Positions 1-64,000 of a stretch of 64,000 nucleotides of DNA are shown piece by piece. This DNA is from Micromonospora sicca (GTDB lineage Bacteria > Actinomycetota > Actinomycetes > Mycobacteriales > Micromonosporaceae). The position numbers and the translations under genes are program-made. The notes beneath the pieces are model-generated. The model worked only from the letters and a program-made list of their open reading frames with translations, ran no database searches and was not told where the DNA came from. Location: the NCBI RefSeq assembly GCF_003172935.1, contig NZ_QGKS01000254.1, positions 1-64,000 of the forward strand, written 5' to 3'. Position 1 is the first letter of the stretch; every line of letters starts with the position of its first letter.

Positions 1-2
1 CG

Positions 3-227
3 GTCTACTTCGCCCGCCCGCACTCACCCTGGCAACGTGGCAGCAACGAGAACGCCAACCGGATCCTGCGCGAGTACTTCCCCAAGGGCGTCCCCATCAC
101 CTCCGACCCGAAATACCTCGCGATGGTGGCTTCCGAGATCAATGACCGACCGCGTAAGATCCACGGCTGGAAGAAGCCCTCCGAGATATTCACCGAACTC
201 GTCGAGGCAAATGCTTCCACTGGCTGA
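3..227 (+). CDS. IS30-family transposase, C-terminal fragment (cut by window edge)
   Basis: The first 74 codons read as the end of a DDE transposase of the IS30 family. Visible features are the segment with SNENANRILREYFPKG, in which the glutamate after the asparagine is the expected last residue of the DDE triad, and the typical IS30 tail NDRPRKIHGWKKPSEIF. Translation ends at TGA 225-227. The beginning lies outside the window, so it cannot be said whether the rest is intact. Immediately downstream lies the truncated 3' side of a lipoprotein gene on the opposite strand, so the element end is probably within about 15 bases of the stop codon. Family assignment is from motif recognition. Confidence 0.8.
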   Translation, partial: VYFARPHSPWQRGSNENANRILREYFPKGVPITSDPKYLAMVASEINDRPRKIHGWKKPSEIFTELVEANASTG

Positions 228-570
228 ACCCGCCGAGTGCTTCCTGGCCGTCGCGGCCGTAGGCACAGGAGTACCTGCGCCTTGTATCGGTCTCGTCGAC
301 CGGCTGTTCCTCGGCGCTCAGCTTCGTGTCGGCGGATCCGCCGAGCACCTTCACGGTTACTTCGGCGGGCAGCAGCTTGCAAGCAGAGGTGATCTCCGCG
401 AGCCGAGCCGGTGCGCTGACTTGCGGCGCGCTCGACGTTGGCGCTTCCCAGGTAACCCCAGCATCCGCCTGCTGCCCGCCACTGCCGCAGGCCGACCCGG
501 TGAGCAGCACCGCTGCCATCGCCGCGGCCATCTCGGCCGAACGACGGGTCCTGCCTCGCTTCATCAACAT
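190..570 (-). pseudogene. Lipoprotein gene truncated by the IS30-type insertion
   Basis: The ATG at 570 has a strong ribosome binding site (AGGAGG at 577-582). The product begins with a charged n-region, a hydrophobic stretch and a lipobox-like LTGSACGSGG, so it would be exported and lipid-anchored. The middle part (ITSACKLLPAEVTVKVLGG) resembles the N-terminal part of DUF3558-type actinobacterial lipoproteins, which have a conserved cysteine and a disulfide-linked fold. Reading continues into the complement of the IS30 transposase (from about base 230 downwards), so the last 15 or so residues are IS-derived and the native C-terminus is lost. The DUF3558 link is tentative. Confidence 0.6.
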
Positions 571-857
571 CGTGCACCTCCTGATCTTCAGGGGGCTGAC
601 TCTAACGAGTTCGACCTGTGGGAACAGAAGGAGTTTGTGGCAATGCTCACGAAATTCCCCAATGGCTCCGAGAGTCCACGATCACTGTTGAGGGGTCGCA
701 CGTGAAAGCCGCTCGCGAACGCCTCTGGCAGCGGCAGAAGTGGATGTTTGCAAGGGTGCGTCTCCGTGTGCGTTGCGCTTCGCCTCGATAGCCCGCTTCT
801 GTCGATCGTGTTGCCGCGTTCTGCGGGGAGCGGCACGAGCGTGGGCAGGAACCCTTC
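571..857. other. No recognisable gene
   Basis: Between the lipoprotein start and the DNA alkylation repair gene end I see no ORF with a convincing start, ribosome binding site or family motif. Part of it must carry the promoter of the truncated lipoprotein gene. Short open stretches here look like degraded sequence. Confidence 0.4.
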
Positions 858-1529
858 CTACTTGTCGTGCTGTCGGCGCACCATCTCGCTGATCCAGATG
901 GGCGCGAACGGAGACGTGCAGTTCGGGGGAGTCGGGTAGTCCTCGAGCACCTTCAGGCGCTCGCCGATGTCGATTGCACGGGCGCGGTGCTCGGCGTGCT
1001 CGATCCCGATCTGAGCCAGGCAGTGGTTCATCGCCCACTGCAGGCGGTCCGGGGCGTCTTTCATCTCCGACTCGATGACGTCGAGCAGTCCTGCGAGGTC
1101 GAGGCCCTCGGGCTTCTTGGCCACGCGTTCGGTGGTCAGCGCCCAGCCGGCACTCGCGACCACTGGATCCGGATCGGCGGACCAGGCCAGGCGCAGCTGT
1201 TCGGAGTGCGGGTTCTTCTTCACCACGTAGTTCACGAGCCAGTCGTGCACCTTGGGGGTGCGCGCCTCGCGCAACATGACGTCCAACTCGTCACGCTCGA
1301 ACGCCTTCGGACGGCAGATCAGGATCGCCAGCAGTCTCGCCGCGGTGTCAGCCGTCTCCCAGAGCTGACACGCGAGTTCCTGCTGCGTCTTCAGCCGCTT
1401 CGCGAGCGCACGCAGTTTGCTGAGGTTCACACCGTGATCGTCACCGTGTTTCCCGTTCACCTCGCGTGTCTTCGGGTCCTCGAGCTCGGCCAGCTCGGCC
1501 ATCACCTCGGCCACCGTCGTCTCGCCCAC
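858..1529 (-). CDS. DNA alkylation repair (AlkD-like, HEAT-repeat) protein
   Basis: A 223-residue all-helical protein resembling the AlkD/COG4912 family, whose members use HEAT-like repeats to cradle DNA and excise positively charged alkylated bases. Family-like segments are the N-terminal VAEVMAELAELEDPKTRE, the middle helix pair around VHDWLVNYVVKKNPHSEQ and the C-terminal DRLQWAMNHCLAQIGI. I could not map the catalytic aspartate and tryptophans with confidence. The start is GTG 1529 because AGGAGG lies at 1535-1540, five bases upstream. It stands alone, downstream of and on the same strand as the TnpB element, whose right end is only some 25 bases away; the insertion probably replaced its upstream region. 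Confidence 0.7.
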   Translation of the reverse strand: MGETTVAEVMAELAELEDPKTREVNGKHGDDHGVNLSKLRALAKRLKTQQELACQLWETADTAARLLAILICRPKAFERDELDVMLREARTPKVHDWLVNYVVKKNPHSEQLRLAWSADPDPVVASAGWALTTERVAKKPEGLDLAGLLDVIESEMKDAPDRLQWAMNHCLAQIGIEHAEHRARAIDIGERLKVLEDYPTPPNCTSPFAPIWISEMVRRQHDK

Positions 1530-1554
1530 CTCAGCCTCCTGACCATCACGTGTG

Positions 1555-1800
1555 AGATTCAGCGTCTCTGGTTTCCTATGTGATCCTCAGCGAGGCGGAT
1601 GTTTCGCCGGTGCGAGCGTCCCGGTCGGTGATCGGGGTGGCGTGCACGTGGCGGTGGAAGCCGCGGCCGAGGACTGCCCCGCGAACCCGGTGTGGGTGTC
1701 GCGGGGCGGTGGTGGGAACCGTGTGCGGCACCTGGCGAACCGGCCCTGACGGCTGGGTTTCCTGGGGTGTCCGTCCCGCCGGACGCTTGCCGGCAGTTCC
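1555..1800 (-). ncRNA. Candidate TnpB-associated guide RNA (omega/reRNA) scaffold
   Basis: In IS605/IS607 elements the guide RNA covers the 3' end of tnpB and runs through the element's right end into flanking DNA, which becomes the guide. The last 250 bases of this element are very similar between the two copies. On the minus strand the copies match up to GAAACCAGAGACGCT and then diverge into GAATCTCACACGTG here and ACGGCCGCGATCC at copy 2; those would be the guide starts. The 5' limit given is arbitrary. No transcript evidence is available. Confidence 0.35.
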
Positions 1801-3555
1801 CGGTGGGGAGCCTGCCGGGGCGGGAACCTGCCGTCGCAAGGGCAGCAGGCGTGAAGCCTTGACCGCTGCAGGTCGGACCTGCCTCCGGGTAGGTGCGGTC
1901 TTACGTCGATCCCGCACCGGCCTGATCGTGGCGGCTCGGGTAGGTCGACGGGCCCGGTGACGGACCGGTGTGTCGGTGGCGGTCCGGATCGCGGCGTTGC
2001 CGTTACGGTCGCGGAGGGTTTTGGTCTGGTTGGCCAGGCCCCGGGCGGCGATCCGTTGCGACGCGGCGTGGTCACGGTCCATCGACAGGCCACACGAGCA
2101 GGTGGCCCACCGGTACCCGGCGGCGCTGCGCTCCGGCGTTCTGACGTGCTTGACCGCGCGGCCGCAGCGGGGACAGCCGGACGAGGTGCCACGGACGGGA
2201 ACAGTGACGACGGCGATACCGGCTTTCGCGGCGAGGTGGGCGATGGCGGTGAACACGGCGCCGCGTACCGCACCAGAGAGTCGCCGGTTGAGGCTGCGTG
2301 ACCCGCCACCGGCCTCGAGGGTGGCGAGGTCCTCGACGTAGATGACGGTGGCGCCGACCGCGGTCGCGTGGTCGACCAGCCACCGCGCCGCCGACCAGGC
2401 AAGAGCCTTGTTGAGATGCCGGATCCGGGCGCACACCGCCGAATGCTCAGCCTCCAGGACGACAAGCTTCGCATTCAATGCCGGGGCGTGGGCGGGTCGG
2501 CCGTCACGCAGCCGCGACAGATGATCGGCTTTGGTGTGGAGGTGTTCGCGGTGGCGGCGTAGCCGTACCAGCTTCGCCGACACACCGGTCGCGTCGAACC
2601 GCAACGGGCGCCCCTCGACCAGGACCGAGCCAGCTTGGTCGAGGTCGGCCACGGTCGCGGTCAGCAGGGTGTTCACCCCCCAGTCGACACCCAGCGCCCG
2701 CGTGTGCCCGTCCACCGGCGGCGGGGTGTGCGGGGTCTGCCAGGGCAGGTCGACCCGAACCTTGCCATCACCGGGCCGCAGCGTCGGCGTGCACACCTTC
2801 ACTCCGGCGGGCACGGGTGCCGGCAGCACCACGTCGACGGCATGCCACACCCAGTCGCGGTAGGAGGCCGGCGCCGCGCATACCGGAAGCTGCGACCACA
2901 GCCGCACCACGCGGTCGTCAACCCGGTCGACGACGACCTGTTGCCGATCGGCCGCCGCGAGGCTCACCTGCCGCGCCACGGCCGGCTGACCCTCCAACTC
3001 ACACAGGTCCGCCGGCAGGCGGCCATGCATGTCCATGTATCCGGCGATCTGCCGGGTGCGGTTGCGGATCGTCGCGTTGTCGGTGCCCTCGGACAGCTGC
3101 GCACGCAACGCCGACCATTCCTCACCGGTCCGGGCGAACGGATCGTCCGGCCACGTCGCGAGCAGCGCGGCAACGACCTGCCGGCGGTGACACGCCAAAC
3201 GCAAAGCGCGGGCGGCTTCCTCCTCCGCGATCCGACGAACCCGGTCTGACACCACCACACCCGCCGGCGCCACGGCACCCCAGCCGAGCCGGCGCAACGC
3301 CATCCACCCGCTGCTCGGCAGACGCCTCCCATCAGCCCCGACGCCACCACCAAACACCGCAAGATCGGCATCCGACCAGTGCGCAACGATCACCCCGTCG
3401 GCCATGCCCCGCACCAGGTCCGCCAGCCACCCCACCCGGTCGGCGAACACCCGTCCAGCCACAGGCCTCTGAACTCCGGGTGCGTCGGGCTTACCACCGC
3501 ACAACGCCCGGTACGCGGTGCACGTCGCGGTCGACGTCAACCACGCACCAGCCAC
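1576..3555 (-). CDS. Large TnpB-type RuvC nuclease (IS605/IS607 accessory protein)
   Basis: A 659-residue protein with the TnpB/Cas12-like RuvC core: RuvC-I aspartate in LGVDWGVNTLLTA (about residue 300), RuvC-II glutamate in VIYVEDLATLEA (about 410), a zinc ribbon (GCPRCG about 465, then CSCG) and RuvC-III aspartate in MDRDHAASQRIAARG (about 500). TnpB proteins are RNA-guided nucleases that use an RNA from the 3' end of their own gene. This one is longer than the usual 350-450 residues: it has an N-terminal region of about 280 residues ahead of RuvC-I and an Arg/Pro-rich tail of about 150 residues after RuvC-III. The tail overlaps where the guide RNA scaffold would be encoded, so its composition may reflect RNA constraints. 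Start GTG 3555. All catalytic positions are present, so it could be active. Confidence 0.85.
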   Translation of the reverse strand: MAGAWLTSTATCTAYRALCGGKPDAPGVQRPVAGRVFADRVGWLADLVRGMADGVIVAHWSDADLAVFGGGVGADGRRLPSSGWMALRRLGWGAVAPAGVVVSDRVRRIAEEEAARALRLACHRRQVVAALLATWPDDPFARTGEEWSALRAQLSEGTDNATIRNRTRQIAGYMDMHGRLPADLCELEGQPAVARQVSLAAADRQQVVVDRVDDRVVRLWSQLPVCAAPASYRDWVWHAVDVVLPAPVPAGVKVCTPTLRPGDGKVRVDLPWQTPHTPPPVDGHTRALGVDWGVNTLLTATVADLDQAGSVLVEGRPLRFDATGVSAKLVRLRRHREHLHTKADHLSRLRDGRPAHAPALNAKLVVLEAEHSAVCARIRHLNKALAWSAARWLVDHATAVGATVIYVEDLATLEAGGGSRSLNRRLSGAVRGAVFTAIAHLAAKAGIAVVTVPVRGTSSGCPRCGRAVKHVRTPERSAAGYRWATCSCGLSMDRDHAASQRIAARGLANQTKTLRDRNGNAAIRTATDTPVRHRARRPTRAATIRPVRDRRKTAPTRRQVRPAAVKASRLLPLRRQVPAPAGSPPGTAGKRPAGRTPQETQPSGPVRQVPHTVPTTAPRHPHRVRGAVLGRGFHRHVHATPITDRDARTGETSASLRIT

Positions 3556-3714
3556 TACCCCACGCCCCTACCCGCAGCTACCAACAGTCGACGCTCCACC
3601 ATACGGGACCGGATCCCGCAAATCCGGCCGGCGAACACGGCCACCAGCGAACCGAAACACCACATAGGATCACTTAGCCAACCAGCCAGCAGTGGCACAC
3701 CCTACGAGGAAAGC

Positions 3715-4066
3715 ACGGGTGAACCAGGTGATCAGCAAGCGCATGGTCAAGGGATCGCGTTCGTAGCGGCGAACTGGCTGGCCGGTGGGCCGGTCCAGCC
3801 AGGCCAGGCGGTGCCGGCCGTGCCGGGTAAGCACGGCGTGCACGGTCGGAGCGGGAACGCCCAACAGCGGGGCGAGGCGGCGCGGGGGCGAGCTTGCGGT
3901 CCTGGCGCAGCTGGCAGATCGCCGCTTCAATCGTTGCCGGGGTCTTGCCGGGCAGCCGGCGGGCGACGCTGGGCCGGTCGCGTAGACCGGCCTCACCCTC
4001 GGCCCGCCAGCGGGCCAGCCATTTGTAGCCGGTACCGGATCTGCCGAAAGTAGTGCCCTCGGCGCG
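3715..4066 (-). pseudogene. IS481-family transposase fragment, frameshifted
   Basis: The N-terminal helix-turn-helix part of an IS481-type integrase can be read in two frames: one with YKWLARWRAEGEAGLRDRPS, and after a frameshift near 3880 a second with LGVPAPTVHAVLTRHG and RHRLAWLDRPTGQPVRRYER. The catalytic DDE core is absent. It begins exactly where the ABC permease reading frame stops at 4069, so the fragment probably landed on the 3' end of that gene, and its other side abuts the left end of TnpB copy 1. Confidence 0.7.
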
Positions 4067-4068
4067 AG

Positions 4069-5040
4069 CTAGCTGACCCGGCGCTGGACGCGCCACAGGC
4101 CGACCGCCGCGAGCAGCGCGCTGATACCGAGATGCAACGCCAGTTCGATCCATTGGAAGGGCCAGAAGCGCCCGTTGGGCTGGTAGGCCATGTCGACGTG
4201 GAGGTCGAGCTTGCCGAGACACACCGCAGTGTCACCGAACCTGCCGGTGGCACCAGTCTTCGGGGCGTTGTTGAAACACTCGTTAAAGGCGGCGTCGGAC
4301 AGCTGCCGGCCGTCCGGTGTCAAGAGCCTACTGGTGTTCGTGACCCAGGCGTCCGGTATCTCTACCCCTTTGACGACCGGCCCGCCAGTGATGCTGCCCA
4401 GCGCCCGGGCCTGGTTGATGGTGTCGGCACTCATCGATACGGTGACCCGCTCGGCGGGCATGTAGTTCGGTCGCAGCAGGTTCGGTACGGCGACCTGCAC
4501 CGCGATCACGGCTAGGAACACCATCGCCATCGCCGGCAGGGTGCGGCGTACCAGCAGCCCGGTGACGGCGCCGAGCGTGAAGCCGAAGACGGCGTACCCG
4601 ATTGGCGCGACACCACGCGCGCCGAACAGGATCGCGCTGAACCGGTCGCCGGCCACCTGGTCGACCGGAACCGCTGCCCACGTCAACAGCGCGCTGAGCG
4701 TACCGGCGACGGCCATGCTGGCAAGGCCGAGGACCGTCAGCTTGACCGCGAGCCAGCGGCGGCGGGGCACACTTTGGTTCCACACCAGCCGATGGGTACC
4801 GGTCTCCAGTTCCCGAGCGATGAGCGGCGCGCCCCAGAACGCACCGACGAGCGCGGGTACCAGACCGAAACCGGCGGCGAGGAACAGCATCGTCTGCCCG
4901 TACTGGCTCGGAAGCTGGGATGTGTCGCGCACGGCACGGATGTCCCCGCCGAGGCGCACCAGGTAGATGGCGGCCAGGACCAACAGGAACGCTCCGACGA
5001 GCGCCTGGATACGGAACTGCCGCAAGCTCATCCTGATCAT
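4069..5040 (-). CDS. ABC-2-type transporter permease
   Basis: A 323-residue integral membrane protein. Hydrophobic segments occur at about residues 11-30, 50-72, 100-125, 145-165, 170-195 and 295-318, with a large extracytoplasmic loop of about 100 residues before the last one. The N-terminal segment with LIARELETGTHRLVWNQSVPRRRWLAVK is typical of actinobacterial ABC-2 permeases, where the E-x-G-T motif precedes a cytoplasmic helix. It overlaps the ATPase gene by 4 bases (ATGA at 5037-5040), so the two are translationally coupled and should form one exporter. The substrate is unknown. The stop codon lies at the junction with the IS481 fragment, so the native C-terminus may be slightly altered. 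Confidence 0.8.
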   Translation of the reverse strand: MIRMSLRQFRIQALVGAFLLVLAAIYLVRLGGDIRAVRDTSQLPSQYGQTMLFLAAGFGLVPALVGAFWGAPLIARELETGTHRLVWNQSVPRRRWLAVKLTVLGLASMAVAGTLSALLTWAAVPVDQVAGDRFSAILFGARGVAPIGYAVFGFTLGAVTGLLVRRTLPAMAMVFLAVIAVQVAVPNLLRPNYMPAERVTVSMSADTINQARALGSITGGPVVKGVEIPDAWVTNTSRLLTPDGRQLSDAAFNECFNNAPKTGATGRFGDTAVCLGKLDLHVDMAYQPNGRFWPFQWIELALHLGISALLAAVGLWRVQRRVS

Positions 5041-5924
5041 CGCGCCACCGCCGCACTCGCGCGGGGGACGGCACCCGCTCCGGCGGCCCGCGACATGTAG
5101 GCGAGGACCAGTTCCTCCAGCGTGACCGGCTCGGCGTCCCGCGCCGCGGCACCGTCCCGTGCCGCCGCATCGCCCCGGACCAGGGCGCGGCCACGCTCCG
5201 CCCAGATAACCTCGACCGCGGCGGCCATCCTGGCCGGATCGCCAGCGATCCTGTGGTGCGAGGCGAGCAAATCCCGTACCGGACCGGCGATCTGGATGCG
5301 CGAGTCGCAGAGTACGACGAGGTAGTCACAGACCTGCTCGACATCGCTCAACAGGTGCGAGGAGAGCACGGCGCTGGCGCCGAGTTCGCCCACGAACTCC
5401 ACGAGACCGCGCATGAAGCCTTTGCGCGCCAGGGGATCCAGCGCGGCGGCCGGTTCGTCGAAAATGAGCAGCTCGGGTCGTTTCGCAGCGGCGATGGCCA
5501 ACGCGAGCTGCGCGCGCTGGCCGCCGGACAGCCGGCCCGCCTTCTGCGCCGGGTCGAGGCCGACCTCGGCGATGCGCCGCTTGGCCAGCGCCGGGTCCCA
5601 GGACGGGTTCAGCCAGGCACCCATCCTCAGGTGGTCGGCGATGCTGAACGAGGCGTACACCGGAGTGTCCTGGGCGACGAAGCCGACCCGGGCCAGGTGC
5701 GCCGCGTTGGCTGCCGGTCTGGACCCGAGGACGGACAACGTACCCGCAGTCGGTGCGAGCAGGCCGCAGGCTAGCTGAAGGAGTGTGGACTTACCGGCGC
5801 CGTTCGGGCCGACAAGCCCGACGACATGCCCGCGCGGGATCATCAGGTCACAGTCAGTCAATGCCGTGCGGCGGCCGTACCGTTTGGTCAGCCGCTCGGC
5901 GTGCAGTACGAGTGGTGTTTCCAT
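5037..5924 (-). CDS. ABC transporter ATP-binding protein
   Basis: A 295-residue nucleotide-binding subunit that powers the adjacent permease. It contains Walker A GPNGAGKST, a Q-loop (GFVAQDTPVY), the signature LSGGQRAQLALA, Walker B LLIFDEPAAALDP and the H-loop histidine in VLSSHLL. I chose ATG 5922-5924 because the product then begins with METPLVLHAERLTKRYG, the usual first strand of this domain; the open frame continues further upstream but without family similarity. A divergent two-component system lies about 120 bases away, an arrangement common for drug- or peptide-responsive ABC exporters, so regulation by that system is plausible but not shown. Confidence 0.88.
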   Translation of the reverse strand: METPLVLHAERLTKRYGRRTALTDCDLMIPRGHVVGLVGPNGAGKSTLLQLACGLLAPTAGTLSVLGSRPAANAAHLARVGFVAQDTPVYASFSIADHLRMGAWLNPSWDPALAKRRIAEVGLDPAQKAGRLSGGQRAQLALAIAAAKRPELLIFDEPAAALDPLARKGFMRGLVEFVGELGASAVLSSHLLSDVEQVCDYLVVLCDSRIQIAGPVRDLLASHHRIAGDPARMAAAVEVIWAERGRALVRGDAAARDGAAARDAEPVTLEELVLAYMSRAAGAGAVPRASAAVAR

Positions 5925-6041
5925 AGGCTCATCCTGCGAACGGCGGGCGCGCCGGGCATCGGTCCAAAGCAGGGGCTGGTGCGCAGACGACCCTACTTTT
6001 GACCGGTTCGCGCGAGCCGGCGATTTCCTAGCGTCCTCGGC

Positions 6042-6531
6042 ATGAACACGACACACCGAACGGCAATGAACGCCGTACTGGGGCTGGTCTTCGTCACCGG
6101 GCTCGGGCTCACGGCGTATCTGATCGCGGACAGTTGGGGCGGGGCTCAATTGGTTGTTCGACTGCGTGGCCGGGGTGGTGGCAGGGCTGCTCGCGCTGCT
6201 GCGCGGGCCGCAGCGGACCTGGCCGGTGGCGGGGGGACTCGCGGTCGCGGCGGTGGCGATCGTGGTGGCCCGGGTCGCCGACCTGCCGCAGGAGCCTGGA
6301 CCGGTCACCGCGCTGGCGCTTGCCGTACTCGTCGGCTCGGGGATCCGGACGCTGCCGGGACCGCGCGCCGCGGCCGTTGCGGCGGGCGGGTTCACGGTGG
6401 TGGTGGGCACCTGGCTGACCGCGCTTCCGGACGCGGCGGGCTTCACCGTGGTGACCGTCGTGAACACGGTCACCTGGTTGGTTGCCGTGGCGCTTGGGAT
6501 CGCCCTGCGTGCGGCCGGGCGGGCCTCGTAG
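6042..6531 (+). pseudogene. Frameshifted duplicate of the neighbouring kinase's membrane sensor domain
   Basis: The ATG frame from 6042 encodes MNTTHRTAMNAVLGLVFVTG and one membrane helix. Near 6150 the matching sequence continues in another frame (WLFDCVAGVVAGLLALLRG onward) and ends at TAG 6529-6531. Taken together the two parts align along their whole length with the N-terminal sensor of the next gene; both carry a W-G-(G/T) motif, a LL-RG/R-Q-R-(T/A)W turn and a copy of EPGP(V/A)-ALALAVLVGS(G/A). It therefore looks like a tandem duplication that kept only the sensor and then gained a one-base indel. As it stands only about 36 correct residues would be made. Confidence 0.75.
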
Positions 6532-6532
6532 C

Positions 6533-7684
6533 TTGACCAGGGTGAGCATCTGGGACCGGCTGTTCGGGGTCGCGGCCACGGCGGGACTCGCCGTGGTCTT
6601 CCTCGCCGCGATCGGCATTGAGGCCGTTGCGATCGCGCAGACGTGGGGCACCCGGTACTGGCTCGCGGGCGGTGCGGCCGCCGTCGTGGTCTGTGTGTTG
6701 ACGCTGGTACGGCGGCGGCAGCGGGCGTGGGCGGCTGTCGCCGGTCTCGGGATCGCTGGACTGGCCATCGCGGCGGCCCGGGTGTTCCACCTCCCGACCG
6801 AGCCGGGACCGGCCATGGCGCTGGCGCTCGCCGTACTCGTCGGGTCGGCGGTGCGCGCGCTGCCTGCCGTACCTGCTGGTGCGCTCGCCGCCGGAGGGCT
6901 CGCGGTGGTCGGCGGCGCCTATCTCGCCGCCCGGCCGCAGTCCTCGGGCGCCTCGGGGGTCGTGGCGATGAACGCCGCGTCCTGGCTCGGCGCGGTCGCG
7001 GTCGGGCTGGCGCTGCGGCTGCTGGACGACCGGGCGGCGGCCACCGCGGAGAAAGTACGCCGGGACGAGCGGCTGGAGCTGGCCCGGGAACTGCACGACG
7101 TGGTGGCCCATCACATCACCGGCATGCTGATCCAGGCGCAGGCCGCCCACGTCGTCGCGCGTAAGAACCCGGGGCAGGTGGCAGGGTCGCTGACCGGGAT
7201 CGAGGCCGCCGGCACCGAGGCGCTGCGCGCCATGCGCCGCGTGGTCGGGCTGCTACGCGACGTTGAGGACGCGCCGCCCGCCTCGGCCGGGCCGGAACAG
7301 CTCGGCGTACTCGTCGAGCGCTTCAACCGGCAAGGCCCGCCGGTGCGCCTACGGGTACCCGACGAGAGCGCGGCATGGCCGCCGGAGGTGACCAGCACCG
7401 TGTACCGGATCGTCCGGGAGGCGCTGACGAACGTGGCCCGCCACGCGCCGCACGCCCACGGCGTCACCGTCACCGTCGACCAGAACCCCGCTGGCGTCAC
7501 GGTCGAAGTGGTCGACGACGCGCCGCCGGGCCCCGCCCGCGCCTTTCCCCGCGGCGGGTACGGCCTCATCGGCATGCGCGAACGCGTCGAAACCCTCGGC
7601 GGTACGCTGCACACCGGTCCCCGCCCCGACGCCGGCTGGTCGGTCCTGGCCACCCTGCCTATCCACGATGGACTGTCACGATGA
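6533..7684 (+). CDS. Sensor histidine kinase, NarL/DesK type
   Basis: The N-terminal 150 residues form about five membrane helices with very short loops, so the sensor probably detects a membrane-embedded signal. The HisKA_3 phosphoacceptor is in ELHDVVAHHITG (about residue 188), followed by a HATPase_c domain with an N-box (REALTNVARHAP) and a G-box (GGYGLIGMRERVE). The start is either TTG 6533 or GTG 6542; both give the same membrane topology. The stop overlaps the next ATG by 4 bases, coupling it to the response regulator. With the divergent ABC exporter this forms a typical sensor-regulator-exporter module, possibly for resistance; ligand unknown. Confidence 0.88.
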   Translation: MTRVSIWDRLFGVAATAGLAVVFLAAIGIEAVAIAQTWGTRYWLAGGAAAVVVCVLTLVRRRQRAWAAVAGLGIAGLAIAAARVFHLPTEPGPAMALALAVLVGSAVRALPAVPAGALAAGGLAVVGGAYLAARPQSSGASGVVAMNAASWLGAVAVGLALRLLDDRAAATAEKVRRDERLELARELHDVVAHHITGMLIQAQAAHVVARKNPGQVAGSLTGIEAAGTEALRAMRRVVGLLRDVEDAPPASAGPEQLGVLVERFNRQGPPVRLRVPDESAAWPPEVTSTVYRIVREALTNVARHAPHAHGVTVTVDQNPAGVTVEVVDDAPPGPARAFPRGGYGLIGMRERVETLGGTLHTGPRPDAGWSVLATLPIHDGLSR

Positions 7685-8334
7685 CGATCCGCGTCCTGCT
7701 CGCCGACGACCAGGCGATGATCCGTAGCGGCCTGAAGCTCATCCTCGAAGACCAGCCGGACATCAGCGTCATCGCCGAGGCGTCAGACGGTGTCGACGCG
7801 ATCGCGCAGGCCCGCCAATTGCGTCCCGACGTCTGCCTGGTGGACATCCGGATGCCCCGGCTCGACGGCATCGAGGTGACCCGGGCACTGGCCGGGCCCC
7901 GCGTACCCAACCCGATGCGGGTCATCGTGGTCACCACGTTCGACCTCGACGAATACGTGTACGGCGCGCTACGCGGCGGCGCGGCCGGCTTCATCCTCAA
8001 GGACGCCGGACCGGCCCTGCTCGTCGAGGCGGTACGCGCCGCCCACAACGGCGATGCGCTCGTCTCCCCGTCGATCACCGTACGGCTGCTACGCCACCTG
8101 ACCACGCCGAAACCAGAACCCGACAAGTCGCTGCCGTCGTTGTCGGAACGCGAAATCGAGGTGGTCCGGGAGATCGCACGCGGCCGCACAAACCTGGAGA
8201 TCGGGGCCGAGCTGTTCATCTCCCTGAGTACGGTCAAAAGCCACGTCTCGACCATCCAAACGAAACTCGGCCTACGCAACCGCACCGAGATCGCCGTCTG
8301 GGCCTGGGAGCACCGGATCGTCGAAGCCGCTTGA
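7681..8334 (+). CDS. Response regulator, NarL/LuxR family
   Basis: A 217-residue regulator that receives phosphate from the preceding kinase. The receiver domain (about 1-120) has the acidic pocket DD in LLADDQAM, the phosphorylated aspartate in CLVDIRMPRLDG (about residue 54), the threonine in VIVVTTFD and the lysine in FILKDAGP. The output domain (about 150-215) is a LuxR-type helix-turn-helix with LSEREIEVVREIARGRTN and STVKSHVSTIQTKLG. The likely target is the divergent ABC transporter promoter at 5925-6041; I could not identify a clear operator there. Confidence 0.9.
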   Translation: MTIRVLLADDQAMIRSGLKLILEDQPDISVIAEASDGVDAIAQARQLRPDVCLVDIRMPRLDGIEVTRALAGPRVPNPMRVIVVTTFDLDEYVYGALRGGAAGFILKDAGPALLVEAVRAAHNGDALVSPSITVRLLRHLTTPKPEPDKSLPSLSEREIEVVREIARGRTNLEIGAELFISLSTVKSHVSTIQTKLGLRNRTEIAVWAWEHRIVEAA

Positions 8335-8407
8335 ACGGCAGACAAGCAGCGGCATCGCGCGGACGGATGGGAACTGCCCGACGGACCTCCACTCGGGAAC
8401 GGACCTG

Positions 8408-8896
8408 GTGCCCGTCTCAGTATCCGGATCTGCCGCCAACCGCGTCACCCAACGTAGGTGCATGGACGCTGGTGTTGACATGCTGGGCGAGAAGTGGACC
8501 CTGCTGATCCTTCGAGAGGTCTGGTACGGCGCAGCCCGCTTCAGCGACTTCGAACGCATCTTGGGATGTCCCCGCAATCTGCTCGCTGAGCGGCTCCGCA
8601 AGCTCGTCGAGCACGGCATCCTGTCCACCGAGCCATACCAGGAGGCAGGCTCCCGCAGCCGACTCCGGTACGTGTTCACACCCAAGGGGACCGATCTGGC
8701 GCCGGCAGTGCTAGGACTGATGCAGTGGGGCGACCGATACCGCGCCGACTCGGCGGGCCCGGCCATCATCACCCGCCACGACAGGTGCGGCGCCCAACTC
8801 TCCGTGCAGGTTCGATGCGAGCACGATCACCACGTCCAGGCGAACGACATCCAAGCCGCACCTGGCCCAGGCTTTCGAATGAAGGCGGACCAGTGA
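8408..8896 (+). CDS. HxlR-family winged-helix transcriptional regulator
   Basis: A 162-residue DNA-binding protein. The HxlR fold is visible from GEKWTLLILREVWYGAARFSDFERILG through NLLAERLRKLVEHGIL to the wing segment and YVFTPKGTDLAPAVLGLMQWGDRY. HxlR proteins are dimeric regulators, often sensing electrophiles or redox state and usually sitting beside their target gene. Here the next gene on the same strand is a broken TMEM175-type channel, so no target is evident. Start GTG 8408; GGAACGGA lies shortly upstream. The C-terminal 35 residues, with a CGAQ...CEHDHH cluster, could bind metal. Confidence 0.82.
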   Translation: MPVSVSGSAANRVTQRRCMDAGVDMLGEKWTLLILREVWYGAARFSDFERILGCPRNLLAERLRKLVEHGILSTEPYQEAGSRSRLRYVFTPKGTDLAPAVLGLMQWGDRYRADSAGPAIITRHDRCGAQLSVQVRCEHDHHVQANDIQAAPGPGFRMKADQ

Positions 8897-9057
8897 TGCG
8901 ACCAGCGCTGGACAGGGGCGCGCCGGATCTACTGCCATCCGGTCTGGACGTCGGCGCCGAGCCCGACGGCTCGACGTCCAGGACCTGCCTCACTCGTTGA
9001 GCGAGGTGGCGAAATCCGGCCACAGCAGTCGGCGGGTGGTGGGATGGGAGATCAGGA

Positions 9058-9678
9058 TTGGGTGCGGCAGAAGACGAGGCGCGTTCAGCCAGGAGTGTCG
9101 AGCGAACAGAGACGTTCAGCGACGCGGTGCGCGCCATCATCATCACCCTGCTCGTGCTCGACCTGAAGCCGCCCCAGATCAGACCCGGTCACCTGTTGCG
9201 GGGGCTGCTCGAAGAATGGCCGGCGTACCTGGCGTACGCCACGTCGTTCCTCAACCTGGCAGCGATCTGGCTGGCACATCGCTACGTGTTCGAGCGCATC
9301 CGGGCGACCAGCCCGCCGCTGAACTGGGCCAACCTCGCCATATTGTTCAGCTCAGCGCTGGTACCCTTTCCGACCGCCGTGGTCGCCCGATTCCTGAAGG
9401 CGGGCAATCAGGGCGACATCCGGACCGCAATCGCCCTCTATGCCCTCGTCGGCGCCCTGATGCTAATCAGCGCGTGGATCTTCTACCAGTACGCCGTCCG
9501 GCACCCCGAGTTGATCCATGCGGGCGGCGGCAAGTAGCTCCGGCAGGAGCGGACCAAGGCACTGATCGGCACCGCGCTCTTTCTCGGTGGGGGCCTACTC
9601 GGGTACGTCTCCCCTTGGATCGCGTTTGCGCTCTTTCTCGCCGTACCCCTCTACACCGGCATCACGACCCCTCGCTAG
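9058..9678 (+). pseudogene. TMEM175/DUF1211-family channel gene with in-frame TAG
   Basis: The N-terminal 159 residues show the family signature ETFSDAVRAIIITLLVLDL on helix 1, then further hydrophobic segments. Bacterial TMEM175 proteins are potassium-selective channels of about 200 residues with six helices. Here TAG occurs at 9535-9537 after HAGGGK, but the same frame continues without another stop to TAG 9676-9678 and encodes two more hydrophobic segments (ALIGTALFLGGGLLGYV and WIAFALFLAVPLYTGI), giving 206 sense codons. The simplest reading is a nonsense mutation that removes the last two helices. The apparent start is TTG 9058, without a strong ribosome binding site. Confidence 0.75.
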
Positions 9679-9717
9679 TACTCCAGCCGTAGATCTTGCT
9701 CTGGGCAGGTCCGGCAA

Positions 9718-9965
9718 GTGAGACGGCACAGGCAGCGTCCATCACGGGTTGCTGTGTACGTGTCAATGGTCGAAGCGCAGATGATGCGCGGTGAGTGGAT
9801 TGACCTTGAGCGGGCGCGGATCACGCTGGGGACCATGTGGAGCGGTGGATCACCCAGCAGCCGAGCCTGCGCCCCCGGACTGCGGCGCTCTACCGATGGC
9901 TGCTCGGCAAGCACATCGCGCCGTACCTGGGCGCAGTGGAGCTAGGCCGGTGGACAAGCCGATGA
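9718..9965 (+). pseudogene. Tyrosine recombinase (integrase) N-terminal remnant
   Basis: Two frames together read as the N-terminal half of a phage-type integrase: EAQMMRGEWIDLERARITLG in the first, then, after a frameshift near 9830, HVERWITQQPSLRPRTAALY and WLLGKHIAPYLGAVEL, which is the SAM-like core-binding domain. The catalytic R-H-R-Y domain is missing. It ends at TGA 9963-9965, only six bases from the convergent methyltransferase gene. It shows that an integrated element once sat here; I find no att repeats around it. Confidence 0.65.
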
Positions 9966-9971
9966 CCCCGG

Positions 9972-10733
9972 CTAGGCCTCATCAGAGGCGTCGAGTGGCT
10001 TGCGCCAGACCGACACGTGGCTTTCGCTGTCGGACGTGAAGGGCGCCCCGTCCCAGTCCGCCACACGCTGCTCCAGCGTCAAGCCGGCCAGCCGCGCCAT
10101 GAGGTCGCACTCGGCGGGCCAGATGTAGCGGAAGTTGCTGTAGCCGTAGCGCGTGCTCCCATCGTCCAGCCGCCGGTAGTGGTGGGAGGTCCCCTGCTGC
10201 GTGACCATGTCGTAGGTGTCGAAGCCGACGTGCTGGTCGGTCACCTCGAACGGCACCGCCGACTGCCCAGGGGGGAACCGCCGGATGCCCGGCACCCACA
10301 GCTCGACGACGAAGCGACCCCCGGGCGACAGGTGCCGGGCGGCGTTGCGGAAGCACTGCACCTGCTCGTCCTGGGTGCGCAGGTTGCCGATGCTGTTCCA
10401 CACGACGTACACGAGCGAGAACTGGCCGGGGACGGTCGTCGTGGCCATGTCACCGATGACGACCGGCAAGTCCTCCGCGGGCACCTTGCGCCGCAGCTGG
10501 TCGGCCATCGGCTGCGACAGCTCGATCCCGGTCACGGAGATGCCTCGGGCGGCGAGCGGGATCGCCACCCGGCCCGTGCCGATCGCGAGTTCCAGCGCGG
10601 GGCCGGAACCCGCCAGCGGTGCGAGGAAGTCCACGGCGGGGTCGAGCACGTGGGGTGCGAACATCTCGGCCGAGATGTCGTCGTACCGCTCCGCGGTGTC
10701 CTCGTCCCACAGGTCGCTGCTCGTCACGGGCAC
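9972..10733 (-). CDS. Class I SAM-dependent methyltransferase
   Basis: A 253-residue soluble enzyme with the Rossmann SAM-binding motif ALELAIGTGRVAIPLA (about residues 46-61), the acidic end of strand 2 (VTGIELSQPM), and motif II/III region FSLVYVVWNSIGNL with ARHLSPGGRFVVELW. This pattern matches the Methyltransf_25 group of small-molecule methyltransferases. The substrate cannot be told. The start is GTG 10733 (MPVTSSDLWDEDTAERYDD); the segment with W-D...AERYDD is the common beginning of this group. No operon partner is present; it lies between the integrase remnant and a MarR regulator. Confidence 0.85.
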   Translation of the reverse strand: MPVTSSDLWDEDTAERYDDISAEMFAPHVLDPAVDFLAPLAGSGPALELAIGTGRVAIPLAARGISVTGIELSQPMADQLRRKVPAEDLPVVIGDMATTTVPGQFSLVYVVWNSIGNLRTQDEQVQCFRNAARHLSPGGRFVVELWVPGIRRFPPGQSAVPFEVTDQHVGFDTYDMVTQQGTSHHYRRLDDGSTRYGYSNFRYIWPAECDLMARLAGLTLEQRVADWDGAPFTSDSESHVSVWRKPLDASDEA

Positions 10734-10916
10734 GAGCCTGCTTGCCTCCCTGCGCTCACGCTACCCATTTACGAAGGGGCGGCGTGCGTCGACCGGGGCA
10801 AGCTTGGTCACACCATCCAAACTCATTCGTTCATGCCGCTGACCGCGCGACTTTGCCGGACGTAGTGCGGCGATGTAAGGGTGGCTTTGGGGGCCCATGG
10901 CCCTCGAGCTCAGGAC

Positions 10917-11390
10917 CTAACTCCCGGTCTCGGAAGATCGCTCGGCCGTGAGACGCCCGAGGAGTTCGACGAGTCGGGTGAGGTCGGCGGTCGACCAGTC
11001 CTGCGTGCGGGTGTAGAACTCCTTGCCGCGCTCCTCGAGCGTTGCCGCGACCCGTTGCCGACCTTCTGGGCTGAGTCGGACGATAATGCTGCGCCGGTCG
11101 TCCAGGGCCGGTGAGCTGTCCAGCAAGCCGAGTGATCGCATCTTGCCGATCAGGCTGCTGGTGGAGCTGCGGTCCATTCCGACGGCCTCGGCGACCTCGC
11201 TGGGCCGTGCTGGCCCGAAGGCGTAGAGCCAGCGCGCGATGTGGAACGCGGCCGGTTGCAGGTGCGGATGGAAGTGCGCGGCGCTGCGTTCGCTCAACGC
11301 CCGGGTCGCGCTGATGAGGGCGCTGATCCGCTCACCGAGGGCCAGCTCGATCTTGTGCCGGCTCTCGTCCCCGGGTGAGGTAGTTTGCAT
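10917..11390 (-). CDS. MarR-family transcriptional regulator
   Basis: A 157-residue winged-helix regulator with PSEVAEAVGMDRSSTSSLIGKMRSLGLL as helix-turn-helix and the wing ALDDRRSIIVRLSPEGRQ, where D-D-R-R is the usual DNA-contact motif. MarR proteins repress divergent genes and are released by small aromatic ligands. The divergent gene here is a degenerate MFS transporter followed by an SDR oxidoreductase, a common MarR-MFS arrangement for drug efflux. The ATG is at 11388-11390, with GGTGGA just upstream. A perfect 9-base inverted repeat (GTAGTTTGC at 11380-11388 and GCAAACTAC at 11427-11435) brackets the start and could be an operator. Confidence 0.85.
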   Translation of the reverse strand: MQTTSPGDESRHKIELALGERISALISATRALSERSAAHFHPHLQPAAFHIARWLYAFGPARPSEVAEAVGMDRSSTSSLIGKMRSLGLLDSSPALDDRRSIIVRLSPEGRQRVAATLEERGKEFYTRTQDWSTADLTRLVELLGRLTAERSSETGS

Positions 11391-11459
11391 ATCTCCACCA
11401 TATCAGGGCTACGGTAATGGGCATCGGCAAACTACTTCGAGCGGAGATGGTCGTGGCCA

Positions 11460-12183
11460 CGGCTCTTCGTCGTATCGTTGTTCCGGCTGCAGATCCAGCA
11501 TCTGTCAGCAACCATGGTCGGTGTGCGGCTGCTTCCGCTGGGCCTGGCCATGCTCGTCGGAGCGATCCTCTCCGGCCGTGTCATCACCCGCATCGGCGAC
11601 CGGTGGGCACTCGTCATCGGCTGCCCACTCGTGGCAGCCGGCCTGGTACGCAGTTCGTTCGCCCGGCTCGACAGCGGTTACCCGCAACTCGCCGTCGGCC
11701 TCACACTGATGGGCATCGGGCTTGGCCTGCTGTTCACCGCGACCGTCAACGCGACCGTCGGCAACGCGCCCGTCAACCTTGCCGGTCCTGCGGCCGGTGC
11801 CCAGCAAACCGCCAGCCGTCTTGGGCCACCCTCGGAGTCGCCGTGCTCGGCGGGTTCATGGCCGTCGCCACCAGCGCACACTTCAGCGATCTTCTTGACC
11901 ACTCGGGTCTGCCTACCGCGCTGACCCCGGCCGCTCAAGCGATTCGGCACCGCCGTCGCTGGCGGCGTCGCGCCGAATCCCGAGGGAGCCACACCCCACC
12001 TCGCGGCCACCCTGACCGACTACACGAACATGTCGTTCCTCGCCGGCAAGCAGACGACCCTGCTGGTCGGCGCGGTCATATAGCCGCTGCCGCATGCTCA
12101 TAGCCCTGGCCGTTCGCCGGCGCGCCCACCATCAGCGGGCCGCCGACGCCGTCGAGGCCGACCACCCCTTCGTCACCGGATGA
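11460..12183 (+). pseudogene. MFS (DHA2/EmrB-like) efflux transporter, degenerate
   Basis: Pieces of a 14-helix drug:proton antiporter can be followed in successive frames. One stretch covers LPLGLAMLVGAILSGRVITRIGDRWALVIG through a long hydrophobic run to AGPAAGAQQTASRLG. A second has TLGVAVLGGFMAVATSAHFSDL. A third has GVAPNPEGATPHLAATLTDY and NMSFLAGKQTTLLVGAVI, then RRRAHHQRAADAVEADHPFVTG to a TGA at 12181-12183. The first half of the transporter is missing and at least two frameshifts interrupt the rest, so it cannot work. It was presumably the target of the divergent MarR regulator. Confidence 0.75.
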
Positions 12184-12216
12184 CCCAGCGCCGACAAACC
12201 TTGGAACAGGACAGTC

Positions 12217-13068
12217 ATGGAACCCACGATCGTCATCACCGGCGCCACCAGCGGACTCGGCCGCCTGGCCGCCATCAAGCTCGCCCAACAGGGCACCCGC
12301 ATCATCATCACCGCCCGCAGCCAGCAGAAGGCGGAGCAGACCTGCCAGGAGATCGGCACCGACCGCGTGGACGCATTCCTCGGCGACTTCACCCGGCTCG
12401 ACGACGTCCGGCGTATCGGCCACGAGATCGCCGACCGCTACGACCACATCGACGTACTCGTCAACAACGCCGGCATCCACGCCTTCCAGCCACGCACCAC
12501 CCCCGACGGCTACCCCGAAATGGTGGCCGTCAACTACCTCGCCCCCTGGCTACTGACCCACACACTGCTGCCCGCACTTCAGCGAGCCCCCGCCGCCAGG
12601 ATCGTCAACGTCGCGTCCGAAGCTTCCCGCCGTCACGGAACGCTCCGGATCCCGCAGGATCTCACCGACACAAGCCCGTTCGGCGCGCGCGGGTCATCCG
12701 AGCACTACGGCAAGACGAAACTGCTCGACATCATGTTCACGATGGAACTCGCCCGCCGTCTCGCCGGCACCACCATCACCGCAAACTGCCTCGACCCCGG
12801 CTTCAACACCACCGGCCTCGGCCGCGAGCTCCGCTTCGCTGGCATCCTCCGAAAGGTCCTCACCCGGCTCAGGATCGGCGACCCCGCGCGCGGCACCGGC
12901 CTCATCGTCGCCCTCGCCACCGACTCCCGCTTCACCGGACGCACTGGCGGCTACTACACCGTCCGCGGAACCCGCCAGATTCAGCCCACGCCACCAGGGA
13001 ACGACCCGAGCGCGCAGGCCCAACTCTGGTACGAAACCCAGCAACTCCTCGAACCCGTACCCAGGTAG
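12217..13068 (+). CDS. Short-chain dehydrogenase/reductase (SDR)
   Basis: A 283-residue NAD(P)-dependent oxidoreductase of the classical/retinol-dehydrogenase-like type. It has the cofactor motif TGATSGLG (residues 8-15), NNAG (83-86), catalytic serine in NVASEAS (about 134), and Y164-x3-K168 in HYGKTK. The insertion between the serine and tyrosine and the Arg at the end of strand 2 (TARS) suggest an NADP-preferring protein of the WW-oxidoreductase/retinol-dehydrogenase-like subgroup, but the substrate is unknown. Start ATG 12217 follows AACAGGA. It sits 33 bases after the dead MFS gene and was probably its operon partner under MarR control. Confidence 0.88.
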   Translation: MEPTIVITGATSGLGRLAAIKLAQQGTRIIITARSQQKAEQTCQEIGTDRVDAFLGDFTRLDDVRRIGHEIADRYDHIDVLVNNAGIHAFQPRTTPDGYPEMVAVNYLAPWLLTHTLLPALQRAPAARIVNVASEASRRHGTLRIPQDLTDTSPFGARGSSEHYGKTKLLDIMFTMELARRLAGTTITANCLDPGFNTTGLGRELRFAGILRKVLTRLRIGDPARGTGLIVALATDSRFTGRTGGYYTVRGTRQIQPTPPGNDPSAQAQLWYETQQLLEPVPR

Positions 13069-13099
13069 GCCTCGGCGGCGATGCGCGCGCCCCAACCGT

Positions 13100-13378
13100 G
13101 AGGAACCGCGTCCCGCACGGGTTGACGTCGATGAGGCAGCGGTCGTCATCCCCGATGCGGGGCCAGGGCGCCGGGAACCGGGCGGCGGGAGCGTCGTCGC
13201 CGGCGAGGAGCAGGTCGAGCTCGTACGCCGACAGCTCGTCGTCCCGGCGGATCACGACGAGCCGGCGGTGCGGCCACCGCTGGACGGCGGGCGTGTCCGC
13301 AGTGTGGGCGACGCCCGGTACGCGAGGAGCGTTCGCCGGCACGCGGAAGGACGCCACGAGGCGAGGGCTGATGCTCAA
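13100..13378 (-). pseudogene. Possible remnant of an unidentified gene
   Basis: The minus-strand frame contains a stretch that looks protein-like (RRLVVIRRDDELSAYELDLL, then IGDDDRCLIDVNPCGTRFL) but has no good start and runs into sequence without coding character. No family recognised. It may be the leftover of a gene destroyed between the SDR and ArsR genes. Confidence 0.25.
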
Positions 13379-13427
13379 GGAGCATCCTGCCAGCCCTCTA
13401 CGACGGTGCGGCCCTCGAGAGTGCCGC

Positions 13428-13799
13428 TCAGCGGGCCTTCTTCGTCGCCCGCTTGCGCGGCGGCGTCAACAGGTCGGCGACCGCCGCGATCGCGGACGGC
13501 ACTATGCGGTAGTACGCCCAGACGCCCCGCTTCTCGCGCTCGAGCAGGCCGGCCTCGGTGAGGATCCGAAGGTGATGACTCACGGTCGGCTGGGAGAGAC
13601 CAAGCGGCGCGGTGAGGTCACTCACGGACGCCTCGCCCTCCGGAGCGGCCTGGATCAGACTGAGCAGTCGCAGCCGGGCCGGGTCGGCGAATGCCTTCAG
13701 CACTCCCGCGAGCCGCTCGGCATCGGCACGCTTAATCGGCTCGCCGGCAAGCGGCGAGATAGCAGGCATAGTCGTTTTCGTAGTTCCCACGTCTTCCAT
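13428..13799 (-). CDS. ArsR/SmtB-family transcriptional regulator
   Basis: A 123-residue winged-helix repressor with LKAFADPARLRLLSLIQAAPEGEASVSDL, the recognition helix LSQPTVSHHLRILTEAGLL and wing REKRGVWAYYRIVPSAI. The family binds metals through ELCVCDL in helix 3; here the equivalent is EASVSDL with no cysteines, so this member either uses another site or is not a thiol-type metal sensor. The C-terminal tail is Lys/Arg-rich (RKRATKKAR). Start ATG 13799 or 13769. An inverted repeat lies immediately upstream. The gene that ArsR would normally control is not visible; the upstream DNA is remnant sequence. Confidence 0.85.
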   Translation of the reverse strand: MEDVGTTKTTMPAISPLAGEPIKRADAERLAGVLKAFADPARLRLLSLIQAAPEGEASVSDLTAPLGLSQPTVSHHLRILTEAGLLEREKRGVWAYYRIVPSAIAAVADLLTPPRKRATKKAR

Positions 13800-13801
13800 C
13801 G

Positions 13802-13832
13802 TTCCACCAACACCATCGATGGGCCGGTGGAA
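13802..13832. promoter_or_regulatory. Candidate ArsR operator palindrome
   Basis: TTCCACC at 13802-13808 and GGTGGAA at 13826-13832 form a perfect 7-base inverted repeat, with CCATCGATGG near the centre. It starts two bases upstream of the arsR ATG, where autorepressor sites of this family usually lie. Confidence 0.4.
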
Positions 13833-14172
13833 CCGGAACCAGTACCCCGATGGCGACCGCGAGGCCGGATGCGAGGAGTGCTGGGGGCCGGGGCGGCGAG
13901 GTTACGAGCAGCCGCTGCCCATTCTCAAGGCGTCATGCACGCTGGGACCGCGTGACACGTTCGTGTCAGCGCCGCCACCCTGATGTTGGAACAGATGTGC
14001 GAGCGGGGATGAGGACTGATAGAGGACGGGTCGCGGCAACCTCGTGGGCCGAGGGCGTCCGCTCGTACGGCGACGGAGTGACGATCGATCTCCGTACGGC
14101 GAACAGCGAGCTGCTGCGCACCACCGGATGTGAACCAGGCGACGCGAACCGGACGGTGCGCCAGGCGGCCGG
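13833..14172. other. No recognisable gene
   Basis: This stretch between the ArsR operator and the IS110 remnant contains only short overlapping open frames without starts or motifs that I recognise. It probably includes the end of the decayed IS110 element. Confidence 0.4.
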
Positions 14173-14519
14173 CGCGGGCGAGGCGGAGCTTCCCCCGCCG
14201 ATCTGCGGCTGTACCGGCCGCCGCCGCAAACCCCACGCGGAAAGCTCCAACAACAACCGGTGCAGCCGATTGATGGTCTGCGTCCGTGCCCGGCCAAGCT
14301 CGTCGCGGCGGTCGACCAGCATCCCCATCACGACCAGGTCCGCATCGACCTGAACCGGCACGAGATTCGGGGTGCGCAGCGCGACCATCGCGACTGCGCA
14401 TCCACCGGGTCGGTCTTGCGGCCGTTGCCGGTGGCGAGCATCGGCACCTGCGCCGACAGCTTCGCCGGCACGTCGAGCGCCGTCTCACCGTCATGCACCA
14501 GCCGGTGGGCGACGTGCTA
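14173..14519 (-). pseudogene. IS110-family transposase remnant
   Basis: The minus strand reads HVAHRLVHDGETALDVPAKL and GNGRKTDPVDAQS, then, after a frameshift near 14390, MVALRTPNLVPVQVDADLVV and MLVDRRDELGRARTQTINRL. These match, piece by piece, the DEDD domain of the longer IS110 copy at 25,017-26,153 (same order, roughly half identical by eye), so it is a different IS110 member. The D-P-V-D motif of the catalytic domain is present, but both ends of the protein are missing. Confidence 0.8.
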
Positions 14520-14614
14520 GGAGAGCACCTACTTCGATCAGGCGCCGTAGTCCTTCGGGTGCGTCGGTGCTGGACACCTAATCAGTTGGCACCTCACCGC
14601 CTAACCGCATTACC

Positions 14615-15526
14615 GTGCCAGCCGTGCCCATCCATGATGACGAGATCCGAGCCACCGTCGGGCAGGTGCGCCGCCTGGTGGCGGCCCAGTGCCCGCAGTG
14701 GGCCGACCTTCCCGTGACACCCCTACCCGACGAGTTGGAGGGCACCGACCACGTACTCTTTCGGATCGGCAACGAACTCGTCGCCCGTATGCCCAAGATT
14801 GCCTGGGCGGTCGACCAGGCCGATTCCGATGCGCGGTGGCTGCCCTTGCTGGTGTCCCACCTGCCCGTGCGGATTCCAGTTCCGCTTCAGGTGGGCGAGC
14901 CGGGCGCGGGGTATCCGTGGCGGTGGACCGTGGTGCCGTGGGTCGTGGGGAGCACGCCTCCCAGGCTTGGCTGCGACGACGTATTCCTGGCCCGCGATGT
15001 GGCAGCCTTCGTTCGCGCCCTGCACGGGGTGGACCCGGCCGGAGGTCCGTTGAAGCCACCGGGTTCCCGCGGGTCCGCCCTGCTCCACGCCGATGAAGGC
15101 GTCCGCCGTGTGCTGCCCCGGCTCGCCGAGCATGACGACGGCTTCGATGTGACCGCGGCCGAGGCGGCCTGGGACGCCTGCCTGGCTGCTCCTGACTGGG
15201 ACCGGGACCCCGTATGGATCCACGGTGATCTGCAGCCGGGCAACCTGATCACCGACCGCGGCCGACTGGCCGCGGTCATCGACTTCGGCGCACTCGGTGT
15301 CGGCGATCCGGCGCCGGACGTGGCTCCGGCGCTATGGACCTTCACCGGCGCGGCCCGAAAAGCCTACCGAGAGGCAGTCGGGTACGACGACGCCACCTGG
15401 CGCCGCGCCTGCGGCTGGGCCCTCGCACCGTCACTGACCGGCATCGACTACTACCGGCACACCTTCCCGCGAATGGCCGAGCACGGCCGCCGAATGGTCC
15501 GCGCAGTGATGGCCGAACTGGCGTGA
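14615..15526 (+). CDS. Aminoglycoside phosphotransferase (APH)-family kinase
   Basis: A 303-residue protein-kinase-like phosphotransferase. The catalytic loop is VWIHGDLQPGNLI (about residues 202-214), the metal-binding motif is VIDFGALGVGDPAPDVAPAL, and the N-terminal lobe has VLFRIGNELVARMP with the ATP-binding lysine replaced by arginine in the VARMPK stretch (the lysine follows two residues later). The family includes antibiotic kinases such as APH(3'') and macrolide kinases, and many metabolic kinases, so a resistance role is only possible. Start GTG 14615 or GTG 14624. It stands alone between the IS110 remnant and the convergent DUF6493 gene. Confidence 0.8.
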   Translation: MPAVPIHDDEIRATVGQVRRLVAAQCPQWADLPVTPLPDELEGTDHVLFRIGNELVARMPKIAWAVDQADSDARWLPLLVSHLPVRIPVPLQVGEPGAGYPWRWTVVPWVVGSTPPRLGCDDVFLARDVAAFVRALHGVDPAGGPLKPPGSRGSALLHADEGVRRVLPRLAEHDDGFDVTAAEAAWDACLAAPDWDRDPVWIHGDLQPGNLITDRGRLAAVIDFGALGVGDPAPDVAPALWTFTGAARKAYREAVGYDDATWRRACGWALAPSLTGIDYYRHTFPRMAEHGRRMVRAVMAELA

Positions 15527-15648
15527 GTGCCACGGCCAGCCGACTGGCTACGCGCTGTGCGTGTCCCCACAGCTGAGACTCCGATCCCATCGACAGTGCG
15601 CTGACCAGCGCTTTCTGCTCGGTGACCTCTTCGGCGGGCCGGAAGAGG

Positions 15649-18263
15649 TCAGGTCGGCATGAACGCGGCGAGCCGACGGGCGGCCTCGGTGAGGCGGTTG
15701 CGGCCAGGCTTGGCGGCGAGCGCGGCCAGGCCGGGCAGGTCGGCGGAGTGGCCGCCACGAGGAGCGGCGTTGGCGGCGAGGTCGACGAGGTCGGCCAGAC
15801 CAGGGCGCGGTCCGGCGGGCAGGAGGACCGGCAGCGCCGCGGACGTCACCTGCCAGACCGTGTCGCGGGCGCCGGCCTTGAGCGCCTCGGCCAAGGGCTG
15901 GACGATTCGCTGCAGCACGATCCGGTCTGCCGTGGCGAGTGTCCCTACCTTCGCCCCGATACCCGTGCTGTCCCAGCCCGGGCGGGCGGCGAGTTCGATG
16001 AGCGCGTCGCCGGCCGCTAGCCGCGCGGTTTGCCGGTGGTTGGCGAGCGCGTACGCCATGGTCAGGGACATCGCCGGGCCGACCGGGCCGTCGGCCGCCG
16101 CGAGCCCCGCGAGGAAACCCGTGCCGGGGTTGCCGCGGTCCACGATGGCGGCGGCGAACGGCTGGATGTGCGCGGCCATTGCCTCGCGGTGCGACGGTGC
16201 GATCATCGGCCACAGGGCCACGGCTGTTGCGTTCCGGGCGGACCTGGCCCGTTCGGCCGCGCTGCGCGGATCGGCGAGTTCGGCCGGCAGGCCGGCCGGG
16301 TCCAGCATCGCGATCCGCCGGCTGGAGACATACGGTTGGTGCCCGACCTCCTCGACCCAGGTCCGCGGTTCGGCGGGAGTGGCCAGCCAGCCGGCGAACC
16401 GGCGGCCGGCCGGCGAGACCAGGCGCGCGGCGGTCGCCCGGACGGCGCGGTCCACCACGCGAGGCAGGCGCAGGATGGCCTGCGTCAGGTCGGCTTCGCC
16501 AGGTTGCCAGCCGTCGCGTTCTGCCTCCAGCAGGAGGCCGAGAACCCGGGCCGGGTCGACATGTCCGGCGACCGTGGCCGGCGTGGCCAGCAGCGCCACC
16601 GGCGGGGCAGTGACCAGCCGCGCGGTGAGTTCGGCGACCCGGCGTTCCACGAAGAGCGTCATCGGATGGCGTTCGGTGTGGTACCGCGGGTGGTACCCGG
16701 GGTGGGGTGGCGCGTCGCGTCCGATGGCGGCGGCGACCAGGGCCGGCCAGAGCCCGGGCCATTGCGGGATCAACGGCTCCAGCACCCGAGCGGCGGTGTT
16801 CCGGTCCCCGCCGGCCGCCCGCACCAGCCCGTCGAGCACCAGCTCGTGCCGGATCGGGTCGTCGTCGCCCCCGCGCAGCAGGATCGCCAGCTCGCCGAAC
16901 GCACCGTGGACCTCATCGCAGCGCGGCGAGTCGTTGCGCGGCGACACCGTCAAGCGAGGGGACTTCGGCCTTCAACCGCTCGCGGGACGCTTCGGACAGG
17001 GTTGGCAGCCGCGCTTCGATGAGGTCCACGGTGCGTTCGGCGAGCTCGGGCACCGGATGGTGCAGCCCGCCCACCAGCCCGTCCACCAGGTGCTCCAGCG
17101 GAAGCTTGCGCAGCCAAGCGAGATGCGCGCGGACCAGCTTCTTCTCCGGGCGCGACAGCATGCCCTGGGTGATCTCGGCCAGGGTCGCCCGGTCCAGCTC
17201 GGACGTCCGGTGCAAGGTCTGCAGAGACGTGTACGCGTAATCGGCGACTGTCGACATCGGCGCCGTCAGCAGGCCGGTCAGCTCCTGCCGGTGCCTGGCC
17301 AGCTCGTCGATGCCCAGCGTCAACTGCTTCAGCAGGTCGAGGTACGGCTGCAGCAGTCCCTTGCGTCCGCCAGCGCGCAGCGGCGTAGGCACCCCGCGAT
17401 GAGCACCTCGCGGTCGACGCGCCCGCTGCTCGCCAACTCCACAGCGCCGCCGGCCAGTCACGGCGGGCCACGCCGGTGACGAACACCGCGGCCACCCGGT
17501 CCTCGTCGAAAAGGTACGGCAGTACGTGGTCGAACCATGGATCAGCGGCGAGGAAGGAGGCGAGTGAAGGGCGCCACAGCTCCACGTACCGTGCGACAGC
17601 GCCGGGCGTGTCCGGTGGCTCGGCTCCCACGGCCCGCATGAGCGCTTCGGTGAACGGCCACGGGGTGGTCCGGCTGCGGGATCCCGCACGGCGCACCATG
17701 CCGCGGGCCAGGGCAGCGCCCCATGCCGCACCGCGCACGCGGAGCAGGGCGGGCACCACCTCGGGCACCACCCGCAGCGACGGGCCGGCGGTCCACGGGC
17801 GGTGCAGGCGTTTGACCGCCTCTGTGGCCGTCGGCGCGCACGCCACGACGGCCATCGCGAGGGCGGCGTGGCGGCGCTCGGTCAGCCGGGCGGCGGCCTG
17901 GGCCGCCTGCCGCTCCAGGTGCCACTTGTCGCGGGCCCACCGGCGTTCGCGCTCGCGCAGCCGCTGGCGGTCGGCGTACGCACGGAGGCCTTCGAGGTCG
18001 CGGGGCGGCGGGCTGTCGTCCTTGGACACTAGGAACGCGAACGCGAAGACGCCCCTGGTGGGCAGCTCGGGCTCAGGCTCGGGCTCGGGCTCCGGCGGTG
18101 GCGGGACGACCGGCTCCGGCGCTGCGCGCGTCGGGGTGTGCCCTTCCAGCATCGGCAGCAGCGCTGCCCGCCCGTTGGCGTCCAGACCGGCAAGCACGTC
18201 GGCGAGCGCGTCGAAATCGGCGTCGTCGATCCGCGCGCGCACGTCGCGCCAGACGTCATTCAC
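15649..18263 (-). pseudogene. DUF6493-type HEAT-repeat protein gene with several frameshifts
   Basis: One long helical-repeat protein is spread over three minus-strand frames. Part 1 (from GTG 18263) runs NDVWRDVRARIDDADFDAL, a Pro-Glu stretch, then DRQRLRERERRWARDKWHLE, to about 17,430. A short middle piece (GRVDREVLIAGCLRRCAL) is in another frame, then LLQPYLDLLKQLTLGIDELA down to a TGA at 16,913-16,915. The final 430 residues, from about 16,940, are in a third frame and end at 15,649. This is the layout of the DUF6493/DUF7824 family, which sits next to SWIM zinc-finger genes in actinobacteria. Function unknown. The start overlaps the SWIM stop by 8 bases, so it was translationally coupled. 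Confidence 0.7.
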
Positions 18264-19497
18264 CCTGCTGTCCCGTCTGTCCGATGATGGCCGCCACGAC
18301 GTGCTTGCACGGCCCCCGCCGGCCTTGGTGTTCGGCCCACCAGGCGCAGGTGCGGGCGTACTCGTCGCCGCGCCGATGCACGAGGTACGTGGATTCACCG
18401 GAGGTCACCTCGACGCCGGCTGCGGTCACCACCATGCCGCCCGTTGTCGTCAGGATCCGGGCTGCGGCAAGCCTGGGGTGCAGCGCGGCGACCAGGTCGG
18501 CTCGGTACGGCAGCGGGCGGTGGAACGACGACGCCTCCGCGACGTCGTACCCGACCTGGCCCGCCGTGGCCAGCGCGGCCAGGGCGGACGTGGCCCGGGC
18601 GGAGCCCCAGCCGGTACGCGCGGCGACCGACGCGCGGTCAATGACCGGATCGACGGCCAGGAGCGCATCCAGTGCGTCGGCGTCGGCGTCGGCGGACTCG
18701 GACCCGAGGTCGGCCAGCAACTGGCCGTCGCCGGCGAAGCCCTGGTTAGCGGCGGTCGACAGCAGCAGCGTGAACCGGGCCGTGCCGAAGTCCAGCACCC
18801 AACCGCTCACCTGGGTGGGTGCGCCAGAGACCGGCGGTGCGTAGAGAGTCAACGTCTGCGCCAGGGGAAGGAGCGGCCGCAGCACCGACAGCCGGAATCC
18901 GTCGGCCACGCAGATGGCGCCGGGAACCGGCCGAGTGGTGGCCCGCCACCCGGATCCGGCCGGCACCAGCCAGCGGGCCTGCCGGCCGGTGCGCGCCGAC
19001 ATCTCGGCCAGGAGCGCGACGGCACGTCCGGCGCGGATCTCCAGCCGCGGATCCATCGGCAGAGCGTGCGCCGCCACCTCGGCCAGCCCGCGCAGCCAGC
19101 GCGCCGGCAGCGGCACTCGCTTCTCGACGACCTTGCCGTCAAGCGTCGACACGGCGAGCCCCTCCTCGCCCACCGACATGCGCAACGGATCTTCGCCGCC
19201 GACCCGGGTCAGCGACTCATACAAGGGAGGGTTGATGTCCACGTTGGTGGTGCCACGTCCGACCGTCGTGCCATCAAGCTCGGCCGCGGTGAGGTCGAGC
19301 CGTCCGTACAGACCACCGCACGTCGACAGCGCCTCGAACCGCAGCCGCTCGCTGTCGCCGGTGACCACCGGGTCCCGGCCACGCGCCATGTCGGTACGGG
19401 CCTGTCGAAAGTCCGTACCCGCGATATCGGCCAGCGCCAGCAGGCCACCAGCGACCACCCGCGGCGATGCGCGTAGCCGCGCCGCCACTGAGGACAC
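18256..19497 (-). CDS. SWIM zinc-finger domain protein
   Basis: A 413-residue protein with the SWIM motif at its C-terminus: RTCAWWAEHQGRRGPCKHVV, i.e. C-x-W-W...G-P-C-K-H. SWIM fingers bind zinc and mediate DNA or protein contacts. The preceding 350 residues are mixed alpha/beta with no enzyme motif that I recognise. I chose GTG 19497 (VSSVAARLRASPRVVAGG) as the first start with coding character; the frame is open further upstream but the sequence there does not look like protein. In actinobacteria this gene type travels with DUF6493 and often with MoxR ATPase/vWA genes, pointing to a shared chaperone-like system. Its partner here is frameshifted. Confidence 0.75.
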   Translation of the reverse strand: MSSVAARLRASPRVVAGGLLALADIAGTDFRQARTDMARGRDPVVTGDSERLRFEALSTCGGLYGRLDLTAAELDGTTVGRGTTNVDINPPLYESLTRVGGEDPLRMSVGEEGLAVSTLDGKVVEKRVPLPARWLRGLAEVAAHALPMDPRLEIRAGRAVALLAEMSARTGRQARWLVPAGSGWRATTRPVPGAICVADGFRLSVLRPLLPLAQTLTLYAPPVSGAPTQVSGWVLDFGTARFTLLLSTAANQGFAGDGQLLADLGSESADADADALDALLAVDPVIDRASVAARTGWGSARATSALAALATAGQVGYDVAEASSFHRPLPYRADLVAALHPRLAAARILTTTGGMVVTAAGVEVTSGESTYLVHRRGDEYARTCAWWAEHQGRRGPCKHVVAAIIGQTGQQGE

Positions 19498-19668
19498 ACG
19501 AGCAAGAGTGGTGACATAGGGCCGGCGGGCAGATGGTATTCGAGCCGCAGGCGCAGCAAGTAGCCGAGATGAGGGCGTCGCTGGCTCGCTCTCGACCGGA
19601 CGTAACGGTTCAGCCTTGGAAGGGGCAGGACCACTGGCACGAGTCTCCGGCGTGGCGATACTGCTGCT

Positions 19669-20184
19669 ATGGGCGGATCGCGACCGAAACGGGTCATGGT
19701 CGTCGCCATGGCGCTCGTGACACTGGCGATGCTGCTTTCGTCTTGCACCGTTCCGACCGACGGATTCGCGGGCGTCAAACTTGACGAGCACGGCAACGCC
19801 CTCGGCGTGTTGCGCACCTGTAAGCACCCACTGGACGGGGCGACGCTGTGGTCGGATGAGTCCCGGGGATCCGACAACCCGCACGCCGTCGTTGTGGGGA
19901 GATGGGAGTTCAGCGACTCGACCGTGACCCAAGCGCTGACCTGGCCGTTGGGGGCAACATCCGCAGCGGGCGTTACCGCGGAGCGGCCACCTGAGGCGAT
20001 GCCGCCGGAACGGACCTTCACGTTGCGCGGCTGGACCACCGACAGCTCCTGGTCCGTCGTGTATGTCCGCTTCACGCTGAGCGACCTGGAGCATCTTTCC
20101 GTTGGGAAGATCCTCGTGCGGGAGCCTGGCACAGAGCCGAGAGTGGTCAGCGAGCCCGAGTTCGACGCGTTGATCTGTGACTGA
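19669..20184 (+). CDS. Putative lipoprotein of unknown function
   Basis: A 171-residue exported protein. The N-terminus has RPKR followed by a hydrophobic core and the lipobox LLSSC at about residues 22-26, so it should be lipid-anchored on the outside of the membrane. The mature part is mostly beta-rich (GRWEFSDSTVTQALTW, SWSVVYVRFTLSDL) and ends in ALICD. I do not recognise a family. It is divergent from the SWIM gene and convergent with the methyltransferase gene downstream. ATG 19669 is the only start that gives a full signal peptide. Confidence 0.65.
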   Translation: MGGSRPKRVMVVAMALVTLAMLLSSCTVPTDGFAGVKLDEHGNALGVLRTCKHPLDGATLWSDESRGSDNPHAVVVGRWEFSDSTVTQALTWPLGATSAAGVTAERPPEAMPPERTFTLRGWTTDSSWSVVYVRFTLSDLEHLSVGKILVREPGTEPRVVSEPEFDALICD

Positions 20185-20324
20185 CACCTGCTGGTCAGCG
20201 TCCGCTCATGGCCGCTGTCCGTCGCGTTGGTAGCGCCTGGCGCCGTGCGCTGTCCTGCCGAGACGAGGATCTGGGGGCGGGACCCGTAGCAGTGCCGGGA
20301 CAATCGTACGGATCTCCGAGCGAT

Positions 20325-21152
20325 TCAAGCAGGTTTCCGGCCCCAGGACGAGATCATGGGCGAGGTGGCGAGGTCGAGAAGCCCCGCCGCGACGTTGTCG
20401 AGATGCCGGTCGACTTCTTCGTTGGTAGCCAGGCCGGCGGCGACCAGCCGGTCGCGGACCTGCGCCACGGTGGCCTGCTCCAGCAGGGTGCAGCCAGCGC
20501 CGGTCATCGGGAAGAAGGCGTCGGCTTCGACGTCGACGAGTCCCGCGCCGCGCAACAACCGAGGCAACGTGCGCCCGTAGGACAGGTCGACACCACGCTG
20601 AGCCATCAGCGTGCGGAAGTCGCGCTTGAGTTTGTTGGCCAGCCGCTGGGCCGGTCCCGACTCGTCCGGGCAGACCAGCGGCTGCATCATCGGGTCGGCC
20701 TCCTCCACCAGCAACCAGCCGCCGGGCCGCAGAGCCGAGATCATGGCGGCCAGCGCCGCGGCACGCTGTGGAACGTGCACCAGGACGAGGCGCGCGTGCA
20801 CCAGGTCGAATCCATCCCCTGGCGGCGGCTCGACGCCGACGTCGTGGCGGCGGATTTCGTAGCCAGCGTCGGCGGCAGCGGTCATCCACGAGACGTCGAT
20901 GTCGGTGGCAAGCACGTGCCCCGCCGGGCCGACGCGCGCGGCGAGCCAGGACGGCGCGCTGGGGCCTCCGGCGCCGACTTCCCAACACCGCCAGCCTCCC
21001 GCGATGCCGAGCGCGTCGATGTGCCGAAACGTGGAAGGGTTGAACAGCGCCGCCAGGGCGCCAAAGCGAGTCCCCGCTTCCGCCTGCTGATTGTCGAGCA
21101 GATAACCGCTGTCATTGGCCACGTCCGCATCATCCCTCTCGCTGATGTCCAC
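20325..21152 (-). CDS. Class I SAM-dependent methyltransferase
   Basis: A methyltransferase with the SAM-binding segment WRCWEVGAGGPSAPSWLAAR, the acidic residue after strand 2 (VLATDIDVSWM), the post-II region GFDLVHARLVLVHVPQR and motif III LRPGGWLLVEEADP. The G-x-G-x-G loop is modified (EVGAGGPS). It resembles methyltransferases of natural-product pathways, but nothing nearby defines a substrate. GTG 21152 gives 275 residues beginning MDISERDDADVANDSGYLLD; an in-frame ATG at 21290 would add 46 residues of doubtful character. The gene is divergent from the OsmC gene. Confidence 0.8.
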   Translation of the reverse strand: MDISERDDADVANDSGYLLDNQQAEAGTRFGALAALFNPSTFRHIDALGIAGGWRCWEVGAGGPSAPSWLAARVGPAGHVLATDIDVSWMTAAADAGYEIRRHDVGVEPPPGDGFDLVHARLVLVHVPQRAAALAAMISALRPGGWLLVEEADPMMQPLVCPDESGPAQRLANKLKRDFRTLMAQRGVDLSYGRTLPRLLRGAGLVDVEADAFFPMTGAGCTLLEQATVAQVRDRLVAAGLATNEEVDRHLDNVAAGLLDLATSPMISSWGRKPA

Positions 21153-21368
21153 GTTGGCACGGACTCGTGGTTCAGGTTCGAGTGGTTGGATGACGCCGCG
21201 ACGCTCCATGAGCAGGACACCGAGCAGGTTGGCGCCGACGCCGTTGCAGACGCCCCAGTCGTCGTCGCCCCAGTCGTTCGACTCGAGCATGGCGGTCTCG
21301 ACGGTTGAGGATGGGCCGATCGGCCGGTCAGGCCGGTGGCTCGGGGACCAGAAGGTAGTTTCCCCGTC

Positions 21369-21812
21369 ATGAGTGAGGACACCTTCCGCTCGGTGGAGAT
21401 CGAGCGCACCAGCCTGGGGAAGTACGTCGCGCGGAATGTCCGCGGCGGATCGTTGTCGATGGGCACGGGCGAGGACGCCAGCTTCACGCCGGTGGAACTG
21501 CTGCTGGCTGCCATCGGCGGCTGCACTGCGATAGACGTGGACCACATCACCAGCCGCCGCGCCGAGCCGACTCAGTTCTCCGTCGAAGTCACTGGCGACA
21601 AAATCCGGGACGAGGTCGGGGGAAACCGGATGCAGAACCTCAGGGTCGAGTTCACCGTGACGTTCCCGGTGGGCGCGGACGGCGACCGGGCGCGCGAGGC
21701 GCTGCCCCGGTCGCTGCAGCAGTCGCACGAACGGCTCTGCACCGTCTCCCGTACCGTCGAACTTGGCACTCCCGTCTCGATCGTCGAGGCTGCCGGTTCC
21801 ACCGGGGACTGA
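21369..21812 (+). CDS. OsmC/Ohr-family protein
   Basis: A 147-residue protein of the OsmC/YhfA type. The two reactive cysteines of the family are present, in LAAIGGCTAIDVDHI (about residue 57) and ERLCTVSRTVE (about 126). OsmC and Ohr proteins use such a pair to reduce organic hydroperoxides as homodimers; the YhfA-like branch is less well characterised. Start ATG 21369, placed so that the product begins MSEDTFRSVEIERTS. It stands alone, divergent from the methyltransferase, with a short shared promoter region. Confidence 0.85.
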   Translation: MSEDTFRSVEIERTSLGKYVARNVRGGSLSMGTGEDASFTPVELLLAAIGGCTAIDVDHITSRRAEPTQFSVEVTGDKIRDEVGGNRMQNLRVEFTVTFPVGADGDRAREALPRSLQQSHERLCTVSRTVELGTPVSIVEAAGSTGD

Positions 21813-21966
21813 GGTCTCCGGGCGTCACCCGGGATTTGCGGGCGGCGCGGCGTTCGATCTCATGGAGCGAGTGCCCGCCCAGTCCGCGGCTGCGTCGCCG
21901 GTCGCGGCGGCTGCCCTGGCGGTGACTTCGGCTGGACTATGACGGCCCAATTGTGGCAGTGGTCGT

Positions 21967-23802
21967 TCACCGGCCGACCGCCTTCTGGCTGGCGGGGATG
22001 AGCCGCTCTGGTGCCGGCGGAAGGTCGTGGCGCCCGGCGTCCAGGTCGGTGAGGTCTCCGGCGGCGTTGATGAGGCCGATGTGTGAGAACGCCTGGGGAA
22101 AGTTGCCCAGGGCTTCCCCGCTGTACGGGTCGATCTGCTCGGCGAACAGGCCCAGGTCGTTGACCCGGTCGGCGAGCCGCTCGAAAAGCTGCCCGGCCCG
22201 GTCGCGCTCGCCGGCCAGCGCCAGGCAGCTGACCAGCCAGAAGGAGCAGATCACGAAGCCGGCGGGGTCGCCCTGCCAGCGGCGCAGCAGGCCGTCGTGG
22301 GACAACCTCTCCTCGATCATCCGGATGGTGGAACGGATTCTCGCGTCGTCGGCGGGAAGGAAGCCGACCATCGGCATCAGCAGCACCGACGCATCCAGTT
22401 CATCGGTGTCGAAGGCCGCGGTGAATGCCGCCTGCCGGTCGCTCCAGCCCCGGGTCAGCACGGCTCGTCGTACCTCGTCCCGTGCCGCTGCCCACCTGGC
22501 GACGTCCGCCTCGGATCCCAGGTGAGACCCGAAGCGGACGGCTCGGTCCAACGCCGTCCAGCACTGCACCTTCGACGACACGTAGTGGCGTTCGGCGTCG
22601 CGTGCCTCCCACATCCCGGCGTCCGGCAGGTGCCAGTCCCGCGCGGCCCGCTCGGTCATCGCGCGCAGCAGTTGGCGGATGTCCGGCGGCATCGGGTCGA
22701 GGTGCTCCCGCATCAGCCAGGCGGCGCTGAGCGGCTCACCGTGCACGTCGTTCTGCCGTTGTCGCCAGGCGTCGTTGCCGACCAGTACCGGTCGGCTGCC
22801 GGAGAAGCCGGCCAGGTGCTCGAGGTGGTGTTCGGTGAGGTCCCGTTCGCCCTCCACCCCGTACATGATCGGCACGATGCCCTCGTTCATGCCCATCGAC
22901 CGTGTCAACCACCCGACGTGCAGGTTGAGCTCGTCGGTGCAGGCCACGCGCCAGAGCGCCTCCAGCGTGAGGCTGAAGTCGCGTACCCAGCCGTAGCGGT
23001 AGTCGTAGTTGCGCTCGCCGCCCAACTCCTCGGGCAGGGACATCGTCGGGGCGGCCACCACGGCACCACTGGGCCGGTAGGTCATGCCCTGCACCACCAG
23101 CGCGCTGCGTCGCACCTGCTCCGGCTAGAGACCACGGTAGTCGTGCAGGCCCATCCAGGAGCGCCAGCCTGCGACGGCATTGTCGATCACCTGTTCGGCA
23201 TCGAGCACCGCTGGCGGGCCGGCGTCGTACGCCGGCGCGTACCCCAGGGTGAAGTGACGCGTCTCGCCGGCTCGTACGGTGAACGACCCGAACGCCTCCC
23301 CGACCTCGCACACCAGTGGGATGGACGCGCGCAGATCCAGCCGGGCCGACGCGGCACTGGCGACCAACGCGTCGTCCTGCCGTACCAGCTGGGGGACCAT
23401 CCGGCCGTACTCGAACCGTGGCCGGTAGTGCAAGCGCAGCGGGACCTCGCCGGAGAGTCACCGCACTACCCGGGCCAGCACCCTCGGCGAGTGCAGACCG
23501 ACCTCATGGCCCCGCGCACCCGGTTCGAGGGCCAGCGCGTCGGTCACCGCCACGCTGCCCGTCGCGGTGGTGAAGACGGTACGAAGCACGAGCGTATCGG
23601 TCAGGTAGGCCCGGTCCGTGCTGAACCTACCCGCGGGACGGATCACCCAGTGCCCGGCATCATCATCAAGCAGGCGGGCGAACACCGACGGAGCGTCGAA
23701 GCGCGCAGGACACCACCAGTTCACCGACCCGGTGCGGTCCACCAGCACCGCGCTGCGACCATCGGCCAAGAAGCCGTGCTCCGCGATCCGTCCGCACCCC
23801 AT
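21967..23802 (-). pseudogene. GH15 glucoamylase/trehalase-type hydrolase with two in-frame stops
   Basis: A single frame of about 611 codons matches the GH15 family (trehalase/glucoamylase type) from end to end: AEHGFLADGRSAVLVDRTGSVN near the start, RRSALVVQGMTYRPSGAV and GGERNYDYRYGWVRDFSLTL in the middle, then EGIVPIMYGVEGERDL and LGNFPQAFSHIGLINAA near the end. The frame is never shifted but is stopped by TGA at 23,458-23,460 and TAG at 23,125-23,127. Both lie within conserved segments, not between domains. The enzyme would release glucose from trehalose or maltodextrins. Start ATG 23802 or GTG about 23,835. Confidence 0.82.
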
Positions 23803-23835
23803 GGAACGGACTACCCGAGCGGAACGCAGTGACAC

Positions 23836-24248
23836 CGCCACGTCACGCCTCCCTCGAACCGCAGTCCAAGCGTGAAAGCGCACCTGGCTTTGGCCGCCGG
23901 ACCGGTCCTGCGGCCCAGCGACGGGCGGGGCGCCGTGCCGGGCCGGTCCAGCCGACGGGCTCGCCGCCGGCCACCAGCTGGCGGGCAGGGTACGCCAGCA
24001 ACGGCAGAAGTCCGGCCGTCCCGTCGGTCAGGCCGGTGAGCTATCGCCACGCCGTCGGACCCGGCCGGGACCTCCCGACACCGCACCGATCCTCAGACCC
24101 CTCGGCTGAGTGCCGGCCGGCACACCCGGCGGGGTCGGGGTGCGGGGCCGACGCTTTCGGGTGCCAGACTGCGAGGCCGGGGCGACCAGGCGGGACACGT
24201 GCGGATCGGTCCGACCGTCGGAGGCCGTGAGCCGGGAGGGAACCAATC
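23836..24248. other. No recognisable gene
   Basis: The 410 bases between the GH15 gene start and the ZnF-UBP gene carry no ORF with motif or start support on either strand. Promoters for both flanking genes are expected here. Confidence 0.45.
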
Positions 24249-24632
24249 GTGGGTGACCAGACCAAGCCCGAGCCGGAGCCGCAGGCCGTGACCGCGGCGA
24301 TCGACGCTGCCGTGCCACCGAGCGGCCCGGGCTGCGTGGAGTGCGAGTCCTCCGGCGGGTGGTGGTTCCACCTGCGCCGCTGTGCGGCCTGCGGCCACGT
24401 CGGCTGCTGCGACTCTTCGCCGAGCCAGCACGCGACCGCTCACGCAGCCGCGACGGGTCACCCGGTCATCCAAAGCTTCGAACCCGGCGAGTCGTGGTTC
24501 TGGGACTACTCCAACGACCAGTTCTACGGCGACGGGCCGGAGCTGGCCGAGCCGCACTCGCACCCGCTCGACCAGCCCGCCCCCGGTCCCCGGGGGCGGG
24601 TACCGGAGGACTGGAAGACCCGGCTGCGCTGA
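24249..24632 (+). CDS. UBP-type zinc finger protein
   Basis: A 127-residue protein carrying a ZnF-UBP domain at about residues 25-90: the metal ligands are in GCVECESSGGWWFHLRRC, AACGHVGCCDSSPSQH, then HAAATGHPV, matching the C-x2-C...C-x2-C...C...H...H pattern. In eukaryotes this fold binds the free C-terminus of ubiquitin. Short bacterial versions like this one are common in actinobacteria and their ligand is unknown. The domain is followed by GESWFWDYSNDQFYGDG, also typical of the bacterial group. Start GTG 24249, with GGAGGGAA shortly upstream. No operon partner. Confidence 0.85.
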   Translation: MGDQTKPEPEPQAVTAAIDAAVPPSGPGCVECESSGGWWFHLRRCAACGHVGCCDSSPSQHATAHAAATGHPVIQSFEPGESWFWDYSNDQFYGDGPELAEPHSHPLDQPAPGPRGRVPEDWKTRLR

Positions 24633-24783
24633 CTGCGCCCTGCCGGTCCGGTCAAGTCCCCGGACCCCGACGGTGTCCGGGCACGGACCTCCGGCCCGTA
24701 CATCGCCCGACCGGCGCCCCGGTCGCCTCGCCCCCGCGACGACAAGATCAACGCAGCCTGCATCTCTTGCTAATCGCGCGTGA

Positions 24784-24975
24784 TTATCTCCGCGGCCTCG
24801 ATCTGCGGTTACAGCAGCCACAGCCGGATGCCGCGCCGTCCGTCCCGTGCGACCTACGGAGGTCGGATAGTTCTGGGTAAGTCGGCACATGCAGGCGATC
24901 TGCCGCTGGCGAACGCCTGAACCAGCCAGCCTTGACCCAGAGCGCTCGGGCGAGAGCGAGATCGGGTCCGCTCAT
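24784..24975 (-). pseudogene. Possible DUF397-type remnant
   Basis: From an ATG at 24975 preceded by GGGGTGCC, the first residues MSGPDLALARALWVKAGW resemble the start of small actinobacterial DUF397 proteins (usually ending this segment with WxKSSRSG). The match stops after about 18 residues and the rest has no similarity, so this may be a fragment cut by the IS110 insertion next to it. Confidence 0.25.
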
Positions 24976-25016
24976 CTGGCACCCCTCTGTGTCAAGAGGC
25001 GGCGAGGAGTGGTGTT

Positions 25017-26153
25017 CTAGGCTGGGGTTCGGCGGGTCCGGGAAGTGACTGTTCCGAAGTGTCGATCATGGGGATCGGGTCGGCCGCGCTGGATTGAAGA
25101 GTCGCCCCCACGTGTCCTCCCGGGCCCGTCCCGGCTTTCTTGGCGTCTTTGATCATTTGCTTGTAGACGATGTCGGACAGCCGGCGCTTGAGTGCGCATG
25201 GCCTCCATCGGTGTTTTGCCGGCGGCGAGTTTGCGCCGGTAGTAGGCGCGGCCTTCGGTGTCGTGGCGTAACTGGACGACGGCCATGATGTGCAGGGCCC
25301 GGTTGATGCGCCGGTTCCCGGCCCGGGACAGGCGGTGGCGTTGCTGGTCGCCGGATGAGGCGTCCAGGGGTGCGGTGCCGTTCCAGGACGCGAAGTGCCC
25401 GCGGGTGGCGAAGCGGCTGATGTCCGCGACGTCGCCGATCAGGCGGGCGGCGCCGGAGGGGCCGGTGCCGTTGAGGTCCTGCAGGCTGCTGCCGGTGGTC
25501 TCGACGAGCTCGGTCAGTTCCTTGTCCGCGGCCTTGATCTTCTTGTCGACCTGGACCAGTTCGGTGATCAGCTCGGAGGCGAGCCGGCGGCGGGTGCGCC
25601 CGACCAGATCACGCGGCCGGATCGTGTTGAGCAGGGCGCGGGCCTGCGGGGCGGACAGGAACTTCTTCGCCCCACCGGGCAGCAGTTCCAGCAGAAGCTT
25701 GTGGATGCGGTTGAGCAGGTCGGTGCGGGCGTGGCCGAGACCGTCGCGGCGGTCGACGAGCAGCCGCAGTGCAACGGTCGTGTCGTCGACGGTGACCTGC
25801 CGTAGACCCTTGCTGCGTAGGGCTGCGACGGCGACGCTGTGGGCGTCGACCGGGTCGGTTTTGCGGCCCTGGCCGGTGTCGAACACCCGGGCCCGGGCGG
25901 ACAGCTTCGCCGGCACGTCCACCACCGTTTCGCCGTCCGCGACGAGGCGCTGAGCGATGTGCCGGCCGATGCCGTTGCAGCCCTCCACCGCCCAGATCCG
26001 GTCCTTGTGCTGCCGGCCGAGCTTCAGCATCGTCTGGTAGCCGTCGCGGTCGGTGCCGAACCGGCCCTGCGCGAGGACCTTCTCGCGGTCGTTGATGATC
26101 TCGATGGTCGCGGACCGCTTATGCGGATCCATACCGATGATGACCTGTCCCAC
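25017..26153 (-). CDS. IS110-family transposase, C-terminal frameshift
   Basis: Recombinase of the IS110 family, which pairs an N-terminal RuvC-like DEDD domain with a C-terminal domain carrying a catalytic serine and uses a bridge RNA to choose target and donor. Visible are the first aspartate in VIIGMDPHKRS, the glutamate in WAVEGCNGIG, the D-x2-D in RKTDPVDAHS, and the C-terminal core LNGTGPSGAARLIGDVADIS with HFASWNGTAPLDASSGDQQ, where the catalytic serine is expected. GTG 26153 is the likely start (GAGGAGG seven bases upstream). Near 25,195 an extra base shifts the frame; the original tail (KRRLSDIVYKQMIKDAKK, to about 24,992) is readable in the other frame. Both catalytic sites precede the shift. 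Confidence 0.85.
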   Translation of the reverse strand: MGQVIIGMDPHKRSATIEIINDREKVLAQGRFGTDRDGYQTMLKLGRQHKDRIWAVEGCNGIGRHIAQRLVADGETVVDVPAKLSARARVFDTGQGRKTDPVDAHSVAVAALRSKGLRQVTVDDTTVALRLLVDRRDGLGHARTDLLNRIHKLLLELLPGGAKKFLSAPQARALLNTIRPRDLVGRTRRRLASELITELVQVDKKIKAADKELTELVETTGSSLQDLNGTGPSGAARLIGDVADISRFATRGHFASWNGTAPLDASSGDQQRHRLSRAGNRRINRALHIMAVVQLRHDTEGRAYYRRKLAAGKTPMEAMRTQAPAVRHRLQANDQRRQESRDGPGRTRGGDSSIQRGRPDPHDRHFGTVTSRTRRTPA

Positions 26154-26400
26154 GCTCGTCCTCCTCAATCAGACCGGGGCTGAATCCGGCGAGGAGGGCA
26201 GCGCTACTTCGAGCTGGGCAGACCTCTCTTGAGCCTCTCCGCGCCACGGTGACCGGCAGGACGCATGCCAGATGAGAGCCACACCAAACCGCGGTGGGCA
26301 GCCGCTGAAAGAGCGACCCCACCGGTCACCTCGACCAAGCCTGGCCGGGCTGCGGTCGTACCACCAGTAGATAAGTAGCCGCCGACCGGGTCCGGCTGGG
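26154..26400 (-). ncRNA. IS110 non-coding end; candidate bridge RNA region
   Basis: About 250 bases lie between the transposase start and the next gene. In IS110 elements the non-coding segment upstream of the recombinase encodes the bridge RNA that base-pairs with donor and target. Short self-complementary segments are visible, such as CACCGGTCACC near 26,320 and GGTGACCGGC near 26,255. I cannot place the exact ends or the target-binding and donor-binding loops by eye. Confidence 0.35.
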
Positions 26401-26408
26401 GGCGTGGG

Positions 26409-27179
26409 TCAGACCCGGGGGATCAGCACGCTCAGGCAGGTGACGCAGCCCTCGAGCTTCTCGTACTCGCCGATGTCGACGATGACCGGCGTGAAGCCGA
26501 GGTCCGCCACGAGCGCCGCGGTGCGTGGCGCCGACGCGGCCAGCAGCACGAGGTCGTCACCGAGTGGTACGACGTGGCAGCCGGCCTCCTCGTCGACCGT
26601 GCGCATGGGTTGCCGGAGCGCGGTCGCGTCGAGCAGTTCCGGCAGCGCGAGCAGGGTGCCGTCGGGCAGCGCGGTCACGGCCGACTTGAGGTGCAGCACG
26701 TCGCGCAGCGGGACCGGGATTACCGTGCGCCCGCGGGTCGCCAGATGGGCGCGCAGCTGGGCGAGGCCCTCGCCGTTGGTGCGGCCGCCTCGGCCCACGT
26801 ACACGGTGGTGCCGATTTGCAGCACGTCGCCGCCGTCCAGCGTCCCGGGAGCCTCGATGCGTACGACCTCCAGCCCGGCCTCGCGTACCGCCTTCTCCGT
26901 GCCGGGGATCTCCGGACGGCGCTGTGGCGCGCCCGGCCGTGTGATCACCGCCAGGCCATCGCAGACCACGACGGTGTCCTCGACGAACACCGAGTCGGGG
27001 CAGTGATCGGCGGGGGCGACCTCGCGCACCTGCCAGCCGGCCTCGGCGAGCGCGGCCCGGTACGCCTCGTGCTGACGCCGGGCCTGCGCGACGTCCACGT
27101 CGCTGCGCTCGATGTGGGTGACCAGCCCCTCGGCCAGCCGGTCGCTGGGTCGCCGGACCAGGGCAATGCCTCGCGTCAT
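26409..27179 (-). CDS. ddaH: Dimethylarginine dimethylaminohydrolase (DDAH)
   Basis: A 256-residue enzyme of the amidinotransferase (pentein) superfamily, hydrolysing N-omega-methylated arginines to citrulline and methylamines. The catalytic pair is visible: His163 in VLHLKSAVTAL and Cys248 in EGCVTCLSVLI, which match the family's H-L-K-S and T-C-(C/L)-S motifs. Substrate-binding segments FVEDTVVVCDG and TLDGGDVL are also present. Length and residue numbering are close to the Pseudomonas enzyme. ATG 27179 gives MTRGIALVRRPSDRLAEG, the usual beginning. Related arginine deiminases have a similar core but are much longer. No linked arginine pathway genes. Confidence 0.9.
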   Translation of the reverse strand: MTRGIALVRRPSDRLAEGLVTHIERSDVDVAQARRQHEAYRAALAEAGWQVREVAPADHCPDSVFVEDTVVVCDGLAVITRPGAPQRRPEIPGTEKAVREAGLEVVRIEAPGTLDGGDVLQIGTTVYVGRGGRTNGEGLAQLRAHLATRGRTVIPVPLRDVLHLKSAVTALPDGTLLALPELLDATALRQPMRTVDEEAGCHVVPLGDDLVLLAASAPRTAALVADLGFTPVIVDIGEYEKLEGCVTCLSVLIPRV

Positions 27180-27777
27180 GCCACCAGTCTGCATGCGCCT
27201 GTCAGCCAAGCTCAAGCAGGGCAGGCAGCAGCTCGCGCTGCGCCCGATTGAGGAATGCAGAACTGCCGCTCGTTGCCGCCCTGCACGACGCGACGTTCAG
27301 ATGCGTCCGACGCACCGCTCCTACCTCCTGCTCGGGTCCTGTCTCCACTCGTCAGAATGCGTGCAGGGGCCGCCCGCGGAACAGCGCCCGGTAGGAGACA
27401 CAGCATCGCCGGCTTCGGATCCCACCGGGAACGGCTTGGTCGTCACAACCGCCGCCCCCGAGGTGGCTCGGTCGAGGTGTACGCCGGGAGCCGCATCGGT
27501 CGGCGCTCCGCCCGCTTCGCGATTCGAACTTTGCCTGGGAGCGGTTCGACGGCTGACTGAGTGACGATCGAGAAGCACCAGGCCGGACGTCGGTGCCTGG
27601 ATGGTGGCGGTGTGTCGGCCGGGGGAGAGGGCTCGGGCGAGCCACGGGTCGAGTTGTTCGAGGATGTGGTCCTCGCGATGCCCTCGGGGCCCCAGCCGGG
27701 CACTCGGCTTGCCGGAGAAGCCGGAGCCGGGCATCGACGGGATCACCAGGGGGGACCCTGGTCAGCACGCCCCCGGC
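27180..27777. other. Gene-free stretch with serine-recombinase remnant (27,590-27,750, minus)
   Basis: No intact gene is present. On the minus strand one frame contains HREDHILEQLDPWLARALSP followed by GRHTATIQA, which resembles the end of the zinc-ribbon region of large serine recombinases (R-E-D-x-I/L...L-D-x-W-L-A...). It has no start or catalytic domain. Part of this remnant (27,634-27,656) recurs exactly at 51,803-51,825 in the opposite orientation. Confidence 0.45.
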
Positions 27778-28854
27778 CTAGATCGTTGACCGGAATTTCG
27801 CTCCTGGTCAGCAGGGGCTAGTGATCGTAGGCGATCAATGATCGCTTGATCGGTGCGCCGATCGTCCAGTTGTGCCAGATCGCGGCGTTGAGGGCGAGCA
27901 GGCGCTGCACGATGCGGGTCCACAGGCCCAGCGGGACTCGCCCGCCGTGGCGTTCGAGGCCGAGTTGGTTCTTCAGCGTCCAGATGATCGCCTCGACGCG
28001 TTGGCGCAGCCAGTTGGGGAAGGGCCTGGGTGTGCGCTCGTCGCGGCGGGCAGGGCGGATCAAGGTGAGGTCCAGGTCGGTGAAGAACTGTTCGGTGTCC
28101 TGGCCGGACAGGCCCTTGTCGGTCACCACGGCGGTGCCTGCGGCGTGCTGGTTGGCGATCTGGCGGGTGAGGATCTGACGGGTCTGCTCGCGTTCGCCGA
28201 ACAGTTTGGGGTTGGCCAGGCCGAACCCGGTGACCGTGCCGTCGGCGGTGGTGATGAGCAGCAGCTTGACGCCCCAGTACCAGCGGCTGTGGGCGGACTC
28301 GTAGCCGTAGCCGGCCCAGCCGAACAGATCCGAGCGCTGGGCAGTGGTCTTGGACTGGCCGCAGCCGATCGGGGTGGCGTCCATGAGTCGCAGCGGTTCG
28401 GCCGAGCCGGGCGTGTGCTCGGCCAGCCACCGCAGCGCGGCCTCCATCAGCGGCGCTGCCTGCTTGAGCCGCTCGTTGTACTCGCTTTGGCCCAGCAAGC
28501 GGGGGAACAGGTGCCCGACCCGTGACGCCGCGGCTCGTAGCCAGTGGTGTTCTTCGTTGTAGCGCAGCAACACCTGCGCCACGGCCAGGCAGACCAGTTC
28601 GGCGTCGGTCACCGCCGGTGGGCGGCCCGGACCACGGCGGCGTGCCGACGTGGCGGGGATGATCCGGTCAACCAGTTCCACGTAGAGTGCGATGAGAAGG
28701 GTGTCCAGGTCGGCGATCACGAAGGCTCCAGAGTCTGACGTGTGTGGAAACGCCGATCTTGGACACCCTTCATCCACCTGTCACGGATCTACACGGCGCG
28801 TCGCCCGTTACCCCCCCGGCCTGACCTGCACCGAATTTCCGGTTAACGATCTAG
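27778..28854 (-). mobile_element. IS982-family insertion sequence, apparently complete
   Basis: The element is bounded by terminal inverted repeats. The left end begins at 27,778 with CTAGATCGTTGACCGGAA; the right end, read inward from 28,854, begins CTAGATCGTTAACCGGAA. They stay similar for about 34 bases. The exact outermost base and target duplication are unclear because the ends are themselves flanked by TA on both sides. It encloses a single transposase gene and sits just upstream of the truncated thioesterase gene. Confidence 0.8.
27818..28720 (-). CDS. IS982-family DDE transposase
   Basis: A full-length transposase of about 300 residues. The N-terminal domain has RRRGPGRPPAVTDAELVCLA and HLFPRLLGQSEYNERLK, the usual IS982 arrangement. 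Catalytic residues are the aspartate in LRLMDATPIGCG, the aspartate in AVVTDKGLSG and the glutamate in RVEAIIWTLKNQLGLERHGG. GTG 28720 (MIADLDTLLIALYVEL) is the preferred start; the frame is open to an earlier start at 28,777, inside the inverted repeat side. No frameshift or stop, so the element may be active. Confidence 0.88.
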   Translation of the reverse strand: MIADLDTLLIALYVELVDRIIPATSARRRGPGRPPAVTDAELVCLAVAQVLLRYNEEHHWLRAAASRVGHLFPRLLGQSEYNERLKQAAPLMEAALRWLAEHTPGSAEPLRLMDATPIGCGQSKTTAQRSDLFGWAGYGYESAHSRWYWGVKLLLITTADGTVTGFGLANPKLFGEREQTRQILTRQIANQHAAGTAVVTDKGLSGQDTEQFFTDLDLTLIRPARRDERTPRPFPNWLRQRVEAIIWTLKNQLGLERHGGRVPLGLWTRIVQRLLALNAAIWHNWTIGAPIKRSLIAYDH

Positions 28855-29056
28855 AAGGGATAGAGCCGCCTCCATCGGGCGTCCGGCCCGAGCCGGGTGG
28901 GCCGGTCGGTCAGGGCGCGGCCCGAAGCCGGGCCGAAGCGGACACCGCAGCAAACCCTCATCCGGCACTTAAGACCGCCGTCACGGGCCGTTCCTAGCGT
29001 GTGCGGGCATGGCGGCACCACGCCTCGTCGCCGTGCTGAGCAGAAACGGGGTACCC

Positions 29057-29624
29057 ATGCCACCGCCACCGACGACCGCCGACCGACCGACCGGGGCCGC
29101 CGCCTGGCTGAGCTGCGCCGTGCCCCGCCCGGCCGCCCGGCTCCGGCTGGTGTGCCTGCCGTACGCGGGTGCGGGGGCCGGCGCGTACCGGCCGTGGTCC
29201 GCGCTGCTCGGCGACGAGGTGGAGGTGTGGACCGCGCAGCTGCCCGGCCGGGAGCGGCGACTCGCCGAGCCGCCGCTGACCACGATGGACGGGCTGGCGC
29301 CGCCGCTGGTGGAGGCGATCGCCGAGCGGGTGCCGGCGCCGTACGCGCTCTTCGGGCACAGCATGGGCGGCCTGATCGGGTACGAGGTGGCCCGCCGGCT
29401 GGTCGCCCGGGGCGGCCCGGCACCGCACCGCCCGGTGGTCTCCGCGGCCCGCCCGCCGCACCGCGCCGCGTCCGTCGGCCCGGCGCAGGCCCTCGACGAC
29501 GGCACCCTGACCGCCTGGCTGCGCGGCCTCGGCGGGATACCCGACGAACTGCTCGCCGACCCCGCCCTGCTGGGGCTGATCCTGCCCACCGTGCGGGCCG
29601 ACCTGTCGGTGGTGGCGTCTGGCG
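29057..29624 (+). pseudogene. Type II thioesterase, 3'-truncated
   Basis: The product begins like a type II (editing) thioesterase of NRPS/PKS clusters: RLRLVCLPYAGAGAGAYRPW, the substrate-gate segment TAQLPGRERRLAEPP, and the nucleophile elbow LFGHSMGGLIGYEVARRL. These enzymes remove wrong acyl groups from carrier proteins. Similarity stops at about LPTVRADLSVVAS (29,615), before the catalytic aspartate and the GDHFF histidine, and the DNA continues in another frame as a SARP regulator. The frame stays open by chance to 30,493. ATG 29057 follows GGGGTACCC; ATG 29009 is an alternative. The deletion makes the enzyme inactive. Confidence 0.8.
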
Positions 29625-30788
29625 GCGGCCGACCCACGGGCCGCCGCCGGGCTGCTCGACGACGCCGCCGCGCTCTGCCAGGAACTCGGCGACCGCGCCG
29701 AGGAGGCCACGGTCCAGCTGATCGCCGCCCGGCTGCAGGGGCGGCAGGCGCGCCGCGGCGCGGAGGGCGCCGAGCAGAAGCTGCGCCGCTGCGGGGTACG
29801 CCTCGACCCCGGCGTGGCCGACGGGCTGACCGCGATCACGCTGCGCGTCCCGGCCGTCGTCATCCACACCCTCGGCGACTTCCGGGTGTTCCGGGCCGGC
29901 GCCGTCGTCCCGTACGGCGAATGGCAGTCCAAGGAGGCGCGCGACCTGCTGAAGATCCTCGTCGCGCACCGGGGACGGGCGGTGCCCCGCCCCCGGCTGA
30001 TGGAGCTGCTCTGGCCCGACGAGTCGCCGTCGCGCACCGCGAACCGGCTCTCGGTGCTGCTGTCCACCCTGCGCCGGGTGCTCGGCACCCGGCAGCGCAC
30101 CAGCGGACGCGGGCCGGTGCTCGCCGACCGGGGCTCCGTGGCGATCGACCTGGACGTGGTCGACGTGGACGTGGAGGCGTTCCTCACCGCCGTCGAGGAG
30201 GCGCAGGCCGCGCAGCGCACCGGGCATCCGGACGCGCCCCGGCTGCTGACCCGGGCCGACGAGCTGTACGGCGGGGATTTCCTCGCCGACGACCCGTACG
30301 AGGACTGGGCGCAGTCGTTGCGGGAGGAGGCGCAGGTGGCACACACCAGCGTGCTGCGCGCGCTCGCCCAGCACGCCCCGGACACCGACCAGAAGCTGGT
30401 CTACCTGATGCGGCTGGTGCACCGCGACCCGTACGACGAGGACGCCCACCTGGAGCTGGTCCAGGTGCTCCGCGCGGCGGGCCGGCACGGTGAGGCGCAG
30501 CGGCGCTACCGGGCGTACGCCGAGCGGATGCGCGAGTTGGGCATCACCCCGGCCGGCGGTGCGGTACCGGCGACCGTGAACCCGGTCGCCCGGCCGGGCG
30601 GCTCCGCCGGTGGGCTCCGGCCCGACCGGTCGGCCGGGCTCGGACCGCGCAGCGCGCTGCGGCGCGCGCCGACCGACCTGCCGCGGACCTGGTCGACGGA
30701 GTTCGGGCCGACCCACCGGCAGGCCGCGATCCCGTCACCCCGCACGGGCGGCGTCGTCGGCCGGTCCCTCATCGACCACCCGGCGTGA
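29619..30788 (+). pseudogene. SARP-type regulator, N-terminally truncated by the same deletion
   Basis: The frame carries, first, a helical repeat segment (LLDDAALC-like, then QKLRRCGVRLDPGVADGL), then a winged-helix DNA-binding domain (VIHTLGDFRVFRAGAVV, WQSKEARDLLKILVAHRG, RLMELLWPDESPSRTANRL) and a bacterial transcriptional activator (BTAD) domain ending LVQVLRAAGRHGEAQRRYRA. Large SARP/LAL-type regulators with the SARP part at the C-terminus have this order, so the ATPase and first repeats were lost. Translation could restart at GTG 29814 and give a 324-residue SARP with complete DNA-binding and BTAD domains, so residual activity is possible. The target cluster is not in the window. Confidence 0.75.
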
Positions 30789-30890
30789 CCTCCGTCGAGG
30801 ACGGCGCCCGTGGCCACGCCGACGGCGGCGCCGAGGGACCGCAGGAGTCGATGTCGGGTGACCGGCATCGGTCCACCGTAGAGGCCGCGG

Positions 30891-31319
30891 TCAGCCCAGC
30901 TGGTCCGGCAGCAGCGCCAGCGTCGGCGGTAGCTGCGAGTGCAGCGGCGTGGGCAGGTCGTCCCGGGTGTGCCAGCCGAGCCGGTCGAACTTGTGCGGCT
31001 CGCCGATGGCGACCGTCGCCGGGTCGACCCGGACCGCGAACACCACCGCCACCCAGTGCGACGGCGGGTCGTCACGCAGCACGTTGCGGACCCCGAGCAG
31101 GCTGATCTCCAGCGGCGTGGTCGCGTACTCCTCGCGGACCTCGCGGGCGACGGCGGCCTCGAAGGTCTCCCCGTACTCCAGCGCGCCCGCGCCGGTGTCC
31201 CAGGTGCCGGGTTCGTCGCGGGCACCGGCGCCGCGCCGGGCGAGCAGCAACCGGCCCGCACCGTCGTGGCAGACGAAGACGCAGGACACCGAGGGGGTAC
31301 GCGGGGAGCGGTCGGACAT
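30891..31319 (-). CDS. NUDIX hydrolase
   Basis: A 142-residue pyrophosphohydrolase. The NUDIX box is complete: GALEYGETFEAAVAREVREEY (G-x5-E-x7-R-E-x2-E-E). The beta strands before it (SCVFVCHDGAGRLLLARRG, PGTWDTGAGALEYGE) fit the canonical fold. NUDIX enzymes cleave nucleoside diphosphates linked to another moiety; the substrate cannot be told. ATG 31319 (MSDRSPRTPSVSCVFV) is preferred over the upstream in-frame ATG 31337. Transcribed alone and divergently from the secreted AMIN-like gene. Confidence 0.88.
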   Translation of the reverse strand: MSDRSPRTPSVSCVFVCHDGAGRLLLARRGAGARDEPGTWDTGAGALEYGETFEAAVAREVREEYATTPLEISLLGVRNVLRDDPPSHWVAVVFAVRVDPATVAIGEPHKFDRLGWHTRDDLPTPLHSQLPPTLALLPDQLG

Positions 31320-31449
31320 CCGGCCATTCTGCGCCACCGCGGACTGTTACCTGCCGGTTACCCGGCTGCGAAGCCGCTGTGGCACGGCGCGCCGACCGTC
31401 GAGTCGGGACCGCTGGAGCAGGTCCCGCGACATCGACAGGGAGGGCACG

Positions 31450-32007
31450 ATGAAACTGAGGAGAGCGCTGGTAGCGCTGACCGTGGTGCTCGGCGGGCTG
31501 CTCGCCGGGACGGGGGGCGCCGCTGCGGCGACCACGCCGTACTGCGGGATCACCTGGGGCAGCACCGCCAAGTCGGGCGGCGCGCTGAGCGGCGCCCCAC
31601 TCGCGGAGGTTCGCGCCGGGCGGCACGACTGCTGGGACCGGGTGGTGTTCGAGTTCGCCGGACCGGCGAACGGTTTCTCCGTCGCGTACGGCGAGACGTG
31701 GACCGAGGGGCAGGGGCTGGCGCTGTCGCCGTACACGGCGGGCGGGGCGCTGCTGCGGGTCTCGCTGCGGGCCCCGGCGTACGACGACAGCCACGTCGCC
31801 ACCGTGCCGTACCGCACCGGTGACCACGCGATCAACGTGCTGGGCTATCGGACGCTGCGGGACGTGGTCTTCGGCGGCAGCTTCGAGGGGTACACCACCT
31901 TCGCCGTGGGCGTCCGGGCGCAGTTGCCGTACCGGGTGTTCGTGCTGACCGGTCCGGGCTCGCACAGCCGGGTCGTGCTCGACGTGGCGCACCAGTGGCA
32001 GCAGTGA
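31450..32007 (+). CDS. Secreted AMIN-like domain protein
   Basis: A 185-residue exported protein. The signal peptide is MKLRRALVALTVVLGGLLAG..., with cleavage expected after AAAA near residue 27. The rest matches the AMIN-like domain of actinobacterial secreted proteins: PYCGITWGS, GRHDCWDRVVFEFAG, then LRDVVFGGSFEGYTTFAVGV and SRVVLDVAH. The domain is related to AMIN modules that bind peptidoglycan or glycans, but this family's ligand is unknown. GGGAGGG lies seven bases before ATG 31450. A strong hairpin terminator follows immediately. Confidence 0.82.
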   Translation: MKLRRALVALTVVLGGLLAGTGGAAAATTPYCGITWGSTAKSGGALSGAPLAEVRAGRHDCWDRVVFEFAGPANGFSVAYGETWTEGQGLALSPYTAGGALLRVSLRAPAYDDSHVATVPYRTGDHAINVLGYRTLRDVVFGGSFEGYTTFAVGVRAQLPYRVFVLTGPGSHSRVVLDVAHQWQQ

Positions 32008-32013
32008 CCATGC

Positions 32014-32045
32014 CGGTGATGAGGGCCGGTCGGCCCTCATCACCG
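32014..32045 (+). terminator. Hairpin terminator after the AMIN-like gene
   Basis: CGGTGATGAGGGCC (32,014-32,027), loop GGTC, and GGCCCTCATCACCG (32,032-32,045) form a perfect 14-base-pair stem six bases after the stop codon. There is no T-run, which is common for actinobacterial terminators. Confidence 0.75.
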
Positions 32046-32097
32046 ACCGTTGCGCCAGGGTCCCGCCGCGTCGCGCCGGAGCTACCCTGAGGTCGTC

Positions 32098-32778
32098 ATG
32101 GAGGGCCGCGTGCTGGTCGTCGAGGACGATGCCTCCATTCGGGAGGTCACCGCCCTCGGTCTGCGCCGGGCCGGGTTCCGGGTCGACACCGCGGTCGACG
32201 GGCCGACCGCCCTCGCCGGCTGGCGGGCCCGGCCGGCCGACCTTATTGTGCTCGACGTCATGCTGCCGGGCCTGGACGGCTTCGAGGTGTGCCGGGAGAT
32301 CCGCCGGACCAGCCAGGTGCCGATCCTGATGCTCACCGCGCGCACCGACACCATCGACGTGGTGGTCGGGCTGGAGTGCGGCGCCGACGACTACCTGCGC
32401 AAGCCGTTCGACCTGCCGGAGCTGGTGGCCCGGGTCCGCGCCGTGCTGCGCCGGGCGGTCGCCCCGGCCGAGGAGACCACGGTGACCGCCGGCCCGCTGG
32501 AGATCGACCCGGCCCGCTTCGTGGCCCGGAAGGCGGGACGGGAGCTGACCCTGACCGCCACCGAGTTCCGATTGCTGCTGGAACTGGCCCGCCGCCCCGG
32601 TCAGGTGTTCACCCGCGAGCTGCTGCTGGACCGGGTGTGGGGGCACAGCTACCTCGGCGACTCGCGGCTGGTGGACGTGGCGGTGCAGCGGCTGCGGGCC
32701 AAGGTGGAGGACGACCCCGGCCAGCCGGCGCTGATCCGGACGGTCCGCGGCGCCGGCTACAAGCTGTCGACGGGGTGA
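32098..32778 (+). CDS. Response regulator, OmpR/PhoB family
   Basis: A 226-residue regulator. Receiver: acidic pair in VVEDDASIRE, phosphorylated aspartate in LIVLDVMLPGLDGFE (about residue 50), threonine in ILMLTARTD and lysine in DYLRKPFD. Output: winged helix with LTLTATEFRLLLELARRPGQ, the recognition region LVDVAVQRLRAKVEDD and wing IRTVRGAGYKL. The next two genes are its kinase and a GerMN lipoprotein, an order like the cse-type envelope-stress systems of streptomycetes (regulator, kinase, lipoprotein), though without a sigma factor here. ATG 32098 is the only good start; promoter not identified. Confidence 0.9.
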   Translation: MEGRVLVVEDDASIREVTALGLRRAGFRVDTAVDGPTALAGWRARPADLIVLDVMLPGLDGFEVCREIRRTSQVPILMLTARTDTIDVVVGLECGADDYLRKPFDLPELVARVRAVLRRAVAPAEETTVTAGPLEIDPARFVARKAGRELTLTATEFRLLLELARRPGQVFTRELLLDRVWGHSYLGDSRLVDVAVQRLRAKVEDDPGQPALIRTVRGAGYKLSTG

Positions 32779-32782
32779 CGTC

Positions 32783-34171
32783 GTGGCCGGCCGCGTACCC
32801 CCGGGGCGTCTGCGGCGCCGGCTCGTCGTCGCGTTCGTACTGGTCGCCGGGGTCTCCGCCGGGGTGCTGGCCGGCGGCTCGTACCTGATGCTGCGGCAGG
32901 CCCGGTTCGACGGCTCGCTGCAACGCGCGGCCGCCGACGCCCGCTACCAGCTGGTGCTGGCCGGGCAGTTCCTGCCGCTGACCGACGCCCGCCGGGCGGA
33001 CCTGCTGGCCAGCTTCGAGGGCAACGGACGGCACGTGCTGCTCGTCGCCGGGGACACCGCCGCGTCGAACCCGCGGTACGCCCCGACCCCCGGGCGGGAC
33101 CTGCGGGCCGCGGTCGCCGCCGGGCAGCTCGGCTACCAGCGCTCCCCCGCCGACGCCCGGCCGCACCTGCTCGTGGTGGGCGGCCGGATCCCCGGCTCCA
33201 CCGCGGAGCTGTACGTGGTGACCGTGGAGGACGACCTGGCCGACGGCCTGGGCCAGCTCCGGACGGCGTTGGTGGTGGGCTGGGCGGCGGTGCTGCTCCT
33301 CGCCGCGGGGGTGGGCAACGCCCTGGCTCGGCGCACCCTGGAACCGGTGGGGCGGGCCAGCCGGGCCGCCCGGGCGGTCGCCGAGGGCCTGCTGGACACC
33401 CGGCTGCCGGTGCGGGGCCGGGACGAGTTCAGCGCCTGGGCCGCGTCGTTCAACGAGATGGCCGAGGCGCTGGAGACGAAGATCGAGGCGTTGTCCCGGG
33501 CCCAGGCCCGGGAGCGGCGATTCACCGCCGACGTCGCGCACGAGCTGCGTACGCCGGTGACCGCCCTGGTGGCGGCGGCGTCGCTGCTCGCCGAGCAGCT
33601 GGACGCGCTGCCCGCCGACGCCCGCCGGGCCGCCGAGCTGCTCGTCACCGACGTGGTCCGGCTGCGGCGGCTGGTCGAGGAGCTGATGGAGATCTCCCGG
33701 CTCGACGCCGGGCGGGAGGCCGTGTCGGCGCGGCCGGTCGACGTCGTCGCGCTGCTGGGCGGCATCGTCCACGCCCGCGGCTGGACCGACCGGGTGACCG
33801 TGGCCGGGGACGCGACGCCGGTCGACACCGACCCGCGCCACCTGGAACGGGTGCTGGCGAACCTGGTCTCCAACGCGGTCGAGCACGGCGGCGGCGCGAT
33901 CCGGGCCGAGGTGTGGCGCACCGACGGGTCGGTCACCGTCGAGGTCCGCGACGAGGGGGCGGGCATCCCCGCCGCGCACCTGCCGTACGTGTTCGACCGG
34001 TTCTACAAGGCGGACCCGTCCCGCACCGGCCCGGGCAGCGGGCTGGGCCTGGCCATCGCCCGGGAGAACGCCCGGCTGCTCGGCGGACGGCTGGGCGTGC
34101 GCAGCGAGGTCGGCCGGGGCACCCGGTTCCGGCTCGACCTGCCCGTTCACGTTCCGGGGGGTGACTCGTGA
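32783..34171 (+). CDS. HAMP-domain sensor histidine kinase
   Basis: A 462-residue membrane kinase: helix 1 at about residues 14-35 (VVAFVLVAGVSAGVLAGGSY), a periplasmic loop of about 130 residues, helix 2 at about 160-182, HAMP linker (RRTLEPVGRASRAARAV), HisKA phosphoacceptor in RRFTADVAHELRTPVTALVA (H about 254) and HATPase_c with N-box VLANLVSNAVEHG, G1 VRDEGAGIPA and G2 GPGSGLGLAIARENA. Start GTG 32783, five bases after the regulator stop. The stop overlaps the lipoprotein GTG by 4 bases, so the three genes are one operon. Confidence 0.9.
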   Translation: MAGRVPPGRLRRRLVVAFVLVAGVSAGVLAGGSYLMLRQARFDGSLQRAAADARYQLVLAGQFLPLTDARRADLLASFEGNGRHVLLVAGDTAASNPRYAPTPGRDLRAAVAAGQLGYQRSPADARPHLLVVGGRIPGSTAELYVVTVEDDLADGLGQLRTALVVGWAAVLLLAAGVGNALARRTLEPVGRASRAARAVAEGLLDTRLPVRGRDEFSAWAASFNEMAEALETKIEALSRAQARERRFTADVAHELRTPVTALVAAASLLAEQLDALPADARRAAELLVTDVVRLRRLVEELMEISRLDAGREAVSARPVDVVALLGGIVHARGWTDRVTVAGDATPVDTDPRHLERVLANLVSNAVEHGGGAIRAEVWRTDGSVTVEVRDEGAGIPAAHLPYVFDRFYKADPSRTGPGSGLGLAIARENARLLGGRLGVRSEVGRGTRFRLDLPVHVPGGDS

Positions 34172-35067
34172 GGCGGCTGCTCGTTCCGCTCGCGGCGTTC
34201 GTCCTGCTCGCCGCCGGCTGCGCCCCGGCCCGGACGGGCACCCTCGGGCCGGCGCCGGTCGGCGCGTCACCGACCGCCGGCGCCACCGCCACGCCGCGCG
34301 CCCCCGCACCGGCCACCACCACGCCGAGCCGTCGTCCCCCACCGGCCTCCCCCACCACGACGGTGCCGGTGGCGCCCGACGAGTCGGGCGAGGGCGGGAC
34401 GATCGTGGTGCAGCTCTGGTTCGTCCGGGACGGGAGGCTGGCGCCGACCCGGCGTACGCTCCCGGCCACCGTCGCCACGTCCCGCCTGGCGCTCACCGAA
34501 CTGGCCGCCGGACCGTCCCGCGCCGAGGCGGCGGCCGGCCTGACCACCCGGGTGCCGACCGGCGTCCAGGTGGTCCGGATCGCCGACGGGGTGGCCACGC
34601 TGGCCCCGCCAGCCGGTTTCGCCGACGGTGGCGCGGCGGCCGTCCGGCTGCGCCGGGCCCAGGTGGTCTGGACGCTGACCCAGTTCCCCACCGTGCGCGG
34701 GGTGGCGTTCGCCGGCGCCGCGCCGGTCGGGCGGGACGACTACGCGGACCTGCTGTCGGCGATCGTGGTGACCGGCCCGTCGGTCGGTGACCGGGTCACC
34801 AGCCCGGTCAGCGTGACCGGGAGCGCGGAGGTCTTCGAGGCGACCGTGAGCGTCCGCGTCCTGGACGCGACGGCTCGGGAGGTCGGCACCTCGTTCACCA
34901 CGGCCGCCTGCGGCTCCGGCTGCCGGGGCGACTACCGGGCCACCGTCCGCTACCGGGTGGCCGCCACCGGTCCCGGCACCATCGAGGTGTACGAGGTCTC
35001 CCCGCGCGACGGCAGCCGGGTCAACGTGGTGGCGGTACCAGTCGTCCTCGTCGCCGCCGGCAGGTGA
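34168..35067 (+). CDS. GerMN/Gmad2-type lipoprotein
   Basis: A 299-residue lipoprotein. The signal sequence ends in the lipobox LLAAGC (residues 14-19), followed by a Thr/Pro/Ala-rich linker of about 60 residues and a GerMN domain (IVVQLWFVRDGRLAPTRR, LTELAAGPSRAEAAAG), then a C-terminal Gmad2 immunoglobulin-like domain (VTGPSVGDRVTSPVSVTG, FTTAACGSGCRGDYRATVRY). These modules are thought to bind cell-wall material. It is translationally coupled to the kinase (GTGA), like the lipoprotein partners that tune envelope-sensing kinases, so it may modulate the upstream sensor. Confidence 0.85.
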   Translation: MRRLLVPLAAFVLLAAGCAPARTGTLGPAPVGASPTAGATATPRAPAPATTTPSRRPPPASPTTTVPVAPDESGEGGTIVVQLWFVRDGRLAPTRRTLPATVATSRLALTELAAGPSRAEAAAGLTTRVPTGVQVVRIADGVATLAPPAGFADGGAAAVRLRRAQVVWTLTQFPTVRGVAFAGAAPVGRDDYADLLSAIVVTGPSVGDRVTSPVSVTGSAEVFEATVSVRVLDATAREVGTSFTTAACGSGCRGDYRATVRYRVAATGPGTIEVYEVSPRDGSRVNVVAVPVVLVAAGR

Positions 35068-35083
35068 GGGTCGCGGGAGGCGG

Positions 35084-35833
35084 TCACTGCCACCGGGCGG
35101 TGAGCGACGGAGCTTCCCGCCGCTCCGCGCGTCCGATGCGCAGATCCTCGAAGATCGTGTTCCGGGCCGCCCGCTCGACCTCGGCGTCGAGATCGATCCC
35201 GAGCTCGGTCGACGCGTCGTGGGCCGCCCCGACCAGCACCATCTCCACGCCCGCGTGGTCGAGGAACCGGGGCGGGTCGAGCGGCGCGAACCGGCGGGTG
35301 CCGAAGCGCTCCTGCAGGTCGGCGGGGAGCTCCGCGCGAGCCGGACCGCGCAGGCCGACCCCGGGCGGCGACGGCGCCTGCGGATTCTTCACCGTGACGA
35401 CGTAGCTCGCCTCCGGTTCGATCCGGAGCTCGTGCTGCGGCGGCCCGGGACGGCGGGGCAGCTCGAGCTGATACGCCAGATGCGTGTGGTCGTCGTGCCG
35501 GGTGACGCAGTACGCGCCCTCGGCCACCGGCCGGGCCGGTGGCTGGAACCGCTCACCCCGGGTCTTCGTCCCGTACAGGTGCGGTCGGAGCGCCTCGTAG
35601 AGTTCCGCCGGCCGACTCACCACGGTGTCGACGAACGCCCAGAAACGGTCATGCTCGTCGATCTCGGGCAGGCGCTTGCGGCCCACGACGAGCAGCCGCA
35701 GACGCCGTCGTCCGTGCCACGGGTGCAACACGATCAGCAACCGCTGCACCTCGTCCAGCGACTCCACGTGCCGCTCGCCGACCCGCGGCCGGTAGAGGAA
35801 GTAGATGTCGCCGTCCTCCAGCACCTCGCTCAC
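35084..35833 (-). CDS. Conserved protein of unknown function
   Basis: A 249-residue protein beginning MSEVLEDGDIYFLYRPRVGE and continuing VQRLLIVLHPWHGRRRLRLL. I recognise the general look of a conserved bacterial family of about this length but cannot name it, and see no catalytic motif, membrane segment or signal peptide. The protein contains two similar beta-rich halves: residues 10-60, and about 110-160 (AYQLELPRRPGPPQHELRIE, ASYVVTVKNPQAPSP). Start ATG 35833. It lies 15 bases downstream of a small gene on the same strand and likely shares its transcript; convergent with the GerMN gene. Confidence 0.6.
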   Translation of the reverse strand: MSEVLEDGDIYFLYRPRVGERHVESLDEVQRLLIVLHPWHGRRRLRLLVVGRKRLPEIDEHDRFWAFVDTVVSRPAELYEALRPHLYGTKTRGERFQPPARPVAEGAYCVTRHDDHTHLAYQLELPRRPGPPQHELRIEPEASYVVTVKNPQAPSPPGVGLRGPARAELPADLQERFGTRRFAPLDPPRFLDHAGVEMVLVGAAHDASTELGIDLDAEVERAARNTIFEDLRIGRAERREAPSLTARWQ

Positions 35834-35848
35834 GTCACGGCCGCTCTC

Positions 35849-36067
35849 CTACCGCGGCCCGACGTCGGACGCCTCGTAGATCCAGTCCTCGGCCGCGTCC
35901 TCCGGCGCGCGCGCCGCCCGGCGGTACCGGTAGGTCTCCGCGGCCTCGTGCGGTCCATGGAGCTTCAGGTCGTACGACATCGGCGGATCCTCCGCGTCCG
36001 GCACCTCCCAGGCCACGGTCTGCCCGTCGTACGGCCCGCCACGTAGGCACAGCTTCACCTCGACCAC
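35849..36067 (-). CDS. Small hypothetical protein (GGPYDG motif)
   Basis: A 72-residue protein starting at GTG 36067. It opens with VVEVKLCLRGGPYDGQTVAW, a motif common to a family of short actinobacterial and phage-related proteins with a single beta-sheet domain, and has a Tyr/Arg-rich second half (ETYRYRRAARAPEDAAEDWI). Function unknown. It precedes the conserved unknown gene on the same strand by 15 bases. The open frame extends upstream to 36,301, but that part does not look like protein. Confidence 0.55.
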   Translation of the reverse strand: MVEVKLCLRGGPYDGQTVAWEVPDAEDPPMSYDLKLHGPHEAAETYRYRRAARAPEDAAEDWIYEASDVGPR

Positions 36068-36833
36068 GCCCCGACGGTAGCGAAGTCGGGTGCCCGGTGT
36101 GGCCGAGACGAGTTCTTCGGCATGACCGGTGAACCTGCGATGAAGCAGGCAAGGTCCGTACAGCCACTGATCCTTAACGCACAGCCCTGCGGATACTTTC
36201 ACCAGGCAATATAGAGTGTCGTCGACTACTGTTAGTGCCGTTGGGTGCAGTTTGTTGCGATTCGGGGCGCGCCTGCTGGGTCTCCGCCCGGCGAAGTGCA
36301 AAACCGCAGGTCAAGGCCCATTCAAAGGCCGTTCGACGCTGTTGCTTGCGGCCCGCCTGCCGTTCAGCGCACACCGCTGCCGACACGCCGCTCCCCCATC
36401 GCCGGCTCAGCATCGATGGCACCTCCCTGGACGTCGCATCCCGAGCGCTGCCCGTCGCCATCTTCCAGTCCACGACGGCGATCAACCCGTGCCCGAGATG
36501 CGGCCACCACCACCGGGGACATCAGCCGGCGGTCCGACCGGTAGCCCGCTCGGGCCAGCACACCCGACGCTTCGTCCGGATCGGCCCGATCTGTCACGTA
36601 AAACCGGCGTGTTCGCCTTTGCGTGATGTTAGCTTTGCCTCCTGTTCATCCCGGTCCAAAGAGGCCGATTCGAACAATTCGGACATTCCATGCGAAATGG
36701 CTCACTGCCGCATGGGCATCACGGGGGAAGAGGGGCTGATGAGAGGTACAACGAATGTCGCCGGCGGCGGTAGAAGGGGGACCGACTTCGCATCGCGGAA
36801 AGGTCTGACGGCGCCCCGCGGAGAGGGGATCCG
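36068..36833. other. Long intergenic region upstream of the glycan operon
   Basis: These 766 bases are locally lower in GC than their neighbours (especially 36,590-36,720) and hold no gene with motif support. A plus-strand frame ending at 36,837 overlaps the glycosyltransferase start by 4 bases and contains CPRCGHHHRG, but most of it has no coding character. The promoter of the 14-kb operon downstream must be here or within the frame's end (ATG 36,739 is a possible short coupled ORF of 32 codons). Confidence 0.45.
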
Positions 36834-37763
36834 GTGACGCTGAACCGGGACATCGACACGCACGTCCCCAGCCTGCTGACCGCGCCGCCACGCACGGCAC
36901 CGTCGGAGCATGATGACCGGCCACTGAGCATCCTGCGGATGCGGGAACGGCCCGAGGGCGACGCCGGAGTGGTCAACGGTGGTCCCGGGCGAGAGACCGT
37001 GAGCGTGGTCATCCCAACGCTCAACGAGGAGAAGAACATCGCCTGGGTGCTCGAGCGCATGCCGCCGATCGTCAACGAGGTGGTTCTCGTCGACGGGCAC
37101 TCGTCGGACCGGACGGTCGAGGTCGCCCGCGCCATCCGGCCGGACATCGTGGTGCTGACGCAGAACTGCCGGGGCAAGGGTGACGCGGCGCGGGTGGCGT
37201 TCGCCGCGGCCACCGGCGACCTGATCGTCATGATCGACGCCGACGGCAGCATGGATCCCGCCGAGATCCACCGCTTCGTCACCCCGCTCATGAACGGCTA
37301 CGACTTCGTCAAGGGCTCCCGGTTCCTGACCGGCGGCGGATCGACCGACCTGACTCCACTGCGCCGCACCGGGAACCATATGCTGGTGCGGCTGACGAAC
37401 AGCTTCTTCCTCGTCCGCTTCACCGACCTGTGCTACGGCTTCCTTTCGTTCCGTCGCGACTGCCTGCAGGCGCTCGCTCTGACCGCGCACGGCTTCGAGA
37501 TCGAGACCGAACTCGTGGTCCACGCGCTGAAGGCGAACCTCCGCATCGCCGAGGTGCCGAGCACCGAACTCCCGCGCCGCTGCGGCACCTCCAACCTGCA
37601 CACCTTCCGGGACGGTCAGCGGGTGCTCCGAACCCTGATCCGCGAGCGGGTCGTCCGGCGCCCTCGACCGGTGGTGGACCCGATCGACCACCGCGTGCTG
37701 CACCGGTGGCAGCCCCCGGTCGCCGCACGGACCAGCCCGGCGCTGAGCGAGGTGACCCGATGA
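36834..37763 (+). CDS. Glycosyltransferase family 2 (DPM1/GtrB-like)
   Basis: A 309-residue enzyme; residues 55-270 form the GT-A domain: VSVVIPTLNEEKNIAWVLER, VNEVVLVDGHSSDRTVEVAR, and the metal-binding D-x-D in LIVMIDADGSMDPAEI. KGSRFLTGGGSTDLT and RFTDLCYGFLSFRR are typical of polyprenyl-phosphate glucose/mannose-type transferases, which make lipid-linked sugars for extracellular glycosylation. It lacks C-terminal membrane helices. The first 50 residues are a disordered-looking extension. It is the first gene of an 11-gene overlapping run; GTG 36834 overlaps a preceding frame, and its stop overlaps the next ATG. Confidence 0.85.
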   Translation: MTLNRDIDTHVPSLLTAPPRTAPSEHDDRPLSILRMRERPEGDAGVVNGGPGRETVSVVIPTLNEEKNIAWVLERMPPIVNEVVLVDGHSSDRTVEVARAIRPDIVVLTQNCRGKGDAARVAFAAATGDLIVMIDADGSMDPAEIHRFVTPLMNGYDFVKGSRFLTGGGSTDLTPLRRTGNHMLVRLTNSFFLVRFTDLCYGFLSFRRDCLQALALTAHGFEIETELVVHALKANLRIAEVPSTELPRRCGTSNLHTFRDGQRVLRTLIRERVVRRPRPVVDPIDHRVLHRWQPPVAARTSPALSEVTR

Positions 37764-39079
37764 GGAAGCGTGCACTGCGACGTGCTCCGGTGGTGCGCGG
37801 CTCCTACGCGCTCGCCGTGCTGCTGGGCCTGCTGTTCGGCGCCACCCCCGTGCCCACCGGGCTCGCCACGCCGGCCGGGGCGGCAACCGGCGACGTCGGC
37901 CTCCTCGGTCCGTCCACGTCCGGCGACGGCTCGGCGGCAACCGGTGAGAAGCCGGAGAGCAAGCTCTGGTGGAACGACGGCGCCTGGTGGGCGGTGCTGT
38001 TCCATACCGGCAGCCAGACCCACCACATATTCCGGCTCGACCGCTCCACCGGGCAGTGGGTCGACACCGGGACCATCGTCGACAACCGACCGAAGACCCG
38101 CTCCGACGTGCTGTGGGACGGCACCAGGCTCTATGTCTCCTCGCACGTCCGGGCCAGTTCCTCGACCGGCGCGACGTCCGGAAACCCGGCCCGGCTCTAC
38201 CGCTTCAGCTACGACGCCGCGACGAGGACCTACAGCCGCGACAGCGGCTTCCCGGTGCAGATCAGCAACTACTCCAGCGAGACCCTGACCATCGACAAGG
38301 ACTCGACGGGCCTGCTCTGGGCGACCTGGACGCAGGGCTCGAAGGTCTATGTGAACAACACGACGGGCGGGGACGCGGTCTGGGGCACGCCGTTCGTGCT
38401 CCCGGTCGCCGCCGCGGCCAACCTGTCCAGCGACGACATCTCGTCGGTGGTGAGCTTCGGCGGGACCGGGACCGGCGTGATGTGGAGCAACCAGGCGACG
38501 TCCGCGATGTACTTCGCCGAGCACACCGACGGCGCGCCGCGCTCCAGCTGGGACGTCACGCGTACGGCGATCCAGGGTCCGAACAGCGCCGACGACCACA
38601 TCAACCTCAAGGCGCTGCAGGCCGACGCCTCCGGACGGGTCTTCGCGGCCGTCAAGACCGGGCTCGACGACGCCGGCGCCTCGTCCGCGGCGCCGTTGAT
38701 CATGATCCTCGCCCGGGACCCGTCGACCGGCGACTGGTCCAGCTACCCGGTCGGCCGGATCAGGGACTGTCACACCCGGCCGGTCCTGCTGCTCGACTCC
38801 GAACATCAGACGCTGTACGTCTTCATGACCGCGCCGGACAGCGGGTGTCCCTACTCAGGCTACCCGGGAACGATCTTCATGAAGAGCTCCCCCATGGGCA
38901 GCATCGCCTTTCCCCTAGGCCGTGGCACCCCGGTCATCAGGGACGCCCTCTCGCCCAACATGAACAATGTGACGACCACCAAGCAGGACGTCACCAGCGC
39001 CACCGGCATGGTGGTCATGGCCAGCAACGACTCCACCCAGCGCTACTGGCACGCCGACCTGCGGCTGGGCTCGTCGTGA
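37760..39079 (+). CDS. Secreted beta-propeller-like protein
   Basis: A 439-residue exported protein. The signal peptide RKRALRRAPVVRGSYALAVL... ends near AGAATG (about residue 43). The mature part contains repeated motifs around W-aromatic turns (KLWWNDGAWWAVLFHTGS, SDVLWDGTRLYVSSHV, TGLLWATWTQGSKVYVN, GRVFAAVKTGLDD) spaced roughly 50-60 residues apart, as in a five- to seven-bladed propeller. No catalytic residues are obvious. Since it is coupled (ATGA) to a glycosyltransferase and a FemAB-like gene, it may bind or process the exported polymer. Role is inferred from context only. Confidence 0.7.
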   Translation: MRKRALRRAPVVRGSYALAVLLGLLFGATPVPTGLATPAGAATGDVGLLGPSTSGDGSAATGEKPESKLWWNDGAWWAVLFHTGSQTHHIFRLDRSTGQWVDTGTIVDNRPKTRSDVLWDGTRLYVSSHVRASSSTGATSGNPARLYRFSYDAATRTYSRDSGFPVQISNYSSETLTIDKDSTGLLWATWTQGSKVYVNNTTGGDAVWGTPFVLPVAAAANLSSDDISSVVSFGGTGTGVMWSNQATSAMYFAEHTDGAPRSSWDVTRTAIQGPNSADDHINLKALQADASGRVFAAVKTGLDDAGASSAAPLIMILARDPSTGDWSSYPVGRIRDCHTRPVLLLDSEHQTLYVFMTAPDSGCPYSGYPGTIFMKSSPMGSIAFPLGRGTPVIRDALSPNMNNVTTTKQDVTSATGMVVMASNDSTQRYWHADLRLGSS

Positions 39080-40185
39080 GCGCGGGGACCAGCCTCGAGC
39101 TCCGCCTCGGGCCGGCCCCCGGCGACCCGCGACCGCTGCGGGTGACGAGTCCGGCCCCAGCCGAGGCGTGGGAGCAGGTGCTCGCCTCCGCGCCGACCGC
39201 CCTGCCCAGCCAGACGCCGACCTGGCTCCGCTGCGTGTGCACGGTCGAAGGGTACGAGGACGTCTCGCGGCTCTACGAGACCGTCGACGGAAGGCGCCTC
39301 GTCCTTCCGCTGGTGCGACGCCCGGGGCTCGGCGCGATCCTCGCGACGGACTTCGGGCTCCCGGCCGGGTGGGGACCGGGCGGGCTGGTCTGCGACGGCG
39401 GTGAGCTCCGCCCGGAGGACGTCCGGTTGGTGGTCACCGACCTGGCGCAGCGGCGCGTGCTGAGCACCCTGGTCCGCCCCGACCCGGCGACGGCCGGGAC
39501 GTGGGACGCGGTGGTGCCGGCGAGCGTGCTGCGCGAGGAGCGGATGGCGCAGACCCTCTTCCTCGACGGCGGCTTCGACGAGGTCTGGCGGAAGCGGTTC
39601 CGCAGCGACACCCGCAACCGGATCCGCCGGGCGGAGCGGGCCGGCGTCGTCGTCGAGTGTGACGACAGCGGCCGCCTGGTCTCCGTCTTCCACCAGCTCT
39701 ACGGCCAGTCAGTCGACCGCTGGGCGCGGCGGGACCGCCTCCCGCTTCCGCTCGCCCGGCAGCTGGCGGCCCGGCGGGAGCCGCACCGGAAGCTGCGCAC
39801 CGTCGCCGACATGCTCGGCTCCCGGTGCCGGATCTACGCCGCGTACCACGAGGGACGCCCGGTGGCCGCGATAGTCGTGCTGCGCGGCGCGACCACCGCG
39901 ATGTACTGGCGCGGCGCGATGCTGGAACAGCTCGCCGGCCCCGTCTATGCCAACTACCTGCTGCACAGGACGGCGATCGCGGACGCGATCGAGGCCGGAT
40001 GCACGGCCTACAACATGGGCGACTCGGCCCGGGTCTCCTCCTTGGAGCTGTTCAAGAGCCGCTTCGGCGCCGTCAGCCAGGACTACGCCAGCTACCGGAT
40101 CGAGCGGGTGCCGATCACCCCGCTGGTTCAGCGCGCTCGCCGCGGCGTACGGCGGATCCTGGCGCTCCGGCCGGTGCGGGAGTAG
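39076..40185 (+). CDS. FemAB/GNAT-type acyl or aminoacyl transferase
   Basis: A 369-residue protein of the double-GNAT (FemAB-like, Acetyltransf_6) type. The N-terminal half has WEQVLASAPTALPSQTPTWLRC; the C-terminal GNAT domain has YAAYHEGRPVAAIVVLRGAT, MYWRGAMLEQLAGPVYANYL and AYNMGDSARVSSLELFKSRF, a pattern seen in proteins that modify sugars or peptides of surface polymers. The donor could be an acyl-CoA or aminoacyl-tRNA; I cannot decide. Starts with GTG 39076, overlapping the preceding stop (GTGA). The next gene starts 3 bases later. Confidence 0.8.
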   Translation: MSAGTSLELRLGPAPGDPRPLRVTSPAPAEAWEQVLASAPTALPSQTPTWLRCVCTVEGYEDVSRLYETVDGRRLVLPLVRRPGLGAILATDFGLPAGWGPGGLVCDGGELRPEDVRLVVTDLAQRRVLSTLVRPDPATAGTWDAVVPASVLREERMAQTLFLDGGFDEVWRKRFRSDTRNRIRRAERAGVVVECDDSGRLVSVFHQLYGQSVDRWARRDRLPLPLARQLAARREPHRKLRTVADMLGSRCRIYAAYHEGRPVAAIVVLRGATTAMYWRGAMLEQLAGPVYANYLLHRTAIADAIEAGCTAYNMGDSARVSSLELFKSRFGAVSQDYASYRIERVPITPLVQRARRGVRRILALRPVRE

Positions 40186-40188
40186 TGC

Positions 40189-41472
40189 ATGAGCCGTACA
40201 CCGCCTCGCTGGCCGGGACCGCTCCGACCGGCCGTCCTCCGCTGGCTGGTCCTTCCCGCGGCCCTGACCGCGATCACCCTCCTCGTGATCTCCAGCCGCC
40301 CCGCCCCGGACGCTTCCCACGGCGCCAGTCCCACACCGATCGGCGCCGACGCGGCCGGATACGACTGGTCAGCGCCACACGGCCACCGCCCCGACCCGCG
40401 CACCCTCTCCGTGGGCGTCACCCATACCCGGCACTCGGTCGACGACTGGGGCAGCGCACCGGCCATCGTCTCCGCCAAGGCCGTCCTCACCGCCACCGCC
40501 AGCTACCAGAACCAGCACATCTTCGGCTCGGGGACGGTGAACCCGCAGCCAAGCCCGGGAAAGTTCGACTGGTCCTCGTTGGACCGGCGGATGGCACTGA
40601 TCAGGTCCACCGCTGGCACCCCGGTCATCACGCTCTGCTGCGCGCCGGACTGGATGAAGGGTGGCCGCCCCGGGGAGACCAACTGGGACCGGCTGCACGT
40701 CGCGCCCCGGCCGGAGCACTACGCCGACTTCGCCGCGCTCGCCACGGCGGTCGCCCGGCGCTACCCCGACGTGCGGCACTTCCAGGTCTGGAACGAGATG
40801 AAGGAATTCTGGGACGCCACCCGCAACCGGCGGAACTACGAGGCCTACACCAACCTTTACAACACGGTGTACGACGCGCTCAAGGCGGTCGGTCCGACCC
40901 TCGCCGTCGGCGGTCCGTACGTCGTCATCGACATCTGGGCGAGCTCGAACACCGCCAGTCACCCGTCCGCCCTCGCCGGCGCCTGCGGGGTGGTCGACCA
41001 ACGGAGTCTCGCCGCCCTGCTGCACATGGCCGACCAGGGGGCGACGACGGCGTTGATCTGGGAACCCCAGGGCGACACCGACGAGACGCACGGACCCGCG
41101 CTCTGGAGCGCGACGGATGGCCACGGCGGGGGCCGTCCCCTCGCGTACGCGGAGGCGGTCGCCCGGTTGCAGCAGGTGCTCGCGGACCGCGCCGGGCCCG
41201 ACGCGGTCTCCTGGCCGGTGCCGGAGCTGGGCCTGGTCCGGGGCCGGGAGGGTGTCCTCCTGGTGCACACCGAGGACGACCGGATCGACCTGGAGGTGCA
41301 GGGCCGGCCGCTCCGCCTCGGGCCGTACGAGGTGCGATACGTCCCGCTGCGGACCGACACGCCGGTCGAGTTCACGTTCCCCGTCGCCCCCGGGTCGTCG
41401 GCGCCCGCCGTACCGGGGGCCATGTGCCTCCGCCCGGCCGCCGCGGCCACGCCGCTTCCGGAGGCACGATGA
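40189..41472 (+). CDS. GH39-like membrane-anchored glycosidase, probably lacking its nucleophile segment
   Basis: A 427-residue protein with an N-terminal signal anchor (about residues 15-35) and a TIM-barrel like GH39 enzymes: FGSGTVNPQPSPGKFDWSSL, TPVITLCCAPDWMKGG, and RHFQVWNEMKEFWDATRN, where the glutamate after Asn is the acid/base residue. After GPYVVIDIWASSNTASHP the usual stretch of roughly 100 residues with the second catalytic glutamate appears to be missing; the sequence jumps from VVDQRSLAALLH to ADQGATTALIWEPQGDTDET. It may thus be inactive or act as a binding protein. Within the operon, its job would be trimming or sensing the polymer. Confidence 0.7.
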   Translation: MSRTPPRWPGPLRPAVLRWLVLPAALTAITLLVISSRPAPDASHGASPTPIGADAAGYDWSAPHGHRPDPRTLSVGVTHTRHSVDDWGSAPAIVSAKAVLTATASYQNQHIFGSGTVNPQPSPGKFDWSSLDRRMALIRSTAGTPVITLCCAPDWMKGGRPGETNWDRLHVAPRPEHYADFAALATAVARRYPDVRHFQVWNEMKEFWDATRNRRNYEAYTNLYNTVYDALKAVGPTLAVGGPYVVIDIWASSNTASHPSALAGACGVVDQRSLAALLHMADQGATTALIWEPQGDTDETHGPALWSATDGHGGGRPLAYAEAVARLQQVLADRAGPDAVSWPVPELGLVRGREGVLLVHTEDDRIDLEVQGRPLRLGPYEVRYVPLRTDTPVEFTFPVAPGSSAPAVPGAMCLRPAAAATPLPEAR

Positions 41473-42770
41473 GCGGCGACGGCACGACCGTGGTGGCGGG
41501 CCACCGGGAACCGCCACGGCCGGCGGAACCGGCAACGGCCGCGCCCGGGCTCGCCCGGGCGGTGCTGGCCGGCCTCGACGGGGCCGGCGTGCGCTGGTGC
41601 CTGCTGCGCGGTGGTCCGGAGGCGCTCATCGCCCCCGGAGACCTGGACCTCCTGGTCGCGCCGGCCGATCTCGCGCGGGCCGTGGCCGTCATCGAGGCCC
41701 AGGGCCTGACCCGCCTGGCCGGTCACGGCCGGGGCAGTCACCGGTTCTTCCTCGGCCTGGACCCGGCCACCAACTCGTGGGTCGAACTCGACCTGGTGAC
41801 CGAGCTCGCCTACGGCCGTCACTTCGAGGTGCGCACCCTGGCCGCGGACCGGTGCCTGGGCCGCCGCGCACGTCAGGACGACGTGTGGGTGCTCGCGCCC
41901 GGGGACGAGTTCTGGGCGCTGCTGCTGCATTGCGTGCTCGACAAGGGCACCGTCGCCGGCCACCACCTCCGTCGGCTGCGACAGCTGGAGGACCACGCCA
42001 CGCTCGACGGTCCACTCGCCCGGGCGCTGCCGGACCGGGCGGCCCGGATGCTGCTGGCGTACTGGCGGGCCGGTCGCCCGGCGGCGCTGCGGGCCGTCCG
42101 TCGGCACCTGCTCACCGCCTGGTGGCGGGCCCGTCCGGCCAGCGCGGCCCGCCGGGTGGTCGGCTCGGCCGCCCTGCGTGCGATCGAGCGGCCGTTGCAG
42201 GCGTGGAGCCGTCGGGGTGTCAGCGTCGCCCTGATCGGCCCCGACGGATCGGGGAAGTCCACCCTGGCCGAGGGCATCGAGTCGACGTTCTACTTCCCGG
42301 TGCGCCGCGTCTACATGGGGCTTTGGCAGTCGAACGAGGCGCCGCGCGGCACCACCGAGCAGGCCGTCCGCATCCTGTTGCGCCCGTTCACCGTGTGGCG
42401 CCGCTACCTGGCGGCGCTGCGCCACCGGGCGCTGGGCCGGATGGTGGTCTTCGACCGCTACGTCTACGACGCCCTGCTGCCGCCGCGCGGGCCACTGGTC
42501 TGGCTCAAGCGGCCGTACTTCCAGCTGCTGAGCCGGCTCTGCCCGGCACCCGACGTGGTGCTGCTGCTGGACGTTCCTGGGTCGGTGATGTACCGCCGCT
42601 CCGGGGAATACGACCCCGAGCATCTCGAGGCGGAACGAGAGCAGTACCGGCGGTTGCGCCGGCGGATTCCCCACCTGGAACGCGTGGACGCCGACCGCGC
42701 GCCGGAACTGGTGCTCGCCGACGCGCTCGGCCGGATCTGGCGGCACTACCTCGAGCGGACGGCCCGGTGA
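41469..42770 (+). CDS. Nucleotidyltransferase-like / thymidylate-kinase-like fusion protein
   Basis: A 433-residue two-domain protein. The N-terminal part (about 25-200) resembles a nucleotidyltransferase fold: VRWCLLRGGPEALIAPGDLDLLVAP, where G-D-L-D is the metal-binding acid pair. The C-terminal half (about 250-430) is a P-loop kinase like thymidylate kinase: VALIGPDGSGKSTLAEGIES, VVFDRYVYDALLPP and DVVLLLDVPGSVMYRR. Such fusions recur in actinobacterial exopolysaccharide clusters; the substrates are not known to me. It is coupled by ATGA to the preceding gene and by GTGA to the following kinase-like gene. Confidence 0.78.
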   Translation: MSGDGTTVVAGHREPPRPAEPATAAPGLARAVLAGLDGAGVRWCLLRGGPEALIAPGDLDLLVAPADLARAVAVIEAQGLTRLAGHGRGSHRFFLGLDPATNSWVELDLVTELAYGRHFEVRTLAADRCLGRRARQDDVWVLAPGDEFWALLLHCVLDKGTVAGHHLRRLRQLEDHATLDGPLARALPDRAARMLLAYWRAGRPAALRAVRRHLLTAWWRARPASAARRVVGSAALRAIERPLQAWSRRGVSVALIGPDGSGKSTLAEGIESTFYFPVRRVYMGLWQSNEAPRGTTEQAVRILLRPFTVWRRYLAALRHRALGRMVVFDRYVYDALLPPRGPLVWLKRPYFQLLSRLCPAPDVVLLLDVPGSVMYRRSGEYDPEHLEAEREQYRRLRRRIPHLERVDADRAPELVLADALGRIWRHYLERTAR

Positions 42771-43810
42771 AGGTCGCGGTGCAGTGGGCGCAGCCGGTCC
42801 TGCGGGACCGACTCGCCTGCTGGCTGCACCGGCCCGAACGAAACTGGACCGCCACCGTCGCCCCCCGCCTGGTCGCCCGGGCGACCGCCACCGACGACAC
42901 CCGGTGGCGGACCGAGACCGTCGCCTTCACCAGCACGTCCGTCGCGGTGGCCACGGTCCGGGGCCGCGGGGCCGACGGACGCTACATGGTCAAGGTGCCC
43001 TGGACCGACCAGGCCGTCGACGGGCTGCGGCGCCAGGCCGAGGTGCTCGACGTGCTGCGGACGAACCCGCGCCTGCCCGGCCTGCGCCAGCTCCTGCCGT
43101 ACTGCGCGGCACAGGGAGAGATCGAGGGACGTTACTACTGCGTGGAGGAGGCGCTGCGCGGCGCTCCGGCGAACGGGATGATGCTGAGGCGTACCCGGCG
43201 CGCCGCGCTGCTCGCGTCCGCCAGCCGGGTCATCCGCAACCTCCACCTGCCCACCCGGGAACGGACCATGCTCGACCGGGCCGCCCTGGCGGAGTGGGTG
43301 GACGCCCCACTCCGGCGGCTGGAGGAGTTCGTCGCCACCCACCCGCGACCTGGCCGGCTCCTCGACACGGTCTGGCGGCTGCGGGAGGAACTCGTCGTCG
43401 CCCTCGTCGGCCGCACCGTGCACACCTCCTGGATCCACGGCGACTTCTGGCCTGGCAACCTGCTGGCCACCTCCCCAGCTGGGCAGGTGACCGGGATCGT
43501 CGACTGGGACCGGGCCGCACCCCGCCAACTCCCCCTGCACGACCTGCTACACCTGCACGTCCTCGCCCGCCGGCTCGCCCGCGGCGACGAACTCGGCGAG
43601 ATCGTCGTCCACGCGCTGCGGCACGGCCTCGACCGGACGCTCGATGTCCCCGCCGGCGAGGCGGCCGACTGGCTGGACGGCATCCCGCCACGACCGGCGC
43701 TGCTCCTCTACTGGATGCGCCACATCCTGCTGTTCATCGACTCGGAAGGTGACCATGACGATCCACGCTGGATCCGCGGCAACGTCGAGCGCGTCCTCGT
43801 CAACATCTGA
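42767..43810 (+). CDS. APH-family phosphotransferase in the glycan operon
   Basis: A 347-residue kinase of the aminoglycoside phosphotransferase superfamily. The N-lobe lysine is in YMVKVPWTDQ, the catalytic loop is SWIHGDFWPGNLL (about 223-235) and the metal motif is IVDWDRAAPRQLPLHDLLHL. In this context it more likely phosphorylates a sugar, alditol or lipid carrier of the polymer than a drug. Start GTG 42767 overlaps the preceding stop. Its last 56 bases overlap the start of the double glycosyltransferase gene. Confidence 0.78.
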   Translation: MKVAVQWAQPVLRDRLACWLHRPERNWTATVAPRLVARATATDDTRWRTETVAFTSTSVAVATVRGRGADGRYMVKVPWTDQAVDGLRRQAEVLDVLRTNPRLPGLRQLLPYCAAQGEIEGRYYCVEEALRGAPANGMMLRRTRRAALLASASRVIRNLHLPTRERTMLDRAALAEWVDAPLRRLEEFVATHPRPGRLLDTVWRLREELVVALVGRTVHTSWIHGDFWPGNLLATSPAGQVTGIVDWDRAAPRQLPLHDLLHLHVLARRLARGDELGEIVVHALRHGLDRTLDVPAGEAADWLDGIPPRPALLLYWMRHILLFIDSEGDHDDPRWIRGNVERVLVNI

Positions 43811-46130
43811 GGTGGTCGCCGTCCTCGGTCCGGAGGCGCCAGCGGGGCCCGGCCCGGCCCTGGCCGTGACCGTGGTCATCTGCGTCTACACCGAGCAGCG
43901 GTGGCCGCAGATCATCCGGGCGGTCGGCTCCGTGCTGGCGCAGGACGTACCGGCAGCACAGGTCGTCGTGGTCGTCGACCACAACCCGGCGCTGCTGGAG
44001 CGGGCGCGCGCCACTTTCCCGGAGCTGACCGTCGTGCCGAGCACCGGCCCGCGCGGCCTCTCGGCGGCCCGCAACACCGGGCTGGCCCAGGCGACCGGCG
44101 AGATCGTCGCCTTCCTAGACGACGACGCCGAGGCGGAGCCCGACTGGCTGGCACGGCTGCTGCCGCACTACCGGGACGGGCGGGTGCTCGCGGTCGGCGG
44201 CCACGCCGTACCGGCCTGGGAGGAGGAACGGCCGCGCTGGCTGCCCCCCGAATTCGACTGGGTCGTCGGGTGCAGCTTCACCGGCCAGCCCACCGAGGTC
44301 ACCCCCGTGCGCAACGTCATCGGCTGCAACATGTCCTTCCGCCGGTCGGTCCTGGACCGCACCGCCGGCTTCGACCCCGCGCTCGGCCGCGTCGGTCGCA
44401 CGCCGGTCGGCTGCGAGGAAACGGAGCTGTGCATCCGTATCCGGCAGCTCGAACCGGACGGCGTGGTGCTCCACGAGCCCGCGGCCCGGGTCCGGCACCG
44501 GGTCACCGTGGACCGGGCAACGTGGCGCTACTTTCGGCAGCGCTGCTTCTCCGAGGGGCGGTCCAAGGCCGTCGTCGCCCGGCTGGTCGGCGCGGACGCC
44601 GGGCTCGCCACCGAGCGCGCGTACACCCGCCGTACCCTCCCGGCCGGGGTGCGCCGCGGCCTGCGCCAGGTCCGCGACGGCGATCGCGCCGGACTGCTGC
44701 GGTCCGCCGCGATCGTCGCCGGCCTGCTGGTGACCGCCGCCGGGTACGTCTCGGCCCAGGCCCTGCGCGCCTCTCAGGCGGTCGGCACGCCGGTCCCCCG
44801 GCGCCGGGCGGGTCCGGCGCCGGTCCGGGTGCTCGCCGTCGAGCTCTCCGAGGGAATGCCCGACGTGCCCGACACGGGCGGGCCGGACGGCGCCCGGTAC
44901 GGCGCGGCGCAGGTCCTGGTCCGGCTGCACGGGCAGCCGCTCGGGCTGGTCGACGTCGCACTGCCGGCCGGCGGGCTGACCGCGCCGGCGCTCTCCGCCG
45001 CCATCCGGGCCCGCCTCTCCGCGGCGATCGACGAGCATCTGCTATACGACGGCCTGCCCACGCTCGACCCGCTGGATGCCGCCGCGGCCGGGGAGGCCGG
45101 CCTGGTCGCCGCCGGCGCCTCCTGCCGCTGCCACCCAGCGGTCGTGGAACCCGCCCCGTTCGTCAGCGTGGTCGTCCCCACGTGCGGACGCACGCCGCTC
45201 CTCGAGTCCACCCTCGACTCGCTCGCCGCGCTCGACTACCCCCACTACGAGATCGTCGTCGTCGACAACGCGCCGCAGGTCGCCGCCACCGCGCGGGTCG
45301 TCGCCGCGCGCGCCGCCGACGATCCCCGGCTCCGCTACACCAGCGAACCGCGACCCGGCGTCGCGCACGCCCGCAACCGAGGGCTGGCCGAGGCGCGGGG
45401 CGCGATCGTGGCCTTCGCCGACGATGACGTCACCCTCGACCGGGGGTGGCTGCGCAGCCTCGTCGACGGCTTCACCGGCGACGACGTCGCCGGGGTGACC
45501 GGTCAGGTCCTCGCCCGAAAGCTCGACACGCCGTCGCAGATCTGGCTGGAGCAGTACGGCGGTTATGGCAAGGGCTGCCAGCGGCGGCGATTCGACCGGG
45601 CCGGGTCCGCAACGCTCGACGCGGGGGGCGCGCGTCGCGTGGACCAGCCACCGCCGTCGCTCTACCCGTACCTGCCCGGATCGTACGGCTCCGGCGCCAA
45701 CATGGCGTTCCGCGCCGACGTCCTGCGCCGGCTGGGCGGGTTCGATCCCCGGCTGCGCACCGGGGAGGACATCGACGTGCTGCTGCGTACGGTACTGGCC
45801 GGCCACGTGTTGACGTACGAGCCGGGGGCCGTCGTGTGGCACACGCACCGCCGTGAGCTGCGGGCGCTGCGCCGGACGATGTTCCGGTACGGGGTCGGGC
45901 TGGGCGCCGTCATCACGAAGTGCCTGGCGGCCGATCCCACCGCCCGACGGGAGCTGCTCGGTCGGCTGCCCGGCGGCGTCGCCTACGCACTGCGGCCCGG
46001 GTCGGCGAGGAACGGCCGCAAGCAGGAGGGCTACCCGGCCTCGCTGACCGCCCTCGAGCTCTGCGGGCTGGCGCTCGGACCGGCCTACTACGCCGCCGCC
46101 GCGGCCCGATCCGGACGGAGCCGCAGATGA
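43755..46130 (+). CDS. Tandem glycosyltransferase family 2 protein
   Basis: A 791-residue protein with two GT2 domains. Domain 1 (about 35-300): VTVVICVYTEQRWPQIIRAV, GEIVAFLDDDAEAEPDWLAR, CNMSFRRSVLDRTAGFDP. Domain 2 (about 475-740): VSVVVPTCGRTPLLESTLDS, GAIVAFADDDVTLDRGWLRS, GANMAFRADVLRRLGGFDP. Both keep the D-D-D metal motif and the acceptor-site E-(E/D) (GCEETELCIR, TGEDIDVLLR), so both may be active and add two sugars in sequence, as in bifunctional polymerases. A linker of about 150 residues separates them. ATG 43755 is preferred (GGAAGG at 43,744-43,749). Confidence 0.85.
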   Translation: MTIHAGSAATSSASSSTSEVVAVLGPEAPAGPGPALAVTVVICVYTEQRWPQIIRAVGSVLAQDVPAAQVVVVVDHNPALLERARATFPELTVVPSTGPRGLSAARNTGLAQATGEIVAFLDDDAEAEPDWLARLLPHYRDGRVLAVGGHAVPAWEEERPRWLPPEFDWVVGCSFTGQPTEVTPVRNVIGCNMSFRRSVLDRTAGFDPALGRVGRTPVGCEETELCIRIRQLEPDGVVLHEPAARVRHRVTVDRATWRYFRQRCFSEGRSKAVVARLVGADAGLATERAYTRRTLPAGVRRGLRQVRDGDRAGLLRSAAIVAGLLVTAAGYVSAQALRASQAVGTPVPRRRAGPAPVRVLAVELSEGMPDVPDTGGPDGARYGAAQVLVRLHGQPLGLVDVALPAGGLTAPALSAAIRARLSAAIDEHLLYDGLPTLDPLDAAAAGEAGLVAAGASCRCHPAVVEPAPFVSVVVPTCGRTPLLESTLDSLAALDYPHYEIVVVDNAPQVAATARVVAARAADDPRLRYTSEPRPGVAHARNRGLAEARGAIVAFADDDVTLDRGWLRSLVDGFTGDDVAGVTGQVLARKLDTPSQIWLEQYGGYGKGCQRRRFDRAGSATLDAGGARRVDQPPPSLYPYLPGSYGSGANMAFRADVLRRLGGFDPRLRTGEDIDVLLRTVLAGHVLTYEPGAVVWHTHRRELRALRRTMFRYGVGLGAVITKCLAADPTARRELLGRLPGGVAYALRPGSARNGRKQEGYPASLTALELCGLALGPAYYAAAAARSGRSRR

Positions 46131-46990
46131 ACCGCGCACCGAAGACCGTCGTCCCCGTCCTCTGCTACCACAGCGTCGGCGACGTGCGCCGCGACGGCAC
46201 GCTGCGCTGGGCGGTGTCGCCGGGCGACTTCGACGAGCAGATGGCGCTGATCCGGGAGCGCGGGCGCACGCCGATGACGGCGAGCGGCTACGCGGCCGTG
46301 CTGCGCGGGCTGGCCCCGTTGCCGCCGCGACCGGTGCTGATCACCTTCGACGACGGCTTCCCCGACCTCGCCGAGGTCGCGCTGCCGGTGCTGCGCAGGC
46401 ACGGGCTCATGGCGACCGCGTACGTCATCGCCGCGCGGGTGGGCGTGGCACCGCCCTCGGACGGGGATCCGTCGCTCGACTGGGACCAGCTCCGCGAGCT
46501 GCACTCGCACGGGGTGGAGATCGGGTCGCACAGCCGGAGCCACCGCGCGCTCGACTGTCTACGCCCGTCCGAGCTGCATCAGGAGGTCGTGGGGAGCCGA
46601 CAGGTGCTGGAGGACGGAACGGGGACGTCGGTCCGGTCGTTGGCCTATCCGTACGGCTACCACAGCATCGCCGTGCGGACCGCGGTGCGCGCGGCCGGCT
46701 ACTCGTCCGCCTGCGGAGTCAAGAACGCGCTGAGCCACCCGGACGATGACGTCTTCGCCATCGCCCGGGTGCTGATCGAGCGGGAAACCGGGATCGCCGG
46801 GATCACGGCCCTGCTCGACGGCACCGGCTGGCCGCTGGCCTGGCGGGGCGAGCGGTGGCGCACCCGGGGTTGGCGGGCGTTCCGACGGGCCCGACACCTG
46901 GTTGCACGCCGCGCGCCCGCGACTGAGCCAGCCGACCTCGGGACGGCGGGGAGGAAGCACCGCGGGCGGGAAGGAGAGGTGACCCGATGA
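46127..46990 (+). CDS. Polysaccharide deacetylase (NodB homology)
   Basis: A 287-residue CE4 hydrolase. The catalytic base and metal aspartates are in LITFDDGFPDL (about 80), the metal-binding histidines in IGSHSRSHRALD (about 128-132), and the LAYPYGYHS segment matches motif 3. CE4 enzymes remove N-acetyl or O-acetyl groups from glycans. No signal peptide is evident, so it may act on the cytoplasmic side on a lipid-linked intermediate. Coupled by ATGA on both sides, it should be co-produced with the double glycosyltransferase and the flippase. Confidence 0.88.
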   Translation: MNRAPKTVVPVLCYHSVGDVRRDGTLRWAVSPGDFDEQMALIRERGRTPMTASGYAAVLRGLAPLPPRPVLITFDDGFPDLAEVALPVLRRHGLMATAYVIAARVGVAPPSDGDPSLDWDQLRELHSHGVEIGSHSRSHRALDCLRPSELHQEVVGSRQVLEDGTGTSVRSLAYPYGYHSIAVRTAVRAAGYSSACGVKNALSHPDDDVFAIARVLIERETGIAGITALLDGTGWPLAWRGERWRTRGWRAFRRARHLVARRAPATEPADLGTAGRKHRGREGEVTR

Positions 46991-48387
46991 GCGCCCCACG
47001 TGCCGGAACCGCGAACGCGTCGGTCGGTCCGGCGGCTGCCGGCGTCGGCACGGTCGCCGCGCCGATCGGCGTACGGCTGCGCCAACACCTGCGCGATCCG
47101 CTGAACAGCAACGTCTACGCGCTGATGCTCAACACGGCGGTGAGCTCGCTGCTCGGCATCGTGTACTGGGCTCTGGCGGCGCGCCTGTACTCCCCGGCCG
47201 AGTTGGGCATCGGCGCGGCGATGGTGTCGACGATGTCGTTCCTGAGCAACCTCTCCCAGCTCAATCTGAACGGTGCGCTCGCCCGCTTCCTGCCGAGGGC
47301 GGCGGAGCGGGGCGGCCGGCTGGTCGGCTACGCGTACGGGGCCAGCTGCCTCGCGGCGCTCGCCCTCAGTGCCGGTTTCCTGCTGCTCGCTCCCCTGGTT
47401 GCCGGCCGGTTCGACTTCCTGAACCGCACTCCCCTGCTCGCGGTGGCGTTCATCCTCTCCGTAGCCGGCTGGTGCATCTTCACCCTGCAGGACAGCGTGC
47501 TCACCGCCCTGCGCGGTGTGGTGTGGGTCCCGGTCGAGAACACCGCCTTCGGCATCCTCAAGATCGCGCTGCTGGTGCTGCTCGCCGGCGCCCTGCCCAG
47601 CCTGGGCATCTTCCTTTCCTGGAACCTGGCGGTCGTCGTCGCGCTCATCCCCGTCAACGTGCTGGTCTTCCGCCGGCTGCTGCCCCGACTGCGGGAGCGG
47701 GGTACGGCGGTCGCGCTGCCGGATCGCGGGGTGCTCGCCAGGTTCGTGGCGCTCGACTACGTCGGGTACCTCTTCCTGCAGGCCGGCACGAACGCCCTCC
47801 CGCTGATCGTGACCGCGCGGCTGGGCGCCGAGGCCAACGGCGTCTTCTACGTCGCCTGGCTGCTGGGCGGCTCCCTGGAGATGGTGGCGTACCACTTCGG
47901 CACCTCGCTGACCGTGGAGGCCTCCGCCGATGAGTCGCGGCTTCCGGCGTACGTGCGGCAGGTGCTGCGGCGCGGGCTGCTCCTCCTCGTACCGGCGGTC
48001 GTCCTGCTCTGCGTGTCGGCGCCGCTGCTGCTGACCCTCTTCGGCCGCGACTACGCGTCGAGCGGCGCGGACGTCCTGCGGCTCTCCGCCGTCGCGGTGC
48101 TGCCCAAGCTTCTGCTGATCGTCTTCGTCGCGGTGTCCCGGGTCCGGCGCAGGGTCGGTCGGATCATCGCGGTGCACGCGTCCGCGAGCGCCCTGGTCGT
48201 ATCGCTGTCGCTGGTCGCGATGGCCGAGATCGGGGTGACCGGGGTCGGCGTCGCGTACCTCGCCGGACAGCTCGTGGTGGCGGCCGCCGTTCTGCCGTCG
48301 ATGGTGCGGCTGCTGCGGGGCGTTGCGGGCGACGGGGTCGAAGAGGCCGGCGCCCACGTCACGACTGGTCTCTGGAGGCGTCGATGA
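46987..48387 (+). CDS. Wzx-type polysaccharide flippase (MATE/MOP superfamily)
   Basis: A 466-residue membrane protein with about 12 hydrophobic helices, beginning NSNVYALMLNTAVSSLLGIVYW and LYSPAELGIGAAMVSTMSFL, the usual N-terminal helices of the polysaccharide transporter family. LFGRDYASSGADVLRLSAVA before helix 11 is also typical. It should flip lipid-linked saccharide units across the membrane. In operon position between the deacetylase and the large membrane protein it supplies the export step. ATG 46987 overlaps the preceding stop; its stop overlaps the next ATG. Confidence 0.87.
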   Translation: MSAPRAGTANASVGPAAAGVGTVAAPIGVRLRQHLRDPLNSNVYALMLNTAVSSLLGIVYWALAARLYSPAELGIGAAMVSTMSFLSNLSQLNLNGALARFLPRAAERGGRLVGYAYGASCLAALALSAGFLLLAPLVAGRFDFLNRTPLLAVAFILSVAGWCIFTLQDSVLTALRGVVWVPVENTAFGILKIALLVLLAGALPSLGIFLSWNLAVVVALIPVNVLVFRRLLPRLRERGTAVALPDRGVLARFVALDYVGYLFLQAGTNALPLIVTARLGAEANGVFYVAWLLGGSLEMVAYHFGTSLTVEASADESRLPAYVRQVLRRGLLLLVPAVVLLCVSAPLLLTLFGRDYASSGADVLRLSAVAVLPKLLLIVFVAVSRVRRRVGRIIAVHASASALVVSLSLVAMAEIGVTGVGVAYLAGQLVVAAAVLPSMVRLLRGVAGDGVEEAGAHVTTGLWRRR

Positions 48388-50237
48388 CAAAGTTTCCTAA
48401 CCTGGTGTCCACAAAGCCACGCGGTGAGCTGGAGGACCTCGGTCAGCTGTCGTCCGCCGGCTCCGGTGTTGGCTCCGCCGGGCAGGCTTTCAGCACGGGG
48501 ATCGGCCCCCGATGGGGGTTTGCCGTCCAGGCCCTCGCCACCGTGCTTCTCGCCATAACACTGTGGATCATCGGCCTCCGGAACGTCGACCCCCGCGCCA
48601 TGACGGACATCGGTCTGGTCTCGCTCTTCACGGTGCCGATGATCGCAGCCCTGGTCGTTCTCGCCGTCGGGTTCTTTCGTGCGCTGCGACGTTCAGCCGC
48701 CGAGTGGCTCCTCGCCGTGCACCTGGTGGCGTTCATCGGCTTCATCCACGCGACCCCGGCCGCTCTGTTCGGGACGCTTCGATACGCCTGGGCGTGGAAG
48801 CACATCGGGATCATCGACTACATCCTGCGGACGGGGAGTGTCGACACGACGATCTCCAATCTGCCGGTGTACCACAGCTGGCCCGGATTCTTCGCCGGGA
48901 CCGCCCTGCTCACGGACATGGCGGACCGGTCATATCTACTGCCCTTGGCGACGTGGACGCAGTTGGCGTTCAACCTGTTCAACCTGCTGGCGGCCCGCTT
49001 CCTGATGCGCTCGATGACCGACGATCGCCGGGTGGTCTGGCTGGGGCTCTGGCTGTTCTTCCTGACGTCCTGGTTGGGCCTGGACTACTTCTCGCCGCAG
49101 GGCCTGGCGTTCCCGCTCTATCTGGTCCTGATGGGGCTGGTTCTGCGTGCCTTCCGACGCCGGCGAGCCGACGTAGTGGAGGTGGTCGCACCTCTCGCGG
49201 CCGCTATGAGAGTGCGGGCGGCTCTGCCGGTCATGGTCCTCATCATGGGAGTGATCGCCTCAAGCCATCAGATAACCCCGCTCATGATGGTGCTCGGGCT
49301 GCTCACGGTCTTCGGTTTCCGCAGAGCGCGAGGCTGGTACGTCCCCGTGCTGGCCGTGGGGCTGACAGTCGGGTGGGCGCTTGTCGTGGCCCGCGGCTAC
49401 ACGATCGACAACCTCAGCGGTCTGAACATCGGCGAGCCGGTGCAGAACGGCGTCGACACGCTCGAAAAGTCGGCGGACGTCCGTGACGGCCAGGTGCTGG
49501 TGAGCTACGCCGGGCGCTTCATCACAGCGGTGGGGCTGGCCGTGGCCGCGATCGGCATCTACCGGGCGAGGCGACGGCGCCGGCTCGACTCGGCCGCCCT
49601 GCTGCTGCTGCTCAGTCCGATGCTGCTGCTCGCCGTCACCGAATACGGCGGTGAGGTGCTCTTCCGGGTCATCCTGTTCACCGGCCCGTTCATGGCCTAC
49701 TTCGCCGCACTGGCGGTCTATCCCGACGCAACCGACCGGGCGCGGACTCGCCGGGTGGTGCTGGGCGGTCTCCTCACCGTGGCATTGCTGCCCGGATTTC
49801 TGCTGGCCTACTTCGGCAAGGACACGCAGAACTACTTCACGCCGGCAGAGGTGAGAACGACTGCGTGGTTGTACCAGAACGCGGAACCGAACTCCCTCAT
49901 CGTCGTCGGTTCGCGCAACTTTCCCCAGCGGTTCCGGAACTACGAGAAGCTCACCCATCTCTCGATAGCCAATGAGCCGCCGGAGAGCCGGGATCGGGTG
50001 CTGGCCGACCCGGCGGAGAGGCTGTCCCGGTGGCTTGCCGCCGGAACATCCGACAAGCCGAACTACATCCTGATAACGAGGGGCCAGAAGGTCGCCAACG
50101 ACCTGATCGGGCCCATGCCGGCGGGCTCCCTTGACCGGGTCGAACAGGCGCTCCGGGCGTCACCTCGCTTCCGGATCGTCGTAGACACGGGCGACGCCGT
50201 GGTCTTCACCCTGGCAGAGAACGGGAACGGCAGATGA
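48384..50237 (+). CDS. Large polytopic membrane protein, possible Wzy-like or GT39-like enzyme
   Basis: A 617-residue protein with about 12 helices between residues 45 and 480 and a C-terminal soluble domain of about 130 residues (QNYFTPAEVRTTAWLYQNAE, SRDRVLADPAERLSRWLAAG). The layout, with Y-H-S-W-P in the first long loop and LDYFSPQGLAFPLYLVLMG later, matches actinobacterial membrane proteins with polymerase or lipid-sugar glycosyltransferase roles. I cannot say which. As partner of a Wzx-type flippase it is the best candidate for the polymerase of this pathway. Confidence 0.65.
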   Translation: MTKFPNLVSTKPRGELEDLGQLSSAGSGVGSAGQAFSTGIGPRWGFAVQALATVLLAITLWIIGLRNVDPRAMTDIGLVSLFTVPMIAALVVLAVGFFRALRRSAAEWLLAVHLVAFIGFIHATPAALFGTLRYAWAWKHIGIIDYILRTGSVDTTISNLPVYHSWPGFFAGTALLTDMADRSYLLPLATWTQLAFNLFNLLAARFLMRSMTDDRRVVWLGLWLFFLTSWLGLDYFSPQGLAFPLYLVLMGLVLRAFRRRRADVVEVVAPLAAAMRVRAALPVMVLIMGVIASSHQITPLMMVLGLLTVFGFRRARGWYVPVLAVGLTVGWALVVARGYTIDNLSGLNIGEPVQNGVDTLEKSADVRDGQVLVSYAGRFITAVGLAVAAIGIYRARRRRRLDSAALLLLLSPMLLLAVTEYGGEVLFRVILFTGPFMAYFAALAVYPDATDRARTRRVVLGGLLTVALLPGFLLAYFGKDTQNYFTPAEVRTTAWLYQNAEPNSLIVVGSRNFPQRFRNYEKLTHLSIANEPPESRDRVLADPAERLSRWLAAGTSDKPNYILITRGQKVANDLIGPMPAGSLDRVEQALRASPRFRIVVDTGDAVVFTLAENGNGR

Positions 50238-50593
50238 TGCGACGTCTAGCACTGTCTTTCGTGGTCGTCGTCGCGACGGCGCTCACGACCGCGTTCGTGG
50301 TCTTCGGAGCCACCAGCCCGGCACGACTCCCGGTGGTGCTGGCCTTCGCCGTGGTGGTGCCCGGACTGGGTTGGGCATCGCGGCTCCGTCTCGCCGACGC
50401 CGCAGATACCTTGTCGATCGCCATCACAATCAGCCTCTGTCTCCTGGTCGTCGTCGGCGAGGGCATGGCCCTGCTGCGGCTCTGGTCCGTCGAGCGAGGA
50501 TTCCTTGTCCTGGCGGCTGTCGCTGTCCTCGGCGTCACACTCCCCCGCAGGGGCAACGACAACTCACCCGCGGGCGCGTCCAGGTCGGTCTGA
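50234..50593 (+). CDS. Small membrane protein at the end of the glycan operon
   Basis: A 119-residue protein with three hydrophobic segments at about residues 5-25, 32-50 and 60-100. No family recognised. ATG 50234 overlaps the preceding stop by 4 bases, so it belongs to the operon; it may assist the large membrane protein. The last residues RGNDNSPAGASRSV are hydrophilic. Confidence 0.65.
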   Translation: MMRRLALSFVVVVATALTTAFVVFGATSPARLPVVLAFAVVVPGLGWASRLRLADAADTLSIAITISLCLLVVVGEGMALLRLWSVERGFLVLAAVAVLGVTLPRRGNDNSPAGASRSV

Positions 50594-50638
50594 TCTGCGG
50601 TCGTGGCGCCAGCAAGCACATGCGCCGGCAGAGAGCCA

Positions 50639-51475
50639 TCAGCGAAGGGCTGGCCTGATCTGGATGTAGTCGATGGCTAGCGACGCGGGGAATTGCGTCG
50701 AGTTGTTCGGAGAGCCGGGCCACCGACCGCCCACCGCCAGATTGGCCACGACGTACATAGGCTCGTCGGGCACCTCGTCGCCCTTGACCGTGAAGATCAG
50801 TTTTCCGTCGAGATACCAACGCAGCTTCCCCGGCAGCCACTCCAACCGGTAGACATGCCAGCCGTCCGCGAGGTCGGCGTTTCGCTCCGTGTGTGCGAGG
50901 GGCTCGCTCTTCCGATCCCGTCGGTGGAGTGACTGATAGCTCTTCCGCGTATTGCTGCCCAGCACTTCGACGATGTCGATTTCGGGTCGGGAGTCACGGA
51001 AGGCGGGGAGCATCCAGAGCGCGGACCAGAGGCCCTTCCCGGCCGGCACCCGAAGTCGAGCCTCGACCGCGCCGTAGGTGAACGCGAACCGCGGCTCGCC
51101 CCGCCGCTCCGAAGGACCGGAGCTGATCATCCCGGACCGGTACTGGAACCGTTCGCCGTCGGGGCTTTCGACGGGAACCGCCTCCGCGGTGAGGTACAGG
51201 ACCCCGTCCGCCACCGTCACCTGCGCCGGCTCGTACCACTGAAGCTCTTTGTTCGAGGCGATGGTGCATCCCCACCAGTGGCAGGTGCCCCAGGAGTCGG
51301 AGTCTAGCGACTCACCCTCGAAGCCGTCGGCGAGCGGCTGACTAGAGCTCTGCTCTATAGGTTCGGCAGGACCGCAGGAGGACTGTGGCCCCAACCCGAC
51401 AGCGACGACGAACAGTGCCATTCCCATGGCGATAAACCGGCGCCTAAACCGCAGCAATGGAGGAGGTGACTTCAC
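50639..51475 (-). CDS. GH16 family endoglucanase-like lipoprotein
   Basis: A secreted beta-glucanase of family GH16. The catalytic signature is SRPEIDIVEVLGSN (E-I-D-I-x-E), preceded by FTYGAVEARLRVPAGKGLWSALWMLP and followed by WHVYRLEWLPGKLRWYLDGK. The N-terminus has a hydrophobic stretch and QSSCGP, which could be a lipobox. GTG 51475 is given; ATG 51,436-51,430 region (MGMALFVVAVGLG) would give just the signal peptide, and an in-frame start at 51,541 exists. GH16 enzymes cut beta-1,3/1,4-glucans and related polymers. It is convergent with the glycan operon and could degrade or trim its product, or act on another polymer. Confidence 0.85.
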   Translation of the reverse strand: MKSPPPLLRFRRRFIAMGMALFVVAVGLGPQSSCGPAEPIEQSSSQPLADGFEGESLDSDSWGTCHWWGCTIASNKELQWYEPAQVTVADGVLYLTAEAVPVESPDGERFQYRSGMISSGPSERRGEPRFAFTYGAVEARLRVPAGKGLWSALWMLPAFRDSRPEIDIVEVLGSNTRKSYQSLHRRDRKSEPLAHTERNADLADGWHVYRLEWLPGKLRWYLDGKLIFTVKGDEVPDEPMYVVANLAVGGRWPGSPNNSTQFPASLAIDYIQIRPALR

Positions 51476-51541
51476 CGCTTCGTGATCACGCGGCTGCCTC
51501 TTGTGCCAGACTGCTACGCGGGTCCTGCGGAAAGACGTCAC

Positions 51542-51884
51542 TTGGCCAGGATAAACGTGGCATGCCCGACCTTCTGTTCACTTATCGGTTACCGGCTGCT
51601 CTTCGCGTTCGCCATCATCCTTCTCCAGCGGATCCACGATCTCAACTCGCCGAGTCTGGGCCCTGCTCCGGATCCTCGACATGGTCGCCGCGCCGCTGCT
51701 CGTCGCGTTCGTCATCATCATCCTCCAGCGGTTCCGCGACCTGAGCTGACGTCGCCCGGGCGACCCGTCGCGCCGCCGCAACGGTGCGAGCCGCGTGGCT
51801 CGCAACTCGACCCGTGGCTCGCCCGGGCCCTGGCCCCCCCGGCCGTCGGGCGACTCTCCCACTTCGTCCACCGCGCCATTCGCG
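51542..51884. other. Gene-free stretch between GH16 gene and tRNA array
   Basis: No standard gene. It holds two similar 48-base segments 100 bases apart (51,596-51,643 and 51,696-51,743) and the 23-base sequence shared with 27,634-27,656. The end of the tRNA array transcript should terminate here; a clear hairpin with T-run was not found. Confidence 0.5.
51596..51743 (+). repeat. Two imperfect 48-base direct repeats encoding hydrophobic peptides
   Basis: 51,596-51,643 and 51,696-51,743 are about 80% identical. On the plus strand they encode LLFAFAIILLQRIHDL and LLVAFVIIILQRFRDLS (stop), and nearly all differences are conservative hydrophobic changes. The second can start at ATG 51,681 (MVAAPLLVAF...). 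Neither has a clear ribosome binding site. Confidence 0.45.
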
Positions 51885-51959
51885 TACCCGGGGTGCGATT
51901 CGAACGCACACTGTCGGCTTCCTGAAAACCGTGCCTCCTGCCAGTTGGGCTACCCGGGG
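51885..51959 (-). tRNA. tRNA with CAG anticodon (Leu codon CUG), short variable loop
   Basis: Folds as a cloverleaf: acceptor CCCGGG paired with CCCGGG, with C1 opposite U72 unpaired; D-arm GCCCAACTGGCAGGAGGC; anticodon stem CGGTT/AGCCG with loop TTCAGGA, giving CAG; T-arm GTGCG-TTCGAAT-CGCAC; discriminator A73. Normal bacterial tRNA-Leu has a long variable arm; here the variable loop is five bases. No CCA is encoded. Last gene of the array. Confidence 0.75.
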
Positions 51960-51973
51960 GTGAACACACTGCG

Positions 51974-52047
51974 TACCCTCGGCGCGATTCGAACGCGCAA
52001 CCTGCGACACCTCATGCCGCCGCCTCTGCCAGTTGGGCCACGAGGGC
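51974..52047 (-). tRNA. tRNA with GAG anticodon (Leu codons CUC/CUU), short variable loop
   Basis: Acceptor GCCCTCG/CGAGGGT (G1-U72 wobble), D-arm GCCCAACTGGCAGAGGC nearly the same as in the neighbouring CAG tRNA, anticodon stem GCGGC/GTCGC with loop ATGAGGT giving GAG, variable loop AGGTT, T-arm GCGCG-TTCGAAT-CGCGC, A73. As in the CAG tRNA the long variable arm of tRNA-Leu is absent. No CCA encoded; 14 bases separate the two genes. Confidence 0.8.
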
Positions 52048-52052
52048 TCGTG

Positions 52053-52124
52053 CTGCGAGCGGAAGACTCGAACTTCCCTCTCCCGTTCCAGAGACGGGTG
52101 TGCTGCCGACTGCACCAGCTCGCA
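52053..52124 (-). tRNA. tRNA-Gln (CTG)
   Basis: Acceptor TGCGAGC/GCTCGCA, D-arm GTGCAGTCGGCAGCAC, anticodon stem CCCGT/ACGGG with loop CTCTGGA giving CTG, variable AGAG, T-arm GGAAG-TTCGAGT-CTTCC, G73 as usual for Gln. A complete cloverleaf; no CCA encoded. Five bases upstream of the GAG tRNA. Confidence 0.88.
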
Positions 52125-52157
52125 AAGGTTCCGCTCCGCCGTCGCGGATGCGGACCG

Positions 52158-52230
52158 TGCCCCGACCAGGATTCGAACCTGGGCTCTCCGCTTCCGTAGA
52201 GCGGCGCTCTTTCCGCTGAGCCACCGGGGC
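52158..52230 (-). tRNA. tRNA-Arg (ACG)
   Basis: Acceptor GCCCCGG/TCGGGGC, D-arm GCTCAGCGGAAAGAGC, anticodon stem CCGCT/AGCGG with loop CTACGGA giving ACG, variable AGAGC, T-arm CCAGG-TTCGAAT-CCTGG, A73. A34 would become inosine. Complete cloverleaf; no CCA encoded. First tRNA downstream of rtcB. Confidence 0.9.
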
Positions 52231-52234
52231 GTAC

Positions 52235-52261
52235 GACCGGCGCCCCCCTCGGGCGCCGGTC
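52235..52261 (-). terminator. Perfect 11-bp hairpin between rtcB and tRNA-Arg
   Basis: GACCGGCGCCC (52,235-52,245) and GGGCGCCGGTC (52,251-52,261) pair perfectly around a five-base loop, starting four bases after the rtcB stop codon. No T-run follows, so it could be a leaky terminator, an mRNA stabiliser or a processing site that separates the rtcB message from the tRNAs. Confidence 0.55.
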
Positions 52262-52264
52262 GGT

Positions 52265-53464
52265 CTAACCCTTCACGCAGACCACCTGCTTGAGGTGCGC
52301 GACCACCTCGACCAGGTCGTCCTGCTGCGCCATCACCTTGGTGATGTCCTTGTACGCGCCGGGGATCTCGTCGACCACCCCGGCGTCCTTGCGGCACTCG
52401 ACGCCGGCGGTCTGCCGGACCAGGTCCGCGGTGCTGTACGTCCGCTTCGCCTGCCCCCGCGACATCCGCCGCCCGGCCCCGTGCGAGGCCGAGCAGTACG
52501 CGTCCGGGTTGCCCTTGCCGCGCACGATGTACGAGCCGGTGCCCATCGACCCCGGGATGATGCCCAGGTCCCCCCGGCCGGCGCGGATGGCGCCCTTCCG
52601 GGTCACCAGCACGTCCACGCCGTCGTACGTCTCCTCGGCCACATAGTTGTGGTGACAAGAGATCGGCTCGCCGTACGAGACGTGCGGGAACTGGTCCCGG
52701 ACCACGCCGCAGAGCAGGGCGAGCATGACCTCCCGGTTGCGCCGGGCGTACTCCTGGGCCCAGAAGAGGTCCCGGCGGTAGGCGTCCATCTCCGGCGTGC
52801 CGGCGAGGAACACCGCGAGGTCCCGGTCGGGCAGGTCGACGTTGTGCGGCAGCCCGCGGGCCACCGCCATGTGCCGCTCGGCCAACTCCTTGCCGATGTT
52901 GCGGGAACCGGAGTGCAGCATCAGCCAGACCTGCCCGTCGTCCGGGCCGCCCTGCTCGACGCAGACCTCGATGAAGTGGTTGCCGCCACCGAGGGTGCCC
53001 AGCTGGTGCTGGGCCCGGTGCTCCAGCTGCGCGACCTTCCGGTCCAGCTCACCGAAGCGCCGCCAGAACGCGTCCCAGCCGGCGTGTGCCAGGCCCCGGA
53101 CCCGGCGCGGGTCGACCGGGTCGTCGCGCTTGGCGAACCCGACCGGGATGGTCGCCTCGATGGCCGAACGCAGCGGGGCGAGGTCGTCGGGCAGGTCGGC
53201 CGCGGTGAGCGAGGTCCGCACGGCGGACATGCCGCAGCCGATGTCGACGCCGACCGCGGCCGGCGAGACGGCCTGCCGCATCGCGATGACCGATCCGACG
53301 GTGGCGCCCTTGCCGAAGTGCACGTCCGGCATGACGGCGACGCCCTGCACCCAGGGCAGTGCGCCGATGTTGCGCAGCTGCTGCGCGGCCTGCGGCTCGA
53401 TGCCGTACGGGTCGGTCCAGACCCGTACCGGCGCCCGGGTGCCGGCCAGCGGGGTGAAACCCAT
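52265..53464 (-). CDS. rtcB: RtcB RNA ligase
   Basis: A 399-residue RNA ligase joining 2',3'-cyclic phosphate (or 3'-phosphate) to 5'-OH ends with GTP and Mn2+. Metal and active-site residues are visible: MPDVHFGKGATVGSVIAM, D74/C77 in GVDIGCGMSAVRTSL, H163 in GTLGGGNHFIEVC, H184 in MLHSGSRNIG, H271-H272 in ISCHHNYV, and the guanylylated histidine H328 in AYCSASHGAGRRMSRG. All are intact. ATG 53464 has GAGGAG eight bases upstream. tRNA genes lie 29 bases upstream and 34 bases downstream on the same strand, so it is likely co-transcribed with them. No PrfH, Ro60 or archease gene is nearby. The natural substrates would be tRNAs broken by anticodon nucleases. Confidence 0.95.
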   Translation of the reverse strand: MGFTPLAGTRAPVRVWTDPYGIEPQAAQQLRNIGALPWVQGVAVMPDVHFGKGATVGSVIAMRQAVSPAAVGVDIGCGMSAVRTSLTAADLPDDLAPLRSAIEATIPVGFAKRDDPVDPRRVRGLAHAGWDAFWRRFGELDRKVAQLEHRAQHQLGTLGGGNHFIEVCVEQGGPDDGQVWLMLHSGSRNIGKELAERHMAVARGLPHNVDLPDRDLAVFLAGTPEMDAYRRDLFWAQEYARRNREVMLALLCGVVRDQFPHVSYGEPISCHHNYVAEETYDGVDVLVTRKGAIRAGRGDLGIIPGSMGTGSYIVRGKGNPDAYCSASHGAGRRMSRGQAKRTYSTADLVRQTAGVECRKDAGVVDEIPGAYKDITKVMAQQDDLVEVVAHLKQVVCVKG

Positions 53465-53493
53465 CGTCGTCTCCTCGTGTCGGGGGGTGTTCG

Positions 53494-53567
53494 AGCGGCT
53501 GGCCGGATTCGAACCGGCGATCTTCACCATGGCGAGGTGACGCGCTACCTGACTGCGCTACAACCGC
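53494..53567 (-). tRNA. tRNA-Gly (GCC) with C33
   Basis: Acceptor GCGGTTG/CAGCCGC, D-arm GCGCAGTCAGGTAGCGC, anticodon stem TCACC/GGTGA with loop TCGCCAT giving GCC, variable AGATC, T-arm GCCGG-TTCGAAT-CCGGC, U73, which fits Gly. The near-universal U33 is C here. The D-arm resembles that of actinobacterial tRNA-Pro. No CCA encoded. Confidence 0.8.
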
Positions 53568-53592
53568 GTGGTCGTCCCGGGCGGGACGGACG

Positions 53593-53665
53593 TAGGCCGT
53601 ACGGGACTCGAACCCGTAACCGCCCGGCTGAGAACCGGGTGAGCTGCCAATTGCTCCAACGGCCC
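53593..53665 (-). tRNA. tRNA-Glu (CTC)
   Basis: Acceptor GGGCCGT/ACGGCCT (G1-U72 wobble), D-arm GAGCAATTGGCAGCTC, anticodon stem CCCGG/CCGGG with loop TTCTCAG giving CTC, T-arm ACGGG-TTCGAGT-CCCGT, A73. Complete cloverleaf; no CCA encoded. It lies 25 bases upstream of the Gly gene. Confidence 0.85.
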
Positions 53666-53699
53666 GTGGGACGGTAGGAAACCCGCCCCGGATGTGTCG

Positions 53700-53731
53700 C
53701 CCCGGCCGACGCGTCGGGGCGTCGGCCGGGG
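53700..53731. other. Perfect 13-bp hairpin between tRNA-Glu and the Trp-like tRNA
   Basis: CCCCGGCCGACGC (53,700-53,712) and GCGTCGGCCGGGG (53,719-53,731) pair perfectly around a six-base loop, within the 135-base spacer. Without a T-run it may separate two transcription or processing units. Confidence 0.55.
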
Positions 53732-53800
53732 TTGTGCTCATGCCATCCACTGTGGAGTTGAGAAGGAGCGACGTCGCCGGCCGGGGCCGGGACATTCGAG

Positions 53801-53877
53801 CAGGGGCGACAGGATTCGAACCTGCAACCGTCGGATTTTTGGGAATCCGGTGCTCTACCGGGTTGAGCTACGCCCCT
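53801..53877 (-). tRNA. tRNA-Trp-like gene with expanded anticodon arm
   Basis: Acceptor AGGGGCG/CGCCCCT, D-arm GCTCAACCCGGTAGAGC, T-arm GCAGG-TTCGAAT-CCTGT and G73 are those of an actinobacterial tRNA-Trp. The anticodon arm is 20 bases (CCGGATTCCCAAAAATCCGA) instead of 17. With the normal stem position the loop is TTCCCAAAAA (10 bases); extra T-A pairs could reduce it to CCCAAA. The anticodon could be CCA or CCC. Whether it decodes anything is open. First tRNA of the array. Confidence 0.75.
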
Positions 53878-53896
53878 GGGCGGGAGTGGGGTGACG

Positions 53897-53932
53897 AAAA
53901 AGCCGCCCGGTCCCTGAGCGGGGGCGGGCGGC
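53897..53932 (-). terminator. Intrinsic terminator upstream of the tRNA array
   Basis: Read on the minus strand: GCCGCCCG (53,932-53,925), a 15-base loop that can pair further internally, CGGGCGGC (53,909-53,902) and then TTTTT (53,901-53,897). This is a classic hairpin plus T-run, placed 20 bases after a short ORF and 20 bases before the first tRNA. Confidence 0.8.
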
Positions 53933-53951
53933 TGCGCGTGTCGCGCTGGCG

Positions 53952-54080
53952 CTAGTAGCGCCGCCACCCCGATTGCCACCGCTGCTGCCGGCAGCGACCC
54001 AGGCCTCGCTCGCCGGTGGGCAGCGAGGCACCACCGCGCGGCATGGGCCGCGGGGCTTCGGTGCGCAGATGCTGCGTCAC
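53952..54080 (-). CDS. Short Arg-rich ORF (possible leader peptide)
   Basis: A 42-codon ORF with AGGGAG six bases before GTG 54080. The product starts VTQHLRTEAPRPMPRGG and ends RQQRWQSGWRRY, with two Trp codons and a run of Arg codons near the stop. It ends 20 bases before the intrinsic terminator that precedes the tRNA/rtcB array, an arrangement like an attenuation leader. No family recognised; it could equally be an independent small protein. Confidence 0.5.
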   Translation of the reverse strand: MTQHLRTEAPRPMPRGGASLPTGERGLGRCRQQRWQSGWRRY

Positions 54081-54196
54081 GGCGTACTCCCTGGGTTGAT
54101 CCGGTTGACGTTGCCCCATGAAGGTAGGCGGCCCCTCGGGACACCGCAATGGATATTCGTGCGGATGGTTCGGTAGGCGCCGAAGGATCGCGGCCG

Positions 54197-55675
54197 TAGC
54201 GTCTCTGGTTTCCTATGTGATCCTCAGCGAGCCAGACTCCCTGCCGGTACTTCCGTCCCGGTTGATGATCGGGGTGGCGTGCACGTGGCGGTGGAAGCCG
54301 CGGCCGAGGACGGCCCCGCGAACCCGGTGTGGGTGTCGCGGAGCGGTGGTGGGAACCGTGTACGGCACCTGGCGAACCCGCCCTGACGGCTGGGTCTCCT
54401 GGGGTGTCCGTCCCGCCGGACGCTTGCCGGCAGTTCCCGGTGGGGGTTCTGCCGGGGCGGGAACCTGCCGTCGCAAGGGCAGCAGGCGTGAAGTCTTGAC
54501 CGCTGCAGGTCGGACCTGCCTCGGGGTAGGTACCGTCTTGCGTCGGTCCCGCACCGGCCTGATCGTGGCGGCTCGGGTTGGTCGACGCGTCCGGTGACGG
54601 ACCGGTGTGTCGGTGGCGGTCCGGATCGCGGTATTGCCGTTACGGCCGCGGCGGGTTTTGGGCTGGTTGGCGAGGCCCCGGGCGGCGATCCGCTGCGACG
54701 CGGCGTGGTCACGGTCCATCGACAGGCCACACGAGCAGGTGGCCCACCGGTACCCGGCCACGCGCCCCTGCGGTGTTTTGACGTGTTTGACCACAGCCCC
54801 GCAGCGGGGACAGCCCGATGATGTGCCACGCGCCGGGACAGTGACGACGGCGATGCCTGCTTTCGCGGCAAGGTGGGCGATGGCGGTGAACACGGTGCCG
54901 CGCACCGCACCAGACAGTCGCCGGTTGAGGCTGCGTGACCGGCCATGCGCCTCGAGTGTGGCGAGGTCCTCGATGTAGATGGCGGTGGCGCCGACCGCGG
55001 TGGCGTGGTCGACGAGCCACCGCGCCGCCGACCAGGCAAGAGCGTTGTTGAGATGCCGGATTCGGGCGCACACCGCCGAATGCTCAGCCTCTAGGAGGGC
55101 AAGCTTCGCATTCAATGCCGCTGCGGCAGGGTTGTGGGTGGGCCGGCCGTCACGCAGCCGCGTCAGATGGTCGGCTTTGGTTTTGAGGTGTTCGCGGTGG
55201 CGGCGTAGCCGCACCAGTTTCGCCGACACACCGGTCGCGTCGAACCGCAACGGGCGCCCTGCACGACAACGGAGCCGTCCCGGTCGAGGTCGGCCACGGT
55301 GGCGGTCAGCAGGGTGTTCACCCCCCAGTCGACACCCAGGGCACGCGTGTGGCCGTCCACCGGCGGCGGGGTGTGCGGGGTCTGGCAGGGCAGGTCAACG
55401 CGAACTTTGCCGTCGCCGGGCCGCAGCGTCGGCGTGCACACTTTCACCCCGGCGGGCACGGTCGCCGGCAGCACCACGTCGAAGGCATGCCACACCCAGT
55501 CGCGGTATGCGGCCGGCGCCGGGCACATCGGGAGCTGCGCCCACACCCGCACCATACGGCCGTCGACCCGGTCGACGACGACCTGTTGCCGATCGGCCGC
55601 AGCCAGGCTCACCTGCCGCGCCACGGCCGGCGGACCCTCCAACTCACACAGGTCCGCCGGCAGGTGACCATGCAT
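54197..55675 (-). pseudogene. Large TnpB element, copy 2: truncated and frameshifted
   Basis: Closely similar to copy 1 over the C-terminal two thirds. The frame from about 55,250 to 54,213 retains all three RuvC segments except the first, the zinc ribbon (GCPRCG, CSCG) and MDRDHAASQRIAARG. RuvC-I (LGVDWGVNTLLTATV) is in another frame upstream, because one C is missing near 55,258 compared with copy 1. The first 170 or so residues are absent: similarity stops abruptly at 55,675. The right end (AGCGTCTCTGG on the plus strand) is the same as in copy 1. The nuclease is therefore dead, but the guide-RNA region is intact. Confidence 0.88.
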
Positions 55676-55677
55676 GT

Positions 55678-55857
55678 CGAACCGGACGAGCCGGACGCCG
55701 GGTCGGCGGTCGGTCGGCGCGGCTGCACGCGCTGGTCGACGAGCTGGACGCGCTGGAGCCGGCGTTCACCGGGTACGACCGGCTCCGCTTCGGGGGACCG
55801 ACCTCCCGGGACAGCTGCGTCGACGCGGTGCGGGCCCGCTACCCGCGCTGCGAGTGA
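55678..55857 (+). pseudogene. 3' remnant of a gene interrupted by TnpB copy 2
   Basis: Directly beyond the truncated TnpB end, a plus-strand frame reads ARLHALVDELDALEPAFTGY, then DRLRFGGPTSRDSCVDAVRA and RYPRCE, to a TGA at 55,855-55,857. It has coding character but no start; I do not recognise the family. The codons overlap the 3' end of the M56 peptidase gene on the other strand by 19 bases. Confidence 0.45.
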
Positions 55858-56756
55858 GCGAGCTCCGCGCGTTCGAAGACGCGTTCGCCCTGGTGCTGGA
55901 CGGTCGCGGCGCCCAGGGTCAGCGCGGCGAGGACCAGGGCGAGCACGGCGACGGCCGGGCCACGTCGCGGGGTGGGCGGGTCGAGCAGGGCCCGTACCCG
56001 ATTCGGGACGTCGCCCCCGGTCGCGGCGGTCAGGAGGTCGCCGGGGTGGCGCCGTCGGGCCAGGGCGGCCCGGGCCAGGGCGCGGGCGACCAGCCGGCGG
56101 TCCCCGAGTCGGGCGGCGGCGTCCTCGTCGGCCCACCGTTCGACGGCGTTGCGCAGCGTCCGGGCGGTGGGGGCGAGTGACGGGTTGGCCGTGGCGGCCA
56201 GGTCGACCGCGGTGATCCACCAGGCGTGCCGGTGGGACAGGTGAGATCCCTCGTGGGCGAGCAGTGCGGCGCGTTCGTCGGGGGCGAGGGCGCGCAGCAT
56301 GCCGCGGGTGACCACGATGCGGCCGGTGGCCTCGGGGGTGGTGAAGGCGTCGGGAGTGTCGGTGTCGAGCACCACGAGGGAGCCGGGTTCGCCGAGTCGG
56401 CCGCAGTCGCGGTGCGCGGCGCGCATCGCCCGGGTCCGGCGGATGAGGAAGACGGCGGTGCGGGCGGCCGCGGCGGCGAGGGCGAGCAGGGCGGCGGCCG
56501 AGACCGGCCAGGGCACGGGAGCCTGCGACCGCAGCGCCTGGACCGACCAGGCGCCGGCCGCGGCGATCTCGGCGTCCTGGCCGATCCAGGTGGCGGCGAC
56601 GACCGCGGCGGCGAACCAGAGCGCCGAGGTGACGAGGAGGCCTGTCGGCGCGAGGAGCCGCACGGCGAGGGCGGGTCGGAGGGTACGGCTCAGCCATGGG
56701 CCGCAGCAGGCGTAGGCGACGGCGGACGCCAGCACCACCCCCAGGGCGACGATCAT
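55839..56756 (-). CDS. M56 (BlaR1/MecR1-like) membrane metallopeptidase
   Basis: A 305-residue membrane protein with helices at about 3-25, 35-58, 85-105 and 265-285. The zinc motif H-E-x2-H is in ALLAHEGSHLSHRHAWW, with the third ligand in VERWADEDAAARLGD. M56 proteins cleave BlaI-type repressors or other targets after sensing cell-wall stress. This one lacks the C-terminal penicillin-binding sensor of BlaR1, as is usual in actinobacteria. ATG 56756 overlaps the BlaI stop by 4 bases, so both are made together. Confidence 0.88.
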   Translation of the reverse strand: MIVALGVVLASAVAYACCGPWLSRTLRPALAVRLLAPTGLLVTSALWFAAAVVAATWIGQDAEIAAAGAWSVQALRSQAPVPWPVSAAALLALAAAAARTAVFLIRRTRAMRAAHRDCGRLGEPGSLVVLDTDTPDAFTTPEATGRIVVTRGMLRALAPDERAALLAHEGSHLSHRHAWWITAVDLAATANPSLAPTARTLRNAVERWADEDAAARLGDRRLVARALARAALARRRHPGDLLTAATGGDVPNRVRALLDPPTPRRGPAVAVLALVLAALTLGAATVQHQGERVFERAELAHSQRG

Positions 56757-57124
56757 GAGTCCGGCTCGGTCCGTTGGAGCAGGGTGACCAGCAGCGCCTC
56801 GTCCTCCGGCGTGAGCGAGCCGACGAAGCGGGTCAGGACGGCCGAGCGGTCGGTGTCGTCGTCGTCGAGCAGCCGACGCATCTGGTGGGCGGTCACCTGG
56901 GCACGGTCGCGTACCGCCTGGTAGGCGTAGGCGCGCCCGGCCGGGTGGCGGGTGACGCGCCCCTTGCCGTGCAGGCGGGCCAGCACCGTGGTGACGGTGT
57001 TGTAGGCCAGCCCGGCGTCGAGGCGCTCCCGGACCGTCGCCGGGGTGAGCGGCGCGTCCGCGGCGGCGAGCGCCGCCAGGATCTCGTGTTCCAGGTCGCC
57101 GTGCCGGCGGCGTCTGCTCTCCAC
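56753..57124 (-). CDS. BlaI/MecI-family repressor
   Basis: A 123-residue winged-helix repressor: RRRHGDLEHEILAALAAADA, then LTPATVRERLDAGLAYNTVT, LARLHGKGRVTRHPAGRAYA and the dimerisation segment with QMRRLLDDDDTDRSAVLTRF. BlaI proteins bind TACA-x5-TGTA-like dyads and are inactivated by proteolysis through the partner M56 enzyme. Two such dyads lie just upstream of its GTG 57124, between it and the divergent PAP2 gene, so it should repress itself and PAP2. Confidence 0.9.
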   Translation of the reverse strand: MESRRRRHGDLEHEILAALAAADAPLTPATVRERLDAGLAYNTVTTVLARLHGKGRVTRHPAGRAYAYQAVRDRAQVTAHQMRRLLDDDDTDRSAVLTRFVGSLTPEDEALLVTLLQRTEPDS

Positions 57125-57138
57125 CCGTCCCCCATCAA

Positions 57139-57182
57139 CTACAAATCTTGTAGTAGTAAGCTCTGACCTACAAACATTGTAG
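57139..57182. promoter_or_regulatory. Two BlaI-type operators in the blaI-PAP2 intergenic region
   Basis: CTACAAATCTTGTAG (57,139-57,153) and CTACAAACATTGTAG (57,168-57,182) are 15-base dyads 29 bases apart centre to centre, matching the TACA...TGTA form of BlaI/MecI operators. They lie between the divergent blaI and PAP2 starts, in the most AT-rich stretch of the region. Confidence 0.85.
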
Positions 57183-57207
57183 GTGTCACTCGACGACGGG
57201 GAGCGGG

Positions 57208-57855
57208 ATGGACGTCGGGCTGTTCGACGAGGTCAACCGGTTCGCGGTGGCCACCCCCTGGCTGCATGCCGCGGTGACTGGCTACGCGGCATTCGGCGTG
57301 GTGCTCTTCGCCGCCATCATGCTGGCCGGCTGGTGGTACGCCCGGCGCACGAGCGAGGCGGACCGGGTGGCGGCGGCCGTCCTCGCCCCGGTGGCGACCC
57401 TGCTGGCGGTGGCCGTGAACCAGCCGTTCGTGTCGGCGTTCCACGAGGCCCGCCCCTACACCAGCCACCCGGACATCCTCGTGCTCGCCACCCGCAGCAC
57501 CGATTTCTCGTTCCCCTCCGACCACTCGGTGATGGCGGGCGCCGCGGCCGCCGCGCTGTGGTTCGTGTCCCGACGACTCGGCCTGGTCACCGCGGTCGCC
57601 GCGCTGGCGATGGGCTTCTCCCGGATCTACATCGCCGCGCACTACCCGCACGATGTCCTCGTCGGCCTGCTCCTCGGCGCCGTGGTCGCGGTCCTCGTCG
57701 TGCTGCTCGCCCGCCCGTTCACCACCCGGCTGGTCACCGCGACGGGTCGTACCGCGTTGCGCCCGCTGGTCACCGCCGAGCCCCCGACGCCGCCCGGTCC
57801 GGTCGTCGCCGCCGCCGGCCGGGAACGGACCCCGCCGGAGGACACCGGCCGGTGA
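57208..57855 (+). CDS. PAP2-family phosphatase (undecaprenyl-pyrophosphatase-like)
   Basis: A 215-residue membrane protein with five to six helices and the three phosphatase motifs: the R-P segment in HEARPYTSHPD, PSDHSVMAG (PSGH variant) and SRIYIAAHYPHDVLVG (S-R-x5-H-x3-D). BcrC-like members recycle undecaprenyl pyrophosphate and confer bacitracin resistance. BlaI operators directly upstream suggest induction by cell-wall damage through the M56 sensor. Start ATG 57208, 25 bases after the second operator, with GGGAGCGGG ahead. Confidence 0.87.
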   Translation: MDVGLFDEVNRFAVATPWLHAAVTGYAAFGVVLFAAIMLAGWWYARRTSEADRVAAAVLAPVATLLAVAVNQPFVSAFHEARPYTSHPDILVLATRSTDFSFPSDHSVMAGAAAAALWFVSRRLGLVTAVAALAMGFSRIYIAAHYPHDVLVGLLLGAVVAVLVVLLARPFTTRLVTATGRTALRPLVTAEPPTPPGPVVAAAGRERTPPEDTGR

Positions 57856-57878
57856 CCGCCAGGGCCGCAGTACGGCGG

Positions 57879-59888
57879 TCACCCGTCCTGGACCGCTCCG
57901 GTGACCCGGCGCGCCACCGCCAGCAGGTAGTCCTTGCGGTTGAGCGGGTTGTGGTCCCAGCGCGGCCGGCTCGGCACCGGCCCACGCACCGGCCGGTAGT
58001 GGTCGAACTCCGACTCCAGCATCCCCTCGCCCCGGGTCAGCGACGGCAGGCGCTGCTCCAGGGCGTGCACCCGGCCGGCCGGCACCTCTCCCTCCACCGG
58101 GTACGACGAGCCGCGCAGCGTGGAGCCGCGGGGCACCGCACCGAGCCCGGCGAGCACCGGCAGCACCGCGCCGAACAGATCCGCCGGCACGTCCAGGCGG
58201 AACCGGTGCATCGGCTCGTGCACCCGGGTGCCGGCCCGGGTGAGGGCGTCCATCAGGACCAGCGGGGTCAGGTTGCGGAAGTCCCCGGCGGTGCTGGACA
58301 TGCTCTTGTCGAACACCCCGTGCGAGTGGCTCTGCCGGGCCCAGTACCCGCCGTGGGTCAGGGTGACCACGCAGTCGATCACCGCCCAGCCGCGCAGGCC
58401 CTGACGCAGGGTCTCCCGGACCGTCTCCTCGATGGCCTTGAGGAAGGCCAGCGGCATCGAGCCGAGTTCGATGCCGAGGCGGAACTCCACCCCGCTGTCG
58501 AGGGGGCCCGGTTCGATCCGCAGCCCCACGGTGGCGAGGAACGGGTTCGGCTCCCTGCCGATCCACTCCACGGCGGCGCCGACCCCGACCGGGCGTTCCA
58601 CGCAGACGGTGGTGGTCTCCCGGAAGTCGACCCGCACGCCGTACTCGTCGGCGAGGGTGGCCTGGATGACCTCCTTCTGCACCTCGCCGTAGAGCGACAC
58701 GGCGATCTCCTGCCGGATGTCGTCCTGCCGCAGGTTGATCAGCGGGTCCTGCTCGGCGAGCTGGGCGAGGGCCGAGTGCAGGGCCGCCCGCTCGGCGGCG
58801 CGGCACGGCACCACCACGGTCTCCAGGGTCGGCGGGGAGAAGTGGTGGCGGCCGGCCGGCCGGGCGGGCGGCGTACCGAGGAAGTCGCCGACCCGGACGT
58901 CGGCCAGACCCCACACCCGGGCGATCCGGCCGGCGCCCACCGCGGGGGCCGGCAGGGCGGTACCGGCCTCGAAGACACTGATCGCGGTGACCTTGGCCGC
59001 CGCGTCCCGCCGGAACGGGACCCGGTCGCGGACCCGCAGGGCGCCGGTGAAGATCCGGGCGTACGCGATCTTCTCGCCGGCCGGTCCGCGCTCGACCTTG
59101 AAGACCGTGCCGCACAGCGGGGCGGCCTCGTCGCCCTCCGCCGCCGGCAGCAGCTCGACGAGGCCGGCGATGAGCGGCTCGACGCCGGCCCCGGTGATCG
59201 CCGAGCCGGCGAAGACCGGGTGTACCCGCGCCCGGCGGGTCTGCACGGCGAGCGCCCGGCGCAGCCGGTGCCCGGTCACCGCGCGCTCGTCCTCGACGTA
59301 CGCGGCGAGCAGCGCGTCGTCGTGCGCGGAGAGCAGGTCGACGAGCCGGTCGGTGAACGCGGGCTCGTCGGGCCCGCGCGGGATGGTGCGGGCGGCCGGG
59401 GTGCCGCGGTCCTCGACCCGTACGGTCGCGACCACGTCCGGCGTCAGCTTCTCGGCGATCTGGCGCAGCACCCGCTCCGGGTCGGCGCCGGCCCGGTCGA
59501 CCTTGTTGACGAAGATCAGGGTGGGGATGCGCAGCCGTTGCAGCGTCCGCATCAGCACCCGGGTCTGGGCCTGGACGCCCTCGACCGCGGAGACGACCAA
59601 CACCGCGCCGTCGAGCACGCCGAGCACCCGCTCGACCTCGGCGATGAAGTCCGGGTGGCCGGGGGTGTCGATGAGGTTGACGGTGACCCCGTCGACGACG
59701 AAGGAGACCACGGCGGAACGGATGGTGATGCCGCGCTGCCGTTCCAGCTCCATCGTGTCGGTGCGGGTGCTGCCGTCGTCGACGCTGCCGAGCTCGTCGA
59801 TGACGCCGGCGCTGTGCAGCAGCCGCTCCGTCAGGCTCGTCTTACCGGCGTCGACATGTGCCAGGATTCCCAAGTTCAACGTCTTCAC
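57879..59888 (-). CDS. Tet(M)/Otr(A)-type ribosomal protection protein (EF-G-like GTPase)
   Basis: A 669-residue GTPase: G1 AHVDAGKTSLTERLL, G2 RGITIRS, G3 DTPGHPDF, G4 NKVDRAG, G5 GSAITGAG; followed by domain II (GTVFKVERGPAGEKIAYARI), domain III and a domain IV with the extended loops near residue 500 (HGGYWARQSHSHGVFDKSMS) that distinguish Tet(M)/Tet(O)/Otr(A) from EF-G. These proteins release tetracyclines from ribosomes. The end KDYLLAVARRVTGAVQDG is also typical. GTG 59888 is the start. Such genes are common in antibiotic-producing actinomycetes, so the natural role may be self-protection. Confidence 0.9.
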   Translation of the reverse strand: MKTLNLGILAHVDAGKTSLTERLLHSAGVIDELGSVDDGSTRTDTMELERQRGITIRSAVVSFVVDGVTVNLIDTPGHPDFIAEVERVLGVLDGAVLVVSAVEGVQAQTRVLMRTLQRLRIPTLIFVNKVDRAGADPERVLRQIAEKLTPDVVATVRVEDRGTPAARTIPRGPDEPAFTDRLVDLLSAHDDALLAAYVEDERAVTGHRLRRALAVQTRRARVHPVFAGSAITGAGVEPLIAGLVELLPAAEGDEAAPLCGTVFKVERGPAGEKIAYARIFTGALRVRDRVPFRRDAAAKVTAISVFEAGTALPAPAVGAGRIARVWGLADVRVGDFLGTPPARPAGRHHFSPPTLETVVVPCRAAERAALHSALAQLAEQDPLINLRQDDIRQEIAVSLYGEVQKEVIQATLADEYGVRVDFRETTTVCVERPVGVGAAVEWIGREPNPFLATVGLRIEPGPLDSGVEFRLGIELGSMPLAFLKAIEETVRETLRQGLRGWAVIDCVVTLTHGGYWARQSHSHGVFDKSMSSTAGDFRNLTPLVLMDALTRAGTRVHEPMHRFRLDVPADLFGAVLPVLAGLGAVPRGSTLRGSSYPVEGEVPAGRVHALEQRLPSLTRGEGMLESEFDHYRPVRGPVPSRPRWDHNPLNRKDYLLAVARRVTGAVQDG

Positions 59889-60116
59889 GCAGCGTCATGT
59901 CCTCTGGGTAGGTGGTGATTCCCTTCTGGTGGGACATGGACGCTGCGCGCATTGCCTGGCTCCTCTGCTCGGTCTTTCCTGGTCGGATTGCAGCAGCCGG
60001 CCCCGGGGCCGGCAACCGATTAACCCGTCCGGGTGGGCGGTTGGCGCGGTGCGGGGGCCGTTGCGGCGGGGGATTCGGCGCTGGGATGCGCCGGCGGAGG
60101 GGCCCGCTGATTGTCG

Positions 60117-60530
60117 TTATTTCGCCAGCCCGTGCGTCTGGACGTGGTGCGGGTTGGTCATCACGCCGAGCACGTTGCCGAACGGGTCGACGACCGAGGC
60201 GGTGACGAAGCCGTGGCCCCGTTCGCGCGGCGGGTCGTGCACCGCGGCCCCGGCGGCCAGCAGGCGGTCGAAGGCGGCGGTCACGTCGTCGACGTGCCAG
60301 TAGACGATCGCCCCGCCGGGCCGGTCGGCCGCGCCGGGCGGCGCGAAGCGCCGGTCGATCAGGCCCAGCTCGTCCTGGTGGTCACCCAGGCGGAACTCGT
60401 AGTAGGCGGGGCTCCCGTCCGGGCCGGACCGTTCGAAGTAGGGCTCGAGGGCGAGCAGGTCGGCGTACCAGGCGCGGGCGGCCGGCAGGTCGTCGGCCCA
60501 GAAGCTGACGGTGGCGAGTCCTCGCAGCAT
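60117..60530 (-). CDS. VOC-family (glyoxalase-like) protein
   Basis: A 137-residue protein with two beta-alpha-beta-beta-beta units: LRGLATVSFWADDLPAARAW with the following strand YYEFRLGDHQDELGL, and AIVYWHVDDVTAAFDRLLAA with SVVDPFGNVLGVMTNP. Metal-binding positions are not complete by eye. Members include glyoxalases, dioxygenases and drug-binding proteins, so function is open. ATG 60530; GAGAGGGA lies upstream. Confidence 0.83.
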   Translation of the reverse strand: MLRGLATVSFWADDLPAARAWYADLLALEPYFERSGPDGSPAYYEFRLGDHQDELGLIDRRFAPPGAADRPGGAIVYWHVDDVTAAFDRLLAAGAAVHDPPRERGHGFVTASVVDPFGNVLGVMTNPHHVQTHGLAK

Positions 60531-60641
60531 GATCGGTCCCTCTCGTCGTCGGCGCGCTTGACCGCACGCTACGACCGGGGTCCGACTCTTTTCGCGGGCC
60601 GCCCACGCAGGCTCGCCCGCGAGGCCGGCCCGCTGCGGCCG

Positions 60642-61037
60642 CTACTGGGCCTGGCCGACCGTGGGGCGGACCGTGACCCGCTCCATGAAGGGGAAGCGCG
60701 TGGTGAGGTCGGCGAGGGTCGCGCCGGCCCGCCAGGCGGCGGCCACCTGGACGACCTGGACCAGGTCGGTGCAGTCGCCCCGGGCCTGGACCTCCCCCGC
60801 CACCCTGATGTCGATCATGAAGTATCGGGCCTGGGAGCCCAGTCCGACGCAGACGGTGCCCCGTTCGGAGGTCAGCTCGGCGCAGGTGAAGCGGCTGCGA
60901 CCCTGCTCGGGGGCGGACACGCGGCCGACGTCGAGCTGGTGCTGAGCGGCCGTCGCGCCGAGCCCGGACGCCAGCCCGCCCCGTTCGACCAGGTCGGGGT
61001 AGAGGCGCACACCCAGCGCCGTCGACACGTCGCTCAT
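60642..61037 (-). CDS. DUF6193-like protein
   Basis: A 131-residue protein ending AAAWRAGATLADLTTRFPFM, the C-terminal motif (W-x-x-G-A-T-L...R-F-P-F) of actinobacterial DUF6193 proteins, which are sometimes linked to natural-product clusters without known function. ATG 61037 follows GGGAG; the frame is open upstream but that sequence lacks coding character. It is alone on its strand here. Confidence 0.6.
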   Translation of the reverse strand: MSDVSTALGVRLYPDLVERGGLASGLGATAAQHQLDVGRVSAPEQGRSRFTCAELTSERGTVCVGLGSQARYFMIDIRVAGEVQARGDCTDLVQVVQVAAAWRAGATLADLTTRFPFMERVTVRPTVGQAQ

Positions 61038-61318
61038 GACTGACTCCCACTTCCTCGTGACAGAGACCAGCAGCGCGCAGGTTTCACGGAGGTTTCCGGC
61101 GCGCGTGTGGCCATCCTGTCCCTCCTGGACGGCCAGGGCAATAGGAACGGTCGATTCATCCGCGAATGGGGCGGAACGCCGTTGACACCTGGACGCCGGC
61201 CCTGGTCGCGGCCACGGACGCCACGAGCGCCGTCGCGGTCGATCTGCGGCAGCTCCGGTACGCGCTCTGACCGGCCGGCGGGAGCGGCCCCGGGCCGGCT
61301 CGCCTAGCATCGGCGGGC

Positions 61319-62131
61319 ATGGCCCTCGTACGGTGTGACTTCTTCTCCGAAGCGCTGGGCATGGGCACCTCGATGACGGTGCTCCTGCCGGAGCGGACCT
61401 CGTCCGGGATCGGCATGGCCGGCAACCCCGCCGCGGGCGACCCGCCCGTGCTCTACCTGCTGCACGGCCTGACCGACGACGACACGATCTGGACCCGCCG
61501 CACCTCGATCGAGCGGTACGTCGCGCCGCTCGGGCTGGCCGTGGTGATGCCGAACGCCGACCGCAGCTTCTACACCGACGAGAAGCACGGCAACCGGTAC
61601 TGGACCTTCCTCAGCGCCGAACTGCCCGAGGTGTGCCGATCGTTCTTCCGGCTCTCCGACCGGCGGGAGGACACCTTCGTCGCCGGGCTGTCGATGGGCG
61701 GCTACGGGGCGGTGAAGTGGGCGCTGCGCGAGCCGGGGCGGTTCGCGGCGGCGGCCAGCCTCTCCGGCGCGCTCGACGTGGCCGAGCGGCGGGAGCACCC
61801 GACCAGGCCGGTGGACCCGGCGGTCTGGCACACCGTCTGGGACGACCGGCAGGTGCCCGGCACCGACGACGACACGGTCGCGCTGCTGGAGCGCGCCGGC
61901 GACGACCTGCCCGCGCTCTACGTCGCCTGCGGCACCGAGGACTTCCTGTACGAGGACAACACCCGCTTCGTCGAGACGGCCCGGCGGCGCGGGGTGCCGC
62001 TCACCGTGGACTTCTCCCCCGGCGCGCACGACTGGGCGTACTGGGACGCGAAGATCCAGGACGTGCTGGCCTGGCTGCCACTGCGGCGCGACCGGCCGCC
62101 GGCCGCTGAACGTCCGGCGCCGGAGGGCTAG
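61319..62131 (+). CDS. Esterase of the EstA/esterase D type (alpha/beta hydrolase)
   Basis: A 270-residue serine hydrolase: oxyanion segment VLYLLHGLTDDDTIWTRRTS, nucleophile FVAGLSMGGYGAVKWAL (G-x-S-x-G, about Ser 126), aspartate in CGTEDFLYEDN and histidine in FSPGAHDWAYWDAK. The family includes tributyrin esterase and S-formylglutathione hydrolase. No signal peptide. Its TAG overlaps the convergent DinB stop (CTAG at 62,128-62,131). Confidence 0.88.
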   Translation: MALVRCDFFSEALGMGTSMTVLLPERTSSGIGMAGNPAAGDPPVLYLLHGLTDDDTIWTRRTSIERYVAPLGLAVVMPNADRSFYTDEKHGNRYWTFLSAELPEVCRSFFRLSDRREDTFVAGLSMGGYGAVKWALREPGRFAAAASLSGALDVAERREHPTRPVDPAVWHTVWDDRQVPGTDDDTVALLERAGDDLPALYVACGTEDFLYEDNTRFVETARRRGVPLTVDFSPGAHDWAYWDAKIQDVLAWLPLRRDRPPAAERPAPEG

Positions 62132-62634
62132 ACGCCGACGGTGCCGTCGATCGCCTCGCGGAGGAAGTCGGCGTGCCCGTTGTGCCGGGCGTACTCGTGC
62201 ATCATGTGCAGCATCACCAGCCGCAGCGACACGTCCTCACCCCAGCGGACCTGGTGGCCGGTCACGTCCAGCGACTCCGCCTCCCGCTCGATGCGGCGGG
62301 CGTGCTCGACCTCCCGCTGCCAGGCCTCGAACGCCTCGGACCGGCTGGCCCCGGTCGCGTCGTACGCCTCCTGGTAGTCGCCGCTCTCCGACCAGACCAG
62401 CGGGACGTCCTCGGCGTTGATCACGCGGCGGAACCAGGCACGCTCCACCTCTGCCATGTGCCGGACCAGCCCGAGCAGCGACAGCGTCGAGGGCGGGGAG
62501 GACTGCCGGCGCAGCTCCTCGTCGCTGAGGCCCGCGCACTTGAGGGCCAGCGTGGCCCGGTGGAAGTCGAGGAAGACGCGCAGCGTCTCGCGCTCCCCCG
62601 CCAGCAGGGGCGGGCCGATCCGTTCGGTCTCCAC
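62128..62634 (-). CDS. DinB/DUF664-family protein
   Basis: A 168-residue four-helix-bundle protein. The three metal histidines of the fold are visible in LLGLVRHMAEVERAWFRRVI, VMLHMMHEYARHNGHADFLR. Actinobacterial members of this group include mycothiol- or bacillithiol-dependent transferases, but most are uncharacterised. GTG 62634 is the start, giving VETERIGPPLLAGERETLRV. Convergent with the esterase gene, with overlapping stop codons. Confidence 0.85.
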   Translation of the reverse strand: METERIGPPLLAGERETLRVFLDFHRATLALKCAGLSDEELRRQSSPPSTLSLLGLVRHMAEVERAWFRRVINAEDVPLVWSESGDYQEAYDATGASRSEAFEAWQREVEHARRIEREAESLDVTGHQVRWGEDVSLRLVMLHMMHEYARHNGHADFLREAIDGTVGV

Positions 62635-62743
62635 GAGGGGTCCTTCCTGGGACGACGGGAGGGCTGCTGGCCGGCCCGTCGAGGCTTGGCAGGGTTCGCC
62701 GGGGAGCCTAGTCTCAGCGGATCGATCCACCGCTGAAGGGATC

Positions 62744-63787
62744 ATGTTGATGCACCCCCACATCAGACGTTCCGCGCTGGTCGCCTCGGTGGTCACCGCG
62801 GCGCTGGTCGCCGGCGGCACGACCGTCCAGGCCGCCGGCGACCCGTACGGGCACAGCGCCACCGCCACGGTCTTCGCCCCGAACCCGGTGCAGCAGCTCG
62901 GCGACCAGGGCCTGACCGACGCGAAGGACGCCGACTACCCGGCGCTGGCCGGCGCGTACCGGTCGGTGCTGCTGACCAACCTGGACGGTTCCGGCACCCT
63001 CACCGGGAAGTACGTCGCGGTGAAGAGCAAGACCGGCACGCCGGCCCGGGCCGTCGACGGCGGGTATCCGGGGTGGCACCGCGACGCCGACCAGTTCGAG
63101 CAGGTCATGGGCTACCACTGGGTGAACACCGCCCAGGCGTACCTGCAGTCGCTCGGCTTCGGCAGCACGCTGCGGCCGGTCAACCAGCGGCAGATCGAGC
63201 TGCGCATCGACCAGTACGGCGGCGACAACTCGTTCTTCCGCGAGGACAAGGCCAACATCACCCTGGGCAAGGGCGGCGTGGACGACGCCGAGGACGCCGA
63301 GGTGATCGTCCACGAGTACGGCCACTCGGTGCAGGACGGGCAGGTGCCCGGCTTCGGTACGAACCTCGAGTCCGGCTCCATCGGCGAGGCGTTCGGCGAC
63401 TACCTGGCGGTCGTGGTGACCAGCTGGGCGACCGGCACGCCGACGAGGACCCCGGAGGCCTGCGTGGCCGACTGGGACTCGGTCTCCTACACCCGTACCG
63501 CCCCGCACTGCCTGCGCCGACTCGACGGCACCAAGGTCTACCCGCAGGACATGCGGGGCGAGGTGCACGCCGACGGCGAGATCTGGTCCCGCGCGCTGTG
63601 GGACATCCGCACCGCGCTGGGCGACCGCGCGGCCACCACGCTGATCGTGGAGGCGCAGTTCGACTTCGCCGCGGACACCTCGTTCCGGGACGCGGCGCTG
63701 GCCACGGTCGCCGCCGCGCAGCGGCTCTACGGGTCGACCGCCGCGTCGGCGACCCGGGCGGCGTTCGTCGCCCGCGGCATCCTCTGA
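62744..63787 (+). CDS. Secreted zinc metalloprotease (HEYGH, M36-like)
   Basis: A 347-residue exported protease. The signal peptide RRSALVASVVTAALVAGGTTVQAAG ends near residue 34. The active site is EVIVHEYGHSVQDGQVPGFG (H-E-x2-H, about residue 190) with the downstream glutamate in SIGEAFGDYLAVVV, the arrangement of gluzincins such as the fungalysin (M36) and thermolysin groups. There is no long propeptide, so it is shorter than typical M36 enzymes. ATG 62744 or ATG 62750. It ends at a strong hairpin terminator. Confidence 0.83.
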   Translation: MLMHPHIRRSALVASVVTAALVAGGTTVQAAGDPYGHSATATVFAPNPVQQLGDQGLTDAKDADYPALAGAYRSVLLTNLDGSGTLTGKYVAVKSKTGTPARAVDGGYPGWHRDADQFEQVMGYHWVNTAQAYLQSLGFGSTLRPVNQRQIELRIDQYGGDNSFFREDKANITLGKGGVDDAEDAEVIVHEYGHSVQDGQVPGFGTNLESGSIGEAFGDYLAVVVTSWATGTPTRTPEACVADWDSVSYTRTAPHCLRRLDGTKVYPQDMRGEVHADGEIWSRALWDIRTALGDRAATTLIVEAQFDFAADTSFRDAALATVAAAQRLYGSTAASATRAAFVARGIL

Positions 63788-63791
63788 CCGG

Positions 63792-63827
63792 GCGCCGTCC
63801 CGGCCGGGCGCCCGGCCGGGACGGCGC
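63792..63827. terminator. Perfect 18-bp inverted repeat, bidirectional terminator
   Basis: GCGCCGTCCCGGCCGGGC (63,792-63,809) is followed directly by its exact complement (63,810-63,827). It sits between the convergent stop codons of the protease and the dipeptidase genes, so it should end transcription from both sides. Confidence 0.85.
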
Positions 63828-64000
63828 TCACCGCAGTGACGACCGGGCCACCGGGAAGTCGAAGTACGTCGTCGGGTACGGCTCGGCGGTGAGGCGGTAG
63901 TGCCACCACTCCCGCGGATAGTTCTCGAATCCCTGGGCGGTCATCAGCCGCCGCAGCAGCTCCCGGTTCGCCCGGGCGTCCCCGGTGATCCGCGGGTCGG
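63828..64000 (-). CDS. VanX/D-Ala-D-Ala dipeptidase-like protein (M15), C-terminal part
   Basis: The last 56 codons encode RANRELLRRLMTAQGFENYP, REWWHYRLTAEPYPTTYFDF and PVARSSLR. The E-W-W-H motif contains the catalytic glutamate and a zinc-binding histidine of the M15D (VanX) family, which cleaves D-Ala-D-Ala in peptidoglycan metabolism or glycopeptide resistance. The rest lies beyond the window, so completeness and the exact subgroup cannot be judged. Confidence 0.8.
   Translation of the reverse strand, partial: DPRITGDARANRELLRRLMTAQGFENYPREWWHYRLTAEPYPTTYFDFPVARSSLR

Follow-up and report, generated by a model that had tools for sequence, protein, structure and literature searches.

Gene content and layout of the operon

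The window analysed here is the whole stretch of 64,000 nucleotides from Micromonospora sicca (contig NZ_QGKS01000254.1). It carries eleven genes on the forward strand, designated A to K, and a convergent gene for a GH16 hydrolase. The features are as follows.

36172..36833, + strand: upstream region common to operon-bearing relatives, placed by the start of shared DNA; likely promoter or leader
36834..37763, + strand: gene A, GT2 enzyme, AglJ/DPM1-like (PF00535; TIGR04182, AglJ), proposed priming enzyme
37760..39079, + strand: gene B, secreted beta-propeller-like protein (fold searches, weak model)
39076..40185, + strand: gene C, FemAB/GNAT-type transferase (PF13480, PF02388)
40189..41472, + strand: gene D, GH39-like (family scan), with a 78-residue internal deletion (alignment)
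41469..42770, + strand: gene E, fusion of NTP_transf_5-like and thymidylate-kinase-like parts (family scan)
42767..43810, + strand: gene F, APH-type kinase (family scan), motifs HGDFWPGN and DWD present
43812..46130, + strand: gene G, two GT2 domains, N half AglG-like and C half MftF-like (family scans)
46127..46990, + strand: gene H, CE4 polysaccharide deacetylase (family scan), motifs TFDDG and HSRSH present
46987..48387, + strand: gene I, Wzx-type flippase (PF01943)
48384..50237, + strand: gene J, GT-C membrane glycosyltransferase (AlphaFold model, fold search), proposed polymerase/ligase
50234..50593, + strand: gene K, small membrane protein directly 3' of J (comparison of J loci)
50639..51541, - strand: GH16 hydrolase (family scan), motif EIDIVE present, part of an apparently swapped block
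51666..51749, + strand: 3' relic of a twelfth small gene (27 codons and a stop), apparent right joint of that block

By their coordinates, eight of the ten junctions are 4-base overlaps (A/B, B/C, D/E, E/F, G/H, H/I, I/J and J/K), and the C/D and F/G junctions are gaps of 3 bases and 1 base. The tightly coupled eleven-gene operon with a convergent GH16 gene that was proposed in an earlier note is thus confirmed. Family scans agreed with most of its gene labels; the exceptions were B and K, which had no Pfam match, and J, which had chance-level matches only. As the earlier note had stated, no nucleotide-sugar synthesis family was found among the eleven genes. Upstream of A, the DNA common to relatives starts between 36172 (in genome G048) and 36573 (G085). 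At the same site in operon-less genomes, homology ends at 36094 (G010) and 36144 (G032).

Conservation in the genus and apparent replacement of the right end

Among 159 further genomes from the genus, seven carried the operon. A synteny check within the genus was positive, with full-length E found in 8 of 160 genomes (that of M. sicca included) in the same gene order. The order was kept in all seven relatives as far as their contigs extend; six had A to C on the contig read, and six had J. Since the order is conserved in seven other genomes, the grouping of these genes is more than chance.

The proteins of A to C and E to I were 80-92% identical between the window and its relatives. However, J of the window was only about 30% identical to the J genes of six relatives. 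The shared DNA ends at about 48322, near the 3' end of I, and GC3 falls in the J-K-GH16 end of the window. The twelfth gene is intact in six relatives, where it encodes 70 residues, and the window keeps its 3' stub. These results suggest that the J-K-GH16 end is a replaced block, in which a foreign version appears to have been swapped in, with its left joint near 48322. Across the final 600 residues, the six other J genes were 83-90% alike, so a single replacement in the window's lineage suffices, and repeated serotype-like swapping of J was unsupported.

Genes outside the core

Three genes of the set (B, D and E) are uncommon additions. A PDB sequence search with B gave no match. In fold searches with its model, beta-propellers ranked highest, with the glycoside hydrolase BT3686 and a PL25 ulvan lyase leading in Foldseek, and fucose lectins and sialidases in VIA-align. 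Because this model is weak (pLDDT 53, built from two sequences), it does not warrant a family name. Among four B homologues scanned, CBM96 was matched in two and F5/8C in one.

GH39 catalysis depends on two catalytic glutamates. Compared with three relatives, D is shorter by 78 internal residues; it keeps WNE at residue 201, and the segment that holds WWSEFHV in those relatives is deleted. D thus fails to retain both glutamates. As the likely nucleophile segment is lost, D is probably inactive in the window and was rejected as an active GH39 enzyme. It is missing or a remnant in four relatives. A profile of E built from 14 sequences matched thymidylate kinase in the PDB (2.4e-11). Among 80 related loci, E was matched in one and F in 33, which places both outside the core. 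The phosphorylated or unusual building block that the earlier note inferred from the many kinases thus gains no support from these counts, nor do they speak against it.

Gene J resembles oligosaccharyltransferases in predicted fold

J belongs to a widespread family that has no Pfam model and occurs in Actinomycetota, Chloroflexota, Deinococcota, Alphaproteobacteria and a few other lineages. A PDB sequence search with J gave no match, and a viral structure library gave one match below 0.001, to an unnamed protein. The AlphaFold model of J (pLDDT 89.8) has a GT-C fold, and its clear fold matches were GT-C enzymes, the nearest being oligosaccharyltransferases. The best match was STT3 (Z 23.1, 433 residues, rmsd 5.2), followed by AglB (Z 19.4), AftA (18.9), PglB (17.6) and ArnT (16.8). 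Together with the gene families, this fold supports well the claim of a surface or extracellular glycan operon made in the earlier note. By our own reading of the model helices, 15 of 16 residues invariant across 46 J sequences lie at the outer face; Lys and Arg make up 20.9% of the inner loops and 5.3% of the outer loops.

J is like STT3, AglB and PglB in predicted fold and orientation. However, it is unlike them in sequence: PF02516 was unmatched in the 46 sequences, and WWDYG, a motif of oligosaccharyltransferases, was found in none of them. In J we also saw no acidic residue of the kind usually found in the first outer loop. At E 0.1, J and 45 relatives matched no Wzy or O-antigen-ligase Pfam family, and they also left Alg6_Alg8 unmatched. 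J as a canonical Wzy was rejected, as it has no Pfam support in the 46 members.

In archaea and eukaryotes, oligosaccharyltransferases glycosylate proteins, and we considered whether J transfers a lipid-linked glycan to proteins. The STT3 and AglB matches, spanning 433-474 residues, are in keeping with such a role, as is the isolated C-terminal domain of AglB (3vu0), which matches J weakly (Z 6.7). Against it stand the missing WWDYG and PF02516. In addition, the neighbours of J, CE4 in 47 and GH16 in 32 of 55 long J loci, and the GH16 fusions described below suit a polymer better. We consider protein glycosylation improbable.

Gene K and the proposed outer-face partners of J

A K-like ORF was found 3' of J in 46 of 80 loci, overlapping J by 4 bases in 37 of them. 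In four loci the ORF in the K position is fused into GH16, and J, K and GH16 are adjacent or fused in other loci too. DUF1616 was matched by 14 of 31 K proteins at E 1 (best 1.1e-6), and K of the window had no such match. A DUF1616 protein is listed as a glycoprotein in the available part of PMC8241124.

The presence of a DPM1-like GT2 (A), a small membrane protein adjoining J, and a GT-C enzyme in one operon recalls GtrABC. In a side-branch route of this kind, A would make a polyprenyl-phosphate sugar, K would flip it, and J, which also resembles ArnT and AftA, would attach it on the outer side to a polymer of other origin. However, none of the 31 K proteins matched GtrA in Pfam at E 1, and K as GtrA was rejected on this ground. 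By our own criterion, a K-like ORF was missing in 13 of 14 alpha-proteobacterial J loci. Of the 55 long J loci, 51 had a Wzx-like gene, which sets the operon apart from GtrABC; where a strong A was present (36 of these loci), a strong match to the N half of G accompanied it in 31. A side branch of this kind is rather unlikely.

Genes A and G as candidates for priming and extension

By sequence, A is DPM1-like and may be a GT2 enzyme of the GtrB type, which makes polyprenyl-phosphate sugars; its nearest solved relative is dolichol monophosphate mannose synthase. Against the AglJ profile (TIGR04182), A scored 155.6-155.9 bits, below the equivalog cut-off of 325, and was the top match of the genome, with the next at 116.1 bits. 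Against the AglG profile (NF041394), G scored 266.8 bits, below the cut-off of 440. On the genome, this profile gave 216 bits for the N half of G and 41.8 bits for the best place outside G. The two profiles also match GT2 proteins in 14 of 14 control genomes.

A-like genes were found in 16 of 16 J-bearing genomes compared to 2 of 20 J-lacking genomes, and genes like the N half of G in 16 of 16 compared to 1 of 20; these 20 were negatives from an earlier listing and not a random draw. A strong A and a strong N half of G were both absent nearby in 17 of the 55 long J loci. In Haloferax, according to the available part of PMC9943897, AglJ adds the first sugar to dolichyl phosphate and AglG then adds GlcA, and AepG carries out a step similar to that of AglG for an archaeal exopolysaccharide.

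The earlier note had listed no initiating enzyme. This stands for the PF02397 type, which is absent from the window, but A resembles AglJ, an enzyme that starts a glycan. Since J loci generally lack PF02397-type initiators as well (one near J in 80 named J loci, and one in 32 other loci), the statement needs amending. A single-sequence query found no MraY/WecA-type initiator in J loci.

Four PF02397-type proteins are encoded elsewhere in the genome and could act in trans. Together with the Wzx-type protein I, whose PF01943 score of 28.2 bits lies exactly at the cut-off of 28.2, they would allow an ordinary Wzx/Wzy system, in which the unit is pyrophosphate-linked, A and G only extend it, and J is an unusual Wzy. 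The authors of the Actinoplanes work read its imp cluster as Wzx/Wzy, with an Alg6_Alg8-type Wzy candidate (PMC12691653, available part). The operon is like Wzx/Wzy-dependent exopolysaccharide systems in its flippase and in the proposed outer-face linkage of units. However, it is unlike them in that no Wzy-family protein, no Wzz match among its eleven genes and no local phosphoglycosyl transferase were found. The A-like genes in 16 of 16 J-bearing genomes and the 79 of 80 named J loci with no nearby PF02397-type initiator also argue against this reading, which is unlikely but is the alternative that we take most seriously.

Proposed pathway and comparison with known systems

Beyond the gene set, its co-occurrence, the predicted fold of J, the positions of its conserved residues and the J-K-GH16 replacement, we infer every enzymatic step and every sugar of a pathway to which we give about an even chance. 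In this Wzx-dependent polysaccharide pathway, A would prime polyprenyl monophosphate with a sugar, the AglG-like half of G would attach the next one, which may be a uronic acid, and the C half of G would extend the unit further. C may modify the unit, and I would flip it across the membrane. At the outer face, J and its small partner K would link the units to one another as a polymer or transfer them to an acceptor. The product, an extracellular or wall-linked heteropolysaccharide, may be deacetylated by H and trimmed by GH16. Overall, a start like that of the haloarchaeal dolichyl-phosphate (Agl) route would lead into a route of the Wzx type, in which an enzyme with an oligosaccharyltransferase fold takes the polymerase/ligase position. 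Several findings weigh against it: the A and G scores below the equivalog cut-offs, the matches of both profiles in the control genomes, the 17 long J loci with neither gene strongly matched nearby, the four PF02397-type proteins encoded elsewhere and the lack of WWDYG in J. In addition, ArnT and AftA, GT-C enzymes of similar fold, add single sugars, and a common GT-C fold alone does not imply a shared function.

The operon is like the haloarchaeal Agl/AepG route in its AglJ- and AglG-type GT2 enzymes and in an oligosaccharyltransferase-fold enzyme proposed to act outside (PMC9943897, available part), and the lipid carrier is presumably polyprenyl phosphate. In contrast to that route, it is bacterial, scores below the equivalog cut-offs, has no WWDYG in J, and includes CE4, GH16, FemAB and kinases.

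The imp cluster of Actinoplanes missouriensis has been reported to make the polysaccharide of the sporangium matrix, and its deletions change the sporangia and their matrix (PMC12691653; PMC13390465, available parts). Compared by description, imp likewise has a Wzx-type protein, a GT2 and a candidate polymerase of the Alg6_Alg8 type, along with another membrane protein that has no known domain and an adjoining hydrolase gene, gimB. It differs in its three GT4 enzymes, and the available parts name no CE4, FemAB, APH or E there; Alg6_Alg8 does not match the J family.

The arabinose polysaccharide of Sinorhizobium is a tentative further candidate for a relative. Searches of open-licence PMC papers yielded nothing that describes this operon or the J family.

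In its broadest form, our reading is that the operon is the bacterial equivalent of the dolichyl-phosphate pathway of archaea, with units built on polyprenyl monophosphate by AglJ/AglG-type enzymes and a polysaccharide as its product instead of a glycoprotein, and that the J family, usually with K, is a polymerase class distinct from Wzy and an exchangeable cassette. We propose this tentatively, as possible rather than probable. If true, many bacteria would build surface polysaccharides with the starting and finishing enzyme types of archaeal protein glycosylation, and a large Pfam-less family of membrane enzymes would gain a testable polymerase/ligase role. It would also suggest how clusters can function that have neither an initiating phosphoglycosyl transferase nor a Wzy. 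The J-K-GH16 replacement, set against a core conserved at 80-92%, is a natural experiment on what the outer-face enzyme decides.

Operon Layout and Family Assignments

The earlier note described an eleven-gene operon, here lettered A to K, in which nearly every gene overlaps the next by four bases. This architecture was borne out, with 4-base overlaps at 8 of the 10 junctions and gaps of 3 bases at C/D and 1 base at F/G.

Genes of the operon and the convergent hydrolase gene, with family matches (Pfam, NCBIfam)
A, 36834-37763 (+), GT2
B, 37760-39079 (+), no Pfam match
C, 39076-40185 (+), GNAT/FemAB
D, 40189-41472 (+), GH39
E, 41469-42770 (+), NTP_transf_5 and a thymidylate-kinase-like part
F, 42767-43810 (+), APH
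G, 43812-46130 (+), GT2 twice
H, 46127-46990 (+), CE4
I, 46987-48387 (+), Wzx-type family, score exactly at the cut-off
J, 48384-50237 (+), chance-level Pfam matches only
K, 50234-50593 (+), no Pfam match
GH16 gene, 50639-51541 (-), GH16, convergent to the operon

The expected short motifs were found in A, E, F, G, H, and GH16.

Distribution in the Genus and Probable Insertion Site

Of 159 other genomes in the genus, 7 carried a full-length E (82-90% identity), making 8 of 160 when the genome of the window is counted; three more had short weak matches. The seven relatives kept the gene order to the extent of their contigs, with best-segment identities of 80-92% for A-C and E-I; A-C of G010 and J-K of G092 fall past contig ends. 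More distant J-bearing clusters were present in two further genomes, G037 and G081. In the stretches read, at least 250 bases of DNA beyond the operon were shared only with G057 and G092, in both cases as pieces of window 30.8-32.2 kb. The G010 operon lies on another contig, and at its empty site window positions 36094 and 51966 are separated by 570 bases. At the site without the operon in G032, 36144 and 52041 are separated by 2.4 kb. The neighboring RtcB gene had a match of at least 82% identity in 59 of 61 genus genomes, twice in pieces. Such conservation marks the RtcB flank as old, and an insertion is then the simplest reading of the operon at this position.

The RtcB RNA ligase gene (52265-53530) is enclosed by an array of seven tRNA genes (51884-53877), and tRNA genes were near RtcB in all seven other genus stretches scanned (L069-L075). 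At 53800-53877, ARAGORN called a tRNA whose anticodon has four bases (ccaa); the matching place in L069 holds tRNA-Trp (cca). An ORF with a Cas12f1-like TNB domain (TnpB-type transposon protein; 54216-55250, -) adjoins this cluster.

Compared with D of G085, G091, and G010, window D lacks 78 residues through an in-frame deletion. The deleted part includes the segment PIWWSEFHVG, which we take probably to contain the GH39 nucleophile. D was absent from G117, G048, and G057, and G092 retains a 34-residue remnant. D thus seems dispensable.

Probable Replacement of the Right End

DNA common to the window and all seven relatives ends at 48315-48322, within the 3' end of I. In the six relatives with J on the contig, J proteins were 83-90% identical to each other, whereas window J was 32-33% identical to them over the last 600 residues (28-30% by best segment). 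These six relatives carry a 70-codon gene downstream, of which the window retains the last 27 codons and stop (51666-51749), without a start. GC3 was 0.853 for J, 0.800 for K, and 0.797 for GH16, compared with 0.903-0.946 for A-I. Taken together, these sequence features indicate that J-K-GH16 most likely entered as a single block, replacing an older J-K-small-gene end. Consecutive J, K, and convergent GH16 also occur in a Chloroflexota MAG (L096), which additionally holds E, F, B, I, and the C half of G.

J as a Probable GT-C Enzyme

A profile-guided scan of named genomes gave at least 586 J relatives among 594 candidate stretches. The best 80 of these were retained; their sources include Actinomycetota, Chloroflexota, Deinococcota, Alphaproteobacteria, a Zixibacteria MAG, and a Doudnabacteria MAG. 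Among the 46 aligned members, each Pfam family was matched by one at most. The AlphaFold model of J was good (pLDDT 89.8, pTM 0.89), and its clear matches (Foldseek, VIA-align) were GT-C enzymes: yeast STT3 (Z 23.1, 433 residues, rmsd 5.2), archaeal AglB (Z 19.4 over 460 residues), AftA (Z 18.9), PglB (Z 17.6), and ArnT (Z 16.8). K+R made up 20.9% of inner loops versus 5.3% of outer loops. From this bias and the model's helix limits, we read 15 of 16 invariant residues as lying at the outer face, P435 excepted. A WWDYG-like pattern was absent from all 46 aligned sequences. These results suggest that J is probably a GT-C enzyme working outside, but of another kind than the standard N-oligosaccharyltransferases.

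K and GH16 Next to J

A K-like ORF (after J, at most 260 residues, at least two predicted membrane helices) was found in 46 of the best 80 of at least 586 J loci, and in 37 of these it overlaps J by 4 bases; the contig stops at J in two loci. Among the 14 alpha-proteobacterial loci in this set (Aminobacter, Shinella, Ensifer, Mesorhizobium, Devosia, Sinorhizobium, and others), only L093 had one, 248 bases off. None was found by this criterion in L090, L092, L101, L105, L107, L111, L113, L115, L116, L117, L118, L122, or L153. L115 has a longer ORF after J with three predicted helices.

We aligned window K with 30 of the 46 K-like ORFs, omitting 16 that were mostly near-duplicates or long. DUF1616 was matched by 14 of these 31 proteins with E values no higher than 1 (1.1e-6 for the best); window K matched no family in the same scan, and GtrA was not among the families matched. 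GH16 lay inside 4 of 8 scanned longer ORFs after J (L124, L134, L145, L149), and the N-terminal part of the L149 ORF weakly matched DUF1616. These fusions tie GH16 to J and K.

Partner Genes of J

Partners were counted in the 55 J loci of at least 19.5 kb among the best 80 of at least 586: Wzx-like 51, CE4 47, GH16 32, APH 21, FemAB 18, and B, D, and E one each. Of these 55 loci, 36 have a strong A (at least 100 bits) and 33 a strong G N half (at least 150 bits); 31 have both, and 17 have neither. In whole genomes, A-like genes occurred in 16/16 J-bearing versus 2/20 J-lacking genomes (Fisher p 4e-8) and G-N-like genes in 16/16 versus 1/20 (p 2e-9), the 20 being negatives listed by name from the same genus, order, or class, with 359 more unlisted, rather than a random draw. 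Both were present in all 11 J-bearing genomes that belong to the same order or class as the window. In 12 of the 16 J-bearing genomes, A and J were no more than 20 kb apart.

PF02397-type initiators, sought with a profile built from the genome's four such proteins, occurred in one of the best 80 of at least 586 J loci (L143) and one of 32 other loci (L045). The MraY/WecA type was not found in these 80 with a single-sequence query, the genome's only PF00953 protein. An initiator may lie beyond the ends of the 25 loci shorter than 19.5 kb.

E and B

The kinase half of E grouped with thymidylate kinases by profile (2.4e-11). A phylum sample of 395 other genomes yielded E-length relatives in 7, none in the window's class, and solely partial, weaker matches in 14 more. 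L044 (4698-6224) and L156 (5714-7171) hold a second E copy beside a more typical one. The degenerate P-loop and nucleotidyltransferase motif of these copies suggest a non-catalytic partner.

The model of B was weak and propeller-like. Four scanned homologues carried CBM96 (two), F5/8C (one), and Ig- or cadherin-like domains (one). E was near B in L158 (5674-10773) and L159 (9362-12776), with no J matched in either stretch, which may mark E and B as a separate module.

Proposed Pathway

The best experimental analogue found was the imp cluster of Actinoplanes, in which a Wzx-type protein and a GT2 accompany a candidate polymerase of the Alg6_Alg8 type (PMC12691653, PMC13390465). Nothing else in the genome matched the AglJ profile as well as A did, or the AglG profile as well as the N half of G, though both scored below the equivalog cut-offs. 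In haloarchaea, AglJ adds the first sugar to dolichyl phosphate, followed by GlcA addition by AglG (PMC9943897). From this likeness, we infer every enzymatic step of the pathway: A would prime on polyprenyl phosphate, G would extend the glycan, I would flip the unit across the membrane, J with K would join units outside, and GH16 would trim the product.
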